A DNA stretch of 64,000 bases from Coptis chinensis (lineage: Eukaryota; Streptophyta; Magnoliopsida; Ranunculales; Ranunculaceae), in contig CM027381.1 of assembly GCA_015680905.1 (NCBI GenBank), forward strand, positions 92,405,501-92,469,500. The letters run 5' to 3'. Of the stretch, positions 1 to 64,000 are shown piece by piece. Both the position numbers and the translations under genes were made by a program. Within the stretch, counting starts at the first letter, position 1. Every line of letters begins with the position of its first letter. The notes below the pieces were generated by a model. That model had not been told where the DNA came from. It was given only the letters and a program-made list of their open reading frames with translations, and did no database searches.

Positions 1-489
1 TATTCACATACTCTACTCTAAAGAAAATTTCATTTTTTTGGGATTTAGTAATATGTAATTTATTTTAATCAATTTCTTTAAGTTGGCCCACTTTAAATTC
101 ATTCTTAAAGATATATGTCTGCATAAATATTAAGCATCAATATGACTATCACAAGTACAAATGCTATAGAAATATAAAGTTGATCTCAACTCACATAACT
201 TTCTATGAATACATACCTTTGTGTACGCTATATCCTGCTTTTTCACATTAGTGTTAAGAAACAACCTTATCTTGCTTCATTGGTGGTTAAAATTCTTATG
301 TTGAGTAGTTATTACCCTACATAAAAAGATAGTTACAAATATGATACAAATGACACATCAAACAATGGAATTTAGAAACACTGAACAGGACCGACTTTAA
401 GCTTATAAAGAAGACCAGCCTGTCCTTATACAGACAAAAATCTAGACAAAAAGAAGGCCGAAGTAAAGCGAGAAAGTAAACATAAAAAA
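1..489. other. AT-rich stretch, no gene seen
   Basis: No conserved reading frame, RNA gene or terminal repeat could be recognised. The stretch lies downstream (in minus-strand sense) of the palmitoyltransferase remnant, and the 3' exons expected there were not found. Confidence 0.5.
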
Positions 490-1354
490 ATTCGAGTTTA
501 CCACCACACTAGCTAAAATAGGCCGAGAGAACCCAACACCAAGCCTCTCCGGTTATATGATGCTCGGTAGCTCTTTTATCAAGAAAAATCACCGCACCAG
601 ATCGCAATTCCAACCCCGCACTCAACCATGAACCGAGAAAAGAAGTCACCGCTCAATTTTAGCTACAATACAAGCCTCAAGAAGTTATAGGAAAGTAAAG
701 CATCAAACCTATGTTACTCACCCAAAGAAGACTAAATGCCAATAGAGACACAAATGTGATGTAATTTTTCCTCCCAACGCAATTATTCAACCACTGCACA
801 AAACACAGGGATTTTGCATTTTTCATCAAATTCCAACAAGAAAATGATATACATCGGATAGGTGGTAGAGAAAGGCAAGCATAAGAGGTTTTGCCAAATA
901 ATAGTCTGATAATTGTATACCATCTCTTAAACACTGAATACCAGAGCATGGACCAAATAAAGAGAGTGAAACTCCACCTCCACCGCCTCAGTTAACTTAA
1001 CTGCTTGAGCACCTTCATAATTTCCACCAAGTTAATTTTTATTTTTTTGTGGTAAATATCCAAGTGCATTATCTCAACATTTTAACATTGTTCACTTTAG
1101 AGATTACTTCCTGTATCTTATTAACCACTCAGAGTCAACTTAATGCCATACATAATATGTGTCTATTTGAGTGTGTGTGTAACAATCTTATTCATTGATT
1201 TTGACAAAGGAGATCTTAATTTGACCTGTAGCATTGGTTTTCACCCTACAGGCAGCAAGTTCCAGTAATTAAGGTGATTACATACCCGACAATGATGATC
1301 AAATCCATCAACACATTTGTCACAACTTCTGCAATGTTTGCTGAACTTGTGCAC
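490..1354 (-). pseudogene. DHHC protein S-acyltransferase (PAT) remnant
   Basis: DHHC enzymes transfer palmitate to protein cysteines at membranes. Three minus-strand exon pieces are readable in the right order. Exon 1286-1354 encodes the cysteine-rich core, [17 protein letters not shown], with an AG acceptor and GT donor. Exon 722-793 encodes WLNNCVGRKNYITF plus the start of a membrane helix, again with canonical splice sites. Around 490-626 the phrases ECGVGIAI and DKRATEHHITG follow, but in shifted frames. This order matches the plant PAT group with the motif ...DHHCRWLNNCVGRKNY. The catalytic DHHC itself is intact. The N-terminal exons, remaining membrane segments and C-terminus are absent and the last exon is frame-shifted, so it is a broken fragment. 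Seen: motifs and splice sites. Known: DHHC chemistry. Inferred: the piece is dead. Confidence 0.85.
1057..1110 (+). repeat. 54-bp direct repeat, copy A (copy B at 2360-2413)
   Basis: A 54-bp stretch beginning TATCCAAGTGCATTATC recurs almost unchanged 1.3 kb downstream, just before the CACTA element. The flanks differ, so it is a local duplication or a dispersed repeat piece. Confidence 0.85.
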
Positions 1355-1674
1355 CTGCAAAAATAACAAAGTTACTACCATGTATAAATTATATCAATAT
1401 GGTGTCTACAACCCATCACCGGCAATCTCCAAAATTGACCAACTCTTACGATAAGTTTATAAAGATCAAACACACTGATCAATGGTAAGTATCCTGACCA
1501 AATTAGCTTTTGACTCATTTTCAGAGGTCCCCAACTAAGGCAATGAAAGGATTCAAGAAAATGAGTCACGTGACCCCCTCAACTTATAGTCGTGAAGGTA
1601 AATTAGTTTTTCTCATATCCCTATGCCCCTTCCCCATGTATAAGCTCAAACTTGAAGACCTTCAAGAACAACTC

Positions 1675-1935
1675 CCTAAACTCTTGCCAGTGGAGCATTG
1701 GCCATGGCCAAAACATTTACTCTGAAGTTGTTTTAATCATGAAGAAACGTGGTTAAAATGTTATGAGCCACAGATTGTTTTGTTAACCGTATTTAGTAAA
1801 TAATCTCCACGAAAAATAAAAGTACAAAAAGATAGCAAACAAGGTTATCATGGGAAACGGATCTCAAGATCACCTATCCCCTAGCTTTTGAACCCGTTAT
1901 CCCTCACAGGCTAACATTATTAGAAACTTAGATAT
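1675..1935 (+). repeat. 261-bp direct repeat, copy A (copy B at 12988-13247)
   Basis: The stretch from CCTAAACTCTTGCC to GAAACTTAGATAT recurs at 12988-13247 with only a few differences. The two copies flank the CACTA element at a distance. Copy B stops exactly where the cellulose synthase exon begins. No terminal inverted repeat or coding potential was seen, so the repeat class is unknown. Confidence 0.88.
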
Positions 1936-2461
1936 ATAAGGAAGCGATCACGGAGCACCACATTGTGTGTGTTTCGGTATTGAGGAGGTTGAACTGTAAT
2001 AAACTTAAGGCAAAAAAACTGAAAGATGCTTTGCACAATTATTTTTTCTCTTATTTTTTTATCCATAAAAAGAATTGAATTGATATATGTCTAAAAACAG
2101 TGCAGCAACACCTAAAGAATTAGTAACTAGGACCAGACCCAGACACAAACACTCTTATATGGAAGAACGACCCCCCACCCACAAACCATGCATAAAGCAG
2201 CAAAGGAACAACAAGCAAAAAGATAGATAGCTTCAAACATTTTCGTATTTTTTAGGAATTGATACATAGTAATAATAACAAAAAGCACTGTTACATTGGA
2301 GCAAAGCGGCAGCGGTACTGTGAAACCAACCACAATTCTCACCGTCCACTGCACAACAGTATCCAAGTGCATTATCTCAACATTTTAACATTGTTCACTT
2401 TAGAGATTACTTCATGATTCTTATTATGACTACATTAGGTCTCCCTATCAATTCCAACATA

Positions 2462-2800
2462 CACTACACCATAAAAGGTGTTTACTAACGGTTATATTCG
2501 TTATTTATATTTTTATTAACGGTTATATCCGTTAGCTCTGGGGCGTCACTGTCACTTAGGCCAATTTTAGTAACGGATATAACCGTTACTGATTAATAAT
2601 TTTAGTAACGGTTATATCCGTTACTAAAATTCTTTGTAACAAATAGCCAACTGTTGATGGCCCAATTAAATGTTATTTCTAATGGATATATCCATTAGTA
2701 ATGGATGTGCTATTTACTAACTATTGTTTGTAATGGAAATAACCGTTAGTAAACTACAGCCACTAAAAAAAAATCCTGGGTCAAATAATGTAACAAATAT
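2462..2800. repeat. CACTA left end: 10-bp TIR and subterminal repeats
   Basis: After the 10-bp terminal repeat, about seven copies of an 18-bp, nearly palindromic motif follow between 2488 and 2800 in both orientations (TAACGGTTATATCCGTTA and variants with TAATGG). In CACTA elements such subterminal motifs are the transposase binding sites. Confidence 0.85.
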
Positions 2801-3879
2801 ATCCATTACTAACTTTTAGTCCAAGAAAAAAAAAAATTCTTCCCTGCAAACTTTTAGTCAAATTTTTTCCACCCTGCAAATCTAATTCTTCCACATCTGA
2901 CTATTCCATCTCATATAAATATCTACACAACAACTCAAACAACAAATGAATAACAAGAAAAACCAATAACCAATTAGACTTTATTGAAATAAAACCACCA
3001 ATCCAAATCTCAATTTACATAGAAAGAAACAAAGCCTCCAATCCAAATAACAATTTATATTGAAACAAAAACAAAGTCTCACAATGAGTTTTCCTACTTC
3101 CTTCCTTGATTCATTTCTACCATATACAGATAGACATATATTGACAAACCTAACAAGCACATGGTTCTCATTGTCTACTTGAACAAAAATGTTTCCTAGC
3201 CATAGCACAGAAGCCAGCATAGCAATGTACTCTCTTGATCATCTTTACAAAGTCAAACAGTATCTAACGCCTCCTGATCAAATGAAGGAAACAAAAACCA
3301 TAAGCTATGTTGCCATTATCTTTAGATATATATTATAGTTGTACCCTCTTGGCTCTATTTTTTGAGCATTCACAGAGTCTCCAATATTTGTTAAATTCTT
3401 TGGCTAATTACGAAAAAGTAAGAGACTAATATGGAAAAATTAGATAATTTGAGCACTCACATCGACACCAGTTTTTTCTAAACTCTATTACTAATTACAA
3501 AAAAATATAATATATAGAAGGAAACAATCTCATCTAGAATTTCACAAACGAAAAAAAATAGGACACAAAAAAACTAAATTGCTAAAAACAATAGCTTCCA
3601 CCCTAAAACTCTTACCCAACAAAGAATAGTTTTCACACTAATCTTAGGTGAAATTTAACATAACAAAGTTTCTTTCTAGAAAAAGATAATGAAATATCAA
3701 AGGAAAAAATGAATTGAGTTGCTTGAACATTTATTTTCTACATTTGTTAACCTCACATGTGACTGACAAAAATGAAAAAATAAAAGTCAACTAATCATAA
3801 AATAAGTAACTGTGTACACTAAAAGCTAAGTGTACACCTAAAACTAAGCGGACAACATGAAACTAAGTGTACACCCAAT
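2801..3879. other. CACTA interior, no gene seen
   Basis: AT-rich DNA between the left subterminal repeats and the minisatellite. No protein similarity was recognised. The Helitron 5' terminus expected before the minisatellite, by comparison with the copy at 41460-46144, was not found here. Confidence 0.5.
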
Positions 3880-6720
3880 ACTATATGAAACTAAACTCAA
3901 CGAACAATTAATGGGAAACCGAAAACTGGATGCAAATGCATCGAACTAATCTCAAATAATATTTAATGGAAAATCGAAAACTTGATACAAATGAAAACAC
4001 TAACTAATCTTAAAAAGTAATTAATGGGAAAATAGACTATGGATACAACTGCATTAAACTAACCTTAAAGAATAATTAACGGGAAATCAAAACTTGGATG
4101 CAAATACATCGAATTAACATAAAAAAATAATTGTCGGAAAATCGAAAACTGGTTGGAAATGCATTGAAGTAACCCTCAATGATTAAATTAATGGGAATCG
4201 GAAACTAGATGCAACTGCATTGAACTAACATCAAAGAAAAAGTAACTATAAATTGGGAACATGATGCAAATGCGTAGAACTAATCTTAAATAATAATTAA
4301 TGGAAATCGAAAACCGGATGCAACTGCATTGAACTAATCTCAAAAAATAAACTAGATGCAAATGCATTGAACTAACCTTAAGAAATAATTAACGGAAAAT
4401 CGAAAACTGGATGCAAATTCATTGAACTAACCTCAAACAATAATTAACGGGAAATCGGAAACTATATGCAAATGCAACCTTATCGAATAATAAACAAAAA
4501 ATAAAAAACTGGATGCAAATGCATTAAAAAAATCTCAAAGAATAATTAACGGGAAATCAAATATTGGATGCAAATGCATTGAACTGACCTCCAAGAACAA
4601 TTAATAGGAAATTAGATGTAAATGCATTGAACTAACCTCAAAAAATAAATAAAGGGAAATCGAAAACTAAATGCAACTCCATTGAACTAACATAAAAAAA
4701 TAAATAACAGAATTGAAAATCAGAAACTGGATGCAAATGCATTGAACTAACCTCAAAACATAGTTGTGTTATATGTTGTGGGAATGTCTCAATAAATATA
4801 GTTTTGCATTTAAAATAGTGTTTATCTTATCTATTTTTGTATGATTGGGAACGCCTTGCTATTCAAGTAGCTTCAATGAACTTCGCATTATTAGGCAATC
4901 TCACAAAACTTCAATCAAACTTCTATTATTAAACAACAAAATGAAGTTGAAGGGTTTTATCAAGGGCGAGTTCTGTTTTTTTAAATGGATAGCGGGGTTT
5001 TCACGTTATAAGAAATTTGGATGAGTGATCAATATAATAGTTATGTATATATAGTTGTATATATTTTTCAGAATAATTAATATAACATCACACATTCGTA
5101 GATAATCTTTGAAGATCCTATATAGTGAGTCATGTATAAATTAAAGAATAATTAACGGGAAATCGGGAACTGGATAATTTTTTATGACGATCCCACATAG
5201 TAAATGAAACATAATTTATTTTTATGTCCTGTTTGAAGTTGGTATTATACACCACATTGGATAATTAAAAGAAAATCGGAAACTGGATTCAAATACATTG
5301 AACTGAGCTTAAAGAGTAATTAATAGGAAATCAGAAACTTTATGCAAATACAATAAACCAAACTCAAAAAGTAATTAACTCAAAATCGAAAACGGATGTA
5401 CCTCATTAAACTAACGTCGAGAATAACTAGAGAAAATTATAAATTGGATGCAAATCCTTTAAAAATATTTAACGGGAAATTGGAAACGGTATGCAAATAC
5501 ATCAAACAAACTTCAAATAATAATTAATGGAAAATCGGAAACTGGATGCAAATGCATTGAACTAATCTCAACAAATAATTAATAGAAAATCAAAAACTGA
5601 ATGCAACTACGTTGAACTAACCTCATAGAATAATTGGCGGGAAATCGGAAATTAGATGCAAATGCATTAATCATTGAAATAACCTTAAAGAATAGTTAAC
5701 AAAAAATCAGAAACCGGATGTAATTGCATCGAACTAACCTCAAAGCATAAATAATCAAAAACTAGATGCAGATATATTGAACTAACCTCAAAGAGTTATT
5801 AACGGGAAGTCATAAACTGTATGCAAATATAATAAACTAATCTCAAAGACTAATTAACGAAACATCGAAAAATAGATGCAACTGTACTGAACTAATCTCA
5901 ATAAATAATTAATGGAAAATCATAAATTTGATGCAACTACATTGAACCTAAAAAAATAATTAACGGGAAATAAAAACTTGATGCAAATGCATTGAACTAA
6001 CCTCAAAGAACAATTAACTAGAAATCGAAAATTGGATGCAACTACATTGAGCTAACCTCAAAAAATAATTAACGAAAAATCAGAAACTGGATGCAACTAC
6101 ATTAAACTAAAATAAGAGATTAACTAATGGTAAATCATAAATTGGATGCAATATCTTGAAGAATATTTAACGGAAAATCAGAAATTTGATACAAATGTAT
6201 TGAAATAACTTCAAAGAATAATTAACAAGAAATCAGAAATCAGATGGGTCAAACTAACTTCAAAGCATAAATAACCATAAATTTGAAGCTAGATGCAAAT
6301 GCATTGAACATCGAAACTAACCTCTAAAAATAATTAACTGGAAATCAGAAATTGGATGTAGATGTATTGAACTAATCTGAAAGAGTAATTAACGAGAAAT
6401 TAGAACCTGGATGGAAATGCAATGAACTAATCTAAAAAACTAATTAACGAAATATCAAAAATTGGATGCAACTGCACTAAATTAACCTTAATGAATAACT
6501 AACGAGAATTCATAAACTTGATGCAACTGCACTAAATTAACCTCAAAGAATAATTAACGAAAAATCAGAAACTTGATGCAATTGCATTGAACTAACCTCA
6601 AAGAATAATTAATCGAAACCGGAAACTAGATGTAATAACTACATTGAACTAACCTCAATGAATAATTAATAGAAAATTGAAAACTTGATGTAAATGCATT
6701 GAACTAACCTCAAAACATAG
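3880..6720 (+). repeat. Minisatellite, about 55-bp unit (array 1)
   Basis: Dozens of degenerate units of about 55 bp each contain GGATGCAAATGCATTGAACT, then a CCTCAAAGAATAATTAAC-like part, then GGGAAATCGGAAACT. Units drift by substitutions and small indels, and the array is interrupted at about 4740-5160 by a unique block. The reverse complement of the same unit makes the array at 42650-45540. Confidence 0.9.
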
Positions 6721-7078
6721 TTCTATTATTTGTAGGGGGAATATAATGTCTCGACAAGTATAGTTTTGCATTTTAAATTGTGTTTATCATAATTCTTTTA
6801 TTATGATTGAGAGTGTCTTGCTATTCAAGTAGTTTCAATATCATCTTCGCCACATTGAACATTCTCATCAAACTTCAATTATTAAACCTAACAACTAAAA
6901 GAAGTTGATAGGTTTTATCAAGGTTTGGTGTTTCTTTTTATTGAGAGTGGTACAAGAAATTTGAATGAGTGATTAATATAATTTTCATATACATCTCATA
7001 GCTCTGCATAATTGCTAATATTTTTTAAAATAATTTAATATAACGACACCTCGTTCGTAGGACGGGTTCGAAAACTAG
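3880..7078 (+). mobile_element. Helitron 3' portion nested in the CACTA element
   Basis: The right end reads a short GC-rich imperfect hairpin (about 7049-7066), then TTCGAAAACTAG, followed by T at 7079. This fits a Helitron 3' terminus (hairpin, CTRR, insertion 5' to T). The layout is minisatellite array, a unique block of roughly 390 bp (about 4740-5130), a second array, the same block again (about 6700-7078), then CTAG. The complete Helitron at 41460-46144 has the same array-block-array-block order in reverse orientation, so the two belong to one family. A 5' TC end was not found, and this copy appears cut at its left side. No Rep/helicase is encoded. Confidence 0.72.
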
Positions 7079-7079
7079 T

Positions 7080-8278
7080 TAATAACTAATAGCAAAAGAG
7101 CTATAAACCTAATAATAGATATAAGTAGTATTAGTATACTTTACAAGTATAATGTTTAACTTTGAGTTACCACATAAGCAGATGGAATCATTCAGTCAAG
7201 TGGCCTATGTTTCTGTAAGAATATTTTTGTCTTCCTTTAGTTGGAGCTTTTGCCAAATGGACCCATTGACTTGATCCTATAATCTTCACTTTGAAATTGA
7301 AGAAAAAACAACCAAAAATAGTAGTTGTAAACCAACCAAAAATAGTGCATACCCTTCAAAAATAATATTGTTGCCTTGGTCAAGTATGTTGGGGTTCAAG
7401 ATTTAAAAGGTGGGCAGACCTGAATAACATAGAACACGAGGAATAAACTACCTTTTTAAGATAAAGCCTACAACAATGGCCAAATGCGAGATGATGCCAT
7501 TAACGATATTGACACGTCAAGCTTGCTGGCCAAAAGGTACATGTTTAATACATGCATGAGCTGATTATTCTTACTGAAGTGCAAGTGATGCAATTAAAAC
7601 GAACGTAAGCCCAGTGTATTGTCCACATTGTTGTAATGTTGGTCTAAGACACAAGACAAATAAATAAGATACACTACTGCCACTACTTAAAAAATGGAAA
7701 ACAATTCAAAGTCATTTGTATGTAAATCTGGATTTAAAACCAAAGAATGGTTGCAAGCATTTGTTAACAAACTTAAGTACTCAATAACATAAAGTTATAT
7801 CCACTTCACAAGTAGCATAGTTAAAAGACAAATTTTGGAACCTACCTTAGTTTTGCATTGCATATTACAATTGCAAGGATCAAAAACAGAATTGAGGCAG
7901 CATAATGGAATAAGGCTACTCGTTGTGAGCCTAAAAAATATGGGGAAAAAATGAAACAAAATACACTTGATTAGTACAAAAGTCAAGGCAAACAAGCAAT
8001 GAAACTTAGAAGTAGTTACTCGCCTCATATCGTAATCTCAGGAAAAAGGGACAATTGCTTCTTGCCTATTCTTTGTGGGGCTCACTTGGATAAATTCCTG
8101 AATTCCATCAGCATCATCTTAAGGAAACAAAATTCTCACTACAATGACTTGTAAAATAATTGAAAAAAACTATCAAAGTATTTACTCATACCGTAAGAAA
8201 CAGGAGAAGTGGGAGAGTTTTCTGAGATTTTGTGGAAAACTTTCCACTATTTCAAATAGATAATCCTTGAATTAAAAT
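7080..8278. other. CACTA interior, no gene assigned
   Basis: Reading both strands gave no family I could name. Some minus-strand pieces near 8050-8130 might be eroded coding DNA, but no motif supports this. Confidence 0.4.
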
Positions 8279-8442
8279 TCTTCCCTTTCGCCCAAATAAT
8301 CTCCAATCATGGTTTGATTAAGCCCATTAGTGTCTTTCATAAACAAAGCAACTTCTTCTGGAGAACCGCTGATTTTCCTCAAACTTATGAGAAAGTTAAT
8401 GCCCTTGGAAGGTTTTCGATTGAATAGTGAAATGCCCTTTTG
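8279..8442 (-). pseudogene. Sec7-domain ARF-GEF (BIG type) fragment
   Basis: On the minus strand about 54 residues read as the start of a Sec7 domain: KGISLFNRKPSKGINFL, then SGSPEEVALFMKDTNGLN and IGDYLGERE. Sec7 domains catalyse GDP-GTP exchange on ARF GTPases and drive vesicle budding; the wording matches the BIG subgroup of large plant ARF-GEFs. The similarity starts just after an in-frame stop and ends soon after the GERE motif, so most of the roughly 190-residue domain, including the catalytic glutamate loop, is missing. It lies inside the CACTA element, about 1.4 kb from the Tudor-SN block and on the same strand. Seen: motif string. Inferred: captured, dead fragment. Confidence 0.8.
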
Positions 8443-9794
8443 CATTTAAACCATGACACTGTCACCGCTGCTCATCACCAAAAGTAAGAAAGAGCCGAAC
8501 CCCAAATAAAAAACATTACAGCAATACGAAAAGAATGCAGAAACAATCAAGTAATGAGACAGATGGCGTAAGGAAGATCAACAAGGACGAACTGAGATCA
8601 TTCATAAAAATCATATGCAATTCAGCTCCCAGCACCTCACATAAGCTAGATAAGAATAAAGAGACCTAGTAAAATATAGATGAATAAAAAGAAGAATGCC
8701 AAAAGGGTACTCATGTTTCTTTTAGGTAAGAATTTTACATGATTAGTCAACTATTACATAACAATGTTTCCATATATTGTTTTGTCTTCCCATTCCACAC
8801 TATTATATTTAAAACATGGAATCCTGAACTTTTTCAGTAAACATATAGGAAAATGACAATAAAGCATGGAAGCCCATACTCTTAATGACATTAAGACCAC
8901 CAAATCTAAAAAAATTGTGAAATCTGTTCTAGACAAATCAACTATTACTAGGAGAATAGTTGCATGAGCTAGATAAGAGACTTAGTTTAACCTTTGAGCA
9001 ATCGAGAAACAATAATCATTTTTAGGGCCTGAAAACAATCATTTCTAAAGAAAGAGAAAGGGCTCATAATATTATCAAAATGTGTACATGTTTCAGTGGC
9101 ACAAAATTTATCTCTGTGGGTGGAAGGGCCTGTAAATAAATAAACACAACATTTAAGTAGAATGTAGAAGAATTATAGCCATGAAGACATGTGCTAAGCA
9201 ATATGATACTCTTACAAACACATACCACCAATCAAAAAATATAGTTAGAGAAGTATAAGGGCATTTATACTGCAAAAGGAAATTCCCTTTATGCGTGTAT
9301 GACTAAGCAGCTATCTGGCATCCTTGGAACTTAAAACCACCAATAAGCTAATTATCAGTTCAAGTGTTACTATTAGTATATGGATTCAGTGATCTTTCAC
9401 CCCCATTTCCAACCCAGGAACCCCCCATGTAAGAGCTTGAAATCAAGATCACTTGGAAGAACCGCTAGAAGCATCCAATGATTTCAGCTTATATTCACTC
9501 ATCAGTCTGGACCAAAACACGAAATTCCAATTGAAATGGCAGGAAAGCCATGATAACAAATTAAATATTTTGCCGTGGACGCATTTTATTAAGAAAGGGA
9601 TTCTTTTTATCCAAAGTAACTAAGAAGTCCATTTTCATTAACATATGGCGCCACAGTAGTAGATAATGTGAAACATTCTCAACCAAATGCAAATAAAAAA
9701 AAACTACATTTCCCTTGTCGTCTTTGTTGTTTAAGCTGTCAAAAAGAATAAAAAAAAGAACTATAATTCTGTAGTTGATGTGGGAACTGAAATG
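8443..9794. other. CACTA interior between captured pieces, no gene seen
   Basis: No recognisable coding sequence on either strand. The stretch may hold captured intron or spacer DNA. Confidence 0.4.
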
Positions 9795-11386
9795 TGCTTT
9801 CTTATCATTGCTCGGTTCCAGGAATTATCTGCACTAGATTGGGCAAGGACAATATCACCCTTCTTGGGATTAAAAACATCAATGATGAATGCCTTGCGGG
9901 TTAAGTGAAGCGAAGTTCTTTCTTTGGATGGAAGCCACTTTCTGGTCCTCAACTGTTTGGACATAGAACTTACCGCTTCCAAGAACTTCTGTAACTACAA
10001 CCTGGATGAGAAATTTTAGACATGTTAATTACTCTAATAGAAAAAACGCAAAAAAAAATATAAATAATGTACTATTTTTACTAGGCACCTTGAGAACTTC
10101 CTTCTGCCTGCTTTCAACAGCTTTGGACCATTGACTACTTCCTGCCCTTCAACATAGTTCTCCCATATCTGAAAAAAATAAAGATTACTCATAGGAGATG
10201 GAAAGTTCAATGCAAAATCAAAGAAAGCTACCAAATGCATTTACTGCGTGATCTAAGTCACTTTAGAACCAAATTTCTAGTTAACAATGCCTATTAACTA
10301 TACAGTTAATATGAAGTCATTAACATACAATTACATATTAGACAAAGTTGGGCTATGTTTTTCTTGCTTGCATAGGTAACTGTATTTTCTGTTTTAGAAC
10401 TTAAAAAACAAATAAATAAACAAATCACCCAAATAAAATTTCTTCTTCTTTTTAGAGAATATCAAGAATCCCCAACAGATTTGAATCTGGATCAATTAGA
10501 CAATTCTATTGAAGCTTCAAAGGTTTTGCATATAGCTAGGAGGGCATCATAATAGTTTGAATGTTCATCAAAATCCCGGTGCCTGATGACAGCCCCAAAG
10601 CCACGAGAAACCACCAGCTCAGCAATGTTTCCACTTGGTGTTTGGCTGCTTGATGCAGATGGAGTAGGAGTTGATTCATCAGCCTCAACTTTGGATGGAG
10701 AGACCAAGAAGACGGATCCAAAGTCCATAACTCTAGAATCAGCTAATCCAGGTACAGGTACATCACCCATGCTGACTTTTCTAGAATATTCCATTGAAAC
10801 GTTTACCTTAAATATGCAAATCAATATGAAAGAAAGTAAAAAAAAAAAAAAAAAACATGTACACCGAAACTAAACAGTTAATAGTGGAATTTTAGATGGA
10901 GAAAATAGTAGCATACCTGGCGGCCTATAAGGCGTGTCCGTAGGAACTCCCTTGCTTCACAAGCATAAGGAGCAGGCTTTTCATCTCTACGAGGATTACC
11001 CATCTTGGGAGACCTTATACTTGAGAGATTCACTTTCGCCCGTTACGCTAATGGACTACCATATGGGGCGAAGATCATCGAAACAATGATGCGGTCTCCA
11101 CTTACAACTTCCACCACCTGTAAACCAAAAGATATAAACAGGGACAAGAAGTATAAGCAGTAATATAGGATGCACATACGTCTTGTTAAAGGCAATACTT
11201 GAAAAATTCACTTGCCTTTCCAATAAAGTTTTAGTCGTGAATTGCTTTAGAATTTGTGGTGGGTGGAACATAGTTTGTCCAATATTTTAGCCGGTCCTTC
11301 TTTGCTTGAAGTTCAGCAGTCTTTAGCTTCCGTCTTGCCTCCTCTTCCATCATATTTGCACTCCAATACAAGTATTTAGCCAGCCC
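9795..11386 (-). pseudogene. TSN1: Captured Tudor-SN nuclease (TSN1) fragment with introns
   Basis: Tudor-SN joins staphylococcal-nuclease-like domains to a Tudor domain and acts in RNA stability and stress granules. Five minus-strand exon pieces are collinear with it. 11216-11386 encodes GLAKY...WSANMMEEEAR and WTNYVPPTTNSKAIHD. 10917-11117 encodes VVEVVSGD and SPKMGNPRRDEKPAPYA. About 10538-10806 encodes MEYSRKV, DSRVMDFGSVFL and ELVVSRGFG. About 10080-10165 encodes IWENYVEGQEVVNG. About 9795-10001 encodes VVVTEVLGSGKFYVQ and, in another frame, GDIVLAQSSADNSWNRAM. Most junctions keep AG/GT sites; the first uses GC-AG. Damage includes an in-frame TAA after AIHD, another TAA in the second exon, and frameshifts in the last two. 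Coding between the third and fourth pieces is missing. The block covers the SN4-to-Tudor part only. It sits inside the CACTA element, hence DNA-level capture. Confidence 0.92.
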
Positions 11387-11949
11387 CTACATGTTGAGGA
11401 TGCTATGAATAGATCAGCACACAATCAATTAGTATTTTCCAGTAAATTCTCAATCAAATCATGCATACATGCTACTAATTTGAGCAACAATCAACAGTCA
11501 ACTGAACGGTATTCTCTAAACATGAAGTCTGTTGAGTATTTCAGTATTAATTTCTATTTAATACTGAAATTAGCTCGAAACAGTAACAAGGATCTCTATT
11601 AGAAAAAGAAAAACAAGGATTTCATTATATTTTCTCATTAGTGCAAAAACATGTTTACAAACAACCAAGAGGAATGAGATAGAGAGAGAGAGAGATAACC
11701 AGCAAAAAAACAACCTTTTTAAATCGAGAATCTATTAAGAGATTGACCTGGTTCGTCGAGAACCTAGTGAAGAGAAATTGGAGAAGTTAGGGTTCTTCAG
11801 AGAGAGGTTTTTTTTTTGGTTTTCTGTCGTACGAAAAAAGAGGCGAAATTAGAATTCCCTTTTTTCTAAGTGTTAGCCGAAAAAAAGAAGAAAAAAGAAG
11901 GGGGAAATGTGACCGCCTTAACAAATTTGCCAGTTTGCATATTTGTTTC
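11387..11949. other. CACTA interior, right side, no gene seen
   Basis: Contains a short GA repeat near 11682-11696 and purine-rich DNA. No TSN exon upstream of the captured block was recognised. Confidence 0.4.
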
Positions 11950-12129
11950 CTTTCTAACGGATATAAATATTAGCATATCCCAACATAACCGTGAAAACAT
12001 TATTAAATATTAATTTAAGATTTTAAGCAACACTTGTAGTAGTAAGTAACGGATAATAACTCAGTAACAGTTATATCCGTTACTTATTGAAAATTTGCAT
12101 TGTTACAAAATAGCTATTCTGGTGTAGTG
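11950..12129. repeat. CACTA right end: subterminal repeats and 10-bp TIR
   Basis: At least three degenerate copies of the TAACGG...CCGTTA motif precede the terminal TGGTGTAGTG. The inner sequence differs from the left end beyond the first 10 bp, apart from scattered matches. Confidence 0.85.
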
Positions 12130-12132
12130 ATA

Positions 12133-12987
12133 CCTCCTGCATTAGACTCCCTCAAGAAGGTCCTGTTTAAGCTCCATCAAGCCACAAAAGTACCACACTC
12201 CCTCAGAAACAGGTAAAGGTGTTTTCTACAATTAACTGTAACAAGCTTTCTAAAGATTCCCTAACCCAACAAAATTCCATGCCAAAATTTCCAGTTGACT
12301 GTAAATTAACTTAACGATATTCCCTATTACATTCGACCAGCTATAGTGCCATATAATTTCCAATTTATATCAGCAATAGACTGGTAATAAGCCTTCATAA
12401 GTCCTTTAAATAAAAACCCTGGGACAAGTAGTACAGGTGATCATTCTCCAACACCAATGGCGATTAAGTATGGTCTCTCCAAAAAGCTGGAGCTTACTTG
12501 AACAATCATGCTTTCCTTACAGACAACGTTATCATATCCATCATACAAACAACATTACCATATACATTGGGATTGTTTTCAAAAAGTTGAAGCAGGCATG
12601 TCAAACTAGGAAGAGATTTATAGAATGTATTCATGTAACGAATCATAAACCTTAGAGAAAATCACGCACGAAAAAATCGCGTGTTCTGTGCTCTCAAAAT
12701 CAACCGGTGGCAAAAGAAGACTTCCTCTAAACCAAACCTAATCTGCTAAAAAGAACAACTGGCCAAAGACTGAAACAAACTAACAGATATCCACTTTTCT
12801 GTTCAAAGGGACTCAGAATTTAAGAGGTCTTGAGTCATCTCCACACATTCTTGGTGAATCGGCAAGTCCAAAACAAGCCATTTTTCTTCAGTCTACTCCA
12901 CACGTCATTTCTTTAACCAGATAAGTCCTCACCAATCTCAACACAAAATACATTATTACTATTTCTTCCTGCATTCCTATCTGACTA
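12133..12987. other. Flank right of the CACTA element, no gene seen
   Basis: No conserved reading frame was found between the target-site duplication and the second copy of the 261-bp repeat. Confidence 0.45.
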
Positions 12988-13247
12988 CCTAAACTCTTGC
13001 CAGTGGAGCACTGGCCATGGCCAAAACATTTACTCTGCAGTTGTTTTAATCATGAAGAAACGTGGTTAAAATGTTATGAGCCACAGATTGTTTTGTTAAC
13101 CGTATTTAGTAAATAATCTCCACAGAAATAAGAAGTACAAAAGATGGCAAACAAGGTTATCATGGGAAACGGATCTCAAGATCACCTATCCCCTAGCTTT
13201 TGAACCCGTTATCCCTCACAGGCTAACATTATTAGAAACTTAGATAT
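12988..13247 (+). repeat. 261-bp direct repeat, copy B
   Basis: Near-identical to 1675-1935. Its right edge, GAAACTTAGATAT, abuts the first codons of the cellulose synthase exon, where an intron acceptor would be expected, so this edge marks a breakpoint. Confidence 0.88.
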
Positions 13248-13498
13248 CTGATGCCATTAACAATGGGTATGGCTCATGGGGTCCCTTATTCGGTAAGTTG
13301 TTCTTCGCTTTCTGGGTGATTGTTCACTTGTATCCTTTCCTCAAAGGATTGATGGGGAGGCAGAACAGGACTCCCACTATTGTAGTCCTTTGGTCTATTC
13401 TACTTTCCTCAATTTTCTCCTTGCTTTGGGTCCGTATTGATCCATTCTTGCCTAAGCAGACATGACCGATCCTTAAACAATTTGGAGCGGAATGCTAA
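13248..13498 (+). pseudogene. Cellulose synthase (CesA) last-exon fragment
   Basis: CesA proteins polymerise UDP-glucose into cellulose at the plasma membrane. One open frame reads [19 protein letters not shown], then [32 protein letters not shown] and [11 protein letters not shown]. These are the last transmembrane helices of CesA. A TGA then replaces the glycine codon of the usual QTGP...KQ.G..C tail, and the natural terminus (LKQFGAEC, TAA at 13496-13498) still follows in frame. The FLPKQ tail resembles secondary-wall CESA4-like proteins, but this subgrouping is tentative. The catalytic domain is absent, and upstream sequence is an unrelated repeat. About 240 bp of AT-rich, 3'-UTR-like DNA follow. 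Confidence 0.93.
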
Positions 13499-13929
13499 TC
13501 ATTTTGTTCTTTACTTTTATTTTCGCTCAATTGCGCTTCTTCATCTTACTTATTTGTTTCTACACGTGCTTGGAATTGGAAGTGTGTATTTTGTAGATAG
13601 AATGTTACAAGCATGGGATCGCATGTATAAGATAAATTTTGTTCCTGTTTGAAACGAGTCATTGGGTATGTAGTAGTATTGTTGGTAAAGAAGAAATGAC
13701 ATTAATATGTGTTCTGTTGTATTCAGTATTGATGAACATTCTCTCGGTGGGGGCCATCCGTCCTATAATGAAATTTCTTAGGAGCTGCTAAAAATCATCA
13801 AAAACAGCTGAAAAATTCTTCTAATATGCCCAAAACACGGTTTTTACACCGTAACTAGAACCTAATCCAATATCCAGAGTGAGATTAGTACAAAATGAAA
13901 TATGAATTCTTCTTTTCGTTCTACGAAGA

Positions 13930-14279
13930 TCACGATGACAGGTATAGACTCAAGGCAGCAGCCATTTCCATAGCAGCAGATACAGCTAAATGGGGAAAAG
14001 GAACAGCGGAGGCTGTTGACACATAGAGAGGACGAAGCTCTTCAGTTGTGAGCGCAAAGAAACACACTCTTCGTATGCAACCCATACCATCCTTGCAGAA
14101 GCATGTCCTATACTCTGCATGGTGAAGGCAACACTCAAAAACTCCATTAGTATATTCACATAAATCACCCCTCCTACATGCTCCCTTCCGGAACTCTGAC
14201 AAGGAACACAACTGTAGTGAAACTTCCTTGGGTATCTTCTTCTAGCATTTGGTCATGAGAATATGCCCTTGAACAAGAT
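13930..14279 (-). pseudogene. Tandem CCCH zinc-finger protein remnant
   Basis: The family binds RNA or regulates transcription through two CCCH fingers in a plant-specific layout. The minus strand reads SCSRAYSHD, then [17 protein letters not shown], then after a one-base shift [42 protein letters not shown] and [14 protein letters not shown]. This order matches the plant TZF region. The segment expected between YSHD and NARRR (WTEC...HPGE) is deleted. The last histidine of each finger is replaced (CEYTNG for CEYAHG, CFFAL for CFFAH), so neither finger would hold zinc normally. The frame then runs into the MAAALSL region typical of the family and stops. A broken copy. Confidence 0.9.
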
Positions 14280-14409
14280 CTTCAAGAAAAACTTAATGAC
14301 TAAACCATGTGATGGCTCTGCCTTGGGTTTATTTATCATTCTTTACAAAAGAATTACGCCTATCAGTTTTCAAAGGTCACACAAAAGTATGCTGTAGAGT
14401 TTTATCCGA

Positions 14410-14905
14410 AGTCATCTGATTTTGATCAGGGTTATCCAATTGGGTACAAGTCTGATGGATGTCAAGCAAAAGAATGTTAAAGAATGTGGCTTCTGCGGTA
14501 AGTCCTTCACTACTTTCCAAGCCGTGGGTGGTCATGTATCTAGCCATAATAACAAGAGAAAGAAGGATTGCTCAGAGACATTCAGTACCAAATTTTTTGC
14601 AATAGGTAATGGATCACCAGCAGAAGAGACACGAGTGGGCAAATCAAAGGGTGAGGGCGCGCAGTCACCAGTGCACGATGTGCAACAAGTCATTCGATAC
14701 AGTTCAAGCTCTAGGTGGACACAAAACATGTCACAGGGTTTCCCCAATACCGGTCAAAAGTCCCACCACTACTAACTCAGTGGTGAGGTCGCAAGTAGTT
14801 GAACATAGTCAGACAGCAGTGTTTGACCTCAACGAGCTTCCTGATATTAATGAAGACGGAGGAGTTCATATTAAGTCAGGTCCTCTGCTACCTCTTTTTG
14901 CATAA
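14410..14905 (+). pseudogene. ZAT-type C2H2 zinc-finger repressor, frame-shifted
   Basis: Plant C2H2 proteins of this type bind DNA with QALGGH fingers and repress through an EAR motif. The first finger reads CGFCGKSFTTFQAVGGHVSSH, with QAVGGH instead of QALGGH. It continues through KKDCSETFSTKFFAI. A one-base frame change around 14640-14665 leads into the second finger, [20 protein letters not shown]. The tail holds [14 protein letters not shown], whose DLNELP is a classic EAR repression motif, and ends with TAA near 14905. Members normally lack introns, so the frame change is more likely a lesion than splicing; a short intron cannot be excluded. No clear start upstream of the first finger. 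Confidence 0.82.
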
Positions 14906-15093
14906 GCATTCCAAAGACCGGTTCACCGCACGACAATCTGAAACTTTGGCAAAAGGCAGTACGACCAGAAGACTTTTTATTGGATTCTTTAGGTATGTTT
15001 ACTAATTTATTAAATCTGAAATTGTTTTGCATAAGCATTCCAGCACCAGTTCAGCTGCACGGCACTGAAACTATGGCAAAAGGCAGTACGACA
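14897..15093 (+). repeat. Direct duplication, about 69 bp, spacing 128 bp
   Basis: TTTTGCATAAGCATTCCA...GGCAAAAGGCAGTACGAC occurs at 14897-14966 and, slightly diverged, at 15025-15093. It covers the end of the C2H2 gene and its downstream region. Confidence 0.8.
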
Positions 15094-15225
15094 TAACATA
15101 CATGCCTGGGGTCGCTACTGTTATGTTGAACTCCAAAGGCGTTAGCAACTTAGCATGACACTATTATGAGGTGCTTTCTTCATTCACAAGTAATGCATAT
15201 TATACTCTTTCACCTTTTGTACATC

Positions 15226-15500
15226 GACCCATGTCCTAATTACAATTCAAATCTATCATTAAAAAGAGACCTAACATAAATACAATTCCAAATTCAAGAC
15301 TTACTTAAACAAACAAACTACTATTACCAAAAAAGATACCTTACTAAGTTGGATTCCTAAGATTACATTGACATGTCCTAATTACAACTCAAATCTAACG
15401 AAGTTATCATTAACAAAAGACCTAACATAAATACAATTCCAAATTCAATAGAAGTTTACCAGTAATAGAGTTTCTTAAACAAACAAACTACTATTAGGAC
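15226..15500 (+). repeat. Diverged direct duplication in intergenic DNA
   Basis: The segment CATGTCCTAATTACAA...CCTAACATAAATACAATTCC...CTTAAACAAACAAACTACTA appears at about 15226-15330 and again at about 15368-15500, with a small insertion in the second copy. No gene lies in 15110-15640. Confidence 0.75.
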
Positions 15501-15660
15501 GATATATAACACATCAAGAAAACCTGAAAATTTTCCATCGACCTTTTCTCTTTTCCAAAATCAATTTTAAAGGTATTTCATTAGTTTTTAAAAATTAAAT
15601 TATTTTCTTATTTTATGTTCTTTACTCTAACTTTTATGAAATTGGTTACAGGTTAAGATT

Positions 15661-18180
15661 ATGACAACTGAATATCATTCATTGAAAATGATCACCAAAG
15701 CAGATACTCCATGGAAAATTCAAGTTAGAGTTACCAGAAAGTGGAATGACCTATTCTTCAATGATCTTGCACTTAAAAGCAACGACATTTTACTAATGGA
15801 CGAACAGGTTTTATTTAAATATTTATTTAACACATATATATTATTATAAATTGTTCATCATATATTATTATAAATTGTTCACTTATATATTATTCATTGT
15901 ACAGGGTCATGAAATTCAAGCTACATATTCATTAAAATTAACAAAGAAGTTTGAAAAATTCATTCAAGATGACAATGTCCTAATCGTTTAAAAACTTCAA
16001 AGTGAAAGAGCCGTCGAAAAAATTCGTCTTTACAGACACATGAGTTCAAGATTGAATTTGATGATAAAGCAATACTGAAATTAGCAAGCAATCAGGACAT
16101 TGAAATTCCAAAGGACCTTTTCTTCTTCACATCCTTCACAAATATTCATTCAAAAAAAAATAACATTGTTCTGATAGGTAATACATTCATTGAAAATTTT
16201 TATGCTTACTAACATATGGTGTACATGTATACTTAATAATCTTTTACATGCAACAGATGTGATAGGTGTGCTTATAAAAGTCAAGGAAATTGAAACGTCA
16301 GTTACTAGATCTGGCAGTGAAAGACAAAGACGAGACATTATACTTGCAGATACAAGGTATGTAAGAAACATGTTACAAAATTTATATATTTAAATAAGTC
16401 AATAATAGTATCCTACTTTTTAACTACAGCAAATCTACCATGAGAATAACTTTATGGGGTAACACCATGGACCAAATTCCAGCTGATTTCATTAGATCAC
16501 CCCATAAAAATTATGTCTTAATTGTTACATCAACTTCATTCCAAAATTTTAGAGGTACATATCTCTTACTCACCCAAATTCAAATAATTATATAAATATT
16601 GTAAATAAATAAAAATACTACTGTATGATTACAGTGATTATCTCCAAATAACATTTGCTACAAATGTGTATATAAATAAGAATATTCCCCCTAAGTCGTC
16701 TTTATTTGGAAAGGTAATATAAAACTACTTTTTAGTCAATTATTAATTTAAGTATGTTCTTCCATTTCAACATATATTTTTTATTTAAAAAATATACAGA
16801 GCACAATGAGATCAAAGCGGATGCACTTCAAAACGAACAAGACACCAAAGAAACAACAAGTAAGCAACACAAATGAGAAGAATACGAAGTTTAGCTGACA
16901 TATTATTTCAAGAAAATGAGGTAACAACTAATGTTTATTAGTCTAATTTGCTATTAAATTTCAAAATATACATTTTATTATCTAAGTTTATCTTAAATTT
17001 ATTGTTCTATAACAGGTAAATCATACATGTGCAATTCAAAGGTTTCAAAGTTTTCAATAATGAAAGAATGCCATGTTACTATAAAAGTTGCCCAAGTTGT
17101 AAAAATAAGCTTGAAAAAATCAATTCAAGATATTGGTGCAAAAAGTGCAAAACCATTCGAATCTAAGCTCGTATCAATAATGACAATTTTACAAATATAT
17201 CATATAACGGATATGCAATCTTACATGGTTTTCTTTAATATGGAATGTCTGAGATACAAGTTAAACTTTGAAATCTCCGATGGCGAAATTATGCAAGCAC
17301 AATATCATTTGGGAAGACTGCAAAATAATGATCAAGCATCTTGAAAAAAAGAAATTGCTGCCATCGAAGATAAGGTAAAATGGCAAATGAGAAATCTACT
17401 ATTTTACAATTATATATTGTTGACTTTCAAATTTGCAAAGACAATGGAAACGAATTGGTTAATCAGATTTTACAGAGTATAGTTGGAAAAGAATATTGCT
17501 TTCGCATTAAAGAATCTGCAAATAACAGTAACTATAGTAGAAAAACGTACAATATTTTGTACGTTTCTACCATGAACACCAATGAAGAAGTACGTATACT
17601 TAAAGTTAAAGTGATATTTCAATTTTATAAATTTACATACTACTACTTCCAAACAAATTTTCAGGCATTGCAGCAGACTATACAATCAACAGCAAAGGAA
17701 TCACAAATGGAAGAGTTTATACAAAATGTACATTTAAAAATACATATATATGTAATTCTATACATTTAAAATTCAATTCATAATATCAAATTCTAATAAT
17801 TTTGTTTCTTAATACCAGGAAGCAAGTACAGAGAAATGTGTTACAGCTATATCAACACCAAGTGATATAACAGAAAAGGTATATTTCTTACTTCACAATA
17901 ATAAATATACATTAAAAAAAAATTTGTAATACTAAGGAACTGCTACTATTCATCTATACAGGAAGATACATCCAAAATCAAAAAGAATCGCAGCAACACC
18001 AATCTTTCAAATGAATCTCCAAAAGCCAAAAAAGCTTGCAAAAGTTTACATTTCAAGGTAACTTTTCAATTTCCCATCATTAAAAAAAAACCATTATTGG
18101 TGATGTACATTGTTTATAGATGATACTAGATACTAATATTAATTCCTTTTTCAATACAGGACAATGACTCTGAAACATGA
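15661..18180 (+). pseudogene. RPA70-like single-strand DNA-binding protein, decayed
   Basis: This resembles plant proteins annotated as replication protein A 70-kDa subunit, made of OB folds that bind single-stranded DNA, some carried by Helitrons. Exons with canonical sites: 15661-15807 (MTTEYHSLKMITKADTPW...), 15905-16177 (GHEIQATYSLKLTKKFEKF, then FKVKEPSKKFVFTDTHEF), 16257-16356 (DVIGVLIKVKEIE), 16430-16554 (STMRITLWGN), 16635-16713 (DYLQITFATNVYIN), 16800-16920 and 17016 onward. The C-terminal zinc ribbon is visible as CPSCKNKLE...YWCKKCK near 17080-17160. A basic, serine-rich tail ends DNDSET with TGA at 18178-18180. There is a frameshift in exon 2, another at the 16554/16635 junction, one in the 16800 exon and an in-frame stop after the zinc ribbon. 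So it is a pseudogene with nearly full exon layout. Confidence 0.8.
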
Positions 18181-19472
18181 TGCATTGGTTCTGGCTTAGC
18201 GGAAATTACCCAGTTCTTAATAAATGGAAACTGTCATTTTTAATATTAAAATTTCAAAGTCTACTTTCATTGTTTTCAATAGTTGGTTGGTTAACATTTT
18301 ATCTATATAATTAAAAATTCAATGGTCTTTCATCTTAGCATAAAAATGAAACCACTAGGTATTAGCAGTTACGTGTATTGATTTTACATTATATTGTCCA
18401 CGTCATAGACTAGGCGATGTAATAAAATATTGATTGTGGATTTAGCTAAATAAGGATTTGTGAGTTTGACACATAGAATGAGTGTCTAGAATTGCTGTGG
18501 CAGGAGTTATATGAGCTGGTGTTACTTGATGGGATGAGATTGATTTTGTAGGACAGGAATTGTATGTTCATTTTGAGAAGTACTTATTGCCTGAGTACTA
18601 GGAAATTGTGCAGATTAGATATGTTGTTGGAATGTGTGTCATGGAATCTGTCAGAATAATAAGGTTGACAAGGTGTCAGAAAAGTATTCTGAGTTTCAGT
18701 GATAGGAGTTTGTGAAGTATTTGAAGTATGAGGAATGTTGTTTTAATGTGAAAAAGTATGAGAAAAAGTGTTAGAGTTGAATGATGGTGGAAACAGAGGT
18801 ATCAGATTTATTCTTCTTTCCTAAACATTCCTCCCAAGCCATCAACTACCCATCAGAAAACAGAGATGTAGATTCCCTTTTGGCTTTTGTGAATGCCCTT
18901 AGATGAGGGCATTTGCTAGCATTGTCATATAATACTGATTAGCGACGCAGCTTGGACAGAAAAATTGCAAAGGAAAATGAAGGGGTGTTGTAATGAATTG
19001 GTCAGGTAAGATGCCAAAGAATGTATCTTAGTTCGTTTATACATTTTTTGTTTCGGTAGATGAGTCACAAGTGTTAATAGTGAAGTAGAGAAAGTCCCTC
19101 TGAAAATCTTCAACTGTTTTAGTATGAACTTAACTTCGGCAATTGAGGTGCCATCATTAGTTAGCTCGCGAATCCCTGATTTGTTTGTACCGCCCTTCAG
19201 GGCACGAAAGAAAAATAGAAAAAAGATACACCCGACTGCTACTAAGAACCTAACAAAACAATTTTTAAAAATGTGGGCTCAGACGTTAATACGCGTGCCT
19301 ACTTCACCGCAGCTACCATGATCAAAGTTGCTGGATTGGTTCAAATCCAATTTTGTGGGATTTCATGGAAACATGTAAAACATCTTTTCACAGTTGTGTT
19401 GCTAGAGGATGATGGGTCCTACAGTGTTATGCTGAGTTAGAAATGGAAGTGTGTAGTACGGCAAGAAGGGAC
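18181..19472. other. Intergenic, no gene assigned
   Basis: No protein family recognised on either strand. The first 250 bp may be old 3' flank of the RPA-like gene. Confidence 0.45.
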
Positions 19473-19562
19473 AAGATGGTGGAGGTGGAAGACAGACAGA
19501 AGAATAAACTAAAGGAGAAGATGGTGGAGGTGGAAGACAGACAGAAGAATAAACTAAAGGAG
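19473..19562 (+). repeat. 45-bp tandem duplication
   Basis: Two identical or near-identical 45-bp units (plus-strand reading KMVEVEDRQKNKLKE) follow one another; the minus strand reads proline-rich repeats. The period is a multiple of three, but no protein family was recognised in either frame. Confidence 0.85.
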
Positions 19563-20259
19563 GTGGAAGTAACGACACAGTCACACTGCTTTGTGGAAAA
19601 AGGCAGTGATTACACACGTTTCCACAAAAATACAAGGATGGGGTTGGGTTGTTGATTGGATAGCTAAGACAATTATCTTTGGCATTGCACCTTAACTGAA
19701 ACCTTACGCTATAACTAAGGTTTAAGGCCATTTTTTCTCATAAATGACCAGAGTTAGAGAAAAACAATATGGACAAACAATACAGTTCATACCCAGATGG
19801 CCGCGATAGTGTTCATAAAAAAGAACCAAGGGACAACCTCACTCAGACTCGGCAAATATTTGATCGAGATACAACTCCCCACTAATCTTCAAAATTCTAT
19901 TACACTATTACGAGAAGAATCTCATAAACCTTATGAGTATCCATATTCGGATAAAATTTAGCGAAAATATTGATCGGTCTTAACCAAATTTCTGCCTCCT
20001 CCAAAACACCAACAACCAAAGCTACATTATCAAACTTCAAGCTATAAGACCGAACTTACCTGGACAGGAAGAGTAATCAAGCCACCCAAACAAACAAACA
20101 AATGACAAAGCAGTCGGCGATATATCCACTGCATAGATAAACTCATCCGTTTAAGCAGAAATGATGGATAGGACAAACATATATGCCACAAGTCCACAAC
20201 TCCAATAAAAATAGAACTAAAATAATCCAGAAGTGTATTAAAGGGAAAATGAATCTGTT
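19563..20259. other. Intergenic, no gene seen
   Basis: Nothing recognisable on either strand. Confidence 0.45.
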
Positions 20260-20775
20260 TACGTAAAAGTTTGCTATGTGCTCTGATGAAGTAATTTCCT
20301 CATTTTAGTGAAATGCAGATCATGTAACTTTACTGCAGTATGTGAACTCAGCATTCGGTAACAAAAGTTCTTATCCCACGTGAGCATAACTTACCAATGA
20401 GCCTGCCAAGAACGCCGTTGGATTTCTCACTCAAATAGAAAACCGTTCCACTGCATGAGACGGTGAAATAAAAATCATCAACAAGCAATATCATAATGAC
20501 GTCAACAAGTCAGATGTACAAATCACAAATAGTAACAAAAATTACTACCTTATTCACAAATAGCACAAACAAAAGGTAAAAACTGTACAACTTGATAAAG
20601 AGAGTATGCCACAGGAAGCAAAACGTTAAGAACTTAACCATTAATATAAGAACTTAACCAGATGAAGACTGATATAAGAACTTCTGTTACCGAATGCTAA
20701 GTTCACATATTGCAGTACATTGGAGTAAAATAACAAAATTAGTTTATGAGAGCACATAGCAAACTTTTATGTATT
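20260..20775. repeat. Large imperfect inverted repeat (foldback-like)
   Basis: The arm at about 20260-20374 is the diverged reverse complement of 20674-20775. Matched stretches include GTTACCGAATGCT, AGTTCACATA and AGAGCACATAGCAAACTTTT. The spacer is about 300 bp and contains short direct repeats of ATATAAGAACTTAACCA. Possible MITE or foldback element; clear target duplications were not identified. Confidence 0.75.
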
Positions 20776-23741
20776 TTTCCAAAAAAATAACTTCATTGCT
20801 TGATAGTCTGCTAAAGTGGACAGCCTATAAGGAAGTTATAGGCTGTAAACTGTTCCCCTTTAATGATATAAGAAGCTCACTTAAGATGTGCTTAGTTTAT
20901 CACTATCTTTTTAGCACTTCAATACATTCTATTGTAGTCCTTAGACTTAGCATTTTCTACGAAAATTGAACCTTACACCTCGAACTACCCCAGTATCCCT
21001 CACAAAGCCAAACTGCCTTAGATACGAGTACAACTTATGGGTCGAAACACCCTTTGCCTGGAAGTTATTTAAAAGAAATGTTGAGGGTGAAGTTTAAAAA
21101 GAAACATTTACATTGCAACAACTGTGTTCTCTTGATTTTAGTCTTGATCTCTAACAACTACAAAGGCTTGATCCCCACTCCGTCGAATGGTTTATAGGAC
21201 TGAAACCAAACCTCTCTCTTGCTGCGCGTGCCACGAAATAATGGTTGACAAAACATTGTTAATAGGATACCTGAAACACTGCTCCAGAGCATCCAACATC
21301 ATTACTGCTGTCCCAAGATATTTCCCCTATCTAATCTTCCACCATGCCTTATCCAAACTCAACAACTTAGTGCGACACCCTAACCTTGCACAAATGAAAG
21401 GTAAAAACTGTACAAGACCTCCCTTATTCACAAAGTGATCATAGCAACTCCAAAAAAAAATCCTCAACCTCCGACTTCAACCCATACTTTAAATTGACCC
21501 CAAAAGCTCTGTACAAGGGACTAGCAGTCGCAGAATGGTTATAATTCTTCATCTTTACACTACCAGGCCCATTAGGAACAACCAACCTAGATAGCAGACC
21601 AAGTGAGGCATGACCAGACTCTAGCGTGAAGCACCCCATAAGTAGTCTTCATGGAGTCATCACGCCAGCTCCTAATTCCTAACCTCGCCTCCCTCCATTA
21701 CCTTGCGAGTGACCTCCTCGAATTGGCTGCAACCAACTGGGATGCTGCCCCCCGCATGCCCCTTCAAAAAGAAGTTTTTTAGTTTGGGCAAATGCCATCC
21801 CGACTTCAATTTAGATTAAACCATTTATTTGAACTTCCTAAGAAACGGAGAACAATGTAGTACAAAACATTATTTATAAAGCTAGGTTACATTGACACGG
21901 GTAGGTGTGTCCGTATCGGACACAGATATGAATTGTCAGACACCGCAAAATATCAAAATTAGCCATCATTCGTAATTCTTCTCAGATTTACTGACAAGGC
22001 CAGTTGTCATTCGTAAGACTTGATCATGGATTTTTTAGGCCAGCAGAGGGTTGCTTCCAAGTTCCAAAGAAACAGTTACATAACAACAATTTGAAAAAAC
22101 TGCAGAGCTCCTATAAGATCTTGAATATAATAATATTATGCATTGCGATGGTTTATATAAAATGTCAATGTTTGAACATGGGGTATCCTTTGCGGCAAGT
22201 TTCTAATTTATCAAATGGATGTATGTTGATCTCATTATAGTAGTTACACTAACACTTAGAATCTGCTTTCAGAGTATTTCCAAGGATCGGTATCTAATAG
22301 ATTCAAAGGCTACTCCACATTGTAGTCTTAAATGTAAAACGAATGCTCATGAAGCTTGGGATCACTATTGGTGTTTCACTTAGTGTTGTCTTCTCATATT
22401 GGCTAATTAACATTCCTATGTTAAATCTTTTATTAGATTAGCATATTTATCTAATTAATTTATCCCCACATGACTAATGATAATCATATGTGAATATTAT
22501 GAGCTATTCAATTAATGTGGGGACTTATACTGTAATTGAAATTTTTATTTTCTTTTGAGACTACTCTCAATGGACGTGAGACCATTACTAGAATGGTATA
22601 CATGTAGATGCACTAGGAATCCCAATGAGTAGATTTAGAAGACCTTTCATTCACATTATGAATACGTGTTAGCAATTCACCCTGATTTTATTTATTTATT
22701 TATTATTATTATTTTTTTGCAATTTGGTGGTAGTTCTCCGATCTCAGTTACAATCACTATATACCTACCACCAAGCAAGTGTCACCATTCTAAACTGTAA
22801 GGTTATATAATTGCAATGCATACACCATTTAGAAACACCATGTTTAGACTACAAGTTACCTAATAACATATGTCCCATGTTAGCCCATGCACAAATAACC
22901 GGTGAACTTTGAAGGTTTGACTAAACTTTCTACATAACAGATCAAGTAGTGGCAACATAATTGGAACCATCTTACAAATGTTGGTATTTTTCTTTTCAAT
23001 TAGTATTTGCTTTCATGTAGATTTCATATCTCATAATTGAATGAGTTTTAATATTGTTTTATCGCTTCTCATGTAGCAGGGATCGGAGGTGTTGAGGTTT
23101 CTTTGCAATTCATCCTATTGTTCCATGTCTCCTGCAACAATGTGAAAAATGTTGACGTACTGTAACCTTTCTTTGTCATCGGCCATCAAACTTGATGGAC
23201 AAACAATCTATGAACAACTCCACGTTTTCCCAAACACCGATTGTTTCTCAGGTAAGGTTCCTTCTTCTGTTTTTTGCTGCACATCTCAAAAAAAAAAAAT
23301 TGTAAGCATGCTCCAAGGTGTCACTTTGCATTTTAATTTGATGTATGTGTAATAAGATTCATAAGCTCGGATGATATGACTCTGTTAAGTAGGTACATGT
23401 GATTGTTCATTCAATTCACTATATAGTTGAGACCAATCATTTGAGATCGTGATTTATGGAAACTAACCTAGATTCAATTCCTAAGTAGATGACGTTACAC
23501 AAGAAAGAACCATAGGTGTCAGGTACACTTGAGTTTTTTTATTTGTCGTGTGGTTATAGTCTTATTGACATTGCTCAGGAATGGATTTATGTAGTCATGT
23601 TATTGCAATTTTGTAGTTGGCCAGTTTCTGAGTTGCTTAATCTTTGTACATTGTTTGTTAAATATGTTGGTTTAGGTTTGGAAAGAATTCATCCTGAAAA
23701 CTATAAAGGCAACAAACATACCCTTAAGCAAAAGCTATTTG
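20776..23741. other. Intergenic, no gene assigned
   Basis: The longest suggestive frame is minus strand 21439-21639 (66 codons, starting MGCFTLESGHASLGLL), for which I know no family. Plus-strand frames at 23149-23352 and 23516-23738 are likewise unassigned. No repeats or terminal motifs were recognised. Confidence 0.4.
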
Positions 23742-23974
23742 TGTCGGTATTTCGGTTATTTGGTATCCTTCAAAAAGTATATTGTATCAGTTGATGATGA
23801 TTGTGTTCCCGCAAGAGATGATAAGGGCCAAATAGTGGATGTAGTGGCCCAGCACATCTGGAACCTAAAGACTCCTGCCACGTCATTCTTCTTCAATACA
23901 CTCTATGACCCTTACTGCGCAGGTGCATACTTTGTTCGGGGATGCCCATTCAGCTCCTTATCTAATGCATTTTG
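23742..23974 (+). pseudogene. UDP-arabinopyranose mutase (RGP) fragment
   Basis: UAM/RGP proteins interconvert UDP-arabinopyranose and UDP-arabinofuranose at the Golgi and cytosol for wall polysaccharides. One uninterrupted frame reads CRYFGYLVSFKKYIVSVDDD, then CVPARDDKGQIVDVVAQHI, then TPATSFFFNTLYDPYCAGA and YFVRGCPFSS. This matches the GT75 region around the nucleotide-sugar-binding DDD motif, which is intact. Family members are about 350-360 residues; only about 70 are present, and neither flank continues the protein. Changes at conserved places (YCAGAYF for the usual RxGADF, GCPFS for GYPFS) fit relaxed constraint. A capture fragment or pseudogene. Confidence 0.88.
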
Positions 23975-24774
23975 AATTTTACCATCTCTAGCCTTTGAAA
24001 GCTATCCTAATTCTCTTATCTTCAGTTCTTAGACAATTAAAAGTCTTATACAATTAAAAGTCTAAAACTAACACAAGACTGAGAGACTTAGAAATCTTAA
24101 AACTCTATTACTATCTCAATACCTACGAATCTTTATCCAAAAAAAAACTATAAATCACAAACAAACACCGTACTCCACTAATCTCCAAACCTTCTCTCCT
24201 CCAAACAAAGGTATTATTAGAAAACACAACTACTATACATATAATAAATTCTACAATTTATCAAAATATTTTGATAGTTTCTGAATTCTTCTTTTGTATA
24301 TTGCAGGCTATTCTATTATTCCAGTAAAGCAATCGTACAGGTACAACATTTTCCTCTTATTTACAAAATTTATAAAGTAACAGATCATATTAAATTAAGA
24401 AAATTAGCTGATTGATTCTTTCATGTTTGTCAATTGGGAATGTCATTTTTTTATAGACACAGCTAAAGTTCAAGAAGAGAGCAATCTGTTATGTCTCTCT
24501 CACATTAATGTCATGGCTTTTCTATACATGATATGTCAAATACTCCTACTCCCTATCAAACTATATATAACTTATGGTACTACTTTCGCTTGATACATTT
24601 TATCACACATTAATGTAAATTATCATTAGCTAACATTAAAAGTTTGTGTCTTATCGTAAGGGTGTAACCATAATTAGTAAAGTGCATAAATTTAAAGAAC
24701 CATATATTAAATATCATAACTTTACCCTTGATATATATTTTTTTGACATTTATTATTATTAAATATTGCAGGAT

Positions 24775-25236
24775 ATGGATTACGAATATAAATACTCTAC
24801 GTCACAAAAAAAAATGCTTGAGGAAATACTTGATTCACTTCACATAGAAGAAGCAACTTACACCTCAAAATTTGAAGACAATCTACATATATCTCAGGTT
24901 ACCATATTTGATGACTCCAAAACAGAAACCATATCTAGAATTCCATCAACAACAAAAGAAAAGTCTGAAAACTCAGCAGCATGGAGTGCAATCAATTACC
25001 TAAAAGACAAAAACCTTTTTGACATTGAAGACTTCAACTACAAGGAGCTGAATGAAAAACGCCAAGAGATTGAAGAACAACAAAATGAAATCTCAGAACT
25101 ACGTAAACTAATACTATCATTATGGGCGAAAGAAAAACTACAAGAAGAAGAAATGATAAAGCTCCGTCAAGGGATAAAAGACTCGAGGAAGAGGAAGCAA
25201 TATGTTATAGATTTATGCATTGACGAAAATAATTGA
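24775..25236 (+). CDS. Small protein with dsRNA-binding-like fold and coiled coil
   Basis: An open frame of 153 codons begins ATG just after an AG acceptor (24771), suggesting a leader exon upstream (possibly 24308-24342, bounded by AG and GT). Residues about 8-75 look like a degenerate double-stranded-RNA-binding domain: KKMLEEILDSLHIEEATYTS for the first helix and loop, strands, then TTKEKSENSAAWSAINYL, resembling the KKEA.NSAA..AL.YL second helix. Residues about 85-145 are rich in E, K, Q and L with heptad-like spacing (LNEKRQEIEEQQNEISELRK), a likely coiled coil. The end is basic (SRKRKQ) then acidic. No known gene matched. It lies next to a Helitron-like mini-gene on the same strand and could be element-borne. 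Whether it is expressed is unknown. Confidence 0.5.
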   Translation: MDYEYKYSTSQKKMLEEILDSLHIEEATYTSKFEDNLHISQVTIFDDSKTETISRIPSTTKEKSENSAAWSAINYLKDKNLFDIEDFNYKELNEKRQEIEEQQNEISELRKLILSLWAKEKLQEEEMIKLRQGIKDSRKRKQYVIDLCIDENN

Positions 25237-25372
25237 TAATTCATACAACATTTATGATTAATTTATTATTGCAAATAAAATTTGTTTCTTATTTATAGAT
25301 TTATTTTTAATCCGTTTGTACTTATTATTAAATTCGGACTCCTTTTTAGGCTGAAAAATAATTGCAAAGAAA

Positions 25373-25852
25373 ATGGATTATCAAAGTGACAATGAAATTG
25401 ATGGATATTCGTATGTTCACTTTCCAACGCAATATGTTTGGAACAACAATAATAAGGTTTGTGATATTTAATTTTACATATTACATGTTTATTTGTAAAA
25501 AAAATATTCATTAATAACTTCTCAAACATGTTAATATTTTCAATACCTCTTCAATTGTGACTCAAACAATTATTATATTTTCAAATGTTCAGATATGGAA
25601 AAACAAAAATATCATTCCGTCTGGTAGAAACATATACTATATTGAGGAAATTCAAGGTAATAAAATTTATTTTTTAAATTTACAATATGGATTCAAATTT
25701 ATACATTCAATTTTATAGGTACAACAGGTCAGTACAACAACACAAGGACTATCAAGTATCTGTTTGAATACATTAAACAAGGGACAAACAAAGCAACTCT
25801 GAAAATCAATGAGCTATTTGAAAACAAAGAAACAAATGATAAAGGAACATAG
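25373..25852 (+). CDS. Spliced mini-gene with Helitron Rep/helicase-like motifs
   Basis: Three exons (25373-25456, 25593-25656, 25719-25852) have GT/AG borders and keep one frame, giving 93 residues from ATG to TAG. The first exon ends VHFPTQYVWNNNNK and the second begins IWKN; this resembles the FPT.YVW...K.W phrase of Helitron helicases. The third reads RTIKYLFEYIKQGTNKATLKI, like the SIKYLFKYINKGHDRVT phrase of Helitron proteins. In known Helitron proteins the IKYLF phrase comes before the FPT phrase, so the order here is reversed. Catalytic HUH and helicase motifs are absent. Interpretation: a rearranged Helitron fragment or a chance-stabilised small gene. The frame and sites are seen; the family link is by eye and modest. 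Confidence 0.45.
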
Positions 25853-26556
25853 TAAGGAAGAAGGAAGAAAAAAAGGGAGCGACAAAAGAGCAGTACTTCA
25901 AAATAATGCCATCATTTTTTATTTTTTTATTTTTTTAATTGTGATCAATCACATTTTCTACATAGAATTTTCCTTCTCAAAGTTGTTTTGTTTATTTTTC
26001 ATATTTTATTTTATTGGTTTACACCTACTCTTCGGATTCATTTTATGTTTGAGAAAATTAAATAAAAAATTATTACAGGTCAACTACATGGATAGTCTAG
26101 ATGACGATGGAAATTGTAACGAAAGCACAATCATCAAAAGTGAATCTCCACTACAACATTATGCAATTACACTTGCACAGAAAAAAAATTGATATATCTA
26201 TCAAATTAGAGCATAATCGATTGCAATACTACACAATGAAAAAAAATACAATTCTCAAAGAAGACTATATGGGATTATCAAATGTGCAGGAAGATATATT
26301 CTGAAAAGAAGAGATTGATTATGTCGGCAATTATGAATAGGGAATGGGAATAGTTTTTAGAATTAGTTTAGTTATTTTAATATTGTTAGTCAATATTTAT
26401 GTGAACTTGCTTCAAGTATCAACAAATTTATTATATCTCATGATTGTTTAGAAGGACTTTCATCCGCCTAAGCCTCACCTCTGCAACCAGCGATGGCACC
26501 TACGTCAAATTTTCAGTATTTTATACAAATATGAGTTCATGTGAAAATAATATTAC
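25853..26556. other. Very AT-rich spacer, no gene assigned
   Basis: Contains T-rich runs around 25915-26060. The plus-strand frame at 25809-26192 is explained by low-complexity sequence and is not supported as a gene. Confidence 0.45.
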
Positions 26557-27473
26557 CTCAAGATCCTCGAAAGTTAAGCGCCTGTTTTGGAATTGTGCCT
26601 CCTGCCTCTTTAACACATACTCAGCCCAGACACGCTGAAAATCTACAAATTCACTTTCCAATGGCTGTCGAGAAATATGACAGGATATTAGTATATATGA
26701 ATATTAATATACAGGTTTCAACTTTAGATACGCATAAAATTGTGAATTAGGGGCTCCAAGAAATACCAGTATGTAACGATAGATATTCAGGATGAACTGG
26801 TCCTCTTCATGACTCATACCACTTCGGAAATGGTTACTCCAACATCTGTTTGTTGGTTGTATCTGAGGTCCCTTTGTGGAATTAATATGTGACCCATTCA
26901 CAGCATACCCAGTCCTCCAATTTCTTTTGGTGTATAGAAGATGACAGGAGGGAACCTACATAACAAATTATTAATTAGGACCTACCTAAAAATGAAAGAA
27001 ATTCAATTGGTAAGAAGGTAACCATATTTCCTACCTGCTAGGCATCTTTGAATTCAATACAATTTTAATACGTGTTTGGATTTTATTTCCACATTTGACC
27101 ACCAAATCTAATAGTTCTTTTGCACGCATTAAATTGCCTCATGAAAGTATGTCATAAGACCTAAAAGGCAATCAAAAGTACTTGAGTCTCTGTGATATCT
27201 CAAATTCTACATCTACAAATAAAATAAGAAAGAAAATACAAGAAAAGAAAACTGAAAATTAAATGAAAACCAAAGGTAACAATGTTACCTATGAGAGTTG
27301 TATTCCATTTATTGACGATCTTTGTAAATGTTGTTGACCCTGACAACATAAGAATCTGCCTGACATGATTTTCAAATACTTTCATGTGTTCATCATCAAT
27401 TATTAAATGGGCCACTGGAGTACGCTCTTTTGTCTGCTCATTCTGCAAGTTCCAAACCCCATCTTTTGTGTTG
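26557..27473 (-). pseudogene. PRP8: PRP8 splicing-factor fragment, four exons
   Basis: Prp8 is the core scaffold of the spliceosome and extremely conserved. Minus-strand exons in order: 27289-27473 ([18 protein letters not shown], then [17 protein letters not shown] and [18 protein letters not shown]); 27035-27160 (GLMTYFHEA, then [19 protein letters not shown]); 26767-26955 (FPPVIFYTPKEIGGLGML, RDLRYNQQTDVGVT, SGMSHEEDQ); 26557-26664 ([20 protein letters not shown]). All have GT/AG sites. There is a frameshift in the second, and a TGA in place of the serine after GLGML plus a one-base loss after DVGVT in the third. The full protein is over 2300 residues; about 200 are represented, from the central part. 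No flanking exons were found. Retained introns point to DNA-level duplication. Confidence 0.93.
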
Positions 27474-28731
27474 CTGAAAATGTGTTTGTGGTTGGGGATA
27501 AATCTCATAGTGGGTCTAAGTTAATTTATTCGTTGCTCCATGATCTGCATTACAAGATGAGGGAGGCCGGTTGGGTATGTACCAAACCAACACTTTTGAA
27601 AAAGACAACCAGAGTGGAAGAATAATCAACACTTCGTAACATGGGAATATGAGTGACAACTACTTCATGTTCCGATAATGTATGATGGGACCATCTACCT
27701 AAATACAATCAAACAATCGAGGCATGTGTTCACCGGGGTTCCATGGTACATTCTCAACAAGAAAACAGGTCAAATTCAAAAAGGATAACTGGATAACCAT
27801 ATGACAATTGGAGATTTTTGAGGGGCAGAAGAGAGGACACCACAAGTTCCGAACTAAGTGAGTGTGTAATAAAAACTCAAAATGCTTGGAGAAGGGACAT
27901 AGCTATCTAAACTTGTAACAAGTGAGGCACGACAAAGAAAGGCATTGTCCACATGCAAAAGATGTAAGATATTATCGATTTATGACATTTATGTCGTTTG
28001 TCAACGATGGGTTCGAATCAAAATCGAAATTGAACAAAAACAGAGAACATATCGCATTTCAAAAATGGTACGAAGCAAAACAGAACAATGAACAAACTAA
28101 AAACATTTTCTTTCATAGATAAAACCCTACGCTGAACAACCTTACATCAAGCTACCATTGAATGAGAAAGAACTACATATTCAATTTCAAACAATTGGAG
28201 TTCAAACACAATTTTTACAAATTTATTGTACCTTGATGTTTTAATGACTTCCACCCTACTTAAGAGTATGTACTAGGCGGACTCTTTGCAACTCATTTGC
28301 CAAAAAAAAAAAAACTCCACCAATCTCCTTACTTAAGTTAAAGTCTCCGATCTTGGGGTGTGGGAGTTCTTAGGAATCGCGGGCAATCCACATGAAAAGA
28401 TGAAGGATTTCTTTGTGTCGTTCCAAAATCAAAAACAGGAGATGCCAAAGACGACAATAAAATTACTCTTTAGTGAGGTTTTTTATTTTCCTACAGCTAT
28501 AGCTGGGTGACTCTGGAGCTTCTGGTCGAGCTTCTTCTTTATAGTCCACAGACAGGAAGAAAATCCCACCCTTTTCTGTAACTTAATTTGAATATAAGTT
28601 GACGTGACGATACAAATACCCGCTTAAAATTTGAATATAAAATATGTTGGGCCTAGGCCCAATAGTACACGTAGAACTAAAACTAATGTGAGACATTTCC
28701 CTTCTTACTAAAAATGACAGAGTTTACTGAC
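27474..28731. other. Intergenic, no gene seen
   Basis: No further PRP8 exon or other family recognised on either strand. Confidence 0.45.
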
Positions 28732-28734
28732 TAA

Positions 28735-31442
28735 GGGCCTATTTGTTTTTTTGGTTTAAGTTATAAGAGGGTATTATAAGACATGGTCTTATAAGAGGGT
28801 CTTATAAGTGGGTCTTATCAACTGGTTTGTTTTTTATTTTAAGTTCCTCTTATAAGTACTTGCAGAAAAAGAAAAAACAAACATACAACATATTATAGAT
28901 GGTTATTTGACAAATATAACCCTGCTTTACATACCATTACATAGCACCAATTCACGTCTAATTTCATAACCACTTAAATGATAATGCATTGTCATATGCA
29001 TAACTAATTAAATATCACATTACAACATAATAAAAAAAATAGACCGAGTATGTTTTAAGACATCCCCACCAAGTTAAACTCCCATGCTAACCAATCCCGT
29101 GAGAAAAATATTCTTATCCTCCATATCCTCCAATTCAACTAAGGCTTTCCTAAACTCCTTATTTGCAGCAAGTTTCACCATTGCACCCATATACACATCC
29201 ATAGTCATCTGCTCATTTTCTTTTGGATAATTCAGAATACCCATACTTATAAACATAGAATAGGACTCCATGTTCTTCTTCACTTCAATCCTTTCAAGCT
29301 CCATATGTGTCACTAGATTCTTCACCACACCAATTAACTCTTGCACACTATCAGATTCCTCTTCATCAACTACCTTCTTCCTCTTCTTTTTTGAACCATC
29401 ACTAGCAACACTGCTAGTTCCACCTTGTTCAAAGTGGGGGGTGCTAGGTTGTGCGCTAACAGGAGGAGTATTGATGTGTACATTATCCCAATAGGAATCG
29501 GAGTTACCTCCACATCCGACCTGAATTGGAATGGTATCATCATTCACCATATTTGAATCATCGTCATCAATCACCATGTGATCATCCGGCAACCCAACCT
29601 CCCCAAGAGCATAAGCAAAGATCCCCCCCGCCAAAAAGTGCCCTCAAACAACTTGTACAACTCTTCTCATTACTCGGAGGCTTCTTCTTATAGATTATTG
29701 CGGTTCGGGTTCCTCTATATTAATTTGGACCAAACAAAATAATTCAATAACATAATTAACACAAAAATAAAACAAATTTGAATTACTACAAAACAAATTA
29801 TGCAATATAATAGCACTTGCCTCAAGAACATCACCCAAACTTCTTCCTCGCCAATTAATACTCCCAAGTGCAAAATTGATTCCTCCACCACTCTTGCCAA
29901 CACAATTCCTCCAAGCCACATACTTCTTTTTTCTCACAAGATCCCACCTATTTTTTAAAGCCTTTTGCTCTTGTCATTCAAGGTAAACTTTTCATTCAAG
30001 GTATCATTTACATTAATAGGTTTTAGGGATGAACCTTGGTAACCCTCTTTTCAGAACTTCTTCCAAACACAAGTCTAGGAAAGCTTGAGCTAATCCGGGG
30101 ACATTGGTAAATACATGGTGAACCTTGGCTGCGCTTACTCTCAAGATTACCCTCAAGATTGCCCTCGATTATGCATTGTCGACATTATTAGCCATGATAT
30201 ATATGTTCTAATGTAAACAAGCAAGTACCTTAAAAAAAAAGAAAAAAGAAAAACAGTTCATTATAAATTATTTAAGCACTTAGAAAATAATATGCTTTAT
30301 TGAAATTCCCCATCGCGATATTTTTTGTAACTGGATATGAGAGTCCTATGTGTTTCTCAGAATGGTTGGGACTTGGGGAATACCAGTGTAACACAATGTC
30401 GAAAGATGTTGGCCAACTCAAATTTCAAATGGGTTAAGGTGTCTCTCAGAGTCAAAACTTGCGAATCAACATGGGAGAATATCGTAGAGCACTATGTTAA
30501 GTTGTTAACATAGATAGTTGAGTACTACACAAAAGTATTCTCACAGAACGAAAGATAATGACACAAAAGTTCTCTATGGTCCTAAGAAAATGGATTAGTA
30601 TATCAGATAATCCGAAACCCCATCATTCATTCAAGTCACGAAAATGATTTTTGAGTAGACTCATCTAATTTTCACAGTATGGTGTGAACCGTGTGACCAC
30701 TGTAAGCACGCCAATTATTATTTACTAAAGATGATCATAATGGATTTTAACACATCTTAGTACATATGTATAAAAGGTTCCTATGTAATAAGAGTGTTCC
30801 CAAAACTAGTCACAACCAATAAGAGTGTTCGACTCAAATTATTAGAAGAAAAAAAAACCTCGATTCACAACTACATGAAAACACAAGCAAAACTGCTGAA
30901 GCACATTGTCCAGTGACTCCCTAATACCAGTATAAATCAATAGAACCAACAAGTGTACTTCTTTTGGACATGCTATTTTACAAGTCACTACTCACAATTC
31001 CTCACTAAGATGAAAGAAAGAAAGGTAGTAGCAGTTGGATCGACATACCAACACAAGAATCGGTTGGATCGAGCAACAAAGAAAGAGCAAAAGTCAAAGT
31101 CGAAAGTCGAGTGGAGCGGAGCGGCGGAAAGATGCCAAAAGCAGAGTTGAAGAAAATGGAGGCAAAGAAGAAATGAAAAAGAGAAGGCAGAAGAGAGAAC
31201 GAGGGTTTAGGGGTAGTGTGCTTGGGGCGTTTATGTCTTTTTCCAGCTTACAAGACTTACATAATTGTAGTAGATCCAATTTTGGTACTTATAGAAATCA
31301 TGCATCTTATAAGACATTTATAGTAGAATGCCTCTTATAAGAGGCAAAAAACAAACCAAAAAAATGTCCAAAATCACTGGTCCACATCTTATAAGAGGTT
31401 ATAAGACATCAATGTCTTATAAGAGGCAAAAACAAATGGCCC
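28735..31442. mobile_element. PIF/Harbinger-type DNA transposon, non-autonomous
   Basis: Left end GGGCCTATTTGTTTTTTTGG and right end ...AAAAACAAATGGCCC are inverted repeats in the style of plant Harbinger elements. They are flanked by TAA on both sides (28732-28734 and 31444-31446; the flanks can also be read as 4-bp CTAA). Both ends are full of CTTATAAGAGG-like motifs in both orientations, probable subterminal binding repeats. Inside, the minus strand carries a Myb/SANT-type ORF1; the DDE transposase gene was not found. So it would rely on transposase in trans. Confidence 0.82.
29074..30198 (-). pseudogene. Harbinger ORF1, Myb/SANT-like DNA-binding protein
   Basis: In PIF/Harbinger elements a Myb-like ORF1 protein helps bring the transposase to the ends and nucleus. 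From about 30198 downward the minus strand reads MANNVDNA, then VPGLAQAFLDLCLEEVLKR, then KNRWDLVRKKKYVAWRNCVG and SGGGINFALGSINW. This fits the plant Myb/SANT-like domain found in L10-interacting MYB proteins. After an intron-like gap comes a 186-codon frame (29074-29634), acidic then with a nuclear-type signal KKKRKK at its middle and a helical C-terminal part (ELIGVVKNLVTHMELERIE). Stops and a frame change break the N-terminal half, so it is probably not functional as it stands. Confidence 0.75.
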
Positions 31443-33401
31443 CTAAGCTCTCGGAGTGAGACTCTGATTGTGAGATGGGGGTTTGAGGTTGCTGCTACTG
31501 CTCCTTTGTTTGAGAATAGTTTAAAAAAGAAGAGAGCATTGGGGCATTGGATGTTTTTAGTCTTTTGTGGAGTTTGTTTGTTTATGGGTGTTTTGAAGTT
31601 TTGTGCTAATGGTTGGTTTAGATCTGCTGTTGAAAGAGCTGGAGGATCTTCTCAGATAAATTTATATATTTTAACGTAAAAGGATTTATGGTTGGTTTTT
31701 ATTTGTGTTCTCTCTTTTTCTTATTATTGATATGATAATGTTCATATAGGCGTTTATGAAATATTGACATGTTCGTGGATAGCTAATGGGGTTTTGTTTA
31801 GGTGTAAGAATCAAATCCTTTTCTTTGTTGAGTATTTTCTGGATTGTGTGGGTTATTGGTTTAATGAAGATATCAAATAGGCTTATGTTGATCTTTGAAG
31901 CTTCAGAGCATGTCATAGATTTGATTAATCAGATATTATCCATTTTTATAACCAGTGTTTCTCTTCTGATTGTTTGCATTTCGGTACCAATTTCATTTGA
32001 AAACCTGGATGAATTTGAAATTATTTGAAAATTTAGACAACTCAGTTTGCTTCCTTTAAAATCAATGTATGATGATTAGGTTCAAATGCTTATGCATCAA
32101 GGTATAATAACTCTCTTTCTTTCTCTTGGTGTTTAAATATTTGAATATTTGGATAAAAATGATTGCTTTTTGTTGTGGGTTTGAGTTGTTAGCTACATTT
32201 GGATAGAAATGAGGAGACCCGTATTAAATCTAGATGTATTATGAGCTTTGGAACTATTTTTAGATTTTAAAGTTGATTGGGCATGTGATATTGTTACTTT
32301 GATTTTGAAGTTGTTATTATAGGAAAACTTAAATTGGACTTTTAGTAACACAACTTAAAGTTAAAAGGACTATAAGTTACTCTCTATAACAACGCCTGAT
32401 GTTGCACTAGCCCAGCATGTATCTCTTCTGTTTGACATTGCAATTAGGTCTGTAGTAAACTTCATTAGCTGTTTGTCTATGTTCAAGGACTCCTGCCACA
32501 CCTAGGAGCATTACTTGGCTATGTTTGATTTTCATTTATATTGCATTGGGTCCGTACCGAATTTTACCACTGTGTACTTTCCTTTGAAAACAAAACCACA
32601 GTAAACTGCCTTTCTTCCATATTTTGAGATTCATCTTTGTAAGTCCATACTTGATCCTATGCTATATGGCTCAAAGCAACACAAGAATTCTCAGGTATGG
32701 CCTGTACTTTAAACAATTGTTCTTATCTGGGGGATATGAAGATTGATGGGTCTTGGAAACTCATTATCTTGGCCGATGAGCTTTGAAAGTACTGTATTGT
32801 GGTTGCAAAATTTCCTAAACCTTGCTATGAGTGGATGCAGTAGGGGTTTAGAAGCCGATTGGTTTAAACTTGCTTCTTTTGTTTGGGGACTGTTTTCTTG
32901 GTAGTTTCGATTGGAGGAGTTATAGTGCAATTTGATGATTTGAGCTGCTTTGGCATTTCGGATTTGTTGTTTAAGTATGGGTAGTAAGTTAATTCTTCAA
33001 GGCTAGAGTTCGAGATCGGATCCTTGAATTGATCGAAGCAACAAAGGGTATTTGATTGAACCTGTAATTTCCAATAACTTCTCTGATTGGAAAGATGGAA
33101 GCTTGAGATGTAGCAGAAACGAAATTGAAAGAGCTAGATGCTTGCAAGGATCACTGCAGGCGTAGATGGCGGCAATTGTGAACTTGGTCCTCCAGTTGTG
33201 GGATTAGTGGCCCACAACCTACTACAATAAGCACGTCTCACTTTTTTGGCAAGACAATCTGACGTGATTTAACCAACTAGGACTCTAAAAGTCTAAAAGG
33301 CTTTAATATAAAATTGCTCAGTTTGTTGGTTGTTGTGCCATCTGCTAAACCTTAGATTGGGGTGATAGAACTCTCACCTCATTTTATCTGAACAAGGTAA
33401 C
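31443..33401. other. Intergenic, no gene assigned
   Basis: A plus-strand frame at 31470-31679 begins MRWGFEVAATAP and contains one hydrophobic segment (HWMFLVFCGVCLFMGVLKF). It could be the first exon of a type II membrane protein, but no donor site or family supports it. The rest is unremarkable. Confidence 0.4.
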
Positions 33402-34084
33402 ATGCCTAAGGCTAAAGACCCCATGTGGAATCATGTTGCAGAAGTTGGATCAAAGTTGAAGTGTAATTTCTGCAAAGAGGAGTACAATTGTTCAATTACA
33501 AGAATAGGGAGAGTTGTAAGCAAGGATTTACATCCATGTAAATCTGCACCTGAATCTGTAATGCAATTTGCAAGAGCATCAGTGGAAGCACTTTCTAGAA
33601 AAAAAGCTAAGTTCCATTGACACGCCTACGAAGAGTCTGACATGGCGAATTTTCAAAAATTGAAGTATATCACATACAATACATGTCCAATTGTGTCCCA
33701 CACGGATTATTTTCAAAATATGGTGTCCATATTGCATAGGAAAAAAGGGAAGGAAAAGCATTGATGAATATATGAGGTCATCAGTCGAAAGCCACTCTTC
33801 ACTTGCTGGTGGTTCAAGTTCACATTCTCAAGTTCCTAGGGCCGGTGGTCAACAACAAACATTAAATTGTGTGTTTAGGAAAAAAGAAAAAGATAAGGCA
33901 GACCTTGAAATATCGAATGATTATTGTTAATGGTATAGCATTCAATGTTTTAAGGTCTCCAGAATTTGTAATTGCAATGCAAGCTGTTGCAGATTTTGGG
34001 CGTGGGTGTGTGCCTCCAAGTAGTGAAGCTGTTAAAACTAAGCAGGTGGGTGGGTGCACTGAAGGAAGAAGCATCCGATTGTAG
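33402..34084 (+). pseudogene. hAT transposase N-terminal fragment (BED finger)
   Basis: The BED zinc finger of plant hAT transposases binds element ends. The first frame, from 33402, reads DPMWNHVAEVGSKLKCNFC, then KEEYNCSITRI and DLHPCKSAPESV, with the CxxC of the BED finger present. After a break, 33760-34084 reads KSIDEYMRSSVESHSSLAGG, KKEKDKADLEI and, one frame over, GIAFNVLRSPEFVIAM and VADFGRGCVPPSSEAVKT. This is the conserved region before the catalytic core. The DDE core and the C-terminal dimerisation domain were not seen, so it is a truncated copy with at least two frame changes. Element termini were not identified. Confidence 0.85.
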
Positions 34085-36024
34085 GCAAGACACCAGAAAT
34101 AGATCTCATATAAGTCCTGTTGGTAGCTTCTTCAGTGGGAACGGTGTTCTTATGTTCGGAATCTACCGAAGGAGAAGTGAAGGATGCAAAATTTATTTTT
34201 AAATTTTAAAAAGAAAAGAATAAATAAACACGTGGGTAGGGAAAATGTCGTGCAAATAATTGCCAACAACACTTCAAATTATACAGCTGCGGGAAATACT
34301 GTGGAAAGATATTAAAAGTGGCATGGTGTCCACAGATTTTGGTTTGTCTTTATCTTTATACCCATAGAAATTCCACTTTCACTTGATGAGTTAATTTTGA
34401 TTTGTAATGCTATTATGTTTATATTTATTTATTTCCATGATCCATCTCTCTGTCTCAAACACGCACATGTGAGGGTGCCGTTCGGATAGGGACCCGAGGG
34501 ATGAGCTCCTTAAAAGGTTAAAACATTTGTTTTGTTTCAGTTCTAGGCTAGCATATTGAAATTAATATAGCATTGAGCATAAATAACTCGATTTAGGTCA
34601 TTGCAGCCTGGGCTTATCATCCGGTGTGTATGTTCTTGCCTGGAATTGGGATCTTTAATATTGTAGCCAAGGCAGTTGAGCCTAGAGTTCTTCTTTAGGT
34701 TTGCTGTTGTTTTTCCAGAATTTTGAAGTTTTGCATTAGATATTTGGTTGGTTAGTTGCATTTTCCCCCATGTTGAATTCTCACAAGTTTCTCCTCACAG
34801 ATGATTTTTAGTATATCGGTATATCCAAATAGAACAAGCTAAGCTATATTGGATTATATTCCAAATTTTAATATTTGCATTCTTTTTGTGTAACGTATTA
34901 GTGTTTGGCCCTGTCATTTTTTCGTTGGACTGATACTTTTACTGCATATAAACCTGGTGTAGCTTCTAATTGGTACCTGCCAAATGCACATGATGGCTGT
35001 GTGAGGCAAAGTGACTGGAGGGATGAATAAGATGAGCTTGATTCCACAAACAATGGATGTAAACAATGTAAATATCCATCAACACATTTTCATTCACATT
35101 TGAATTCAATGGATGTAAACAATGTATTAGATTTTGGCGATGAATACAATCTCATCACAGAAATATTTTTGCTCTTTGATAACATAGATTTTGACTTCTC
35201 CTTCATCATGCTAGAAAGAGATTTATATATCTACTCATTTCAGCACTACTTTTGCTTTACTTGATTATAAAGATTGATTTACTAACTGATATTTGTGGAT
35301 ACTGTTAACAGGTATTATTGATCTGAATGTAACTGAAGGTTCAAGTATACGAACTTAGCTACACGAAAGAAACTCAATTTCATGTATAGACCATGAATCT
35401 GAGTCCAAGGTAATTTAACACTGCGGAAGCAATTCTGATAAAGTTGACATGATCGAAGGTATGATTTCCATCTCTGGCGAACAGTTACTTTTTTTTATTC
35501 GAAAGAAGGATGGATTTGATCCATATAGTGAAACCACGTGCCCGTTTAAAACTGTTATAGTTATTAATAAAATATTTCAGCTTGATATATATGTAGTGTT
35601 TGTAGTTTCTAAAATGGATGTAAGATCATCCATCAATAAACTTCAATCCTTATCTAATTTGAATATATATACTTCTGTATATGCTTTAATGTGAATGCAA
35701 ACACTATGATTGATAGTAATAACCTATTGGAACTGAGGCAGTATTCACCTACTTCAGGTTACAGCTTAAGAAAACAATATAATTTCTCTATAACTTTTGA
35801 CCACGATATAAAATTGCAATATTATTAAATCAAGTAGATTATGGAATCAATCCTTTCAATGTTGGGTCGTATACTCTGTAATACATATGTGCTTACATTG
35901 GTTGTCCTTACAAATATACACTGTTGTAGCATTACAAAATAAGTTCACATACAGTACAGAAGAGCATGTATATATGTGGACATTGTGGAACATAAAAAAT
36001 GCTTCAGCATCAAAACAATTATAC
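34085..36024. other. Intergenic, no gene assigned
   Basis: Possible eroded extension of the hAT copy near 34950-35060, without supporting motif. Otherwise AT-rich, nothing recognised. Confidence 0.4.
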
Positions 36025-36140
36025 CTGACAGGCTTTCTGTTTTCTCAGTCAATTTATCCACTTTCATCTGCCGGATCCTAATCATAACCTTCTTCTTCTT
36101 CTTCTTCTTTGTAGGATCAAAGGAAGCAAGCTCCAACAAA
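36025..36140 (-). pseudogene. eIF2-beta N-terminal exon fragment
   Basis: eIF2-beta is a subunit of the translation initiation factor that delivers initiator tRNA. The minus strand reads LASFDPTKKKKKKKVMI, then after a one-base shift the DPADES-like segment, then VDKLTEKTESLS, ending at a GT donor (36024-36023). The plant eIF2-beta N-terminus has FDPTKKKKKKKVVIQDPAD followed by VDKLAEKTE, including the lysine block that binds eIF5 and eIF2B. Only this exon is present and it is frame-shifted. Confidence 0.78.
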
Positions 36141-36275
36141 GTGAATTGGTAAAAATATGTTAGTAAGATCGATAACATACCGAAGAGCAATGATCCTGAA
36201 TGTTATTGTGATCATTGCTCTATCAATTCACTTCAGTATGTTCCTTTAATAATATCAAAATATTAGTTGTGATCA

Positions 36276-36485
36276 TTGTTTTGTATCAGATTTATAGAAG
36301 TCGGGTGGGGAATTGATTGGCAAAGGTCTATTGAGTTTGACAATTTTCCGTTTGAAGATCTCATACGTGAGGAAATGATGTTCAGAGTTATGTTTAACAC
36401 TTTTTTTAGACGATCAAATATTCGTGAGGAGATTGATGCACTGTGGGATGCTAAGGACCAGTTACCAAAGGACTTCAAAGCAGAG
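36276..36485 (+). other. Unassigned exon-like open frame
   Basis: After an AG (36279), 70 codons stay open, reading IEVGWGIDWQRSIEF, then NFPFEDLIREEMMFRVMF and SNIREEIDALWDAKDQLP, ending at a GT near 36486. The composition is protein-like, but I could not name the family. It might belong to the gene represented by the SWC5-like exon downstream, or to another captured gene. Confidence 0.35.
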
Positions 36486-36648
36486 GTACATGACAATCAT
36501 TTAATGGGAGTATCTATTGTTGAAATTGGGAATTGGGTGCCCCCCCACCACATATTTTCATTTATAGCTTATTTGTATTGTGGATGGCATAGTTCAACAA
36601 TGGGAATATTCTGCGTAGATTGCTTTTGATCTTTGCTTTACTCCATAG

Positions 36649-36846
36649 AATTGGATGACTGCTCTTGGTTTGACACCTAAGAAGACAGAGTTAGAGCGAC
36701 GTGAACCGCCACAAAGGAGACCGTATGATGGACCCAATGGAACCAGTGATGAGGCCAAGAGGATAGCTGCAGCTGCTCTATCAGCAGTTAAAGATGCCGC
36801 TGCTGCTTCTGCTGCCGTTGCTACCATGGGAAGAGGAAAGATAGAA
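36649..36846 (+). pseudogene. SWC5/BCNT-domain protein single exon
   Basis: SWC5 (Bucentaur/craniofacial development protein family) is a subunit of the SWR1 chromatin remodeller that installs H2A.Z. An uninterrupted 66-codon exon with AG and GT borders reads NWMTALGLTPKKTELERRE, then GPNGTSDEAKRIAAAALSA, VKDAAAASAAVATM and GRGKIE. This matches the region just before the conserved BCNT-C domain. The expected next exon (VTEVRDFAG...) was not found. As the exon is alone and between pieces of other genes, I treat it as a captured fragment even though it is undamaged. Confidence 0.72.
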
Positions 36847-36996
36847 GTAAGCAATATTTGTCAATTTCTTATTTGTTATAAATTTCTGATGTATATATGA
36901 ATTTCTAAGGATTCATCGTGATTTTGTTAAGTGTGAGGTTTTGGGGCAGAGTTTTATGCTTCATCAGATTAGGGACGTGCATAAGCTGTTTTGTTT

Positions 36997-37950
36997 AATT
37001 ATATTATGAATCAAGATTTAGGGAAGAAGCTAAAGGTGGTGATGGGATTGTTTGATAAGCTGCTGGAAGGGATCATGAGGGAACATGAAGAGAAGAGATG
37101 TGATGATAAAAGAGGAGGGGATCTGATGAATGTTTTACTAGAAATTTACAGAGATGAGAATTAAACGACATCAAGTCTTTCATCCTTGCGAGTGATCTTT
37201 TGTGTTTCCATTTCACCAAGTAGTGGGTTTTTGCAGAAAAGACACTACTGCTGCAGTGCTGCTGTATGTAGTGCTGTCGTATACATACGCCCGAGTCCCT
37301 GACCAATGGCTAGAAGCAAATCTGCTTAATTTTTTTTTTTAAGATGAGACCATTACATGGCTATAGTGAGTTTTTCTATATTATGCAGACCAATACTAGA
37401 AAAATAAATCTGACCCGAGATAGCCTGTTAAACCTTGAAGTTTATTGGCACCTTCACGAAAACAGAATCAAATGGATGAGAGATGAGACATGAAAGACAA
37501 ACACTAGGACAAGCATCATTCATAACTTAGCAGTTTTTTGTTGAATTGCCACCCTATTTTGTTCTGTTTTTCACTATTACGACTTGAACATCCTTACATT
37601 CGGAATCTAATTGGCTATTAGTCGATTACTATATCCTTTTTCAGGAGCTTTTCGTAGCAGGTACAGACTCGACTTCTACTTCAATCCAATGGGCATTGGC
37701 AGAACTTATAAATCATCCAAACAAATTCAAGAAACTTTGAGAGGAAATTGATGTAGTCGTCGGGAAAAGTAGGCTTCTTCAAGAATCTGATGTAACTGCT
37801 CTCCCTTACTTGCAAGCAGTTGTAAAAGAAACGCTAAGGTTACACCCTCCAGCACCCTTTATAATCCGACAGTGTGATGAGGACTGCAACATTAAAGGCT
37901 TCAACATAATGAAGGGTACTAGGACAATTATTAATGTGTTTGCTGTTATA
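36997..37950 (+). pseudogene. Cytochrome P450 (CYP93/CYP712-like) fragment
   Basis: P450s are haem mono-oxygenases. The first part, 36997-37180, reads QDLGKKLKVVMGLFDKLLEG, then IMREHEEKRCDD and, one frame over, NDIKSFILASDLL. The second exon starts at 37645 after an AG and reads ELFVAGTDSTSTSIQWALAE, i.e. the I-helix AGTDS motif. Then LINHPNKF, EEIDVVVGKSRLLQESDV and LPYLQAVVKETLRLHPPAP follow, with the ExxR motif intact, and CNIKGFNIMKGTRTIINVFA. A TGA interrupts after KFKKL. The similarity stops near 37950, before the PERF and haem-binding cysteine motifs, where a peroxidase piece follows directly. The N-terminal half is also absent. Confidence 0.88.
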
Positions 37951-37975
37951 ACCGTGCCTATGAGCCAATTTCTTG

Positions 37976-38269
37976 AGAACAAAATGTCCAAATCCTTCAG
38001 ACCCAGCAACTACAGTGGAAATGGATCCTAGAAGCTCTCTCTCCTTCGACAGCCACTATTATCAAGCTCTTACACAAAAACAGGGCCTCTTTCAGTCTGA
38101 CGCAGCACTTCTTACCAGCATTGGTTTGGCCAGGCTAGCTAGACAACTACAGAATGGCAATGCATTCATGGTACAGTTTGCCAAATCCATGTTGAAGATG
38201 GGAGCAATAGAAGTACTCACTGGAAATGCAGGGGAAATAAGGAAGAAATGTTGCGTAGAAAACCCTTAA
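37976..38269 (+). pseudogene. Class III peroxidase C-terminal fragment
   Basis: Class III peroxidases are secreted haem enzymes acting on phenolics in walls. An open frame reads RTKCPNPSDPATTVEMDP, RSSLSFDSHYYQALTQKQGL, FQSDAALLTSIGLARLARQL, then MVQFAKSMLKMGAIEVLTG and GEIRKKCCVEN, ending TAA at 38267-38269. This is the last quarter of the enzyme, after the proximal histidine, including the FDxxYY and FQSDAALL motifs and the last disulphide cysteine. No lesion is seen in it, but the catalytic two-thirds are missing. It abuts the P450 fragment within about 25 bp, in another frame. Confidence 0.9.
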
Positions 38270-38737
38270 GTTATTGAAAAAAAATATCAGATAAACCTGG
38301 ATGTCTGTATTTCTTTGTGCAACCAAAAAGTGTAGAATGTAATATGTCGTGCTTGACCTACACATTTATACCAGAAAGGTTCTCAAATGAAAGTTTCGGG
38401 CATAAACAGAAGGAGATAAAAGGACAAGGTTTTCATTAACTAGGGTGATTAATATCTCAGTAATTTCTATTATGATGTTAGTTGGTTAGGTTCACTCTTA
38501 AATAGAAAGTGAAACTGATGATGAATTTCAAGATGAGATGAAGCTTAGGAACTCTAAAACTTCTGAAATTGGAGCAAAAGATATTCACAACTGATTTGCC
38601 GAACTCAATACTTAACACCCCAAAACTATCTAAACGTTATATACCTCAATTCAAATCGATTTCACTAAAGATCTCCGTTTCGTAACTTATTGGTCATGAA
38701 TCCAGCTTCGCATCAATTTCAAATTCCTCACAAACTA

Positions 38738-39040
38738 TCAGTATGTTTGTAGTAGCTTCCCCTAAGGCTAGATTCCATTCGATGAGGATATATTTGGTGC
38801 AGTCATCTGGAGATTTGTTGCAAGTCAGAAGGATATTGGATAGTAAGGGCTCAACTTACTTCACTGCTGAGTTTGAAATATTCAAACTAGACTCGATGGC
38901 CTTTAAGTAGGATGAAGTGAAGAGTCTTTGCAACCATTGTTTTTGGGCGATAATTCTTCAATATGTCTATCTCCATCAGTCTTCCCTGGGTGCAAGACAA
39001 TTGCATATACTTCACAGATGATTATTTTGAAGTTGTGTGT
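38738..39040 (+). pseudogene. DUF295 F-box-type (KIB-like) protein fragment
   Basis: DUF295 is the C-terminal domain of a large plant family, many members having an N-terminal F-box. The plus strand reads FHSMRIYLVQSSGDLLQVRR, then YFTAEFEIFKLDSMAFK, a TAG where tryptophan is expected, DEVKSL, and one frame over PLFLGDNSSICLSPSVFPGC. After another shift, NCIYFTDDYFEVV follows. The SGDLLQV, LGDNSS and CIYFTDD motifs are diagnostic. One stop and two frameshifts mark it as dead; F-box and remaining N-terminus are not seen. Confidence 0.88.
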
Positions 39041-40074
39041 ATGTTTTGGTATACATGCATTTTGGTATTTTAGTTCAGCTCCACCTGCTGTTGCTAATAA
39101 AACCAAATATCTTCAGACCTCAAATCACAAGGCCTGCAGCAGTTTTGCCCTCAGTTGCTAAGAAGCAAACATCTTTCGTATTAGGGGTGGTCTGACAGAT
39201 TTTAGTTCTAAACTTCTGTAATTTTAGTTTTGAAAATTCTTTTGTGTAATTTATCACATGTTAAGACCGTTCAGATTGAATGTGAAATGGAACTTCTGAT
39301 CAAGTATGATATTGGTAGAAGACATTAGTAGACACTCCATATTTTAGTTCTGACATATATCAGAACAATAGAGTAGTCTGACAAATATTTTAGTTCTGAC
39401 ATATGTTAGTTCTGAAGCTAAAGGAATTACCAATGGAAGTAACAAGCACAACTTCTTGAATTGATGCATGAATAAAAACTACATAATCACTAACTAATTA
39501 GGATGGTAAACATGGTTTGAAAGTCATCCAGCAAGATAGAGCATTCCTAATGGCTGCAGTCTGCACTAATAGCATTTTCTAATAAGAGAAATCTGATTCG
39601 ATTGGAACAAATTCGATCAGCAACAATTTTATCTCCAAACTAATAAAATTGGTAAATCAAACTGGTAGTCAAACTTAAAAATGAGTAGAAGTGATCTCAT
39701 TTGAGACAATACTACTACTACAAGTGATCTCATTTGAGTCTATAGTAGATCCTTAAATGACTTTCTAAATTACAATTCAAAACGAAAAAAAAAACAGTCA
39801 TCCAAACACTAAAAAACTAACTTCAGCCTTCAACTTTCCTATCCATTTCCATTTCAATTTTCCTATACATAAATAAAACCCATCAAATCAAACATAAAAC
39901 ATTCAATTCAACAAAAATAAAAATTATGAGAAAAACAAAAAACGACGAGTAGATGATATAAAGGGAACAACCTCTTCATCAGATTCATCCAAATCAATAT
40001 ACTTCGTAAGAACTTCAACCAAATATTCCATACAGTTCAAGAAAACAACAATCTGCATCAATTACCTGACAGTG
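39041..40074. other. Intergenic, no gene seen
   Basis: Contains short local repeats of TTAGTTCTGACATAT near 39340-39410. No coding similarity recognised. Confidence 0.45.
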
Positions 40075-40875
40075 TACTCTGAATAACATCTAAAACATAA
40101 CCATCAGAAGGCACTAAACAACCACCGCATATAATGAACGTATATATGTTACATACCTTAGCAAGGGTAGCAAGCACATGGTCAATGATCCGTTGTTTAT
40201 GCTCACGTACTCGAGTTATATAATCCAATTCTCTTTCTTTGCATGGTGCAAATACATGAAAAGCCGATAAAACCATCGAAGGCGATATAATGAACGATAT
40301 ATGTTACATACCTTAGCAAGGGTAGCAAGCACATGGTCAATGATCCGTTGTTTATGCTCACGTACTCGAAGTTATATAATCTAATTCTCTTTGCTGCATG
40401 GTGCAAGTACATGAAAAGCCGCATAAAAAATTAAATGAGAACATTGTCAAATTAACAAAGAGTTTTTCTTTGTTACAAAATTTAAAAGTTTGAAATCATG
40501 TAAGAATCAAACATAACCAAACTGTGAAAAAGGAACTTCATTGGTAGATTTAGGTGGTGCGTCGACAACAGAAATATCAAATGCACTTGCAGGTGGTGCC
40601 TTATCCATGGCTGATAATCAAACATTGATAAGGAAATTGCAGCAAATAAATGAAAGTGGTATACAACTATGATCAGGAATAACTATTAAGGGAGGTTCGG
40701 AGTCATGCAAAATGCAACCATGTCACCAGTACCTCCCATTAGAGTTATCGACTTTTGTATAATTAAAATATAAAGAGTTCCGATCCACTGGAACTTCTAC
40801 CAAAGCTACACGCATGTACTATAGTTTAGTGTGCATAGCAAAAGAGTCTAAAAACATAAAAGAGGCAAAGAAAGA
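40075..40875 (-). mobile_element. Helitron transposase gene 5' part, copy 1
   Basis: On the minus strand an ATG at 40608 opens MDKAPPASAFDISVVDAPPK and STNE. Further on come RELDYITRVREHKQRIIDHV and LATLAKV. The same peptides and flanks occur at 52740-53356, where they lead into a Helitron-like N-terminal protein. In this copy the exon with the EHKQRIIDHVLATLAK phrase is duplicated in tandem (40131-40286 and 40287-40430, period 156 bp). Downstream exons are missing. Identity of the family rests on copy 2. Confidence 0.6.
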
Positions 40876-41541
40876 AAGTGCAAGAATTGAATAATGGCAA
40901 TGTTCGTCTCGCAAAAGAAACAAAAACAGCATATATAGTCTAAAAAGATTGTTTTCCTTTTGCCCAACTACAGCCTAGCATTTTTTAGAACACGGATCGC
41001 AAGAGATACACAATGGAACACTTCAACATTGCAATCCAAATGATAAATTATAATTTAATATATATATCTATGAGGATTAATATCAATGGAATCAAGATAA
41101 AATTGTTATAATTTAATATATATATTTGATTGTAATTAACTTCCAATAAAGCATTGTGCCTTACCAATCAAATGTCCATACTTTCATAGACAATATTGTT
41201 AAATTATCCGTAAAGAAAAGTGTGCCTCATGTGGAAATTAAATAGATCCCTCTTGATTCATATCCTTCCATCAATTCCGTTTTGAGCCAATAAATTTCTG
41301 AGTGATTGAATTCTGTTTTGGATAATTCTGTTGAATATGACATATAAGAATTGTGGAAGATATGGTATATGATCGTAGGATGAGCCTAAGCCCTTATCGA
41401 AATGCCCATGGAATGTCCAGACGTGACAATGCCCATGTAGTCACTCATATAGTGATATACTAGATTTTGGACCCGGACATACGCCCGGGATCTATTAAAT
41501 ATTTTGTGGGCTGAAAATGCTTTACAAAATGTCTCACACAC

Positions 41542-42204
41542 ATTTTCGAATCAGAATATATTTTTATTGAAAATAAACCGAAATACATTAATGACCAACG
41601 ATTATGGTGCATAAGTATTTGGAAACTAATTAAGAGATCAAATTGAGATAGCCTCATCACTTTGTGGTTTAGGATATTAATCCGTAATTTTCAGATAGAA
41701 TTATCTTAAACTCGATCTATCTTGTATAATAGTTTTATTATATTTATGGTCATTTAGCGGCAAATTTTCGAATCAGAATATATTTTTATTGAAAATAAAC
41801 CGAAATACGTTAATGAGCAGCGATTATGATGCATAAGTACTTGGAAACCAAGGGATCAAATTGAGATAGCCTATTCACTTTGTGGTTTAGGATATTAATC
41901 TATAATTTTCAAATAGAATTATATTAAACTCGATCTAACTTGTATAATAGTTTTCTTAGATTTATGGTGATTTAGCTGCAAATTTTTTAATCATAATATA
42001 TTTTTATTGAAAATAAACCGAAATACGTTAATGAACAGCAATTATATATGGTGCATAAGTACTTGGAAACTAAGGGATCAAATTGAGATATTCTATTCAC
42101 TTTGTGGTTTAGAATATTAATCTGTAATTTTCAAATAAAATTATTTTAAACTCGATCTAGCTTGTATAATAGTTTTATTAGATTTATGGTGATTTAGCGG
42201 TAAA
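41542..42204 (-). repeat. Three tandem units of about 220 bp
   Basis: Units begin at 41542, 41764 and 41982. Shared phrases are ATATTTTTATTGAAAATAAA, AGGGATCAAATTGAGATA and CTTTGTGGTTTAG. They differ by substitutions and small indels. The array lies just inside the Helitron 3' hairpin. Confidence 0.88.
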
Positions 42205-42649
42205 TCATCACCGCTTAAACTACGTACTAATGTGTACAAATCACTAAAACAGATTGATTGTTTCCATATCCTCAAATAATACACTACTCCCACTTGAAAA
42301 GATTTATCATATGAACGTCCTACTTAACGGGTGCCGTTATATTAAATTATTCTAAAAAATATTAGCAACTATGCATAGTTATGAGATATGAAAATTATAT
42401 TAATTACTCATTTAAATTTCTTGCACCACTCTCTATAAAAATGAAGCACCAAATCTTGATAAAACTAATCGACTTTTTTTTTATTGTTAGGTTTAATAAT
42501 TGAAGTTTTGTGAGAATGCCCAATCTTGGCGAAGATAATATTGAAGATACTTGAATAGCAAGGTATTCCCAATCACAATAAAAAGAATTATAATAAACAA
42601 TACTTAAAATGCAAAACTATATTTGTCGAGACATTTATCCCCTCTACAT

Positions 42650-45540
42650 AAAATACAAATATGTTTTAGGGTTATTAGTTCAATACATTTGCACCAAGTT
42701 TATGATTTTCCATTAATTATTCTTTGAGGTTAGTTTAATATAGTATGTTGCATCCCGTTTCTAATTTCTCATTAATTATTCTTTGAAGTTAGTACAATGC
42801 AGTTGCATCAAGTTTTTAGATTTTCCGTTAATTATTATTTGAGGTTAGTATGCAAATCAATTACATCCACTTTATGATTTCCGTTAGTTATTAATTAAAG
42901 TTAATTCAAGACGCATCTGATTGCATCCAGTTTTTGATGTTTCGTTAATTAGTCTTTGAGATTAGTTCATTGTATTTGCATCCAGATTCCAATCTCCCGT
43001 TAATTACTCTTTGAGGTTAGTTAAATATATTTGCATCCAGTTTCTGATTTCCCATTAATTATTTTTCTAGGTTAGTTCGATAGTTTACAATTTCTATACA
43101 GTTTGCATACATGTAAGAGTCTATTTTTATAAACTCACTTTCGTTTTGGGTTCATAATTACTTGTAATTACTCATATGAGAAGGCTAAAAAAGTGGATAT
43201 TTATGCCTTGAGGTCAGTGCGATGCAGTTACATCTGACTTCCGATTTCTAGTTAACCATTTTTTTATGTTATTTCAATGCATTTGCATCCAATTTTTGAT
43301 TTCCTGTTAGTTAATCTCTGATTTTAGTTTAATGCAGTTGCATCCAGTTTTTAGTTTTCCATTAATTATTCTTTGAGGTTAGTTCAATGCAGTTGCATAT
43401 AATTTTAGATTTTATGTTAATTGTTATTTGAGGTTAGTTCAATGCATTTGCATCAAGTTTCTGATTCCGGTTAATTATTTTTTTGAGGTTAGTTCAATGC
43501 CTTACATCAAATTTATAATTTTCCGTTAATTATTCATTTAGGTCGGCCTCGGTGTAGTTTCATCCATTTTTAATGTTTCATTAATTAGTCTTTGAGATTA
43601 GTTCATTGCATTTGGATCCAGTTTCGATTTCCTCGTTAATAACTCTTTAAGGTTAGTTCAATACATCCGCATCTAGTTTCGATTATTTATGCTTTGAGGT
43701 TAGTTGATATAATTATATCCAGTTTTTTATTTTCCGTTAACTATTCTTTGAGGTTATTTCAATGCATTTGTATTTAGTTTTCAATTTCCCACCAATTATT
43801 TTATGAGGTTAGTTCAATGCAGTTGCATTCGTTTTTTGATTTTATGTTAATTATTTTTTGAGTTAAGTTCAATGCATTCGCATTCAGTTTCCGGTTTCCC
43901 ATTAATTATTATTTGAGGTTTGTTTGATGTATTTGCATACTATTTCCGATTTTCCAATAAATATTTTTCAAGGATTTGCATTCAATTTCTAATTATCCGT
44001 TAGTTACTCTCTGTCATTAGTTTAATGCAATTTGCATAAAGGTTATGATTTCCCATTAATTACTCCTTGAGCTCAGTTATGTATTTGAATCTAGTTTCCA
44101 ATTTCCTTATAATTATCCAATGTGGTGTGTAATACCAACTTCTACTGATCCATCTGTAGTGTCATTAAAAACATGACATAAAAAGTAAATTATACTTAAT
44201 TTACTATGTGGGATCATCGAAGATTATCTAGTTTTCGATTTCTCGTTAATTATTCTTTAAATTATGCATGACTCACTATGTGGAATCTTCAAAGATTATC
44301 TACAAATGGGTGTTGTTATATTAATTATTCTAAAAAATATTTGCAAATATGCATAACTATTATATATTAATATTATATTGATCACTCAACCAAATTTCTT
44401 ATAACGTGAAAACCTCACTCTCCATTAAAAAAAATAACTCACCTTTGATAAAATTCTTCAACTTCATTTTTTTGTTTAATAATAGAAGTTTGATTGAATT
44501 TTTGTGAGATTGCCTAATAAGGGGAAGTTCATATATATTGAAGCTACTTGAATAATGGAGTTCCCAATCATCTGGAAAGAGATAAGATAAACATCATTTT
44601 AAATGCAAAACTATACTTATCGAGACATTCCCACAACATATAACCCAACTATGTTTTGAGGTTAGTTTAATGCATTTGTATTTAGTTTCTGATTTTTCGA
44701 TATTTATATTTTGAGGTTAATTCAATGCAGTTGCATCCAATTTCCAATTCCCATTATTTATTTTTTGAGATCAGTTTAATGCAGTTGCATCCAGTTTCTG
44801 ATTGATCGTTAATTATTCTTTTCGGTTAGTTCAATACATTTGCATCAAATTCCCAATTTTCTATTAATTGTTTTTTGAGGTCAGTTCAATGCATTTGCAT
44901 CCAGTTTCTGATTTCCCGTTAATTATTCTGTGAGATTAGTTTGATGTATTTGCATCAAGTTTTCGATTTCTCATGTTTATTATCTGATAAAGTTGCATTT
45001 GCATCTAGTTTCCGATTTTCCGTTAATTATTGTTTGAGGTTAGTTCAATGAGTTTGCATCTAGTTTCCGATTTCCCGTTAATTATTTCTTGAGGTTTTGC
45101 ATCCAATATATTTTTTGAGATTAGTTCAATGCAGTTGCATCCGGTTTTCGATTTTCCGTTAATTATTTTTTAAGATTAGTTCCACGCATTTGCATTATGT
45201 TCTCAATTTATAATTAATTTTTCTTTGAGGTTAGCTCAATACAGTTGCATCCAGTTTTCGATTTCCCATTAATTTAATCTTTGAGGGTTAGCTCAATGCA
45301 TTTGCATCCAGTTTCATTTTTTCGACAATTATTTTTTTTTATGTTAGTTTGATGTATTTGTATCTAAGTTTTGATTTTCTCTTTATTCTTTGAGATTAGT
45401 TTAATGCAGTTGTATCCATATTCTTTTATATTAATTACTTTTTAAGATTAGTTTAATGCTTGCATTTTGCATCCGTTTCGATTTCCGTTAAATATTATTT
45501 GAGGTTAGTTGAGCATTTGCATCCAGTTTTCCGCTCTCCA
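42650..45540 (-). repeat. Minisatellite, about 55-bp unit (array 2, reverse orientation)
   Basis: Reverse complement of the unit in 3880-6720: each copy holds GAGGTTAGTTCAATGCA, TTGCATCCAGTTT and TTCCCGTTAATTATT. It is interrupted at about 44260-44650 by the same unique block that interrupts array 1; a second block copy lies at about 42300-42660. Confidence 0.9.
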
Positions 45541-46144
45541 TTAATTGTTTTTGTCGTTAATTTCATTAAATATTATATATATTTTAAAATATTTGTCATT
45601 ATTGCTTTGCCGTTATTATTATTTTTTTTTTTTCATTTTTATATATTTTGTATAATTATTTTTAACTATATTTTGAAGTCATGTTAAGGATATATTCAAA
45701 TAAGTCTGTTTTATTATAGATACTAAAATTGTATGATTTGTAATAGGAAATTAGTTTATACAAATCACCTATTTTTTAGCAATTTTTTTTTATTTGATCA
45801 AATATATAAGAATTGGAACACTAAAACTCTCCAAATATAAGAATTAAAATACACTCAAATTCTCCAAATCACCTATTTTTTTTAGTAATTTTTTTTTAGA
45901 TTTCTACAAATCACCTATTTTTTAGTAATATTTTTTATTTGATCAAATATATAAGAATTGGAAATACACTCAAACTCTCCAAATATAAGAATTAGAAATA
46001 CACTCAAACTCTTCAAAGATCTTTTTCATATTGTGAGAGATCACATAAGATAGAAAAAAAAAAGCCTAACTCTCATATTAGAGTCCACATAGGAGAGAGA
46101 AAATCCTTCTTTAAAGGTCTCTCCTTTAGTATATAGATAGTAGA

Positions 46145-47546
46145 TGAATTTGAACCATATTTTGTATCTTCGACAGACTCTAAAAATCGAGGTCTAAATC
46201 GCAAACTATCCAATCGGATTTTATGAATTCGGATCTAGCCCAGACCTTTGTTTGCCGACCCTATCGCAAAAAGATGTATAGCCGCCATAGGACACCTTAA
46301 CGCAACATGGACGTGTCATATTGCTATTTCGATGCGGTCATTCATCTAAGTAGAATGCCAGAGGATTAGATCAAGAAATAAAGCCCATATTTAACCAGAT
46401 TTCTGTTACTAACGCCAAGAGGAATTCTTAATTAAAAATTTAAAACCAAAAACTTAATTTTGTGGTTATTTGTATTTAATAGTTTTGAATTTATGAATGT
46501 TGATACATTTAATTTAGTTTTTAATGTTCAATTTATATAAAATAAAATTATAAATATTAATTAATTTTTGCGTCCTTTGCTACGTCCGCATCCTATTTTT
46601 TGAGAGATATAATCGAAGCCCATGGAATGTCAGATATGCCCGCGCAACATAGACTTCAGGTTATAGATGCTGACCGATATCCTAATTGTAACAAATTATA
46701 CTGTAGTATGAGGCCGGTGGATCTAAATTAATCCAGAGGTCGCATGGAAATGAGCATATGCATTATGATATCATGTGTTACTAGTTTATTGGTCGTATCA
46801 CTTCTACAAGTAAACTACCTTCGGGGTTTGATTCCATCACTGGATACTCAAGTAGAAAATCTTTGGTTTAGTTTAATCAAATTAATTTTTATTTTCTACT
46901 CCTTGTCTTTCACTTTCTTATTTTTCATGTCCCTATTGAGGCACAACATAATTTTTTACATAGAGAATAAGCAAATCACCACCTGCGCTTCTGGAAGAGC
47001 TTCCTACTTTGTTCATCTGTCCCTATCTAGTTCTTTTAGGTTTTAAAATGTTCGTGATTATAATTTGTCATACTTGTGCCAAAATCCCGAAAACCTTTTA
47101 GAGGGGTACGGTAAAGGACTGGTTGGGCTCATCTTGCATAAACACTAGAAACGTACAAATATAAACTATAAAACAATGAACACTTCAAAGTTCCAGTTGA
47201 AATCATATTTGCATATGATGAAATGAAACAAATCGAGTGGAAAAGAAATTACCGAACAAATATTCAATTATTGCTGAGAAAGAAAAAAGAAAAAACAGAG
47301 ACTGATGTTATAAATATTGAATTAAATGGACATTATTCAAATACAAAGTTCAATTATTTCGACAACATAAAAGAATTATAAATGCTCTCTTCAAATACAA
47401 AGTTCAATTATTTACGACAACATCAAAGTTAAATCCTCTACAAAATGTATGATGAAAGAATCTCAAAAAAGTAACAGAAAATACAGAAGAACCAAAATAA
47501 GTAGACGGAAACTGTAAACCACACAAAACTCTGCTCTCTCAAGTCT
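46145..47546. other. Intergenic, no gene seen
   Basis: Nothing recognised; the last few hundred bases are the 3' flank of the phytocyanin gene. Confidence 0.45.
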
Positions 47547-48320
47547 CTACAACAATAGAGCTAAGGCAACAGAAAATATTGTGACTGAGAAACCCCTAAC
47601 CACAACTCCTGGTGCAGAGTTAGAAGGGGGTCCACCTGCTGCCGGGGGCGGGGACATGGAAGTAATGGGTGGAGTGGCAGAGCTTGATGGTGGCATGGCG
47701 ATGCTTGGTGGAGGAGACAAAGTTGGAGTTCTAGTAGGAGGTGGTAAAGTTGGAGTTCTAGTAGGTGGTGATACTGTTGCACCCACTACGTTGATGGATA
47801 ACTTTTGGCCTGCTGCGCAGTGACCTTGGACGCTGCAGAAGTAGTATTGAAGACCTTGAGTTGTAAGAGTGACTGTTACTGGGCCTGTAGTTGGAACTGG
47901 TCCAATGGGGCTGCTTGCATCGCAAGCATCATAAGCTGTCCGTGTTACTGTTGCGACATCATGCATCATGCTTGCAAAGTTGAAAACTGAAGAGAAACAC
48001 CATTCAAATTAGATAGAAAAAGAAATAAAACAACAACAAAACAAAAAACAAGAATGTACATCAATAAAACTGCTGTCTGCGGTGAGAACGAAGTGTTTGT
48101 GTTTATGCGAAGATGTGTTCTTACCTAGAGTGTCGTTAACTCTAAAAGTTTGTCGAGAAGCCCAGGAAGAGTAGAAAGTAGGACCAGCAGGAGGGACGGC
48201 CCAGCCTGAGGCGTCTCCGACAATATGTGTTGTTTGGGCTGATGTGCAGTGTAACAAAGAAATTGCCACAAACAAGAAACCAACAAGCCTATTCATGCTG
48301 CAAGCTGCCATCTCTTTCAA
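47547..48320 (-). CDS. Stellacyanin/uclacyanin-like phytocyanin (GPI-anchored type)
   Basis: Phytocyanins are small extracellular blue-copper proteins thought to move electrons at the wall or plasma membrane. Two exons, 48125-48320 and 47547-47986, with GT/AG sites and matching phase encode 211 residues. I take the ATG at 48320; one at 48311 is equally possible. A signal peptide (NRLVGFLFVAISLLHCTSAQ) precedes the plastocyanin-like domain: THIVGDASGWAVP, DTLVFNFASMMHDVATV, YDACDASSPIG, YYFCSVQGHCAAGQKLSINV. Copper ligands are H of HDV, C of YYFC and H of GHC; the axial position is Q (GQKL), as in stellacyanins. The disulphide cysteines are present. A Pro/Ser/Thr-rich linker with a repeated PPTRTPTL and a hydrophobic tail (VALALLL) suggest a GPI anchor. 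No lesion is seen; a TATA box lies upstream. The single intron position fits the family. Confidence 0.93.
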
Positions 48321-48443
48321 TCTATAGGTTTAATGAGTTTCTTGCTCTTGTGTTCACAGGTCGTCCCTAGCTCTTTCTGTTTCTTGATGATAGATTTAGA
48401 ATAGAGGATGGGTAGTGTGGAGATGAATACTTTGGGATTCTCA

Positions 48444-48454
48444 CTTATATAGAA
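48444..48454 (-). promoter_or_regulatory. Probable TATA box of the phytocyanin gene
   Basis: The minus strand reads TTTTCTATATAAGTGAG about 125 bp before the ATG, leaving a leader of roughly 95-100 nt. Spacing and sequence are typical of plant TATA promoters. Not experimentally shown. Confidence 0.65.
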
Positions 48455-48604
48455 AATAGACAAAGACTCAGTACTTAAATCAAGTTTATGGTTGTTGGAG
48501 TTGAGATGGCAGGCGAGGCATTTTGATTTCTGAATGACCACATTATTATAGAGGAATTGTTCCATACTTTGACTTCCAACTCCCAGACATACGCGTGGGT
48601 CCAT

Positions 48605-49439
48605 TCAAAACCAAAACACCCAAAAGTCATCTAATTTGTGCTGAAAGGGCTTCTCAAGTAGTCATATAATGAATTAGCTAATACAATTACTATCTTGAGG
48701 ACTGGCAAAAGGCATTGATTGAATGTTTATGGCTTCACTCTAGCACATCGTAGAATGAGGCTCCTTTTAGACATTTAGCCATTTAGGTTTACAAGTAAAG
48801 AACAAAAGAAATTCGGGCACAAAAGTTCTACGAGAGTAGAGAGCGATCCTACTAACCAAAACATATGTTGCTTTCTTCGTTGAAATTGAGGACTCTGAGC
48901 GTGGAAAATTCAAGATGACCATGTCAAGCAGGTTATTTCTACACCTAGTTTATAACTAATCATTGGTAAAACTGGAGAAGATTCCACTTTGCACTCCCAA
49001 ATGTCTGTTATTGCTTGGAAGCTACGTCATTTCAATGGCGCTACTCTGGGCAAATAATGTAAAAAGGGGCTTTTACTGCATCAATATGTTGTGTTTGATA
49101 TTCTCTAAAAATGCATAAATGATATTAATGATGTAGGCCAATGTTAGTTGTTTTAGGAATCCAATTATTCAATCAAACAAATTATCAATTATCTCAAAAC
49201 CTAATATTATCATTCTCCAATTATTCTTCATCTTTTTCAATCTTAATTTTTTATTCTTCTAAACTCGTCAATCTCCTTCGTTCTTTTCTTCTATCAAGGA
49301 TATTTGTATCTTTTTTTCCAAATCTAAACCCTTGATCCCCATCAATAATTGCCCTACTTTGGGTCTGCCCCAAGCAGAATGTTGTATATTGGAAGGTATT
49401 GAAGTCGCAATCTAAGGATGATTACATCTTTGTGTGGAA
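48605..49439. other. Intergenic upstream of the phytocyanin gene, no gene seen
   Basis: No coding similarity recognised; T-rich runs near 49200-49320. Confidence 0.45.
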
Positions 49440-49880
49440 TCAGATTTCAGGGTAGGAGTCTTGTCTTTTGGATCAGGTGCAATCCCATGTCGCAAAAACA
49501 CATGGTCTGTTGGATTATCTTGTCTGTCTTCTTTTCTGAAAAATGTTTTCTCATAAATAAATATACTAGTTTCGCCCATATATCCAAAGAGTTAGGTTTC
49601 TGATTAGACAACCAAATGGACGCTTTTCCTCCAAGCATGAACGAGAATAACCTGAACTTTAACTTGCTCATCTGAAGTGCCTGGGTGGTTAAACGTTGTG
49701 CTTATTTGTGTTAACTGCTATAGATGATCACAAGGATGCTCACTAGCTATCTAAACCGTGATACATCGTTAACATGTTGAAAACGTTAGGTGGAATGCGA
49801 AAATCGCATGTAACTCTGTTAAGAACAATGCATGATGGAGGACCATCTTGCAACGTGGTGTAGTAATCCGAGAGAGCTGA
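49440..49880 (-). mobile_element. Ty3/gypsy gag fossil fragment
   Basis: The minus strand carries a retrotransposon gag-domain remnant, recognisable from phrases such as FRIPPNVFN and FSFMLGGKASIWLS. Protease, reverse transcriptase and LTRs of this copy were not found. It is a broken, partial fossil. Orientation is opposite to the LTR at 50157-51546, so the two are probably different insertions. Confidence 0.7.
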
Positions 49881-50156
49881 GGCTTCTCTCCTTGGATTAC
49901 TTCTTTAGCCATTGCTAGAAATGGCTCAGGAACTATCGTAGAAACATTTTGTTTACTTCAAAGAACGTACTTCCTATTTCGATATGTAGCTTATGGTGGT
50001 TTGTTTTTCACAACTAACCTGAGCGTAGGTGCATACGCGTCAAGCTATATAGGAGACTACTCTAGATGCGAGCAATTCAAATGGTGCGCAAAGAACATAA
50101 ATTCGTTTGTGTGCTTTTGGAATTTGCAAAGTTTAGTTGGTATGTAGATTTGACAA

Positions 50157-51570
50157 TGATGATAAGCACCCAAAACTATAATATAAAGCCCTGTAAAGAT
50201 ATACCATTTTGGTTAATTATGTGTTTAATAATCATGAAATAATTGTATTTTCGTGCTTTTACAAATTGGAGCAATCAACGTACAAATGAGGATAAAAGCC
50301 AGTATTAATTTAAGCACGGAATAGTGTGTCTACATGAAGCATTCTGATTTATCCCACGTGAAGCCAAATGAAGCCAAATAAAGCCCAAGGATTCAAACAG
50401 GACCGTTCCAAGTCAGAACATGATCAAAGTACCGAAAAAACATTAAATTTCCGAAGCCTGTATCTGCTAGACCTGGACTCCAATAGCAACAATTGAACCA
50501 TCAGAATGATCAATGCGATGAGCTCTACACATAGGTGGGACTTTGTAAAAAGTCAACTTTTGGACCCGCCACTAGTCGAAGCATGAGGGTCCCACTATGC
50601 GGACCCACAGAAATTGGTGACTAAGCTAACACGTCAAGCTTCCGCACACGTCAAGTTGCATTGAAATGAATCAAAGACTTTTATGCATAACTTGGCACAA
50701 AAGTCATCAAATTTGATGAGGTGGCATGAAAGTTTGATTTTGGAGACACTCTTGATTAGGTGGATGCAAATTAAGCTTTGGGCTTGATTAGGTGTAAAAT
50801 GATTAAGCTTTGGCAACAAAGTCTTAATTGGTTGGCAAATGATGTGGTGGCATGGAAAAAAATCAAATGGACATTAAAGGATGCAGTTGAGAGTTGAAAA
50901 TTTACGTAGAATGAAAGAAAATGAGCACTCTCATTTTCTATAAAAAGAAGGCTTCATGAGCAAGACACAACTTTTGCTCCTTAGTTAAGTTGTGTTATGG
51001 AGTTAAAAGTTTTCATATTTGTATTTTTTGTGGTTTTGTTTAAGTTAATCTTGTAATGTATTTTCAAATTGTAGTTGTTAATAAAAATCACTTCTAACAT
51101 AAAGTAGAATATGTTTTTCACTTAATATATTTCACATTCTTATATCATGATAAGTTGATTTAGGGAGATAAGCTAAAAACTCTCCACTTATAGTTCTCTC
51201 TATTTCTCTTAATATATTTCACATTCTTATATCATGATAAGTTGATTTAGGGAGATAAGCTAAAAACTCTCCACTTATAGTTCTCTCTATTTCTCTTGTT
51301 AATATTAGTACTTGCATGTCAAGTAACTTAGTAAGTAGGTTAAAATCAAAAGTAAAATTTTGCTCCCATAAGTTCCTCCTATAGAAATTTCCGTTTGGTT
51401 TTCAATTTGAGTTCTAGCCTTTAGGTTTGGAATGAAACCCTCACTCCAAGTATATTGAAACGTGCACGTGAGCGAGGTATTTGAACGGTCGTATTCGAGT
51501 GTGTGTGAAAACTTATATTTTTACATATGCAAAAGTGTGATTATCAATTGGCGCCGCTGCAGGGGAGTCC
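50157..51570 (+). mobile_element. Ty3/gypsy (Tat/Athila-like) LTR with primer-binding site
   Basis: At 51549 TGGCGCCGCTGCAGGGGA follows two bases after an LTR-like end ...TTATCA (51546). This is the form of primer-binding site usual in Tat/Athila-group elements. Upstream, a probable LTR of about 1.39 kb begins near TGATGATAAGCACCC (50157); it contains TATAAAAAG at about 50940 as a promoter-like box. About 280 bp of leader or gag start may follow before the Helitron sequence at 51849. The rest of the element and the second LTR are missing, so it is a broken remnant. The exact left border is uncertain. Confidence 0.6.
51121..51294 (+). repeat. 87-bp tandem duplication inside the LTR
   Basis: Two units starting at 51121 and 51208, sharing CTTAATATATTTCACATTC, AGTTGATTTAGGGAGATAAG and CTCCACTTATAGTTCTCTC, essentially identical, implying a recent duplication. 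Confidence 0.92.
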
Positions 51571-51848
51571 ATAACAAAACTTTCACAACTCAACACCTTA
51601 CAAAGCAACACTCCACAAAGCTCAGTATTTCACACACTTCATTCATGCACAGAGCAGCTACACAACACCATACACACATACATCTACTTCAACACACTCA
51701 CTGCATTCACCTTATGCACCACACACTCACAAACAAATTTTTCAGAAAGCTAGTAGGTATCATAGAATCACCTAGCAGTAGCAGCAAGCATAAGGACAAG
51801 GAATCTATTAGATGCCACAAGCAGTAGTGCATTGACATCAATAGTACC

Positions 51849-53130
51849 TCACGAGTCACGATGCCTCCAACACATCCCGAAAAAGGGTCTTTTGACTAAT
51901 GTATTTGCTAGCCTTTCATCTTTCCAGTGCAAAGCTTTACAAAAGGAGCATTCCACATCCATCTTTCCAAGATAATGGCGGACATTGTTGTGCATATTAG
52001 TAGGTTCTGCCATATTGACACCAGCGGTAAGAGGCTGAAAATAATCATCCGCTTCCATTTCACTTTGGGTGTCACTAACATGCATGTAGGAAAAAAAATC
52101 TTAATGAGTTAGGAATGTAATTTTTTTTTTTCTGAAAACAATGCTATAGAAAACACAATGAAATTCAACTTACATATATGAAGACATTGATACTGGAATA
52201 TTATGAAGGTTTGTTTCTAAGTTCCTTCTAGTTCGCTTGTTCATTCTACAACTTATGCGCTCTTTTTCTCTTCTATTGTGTTGGGCCAACTTGCATCGAA
52301 AAGTCTGAGAAGGTGTATAAGCATTGGTCGGACTAACACTAAGATCATCCACTTCCATTTCGTTTTGGGTGTCGCTAACATGTAGAAAAAAAATTTCATA
52401 ATGGGGAATGGAAATATTTTTGACTGAAAACAATACTATAGAAAACACACAAAGAAATGAAACTTACATATGGGAAGACATGGACACAAGTATATTTTGA
52501 AGGCCTGCTTCTAAGTTTCTTCTTGTTCGTTTGCTGCTTCTACCTCTTATGAGTTCTGTTTCTCTTCTATTGCGTTGGGCCAATTTTGTAGAAAAGGCTG
52601 AGGGGGTAAAAAGCATTGGTCGACTAACATTAAGAGTGGATTGTGGAGGAGTAACTACAACCTCATTTTGCACAGGAGGTGATTGGACTTGATGGCCTTC
52701 ATTTCCTTGTTTTTCCAAAACCTGCATTTTATATTTGATAAAACATAACCATCAGAAGGCAGTAAACAACCACTGCATATAATGAATGTATATATGTTAC
52801 ATACCTTCTTAGCAAGGGTAGCAAGCACATGGTCAATGATCCGTTGTTTATGCTCACATACTCAATTTATATAATCCAATTCTCTTTGCTGCATGATGCA
52901 AGTACATGATAAGGCGCATAAAAAATTAAATGATAACGTTGTCAAATTAATAAAGAAGTTTTTTTTTGTTACAAAATTTAAAAGTTTGAAATAATGTAAG
53001 AATCAAACATAACCAAACTATGAAAAAGGAACTTCAAATACCTTAACAGATGTAGTAGGTTCATTGGTAGATTTAGGTGGTGCGTCGACAACAGAAACAT
53101 CAAATGCACTTGCAGGTGGTGCTTATCCAT
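51849..53130 (-). mobile_element. Helitron transposase gene 5' part, copy 2, with a duplicated exon
   Basis: On the minus strand, ATG at 53128-53130 opens the MDK... exon (ending at a GT after TTSVK, 53042). The exon with EHKQRIIDHVLATLAKK follows near 52812-52880. Then 52464-52727 has VLEKQGNEGHQVQSPP and KLAQRNRRETELIRGRSSKR, RTRRNLEAGLQNI. An exon near 52190-52430 repeats the same pattern (KLAQHNRREKERISCRMNKR, RTRRNLETNLHNI), so one exon was duplicated. Near 51849-52085 comes HYLGKMDVECSFCKALHWKD, ERLANTLVKRPFFGMC. This is the HFLG.M...C..C.ALH...ERL..S....FG.CC phrase found at the N-terminus of plant Helitron proteins. The HUH Rep and helicase regions are absent. The first exon has lost one base relative to copy 1, shifting its frame. 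Confidence 0.72.
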
Positions 53131-53356
53131 GGCTGATAATCAAACATTGATAAGCAAATTGTAGCAAATAAATGAAAGTAGTATACAACTATGATCAGGA
53201 ACAACTATTAAGGGAGGTTCGGAGTCGTGTAAAATGCAACCATGTCACCAGTACCTCCAATTAGAGTTATCGACTTTTGTATAATTAAAATATAAAGAGT
53301 TTCGATCCACTGGAACTTCTACCAAAACTACACGTAAAAGAGGCAAAGAAAGGCGC
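52735..53356 (+). repeat. Direct repeat of the Helitron 5' region (partner 40085-40875)
   Basis: Near-identical phrases such as GCAAGGGTAGCAAGCACATG, GATTTAGGTGGTGCGTCGAC and GGGAGGTTCGGAGTC occur at both sites in the same orientation, 12.6 kb apart. The copies differ by small indels, including a tandem duplication in the left copy and an internal deletion in the right one. Similarity ends at AGAGGCAAAGAAAG. Confidence 0.92.
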
Positions 53357-53544
53357 TCACGACATAATGATGGTAATCCATCTGACTATGTATGGTTAAA
53401 GCCTAACTCTTTCAACTGGGGTATTTGCTAATACACGTGAATCAAACATGAGCAAGCTACTTTTCTCTCACGGTTTGATTCCTGCAGTTTCTCTTGATGA
53501 ACAATGCAGAGGCCCCACTAAGTCAGGTTTTTAAAGTGGAGAGA

Positions 53545-53760
53545 AAGGAGCCAAAGAAGCAGAGACAGACAATATTGCAGCCAAAAGAAAATAAAGATTG
53601 GCAACTCTTCTGAACTGTTCAAAAAGTGCCTTTGGAAGAAAGGTTACAAAGTTGTACCTAGTGGTGGATATAGAGTTTTTTTTTATATCTGTATGGGTGT
53701 TGTTTATGTAAAAGAGACTCGTTACAGAAAACCACTCTAGTGAACCCAGGTCCACCTAGT
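53545..53760 (-). pseudogene. P4-ATPase (phospholipid flippase, ALA) N-terminal fragment
   Basis: P4-ATPases flip aminophospholipids across membranes. The minus strand reads [16 protein letters not shown], then in another frame [40 protein letters not shown] and LAPFSPL. This is the conserved entry to the first transmembrane helices of plant ALA proteins. A frame change separates the two parts and a stop follows the second. The P-type phosphorylation motif DKTG and everything beyond are missing. The piece lies about 190 bp beyond the end of the Helitron repeat copy. Confidence 0.88.
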
Positions 53761-54740
53761 TGTGTTGAAGGAATTGTACCTGGTCTTAAGCATGAAAATG
53801 AGAATAGTTAGCTCCATCTAACCTTTCTTTTACTCGGCTTTCCCATAATCACTTGTTAGGCTCAAATGAAATGATTGTTGTTTTATACAATGAACATGTC
53901 AATCACTAATTAATATATATCTATACAATTAAAAAAAATGCGTAATACCATTTGACTAAGTTCTGTCACACACTTCTTCCTTTCTGCAGTTTGGCCCTTG
54001 TTTGTCTATGACCAGTGAGCTTAAATTTATTCTAGGTATTTGAGTGTTTCTATCGGCTATATATTTACTATGAAGTGGTGATGTTGAAACCCCTTGGTGT
54101 GTTTCTAAAATATTTGGTTTATATTTACCTTAAAAACTATCATGCTAACTAATTATCTTGGGGATGACATGGTTTTGACGCATCTAGTGACACAACAAAG
54201 GAACCTTTTGCAAGGGAAGAACCCAATAATCTATACTAAAAAACATTTATTTATAATTATATTTAAACTTTTACTGCTGGTAAAGTGGCAATTTGTAAAC
54301 ACTTTACACTCAGTAAGTAGGTTGACTTAAGGGTCTGTTTGAGTAGTACCTAGTTCCAATGCATTGCCTGCTGAGATCTTGGCATAGAACCTTGCTTACA
54401 ACCTTGCTTACTTCTCCTACTTTAACGAATCCTTTCTTTATCAATTCAGCCAACTGCAATATTGAAGCCAGGAGAGTCTAATCAGCAATTCTATGCGTCA
54501 AGTGCTATAAAATAAAGTCCATCTTAATTAGTAGCAGCATGCACATAGAATATACGAAACAACTCAAAAACACCTAAAGATTGAAAAAAGGAGTGTGACA
54601 ATATTGAAGCCATGTGATGGCTAAAGATTACCAGATGCAATATAGCGGAATTATTCAGCCTAAATTACAGGAATATCTGGTTGAATAATTCATACGTTAA
54701 AAATTATGGCTTACTATTTATATAGTGTTGGATCAATCAG
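53761..54740. other. Intergenic, no gene seen
   Basis: No coding similarity recognised on either strand. Confidence 0.45.
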
Positions 54741-54741
54741 T

Positions 54742-55030
54742 ATCTTTGAGTAGTAGTAGTTTCCTAATTGGAATCAACTTAGATTAGATATAATTTAATA
54801 CTAAAAGATAAAAGATAAAATTGTTTTTATCTTTTATCCTTTATATCTTTAAAATAAATAGGACTCCCAAAAATGCTTTCTCTCCGACCACTCGATATAA
54901 CAGCATAAAAAATCTTTGAGTAGTAGTAATTTCCTAATTGGAATCAACTTAGATTAGATATAATTTAATACTAAAAGATAAAAGATAAAATCTTTAAAGT
55001 AAATAGGACTCCCAAAAATGCTTTCTCTTA
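54742..55030 (+). repeat. Tandem duplication, about 148 and 119 bp
   Basis: ATCTTTGAGTAGTAGTA...TCCTAATTGGAATCAACT...ATAGGACTCCCAAAAATGC occurs at 54742-54889 and at 54912-55030. The second copy lacks an internal inverted stretch, TAAAAGATAAAA/TTTTTATCTTTTA, of about 30 bp. Confidence 0.88.
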
Positions 55031-55304
55031 ATGATTCAAGATATGAGAAAATATATTATTCTCTCATGACAAATACTCTTATCAATTTGCAATCTACTTT
55101 TTCACTTTTCAATTCTATGTTATTGTTAATTGAAGAATAATTGGGATGATTTTGACACCGGTTCGATAAGTAATTGAACAATAATTGAATTTCATCTTCA
55201 AATCCTTGAATTTTATGTTAATGCAAGTGTGGTTTATCTCGATTTCAATATTATTGTCATCGATGATAATTTTAAGTTGGGACTTGGGAGTAGTAGTCCG
55301 ATAC

Positions 55305-55621
55305 ACATGCAAACACTACTATGCATGTGTGACATGCACACACCATTATGCATGTGTATAACACACGTGCAAACATCATTACATGCAAACACCACTATGC
55401 ATGTGTGACATGCACACACCATTATGTATGTGCATAACACACATGCAAACACTACTATGTATGTATATACTACACATGCACACACCATTATGCATGTATA
55501 TATCATACATACACACACCATTATGCATGTGTACAACAAACATGCAAACACCACTAAATATGTGTACAACACATGCACTGCATGTGTATATACAACACGT
55601 GAGAGAGAGAGAGAGAGAGAG
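55305..55621 (+). repeat. TG/CA-rich minisatellite ending in a GA run
   Basis: Repeated phrases CATGCAAACACCACTATG and CATGTGTGACATGCACAC alternate with variants over 300 bp, ending in a pure GAGAGAG run at about 55601-55621. All frames stay open because of the repetition; none looks like a gene. Confidence 0.88.
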
Positions 55622-55649
55622 ACATCAAAGACCAAATTTATGTACTAAA

Positions 55650-55970
55650 CCTTTTACTGGCTTCTAAACGTTACGCCGTACGCATAATATACACATTAAA
55701 GATCAAATTTATGTACTAAACATTCACATGCATACTACCAATTTGCATGTGTTTTTATTTCTACCTTGCATACACATAATATTACTTCTCCCACTTTATT
55801 TAATTATTCCTAGTAGGTAATTCTTTAGTTTTTTATTTCCCAATCTACTTAAAGACTCCAAAATTTTATTGGCTTCTAAGTAATGTTTTGCACGCATATA
55901 TACACATAAAAAACCAAATTTATGTACTAAACCATCACATGCATACTACCAATTTGCATGGGTTTTTTTT
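55650..55970 (+). repeat. Direct repeat, about 105 bp, spaced 216 bp
   Basis: GGCTTCTAA...CAAATTTATGTACTAAAC...CATGCATACTACCAATTTGC occurs at about 55650-55755 and 55866-55970. The intervening DNA has no recognised feature. Confidence 0.82.
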
Positions 55971-57240
55971 TAACCTTGCACTTGTACAGACATGTATGCA
56001 TGTACAATCAATTCACAAAAATATACATGTATGCATGTACAACCAATTCACAAACATTTGTTTCGCCATTATGTGGAAAAAATATTTACCCTTAAAAAAG
56101 AAATAACATTCAACAAACTAAAACATTGTCTAGCTCAAATATTACAATATTGTCTTAAACATTGCCTCAAACATTTACTATTACTAAAAGCAGATACTCA
56201 ATGTTTTATCTTGACTAATCTCTGTCTATTGTTTCACTACTCACAACTTCCTTGTTTTGCTTCTTGTGTTTGCATCTCTCTTGATACTTGATTGTCATTG
56301 ATCTTTAGCTTCCAATGTAACTTCTTCTATGCATGTCTTCTTCATTTTGTTTTCTAGAAACTCTGAGTTTCAATCTCCTCCGAAACTTCTACACCAACAA
56401 ACAATACGACATAAATAATTGAAAATTTCTCGAAAAATAATCAACTTTTTAATGTGATAACCTTGAAAAATTCATGATACTTCATTCACTAATTTCACTC
56501 AAATACAATACACATGCAAATAAGTTTATGCATGTGTGTTAGAACATGCATACACCTATTTGAATGTAAATTCGTTGCTCAAATAGGTTGTATATAAATT
56601 AAGTAAAATTTGAATAACAACATACCAATTACAAAGTACAAATTATTCTAATTCATTTTAGACAACTAACTCATATATTTACACACAATAAAAATGTAAA
56701 AAAAAAAAATCACAAAAGCTAGGGTTGTACCTTTAATGGTAATTCATTATCATTTTCTTCTTCATTATATTCATCTTCAATTCTTCCCAATAATCTTCAT
56801 CAACATGTTTATCCGAACTTCTTATTCTCAAATTGTTAGAAAATAGATTTTTCAAATTTTGTGGATTAAAATTTCAATTGGGTACTAGAAGAAATCAAGG
56901 TTTGAAAATGATAGATTTCTTAAGTTGATAGATTCAAGTACGTTTAGTTGCCTTGTGAGATTGTAATAAGAATCTGCAAAACCAACAATGGTGATTTTTT
57001 AGCTTTCATTGGTTGTGACTTAATTGAGAAGAAGAGTTGGGTTAAAAAACAATAAAAGCCAATACTGTCTTTGCAACTGTTTTGTCCTGGAGCCGTAAGT
57101 ATAAAGTGCAATATTGTCCTATGGGCATGTTCTCCCAAAAAAGTTTCCACTCTTGCCTGTTGATTAACTTAATTAATTGCTAATGTTTGGGCTATCATGC
57201 CTTCTCTCAAACGGATTATTCGTTAATGGACATGGTGTCT
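55971..57240. other. Intergenic, no gene seen
   Basis: AT-rich DNA with scattered CATGTATGCATGTAC motifs near 55990-56040; nothing else recognised. Confidence 0.45.
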
Positions 57241-57245
57241 TGAAC

Positions 57246-57386
57246 TGTTAATTTACAAGACTAAATTGCTGTCAAGGCCATAATATATGCCAATCTCAAT
57301 CTCAGTGACATATATGGTAATACAAATATGGCAATCACTGAATCTCCGCAAATCTCCAGCCACAATATTTGGCAACCTCATTGACA
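57246..57386 (-). repeat. Copia 3' LTR (141 bp)
   Basis: Partner of 62631-62771. The purine-rich tract TTGAGGGAGGA (minus strand) sits directly next to it on the internal side (57387-57397). Confidence 0.95.
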
Positions 57387-57389
57387 TCC

Positions 57390-59210
57390 TCCCTCAAATT
57401 GATGTTGGCCGATCAAAAAGCATCAATTTGCTAATAAGAAACTGGTGTCGTTGTCTAGTCATCACCTTGGTAAACACATCAGCGGTCTGAAGATCTGTTG
57501 TGATATGCGGAAGTGTGATAATGCGATCATCATAAGCATCACGTATAGAATGGCAATCCACTTCTATGTGCTTAGTGCGCTCATGGAACACAGGGTTTGC
57601 AGTAATTTGAATGGCACTAGTGTTGTCAGCATGAAGTGGAGTAGGCTCTAACTATGGACAACCAAGCTCCGCTAGAAGGCCCCGAAGCCAAACAATTTCA
57701 GAACAGGCAGAAGACATAGCACGATACTCAGATTTAGTGGAAGATTTATACACACGACCCTGCTTCTTACTACACCAGAAAATGAGAGCCGGCCCAAGAA
57801 ACATACACCAACCAGTAATCGAGCGACGAGTATCTACACACCCAACCCAATCAGCATCACTATATCCCACCAAATCAAGGGGAGAATTGGCAGGAAAGAA
57901 GAAACCCTATCAGGATTCAGGAGTACCCAATAAGTAACGAATAATGCGACGAACCGCAGCCAAGTGTAGGTGCCGTGGAGCATGCATAAATTGGCAGACT
58001 TGCTGAATAGCAAAAGAGATATCAGGTCGTGTAATAGTGAGATAATTCAAACTACCCACCAATTGGCGATACAAAGAAGGATCAGAAAGAAGATCACCCT
58101 CCTCTTTGCGATACTTCACATTCACCTCCAAAGGAGTATCAACCGATTTACCATCCTAAAGACCAGCCAAGAGAATCAACTCCTCCATATACTTATGCTG
58201 ATGCAAGTAAGTCCCGCCTGGACTTGAAAGCACCTCAAGACCTAAGAAATATTGTAACGGACCCAAATCCTTCATATGAAAAGACTCCTTAAGACAGTCT
58301 TGAAGATGAGATATCAATCTAGAGTCAGTTCCAGTAATAACAATATCATCCACATAGACTAGAAGAATCACAATACCTGCCTTGGTTGCAGAGATGAAGA
58401 GAGACGAATCATACTGACTCTGAGTAAATGAGAAACCTAGAAGAGTGGAACGAAACTTGTCAAACCAGGCACGAGGAGCCTGTTTCAATCCATAAAGCGA
58501 GCGCTTTAGCTTACAGACATCAGAAGAGGGCAAAGAAAAGAGACCCGCAGGGGGTGTCATATAAATCTCTTCCTTAAGGTCGCCATGCAAAAAAGCGTTC
58601 TTGACATCCATCTACCGTAAAGGCCATCCCTTAGAGGCAGCTATGGCAAGAATTGTGCGAACTGTCGTTGTTTTGGCAACCGGGGCAAAGGTCTCCTCAT
58701 AATTCACGCCATATTTTTTACGATTGCCAAGAGCCACCAACCGGGCCTTATATCGATCAAGTGATCCATCAGAGCGAAACTTAATAAAATAGACCCATTT
58801 ACAGCCAATGGGTTTGATGCTAGTAGGACACGAAACAATATCCCAGGTGTGATTCTCCTGAAGAGCTTGAAGTTCCTCTTGCATAGCCTTCACCCAACAT
58901 GGTTGGGTAACTGCTTCAGAATAAGAATTAGGAACTGTAATATGAGATAAGGCTGCAGAGAAGCCATACAAATCAGGAGGACGAGTAATATGAGAGGATC
59001 GTCTAAGAGCATCAGAATCTGGAACGAGATCAGGGTGAAGGGGCGGAGGGGCTGGAGGTCGTTCCGATCCAAGTAATGGGTCGGGAAGGGGCGTATGGGC
59101 TGGAGGTCGTCGTCTCTGATAAACCAAACCTGGTTTAAAATGCTCGATAGACCGAGAGCCATCATCAAAACTAATGAGCGGGGCCAAGTCCAAAGAATGC
59201 ACAACATGCT
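57390..59210 (-). pseudogene. Copia reverse transcriptase and RNase H region
   Basis: RT phrases include KPIGCKWVYFIKF, YKARLVALG, MDVKNAFLHGDL and the catalytic VYVDDIVITG. The RNase H part has GYSDADWVGC, RRSITGWCMFLG and SSTKSEYRAM. Fossil, broken. Confidence 0.92.
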
Positions 59211-60430
59211 GTTGAAAGTAATACTGAGTCTAAAAAAACCACATTGCGAGAGATACGAAACCGATGTGCAACACCGTCATAGCATACAAAACCCTTGTGA
59301 GCAGTCCTGTAACCCATGAAGGCACACCGAACAAATTGAGCAGCAAGCTTATGACGTTCATGACGGGGCAAATGGACAAAGCAAATACACCCAAAAGTAT
59401 GTAACATGTCATAGCCAGGATGTGTACTGTACAAGCGAAAATGAGGCGAGTCAAAATCTAAATGTTGAACAGGAAGTCGATTAATCAAGTGAATAGCTAT
59501 GGAGAGGGCTTCAACCCAAAATCTGGGCGAAACTGAAGATTCCAAGAGCAAAACTCGAATAACATCTAACAAGTGATGATTCTTTCTTTCAGCTACCCCA
59601 TTCTGCTGAGGGGTATCTGGACAAGAGTGTTGAGAGAGAATACCCTTTTCTTGCAAGAAAGCCTGACAGTCATGAGACAAATATTCCCCGCCATTGTCGG
59701 ACCTCAGAATCTTAATGCTGGATGAGAATTGTGTCTCAATGAAAGCTACAAAAGTCTTAAGAACAGTACTGGCCTCACTCTTAGAACGAAGAAAATATAT
59801 CCAAGTGTAACGACTGAAATCATCAATAAACGTCACAAAATATTTATAATTAGCATGTGAGGTGACGGGTGCCTTTCCCCAAATATCACTATGAATAATC
59901 TGAAAACATTTATCAGCTCGACTCCCATGAACTGGAAATGGAAGAGTCTTGCTTTTCCCAAGTTTACAAGTATCACAATCAAAAGACAAACTAGAAAACT
60001 GAGACTGATCTTTATCTTTATTACCCAATAAACCAATTTTCAACAAATTAGAGACAAAATTAGAGCATTGGGATGGCCCAATCTTTTATGCCAAATTTCA
60101 TGCCTACGTCCAACACTAATACAAGCCAAAGACATAGTAGTAGGAATAGTAAACTGTAAAGGAAACAATCTTCCGACTTTAGGCCCCTTCGCTATCACCT
60201 TCCCTGACCCCTGATCCTGCACAAGACAACCGACACGGGAGAAAAACACATCACAGTTATTGTCAACTAATTGACCAATTGAAATCAGATTAGTTGATAA
60301 ACCCGGAGAGACAAAAATAATATTAAAAGAAGACCCAATATCACCAACTGCAATGATCGGGAGGGTACTGCCATTAGCAATCTGAATGTGTTGCATCCCA
60401 GTATATCGCCGAATGTTGTGCAAAGAATTA
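59170..60430 (-). pseudogene. Copia protease/integrase region
   Basis: Contains the pre-integrase zinc part (HKRLGHPN ... CDTCKLGK) and the integrase core (IHSDIWGKAP, YFVTFIDDFSRYTW, LRSDNGGEY, QQNGVAERKN). Fossil, broken. Confidence 0.9.
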
Positions 60431-60434
60431 CAAC

Positions 60435-61403
60435 TAGGGGTGGGAATTTGGCCCTAACGACCCTAACCCGGCCCTGACTGACCCGACCCTAAGCCCTATA
60501 AAGCCCTCACAACTAAAGCCCTCACAGAGTTTAGGGCAGGGCCGACCCGGCCCTAATGCCTTCTAAGGCAGGGTCAAGGCTAAGGTTCTGAAACATAGGC
60601 CCGACCCTAACCAAGCCCTAGTTATAATTTCACTATAAAATACACAACTAAAACTATCCAACTCCTTGTTATATATTTTCAATTAAAATAACACTGTCCT
60701 TTGTAATTTATCACTTACCGTATGGGTACTTCTAATAACTTGTCTTATATCATAAAAACTTGTAAACCTAATTGTTTCTATCTCACAACTCACGTACACC
60801 TCACAACTCCCCATCTAACCTAGTCGCCAAGAACAATAATGAGCACTGGGCACTAGCCTAATGAAAAATAGGTTGACGTCAGTAAAAACTCATTCCATAC
60901 TCTTATTTGTCTTTGTGTTCTTCAATGTTAAATGTAATTTTGGTGAGATTTGAGTACAAGAAATGACGGATTTATGTCAGTGAAAGCTCATTCCAAAATG
61001 TGTCTTGTGCATTTTCACTGTAATTTTGAAATATAAATATGAGTCTCTATGTACTTTAGTTTATTAGATTGTGGATATGCATTTTAAATTGTTGGACTTA
61101 TCAATAATTATTACTAGATTGGTTGTTATTCAAATTTCAAAGTGGTGGGACTTTGAGTTTGCAAATCTTTGAATTTTTTTTGTAATATAAATGAGTTTTA
61201 AAACCGATGCGATAAAAGAATAAAATATAGGCCCGCCCTAGGCCCTAAAGCTGTTAAAGAGGGCTTAGGGTAGGGTTAGGGCTTGAAATTTAGACTTATG
61301 ACCCGCCCTATATAGGGACTTTAGGGGCTTTCCGACCCTAATAACTGAAAGGCTTTAAATGTTTAGGGTAGGCTAGCCCGACCTGGCCCATTGCCCACCC
61401 CTA
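60435..61403. mobile_element. Non-autonomous hAT-type element (969 bp) nested in the copia fossil
   Basis: Ends TAGGGGTGGGAATTTGGCC and GGCCCATTGCCCACCCCTA form an imperfect inverted repeat. An 8-bp target duplication ATTACAAC flanks it (60427-60434 and 61404-61411), as expected for hAT elements. The ends are rich in CCCTAA/GGCCCT motifs, while the middle is AT-rich. No transposase is coded. It inserted after the copia element was in place. Confidence 0.9.
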
Positions 61404-61479
61404 ATTACAACTACCTGTCATATGATTGGATGCTCCGGAATCAACAAACTAGGTAAAAGAAACAATAATGCTCTTACCT

Positions 61480-62520
61480 TGTAATCCCAAGGCGAAAAGG
61501 CGAAAATAATCATTTGTTGAACCGGTTCGGTAAAGAGTAGGTTTGGTAGTGGTGCTAGCCTCATGAGAGTGTGGAAGGAGGACCCTAAACATTAGCTTGA
61601 AAAGAATAAGCTTTCCGGTTTTGAGGTCGTGTGGGACACTCCTTGATAATATGCCCCGGTTCCTTACAGTAATTGCAGACTTTTTGAGGACAATTGCGAT
61701 CAATGTGATCATACCCTTTGCAACAAAAACACTGCGTTTTGCCCTTCCCTCGTCCTTGGGCAGCATAGGCAACAGTCATCACATTAGATGAAGATATATC
61801 AGTGCCCATGACAGTTTGAGTAGCTAGCCGTTGTTCCTCACGCAAAAGTTCACCCAAGCACACATCTAGAGAAGGAACCGGATTACGATTCAACAAACCT
61901 ACCCAAGCAACCTCAAATTCGGGCCGTAATTTCATAAGAAACTGGTCCCGCTTGCTAATCTCTTGAACATCTTGGAGGGCTTGCAAGGCGTTTGCTGGGA
62001 CCTTATCATAAATGATCCCAGAGTACTCACTCCACAAGTTCTGAAAACCAGAATAGTATTGCTCAATAGTAAGAGTGCCATGATTGTAGTTAGCGATCTC
62101 TAACTCCAAATGAAACCACCGTGCATTGTTGTCTTGATAATAGATGCGCTTTAAATACTCCCACATTTCCTTAGCAGTAGTAAAAGAGTGTAAATTATTC
62201 ACCATTTGAGCCTCCATGGACCCCAAAATTCAAGAAATAATTCGTGCATCCTTCGTCTCCAATGCACCGAGATCAGTAACAGCTACGGGAGCTTTTGAGG
62301 ACCCATCAATGTGACCCCAAAACTCCTTCCCTTTTAGAAACATCTTGAACTGGAATTCCCATGTGGGATAATTCTTTCCTGTAAACTTAACACAAAAGGT
62401 TTCAACATAATTTGTTCCCGTCATAGTTTTCACTTCAAGAAATCTTGCAGACAAAACAAATTGACGCGTTGCCTTGAAAAAAAAATACACCACACATTGT
62501 ATCGAGGGCAAAGCGTTGAC
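61480..62520 (-). pseudogene. Copia gag region (UBN2 type with zinc knuckles)
   Basis: Capsid-type helical domain phrases such as MWEYLKRIYYQDNNARWFHL and, near the end, two CCHC knuckles (CFCCKGYDHIDRNC and CNYCKEPGHIIKEC). Fossil, broken. Confidence 0.9.
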
Positions 62521-62617
62521 AAAGTGTTGTCAACCCACGACCAACTGCTAGAAAACCCACACCGTTGAAGGCTGAGCAAGACCAAAACCGAGGATTCAAC
62601 ACAAACCCCACGAAGTA

Positions 62618-62630
62618 GGCTCCGATACCA
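62618..62630 (-). other. Copia primer-binding site (initiator Met tRNA type)
   Basis: The minus strand reads TGGTATCGGAGCC immediately inside the 5' LTR, the common copia PBS (usual form TGGTATCAGAGC). Confidence 0.85.
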
Positions 62631-62771
62631 TGTTAATTTACAAGACTAAATTGCTGTCAAGACCATAATATATGTCAATCTCAATCTCAGTGACATATAT
62701 GGTAATACAAATATAGCAATCACTGAATCTCTGTAAATCTCCAGCCACAATATTTGGCAACCTCATTGACA
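62631..62771 (-). repeat. Copia 5' LTR (141 bp)
   Basis: Matches 57246-57386 at about 136 of 141 positions. Very short for a copia LTR. The plus-strand reading begins TGTTAATTTACAAG and ends CCTCATTGACA. Confidence 0.95.
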
Positions 62772-62772
62772 T

Positions 62773-62853
62773 GAACAGTTTATTTAGTGTCTTGAACAAT
62801 TTTCATTTACGCTTGCTAATATGGTCGTGGGCAAGACACTAAATAAACTGTTC
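62773..62853. repeat. Perfect 22-bp inverted repeat with 37-bp loop
   Basis: GAACAGTTTATTTAGTGTC... at 62773-62794 is the exact reverse complement of 62832-62853. A further partial copy (AACACTAAATAAGCTG) lies at about 62856-62872. The copia target duplication overlaps the left arm. Confidence 0.92.
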
Positions 62854-62872
62854 AAAACACTAAATAAGCTGC

Positions 62873-64000
62873 GTCAAGACACTATATAACATATCTGTAA
62901 ACAGATAATCCGTTTAAGAGAATTCCTAAATGTTTGGGATCAACACCAAGACGCATTGCATAAATTGGTGACGTTGGACGTACACCTTTGAATCGAGGAG
63001 ACCTTTCGAATCCATACCGGTGCTGGCCTAAGCAAATGCCATTCGTGCTTAACCAAACTACCATACGTGCTTAACCAAACTACGCAACTTGTAAGGATTG
63101 GACTTACGAAATTATTTTAATAATCTAACTTTCTAACCTTATGGATGTCGACAAAATATAGTATGTTGTTGAAGATGCCAGGCGATTATATTTTTCACAA
63201 GGTGCATATTCCTTGACTACCGAGTTTAAAATTTGGGATGTTCCAGTGTTCATTATTCCGAGTGGAATATTGGAATTCCACCCAATATTTCAGTTTTTTA
63301 AAAAATCGGAAAATACAATATAGAATTGAAATATTGATAATTTCAAAATATATTAAAATTCCAAATATAGCATAAGTCGAAATATGATGAATTTCGGTTT
63401 TTGAATTTGTCTGAATTCTAATAATTCTAAAATCCTGAACTATGCTCTGTTCAGAACACTGACGGGATTACCGGAAAACATAGGTTCGGTTCTGGATTAC
63501 GGAAAACATAGGTTTAATGTAGAGTGCTAGCTACCGAAGAATATTTAGGTTAGCTAAAAGCATTGTTAAACCACCCATTGGGCTTGGGCCACATCTTGGC
63601 CATGGGTGTTGGATTTTATCCTAAAAAGTCTTAGTACTAATTAGTGATCTTCCCACTTTATCAATCCATGATGAACTCTTTTCTTGTTCAATGTGGGATT
63701 TTTCTTTTTTTCGGTCCACACACTCTCAAAGTCATAAAAACTAGTGAAATGTAAACAGAATCAACTTAACAAAATATTCTGAAACTTTTTGTGCTCTGCA
63801 CAACTAACCCAGTAAATAGAATCTCCAAATTATTAAGGCAAGACCCAATGACCTGTAGTCCCTGTAGACGAACTAAAAAAATATGTTGACTGCAGTCGTA
63901 ATTTGAAAATTCGTTTCTAATAAAACATTTCAACAATCAAACAGGCTTCTAGTTGACGTTAAGGAAAGAACTTTGACATGGCAGTCCACCCCATTGGCCT
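62873..64000. other. Intergenic, no gene assigned
   Basis: A minus-strand frame at 62882-63064 has no recognised family. A short tandem repeat of GGAAAACATAGGTT units lies near 63473-63515. Nothing else recognised. Confidence 0.45.

Follow-up and report, generated by a model that had tools for sequence, protein, structure and literature searches.

Pack-CACTA transposons carry fragments of host coding genes between their ends, and the donor genes are located elsewhere in the genome (Gisby and Catoni 2022). For their capture of host DNA, PMC8903248 proposes a fusion of tandem insertions. The soybean CACTA element Tgm-Express1 is a composite of exon- and intron-bearing fragments from several unrelated host genes (PMC1947982, Zabala and Vodkin 2007). 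In Chenopodium, CACTA-like elements have taken up pieces of genes and also contain satellite arrays; the captures mentioned by name measure 80 to ~204 bp (PMC8978399).

The element described here is located in a window of 64 kb (C5:92405501-92469500), the whole stretch of DNA analysed, in a searched genome of 935.6 Mb. It likewise has host coding-gene fragments between its ends and donors elsewhere: the Tudor-SN gene (TSN) at C5:39.5-45.9 kb and a donor-like ARF-GEF locus on C87. Compared with the Pack-CACTA of PMC8903248, the fragments here retain introns, and short shared sequences and filler connect them. The mosaic of unrelated, intron-bearing host fragments resembles Tgm-Express1. The soybean element is inserted in an F3H intron, and transcripts containing its fragments are reported in PMC1947982, whereas the window element is known from sequence alone. 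Host gene fragments and tandem arrays are also common to the Chenopodium elements, but in comparison with the captures named in that source the 1.9 kb capture is large and has introns, and the arrays are part of a nested insertion of Helitron-like type. A search of one literature collection revealed no paper with both 'Tudor-SN' and 'CACTA'. The process at this locus is known and the case, though clear, is an ordinary one; it is more notable as pieces of the same gene occur in several elements.

The element, its ends and its internal composition

Two copies of the sequence CACTACACCA are present in the 64 kb, one at 2462 on the plus strand and the other at 12120-12129 on the minus strand; two or more occurrences were present in 1 of 100 shuffled sequences. 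These terminal inverted repeats define an element of 9,668 bp (2462..12129) with matching ends and ATA flanks. The 3-bp target site duplication ATA is located at 2459..2461 on the left and 12130..12132 on the right, based on flank comparison and paralogous empty sites. The joined flanks, a query of 228 nt, align in one piece at C5:53168149-53168376 (98%) and C3:28826138-28826367 (93%); the match of the same query to the window's own site is split in two parts. The flanks are repetitive, with 23 matches for the joined-flank query, and these two sites are therefore paralogous empty sites. Contiguous empty sites and one duplicated ATA assign both ends to a single insertion. Two separate insertions mimicking one element were ruled out on the same grounds. 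The earlier note had placed the TSN pieces inside one CACTA element with CACTACACCA ends and an ATA duplication, which is borne out by the empty sites; its concern that the flanking ends might stem from two different insertions did not materialise. A repeat of ~265 bp is present on both sides of the CACTA element in the same orientation (1671-1935 and ~12984-13250, 97%).

The left subterminal region (2462..2760) contains repeated TAACGGATATAACCGTTA-type motifs (repeat families D16/D17, inverted pairs I1-I6). Subterminal copies of D16 are found near both ends, six at 2482-2748 and two at 11951-12082. Inverted repeats beginning with CACTA/CACTG, the 3-bp duplication and subterminal repeats at both ends place the element in the CACTA superfamily (En/Spm-like). 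Related left ends are present elsewhere in the genome, among the best 40 of 2,104 candidates scored. No stop-to-stop frame of at least 150 amino acids was found within 2462-12129, and the window had no Transposase_21 match among the best 150 of 2,715 candidates genome-wide. Judged by the frame scan and the Transposase_21 search, which could miss short remnants, the element is non-autonomous and without its own transposase gene. Transposase_21 is abundant in the genome, with at least 150 matches (all 150 above the cut-off among the best 150 of 2,715 candidates).

The right-end module (11394..12129, minus strand) is common to at least 15 TSN-free loci among the matches listed (80-88% identity) and overlaps the adjacent TSN block by TTGAG. 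In the relative L033, the transposase-associated domain PF13963 (Pfam) is encoded beside this module. GTAAGT follows a conserved segment of the module in all four relatives compared. The module is probably the promoter and first exon of an ancestral transposase gene, reading left.

The cargo also includes a piece of an ARF-GEF gene (8260..8646, minus strand) with 94.6% identity to C87:156743-157125. Its Sec7 exon at 8275-8445 (minus strand) was recognised by Pfam (PF01369, E 2.5e-13). We take the gene to be BIG-like. This ARF-GEF capture occurs in other elements of the window's CACTA family, with or without TSN. Three ARF-GEF pieces (C7:16885598-16886168, C9:24498110-24498669 and C3:21456055-21456608), in which query positions 840-1185 adjoin 1645-1870, look as if an intron were missing and may be retrocopy-like or the result of deletions. 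Next to the ARF-GEF piece in the window, a multi-copy cargo piece (8663..9504) continues beyond 9504 at C6:37.50M and C5:19.20M. Neither of these two loci gave a TSN match in the genome search with donor C5:40000-45999.

A nested insertion (3319..7078, plus strand) has TC...CTAG termini between A and T and carries arrays of 55-bp tandem repeats. The sequences flanking it abut without the insertion at at least 14 loci among the matches listed. Helitrons start with 5' TC, end with 3' CTAG downstream of a hairpin and insert between A and T without a duplication. The insertion is called Helitron-like from its termini and the abutting flanks alone. The tandem arrays were ruled out as a part of the CACTA element, being inside an insertion that is absent from at least 14 loci. 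A relative of the Helitron-like insertion is located in the window at 42316-45574 in opposite orientation (79% over 3.4 kb), also with 55-bp arrays. Elsewhere in the window, frames of a Copia-type retrotransposon in pieces (58156-62229, minus strand) and an open frame resembling phytocyanin with a proline-rich tail (47547-48008, minus strand) were recognised by eye.

The donor gene and the captured TSN blocks

The donor is a TSN gene on the minus strand of C5:39,512-45,924, ~92 Mb from the window on the same chromosome. A DNA search with 9795-11386 yielded eight genome matches (7/7 candidates scored), of which two at C5:40.8-43.8 kb represent one gene. The gene model, which runs from C5:45924 to C5:39512, has 15 exons; its splice sites are GT-AG apart from one GC-AG pair. 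It reads through 933 codons without a stop, with a provisional 3' end. Pfam detected SNase and Tudor domains in the protein, and the best PDB match is SND1 (3bdl). A reading of C5:40 kb as a further captured copy was ruled out, as it is the open donor gene. The Pfam SNase search of the genome gave three hits only, because introns split the domain. A single-exon protein search (10/10 candidates scored) gave seven matches, one each for donor, window, C4, C2 and C5:41.1M and two for C5:8.5M, and among these no second intact TSN gene.

The window contains two TSN blocks on the minus strand. Block 1 (10534..11398) corresponds to donor C5:42909-43774 with 94% identity. On the donor gene model, it comprises exon 8 (11216-11386), exon 9 (10917-11117) and the truncated 5' part of exon 10 (10534-10806), with introns. 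Block 2 (9501..10526) corresponds to donor C5:40585-41587 with 90% identity, comprises exon 13 (10089-10168) and exon 14 (9806-10001) with introns and has ATCA in common with the adjoining cargo piece at the junction. A 7-bp filler, TGCATAT (10527..10533), separates the blocks and is present in the C4 copy too. Donor sequence C5:41588-42908 is absent between them. Block 1 corresponds to SN3 and block 2 to the N-terminal half of Tudor; SN4, encoded by donor exons 11-12, is missing (numbering by the order of domains in the protein).

The five collinear exon pieces reported in the earlier note could all be placed on the donor, as exons 8, 9, 10 (part), 13 and 14. Its description of the content as SN4-to-Tudor has to be corrected: SN4 is the very part that is missing, and the domains present are SN3 and, in its N-terminal half, Tudor. 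Homology to TSN exists over the extent given at that time, 9795-11386, but the true span is wider, 9501-11398, and falls into two blocks. The note made no mention of the ARF-GEF capture, the nested Helitron-like insertion or the TSN pieces in other elements. The proposed splice sites hold in part. AG precedes all five exon pieces, and GT or GC is kept in three of the four pieces that have a 3' end; exon 14 has lost its donor site (ATAAGA versus GTAAGA in the donor gene) and exon 10 is truncated.

Both blocks align to the donor including the introns, and the capture therefore took place at the DNA level, in agreement with the earlier proposal of a capture by a CACTA element. A failure of the introns to align to the genome's TSN gene, considered there as a counter-argument, was not observed. 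A retrocopy of the TSN mRNA, that is, a processed pseudogene, was rejected, as introns are present and aligned. Differences between window and donor are evenly distributed over codon positions 1, 2 and 3, with 17/305, 16/304 and 16/304 for the summed blocks and 52/934 in introns. Block 1 has 12/214, 8/214 and 10/214 and 4/211 in introns; block 2 has 5/91, 8/90 and 6/90 and 48/723 in introns. Exons 8 and 9 have one in-frame stop each, and frameshifts put exons 13 and 14 out of frame. The even divergence and the broken frames indicate no protein function, and the alignments gave no sign of protein constraint on the window copy.

Jukes-Cantor divergence between window and donor is 0.041 for block 1 and 0.071 for block 2; between window and C4 copy, it is 0.070 and 0.059. 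Plant substitution rates are 0.7-1.3e-8 per site per year. With these general plant rates, which may not be this species' own, the donor comparison yields an age of roughly 1.6-5 million years.

Further TSN pieces and the number of captures

A genome search with donor C5:40000-45999 (20/20 candidates scored) detected pieces of the 3' half of TSN at ten loci besides the donor, seven pieces from the 5' end and two short matches of ~70 bp. The earlier note had proposed a search for further genomic copies with the insert, and one exists at C4:43.80M. It has both TSN blocks with the same breakpoints, the filler TGCATAT and the right end, with 94% identity over window 8643-12130; the right flanks differ. 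A left end was not recognised within the 20 kb examined. The C4 copy may be truncated and has presumably transposed.

Other loci differ in their ends or breakpoints. A CACTA element of 9,641 bp at C2:82829305-82838945 has different ends (CACTACTAAAAAAA) and an AGA duplication and carries donor C5:42058-43843 at 95.4% identity. The locus C5:8.54M has flanks and a right breakpoint as in the C2 element, a decayed right end and CAT on both sides (by eye). At C5:41.13M, the ends belong to the window's family, with a decayed left end and ACA on both sides (by eye). This element contains the ARF-GEF piece and TSN sequence corresponding to donor 39760-40225, 42016-43090 and 43637-44124. A CACTA of 4,331 bp (C5:41130487-41134817) is nested in the outer, TSN- and ARF-GEF-bearing CACTA (ACA duplication). 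Donor 42180-42655 or 42180-42429 is present at C7:89.56M, C3:107.69M, C5:78.58M, C1:16.87M and C1:46.07M; the boundary at 42180 and the flanking sequence are common to the four loci that were compared, all except C3:107.69M. Around the TSN pieces at C1, C7 and C5:78.6M, no CACTA end pair with equal flanks was found within 6-8.8 kb. Seven further places (C3:6721136, C4:74011632, C8:83432600, C3:80404121, C7:8642788, C1:18263442 and C7:8786383) match either donor 45650-45983 or the first 100 bp of this interval; all matches start at C5:45650 and perhaps represent a further capture lineage.

Pieces of TSN are found in another element of the window's family, in a CACTA family whose ends differ and at further loci, which implies that the gene was captured more than once. 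Among 833 ungapped columns, window and C4 share seven changes against donor, C2 and C5:8.5M. Three changes are shared by C2 and C5:8.5M, and one is common to all four copies. At four sites, C4 agrees with C2 and C5:8.5M, and window and donor differ from them; artefacts of the alignment or conversion may lie behind these. The TSN breakpoints differ between two CACTA families, which firmly points to two separate captures, and three to five captures are likely.

The TSN blocks of window/C4 and of C5:41.1M might go back to a single ancestral capture that spanned at least 4.4 kb (C5:39760-44124) and was later trimmed by different deletions. We consider this possible but doubtful. CACTA family and orientation are the same, and the older ARF-GEF capture is shared: C6:37.5M and C5:41.1M share an unbroken alignment (1,223 bp, 86.8%) that begins at the left end and reaches into the ARF-GEF piece, with an identical left breakpoint, and window and C6 align unbroken over 8260-9504. 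On the other hand, window/C4 and C5:41.1M have no TSN breakpoint in common. In 311 ungapped columns of six copies, no change is common to window, C4 and C5:41.1M alone, a weak argument as window and C4 share only two changes there. The C6 element has the ARF-GEF piece and the next cargo and gave no TSN match, which suggests either a later gain of TSN, possibly by separate events in window/C4 and C5:41.1M, or its loss from C6. A shared-site test of one versus two captures (P 0.007) was set aside because changes in ARF-GEF are inseparable from changes on the donor branch.

For comparison, an ARF-GEF search (31/31 candidates scored) also found many pieces, as for TSN, for a gene that was chosen because it is captured. 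A neighbouring gene, which we take to be PPR-like from its looks, had two further gene-length matches and an abundant repeat (best 40 of 533 scored, mostly repeat, so that small pieces could escape). A capture hotspot or an unusual recurrence of TSN capture is not established.

Capture route and possible effects of the cargo

The outer junctions of the TSN blocks provide information on the capture. At the right junction, TTGAG is followed by TAATAGG in the donor and by GATGCT in the element, and TSN-free relatives carry the same five bases. At the left junction, donor, window and C6 element all have ATCA. Beyond the right junction, all 14 other TSN-free loci share at least 33 bp with the TSN-free locus L032. 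Beyond the left junction, C6:37.5M and C5:19.2M, both without a TSN match, continue together for at least 976 bp. Relatives without TSN continue past both outer junctions, and TSN has thus replaced internal sequence of the element. Replacement at short shared sequences favours a mechanism of capture in which gap repair, following an excision of the element, is interrupted and the template is switched; TSN would have been copied during this repair. In this way, pieces of host genes would be copied at the DNA level into a non-autonomous CACTA. Transposase supplied in trans by autonomous relatives could then act on the ends for cut-and-paste movement, and the captured DNA would have spread by transposition. 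The structure of the element suggests such mobility. We are highly confident that the element is a Pack-CACTA, a non-autonomous CACTA with DNA-level copies of host gene pieces that would be moved by transposase in trans.

The tandem-insertion model, as outlined in PMC8903248, is a possible route for TSN as well. The element retains no internal copy of CACTACACCA, which speaks weakly against a fusion of neighbouring insertions since mutated ends would escape detection. The pattern of introns, short shared sequences and filler appears to fit interrupted gap repair at least as well. Another possibility is that TSN was captured once and that a later deletion with filler gave rise to the two blocks. 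The divergences from the donor do not differ between the blocks in the C4 copy (61/852 and 61/994, p = 0.40), but they do in the window copy (34/853 versus 67/993, p = 0.01).

Most likely, the TSN piece yields no protein and is carried along as neutral cargo. TSN protein binds and cleaves RNA and is tied to RNA-based control. The captured exons are in sense orientation to the probable promoter of the right-end module, and chimeric sense transcripts may be formed. Captured copies might act as regulators if such transcripts gave rise to small RNAs that silence or tune TSN; the earlier note had likewise considered small RNAs against TSN. The orientation to the promoter and the perfect copies of 987 of the 2,499 exonic 21-mers of the donor in nine captured copies, 379 of them in the window copy, are in line with this role. 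We regard it as unlikely: the donor gene model is open, and the window-donor differences are even over codon positions, as unconstrained cargo would show. A slightly less likely view is that the elements prefer TSN as cargo or retain it once captured. Long perfect matches to the gene persist in several capture lineages, which belong to at least two CACTA families and possibly to another class of transposon, and the elements may gain by silencing camouflage or by small-RNA pressure on TSN. An exon-shuffled gene for a new chimeric protein is very improbable. Several splice sites are intact, the right-end module probably provides a promoter and a first exon, and fragments of Tgm-Express1 were spliced as exons of host transcripts according to PMC1947982; yet the stops in exons 8 and 9, the frameshifts in exons 13 and 14, the even divergence and the lost splice donor of exon 14 argue against it. 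Least probable, with hardly any chance, is an origin as a retrocopy of TSN mRNA or as two unrelated insertions resembling one element, given the introns, the contiguous empty sites and the one ATA duplication.

New aspects are TSN as a captured gene, an intron-bearing mosaic together with its relatives, and the capture of one gene by different elements. Donor, second copy, TSN-free relatives, breakpoints and junctions are present in one genome and document the stepwise build-up of a DNA transposon from host genes. They allow a comparison of two capture routes, gap repair with template switching and fusion of neighbouring insertions. If matching small RNAs exist, the captured TSN copies would offer a natural test of captured fragments feeding back on their parent gene.
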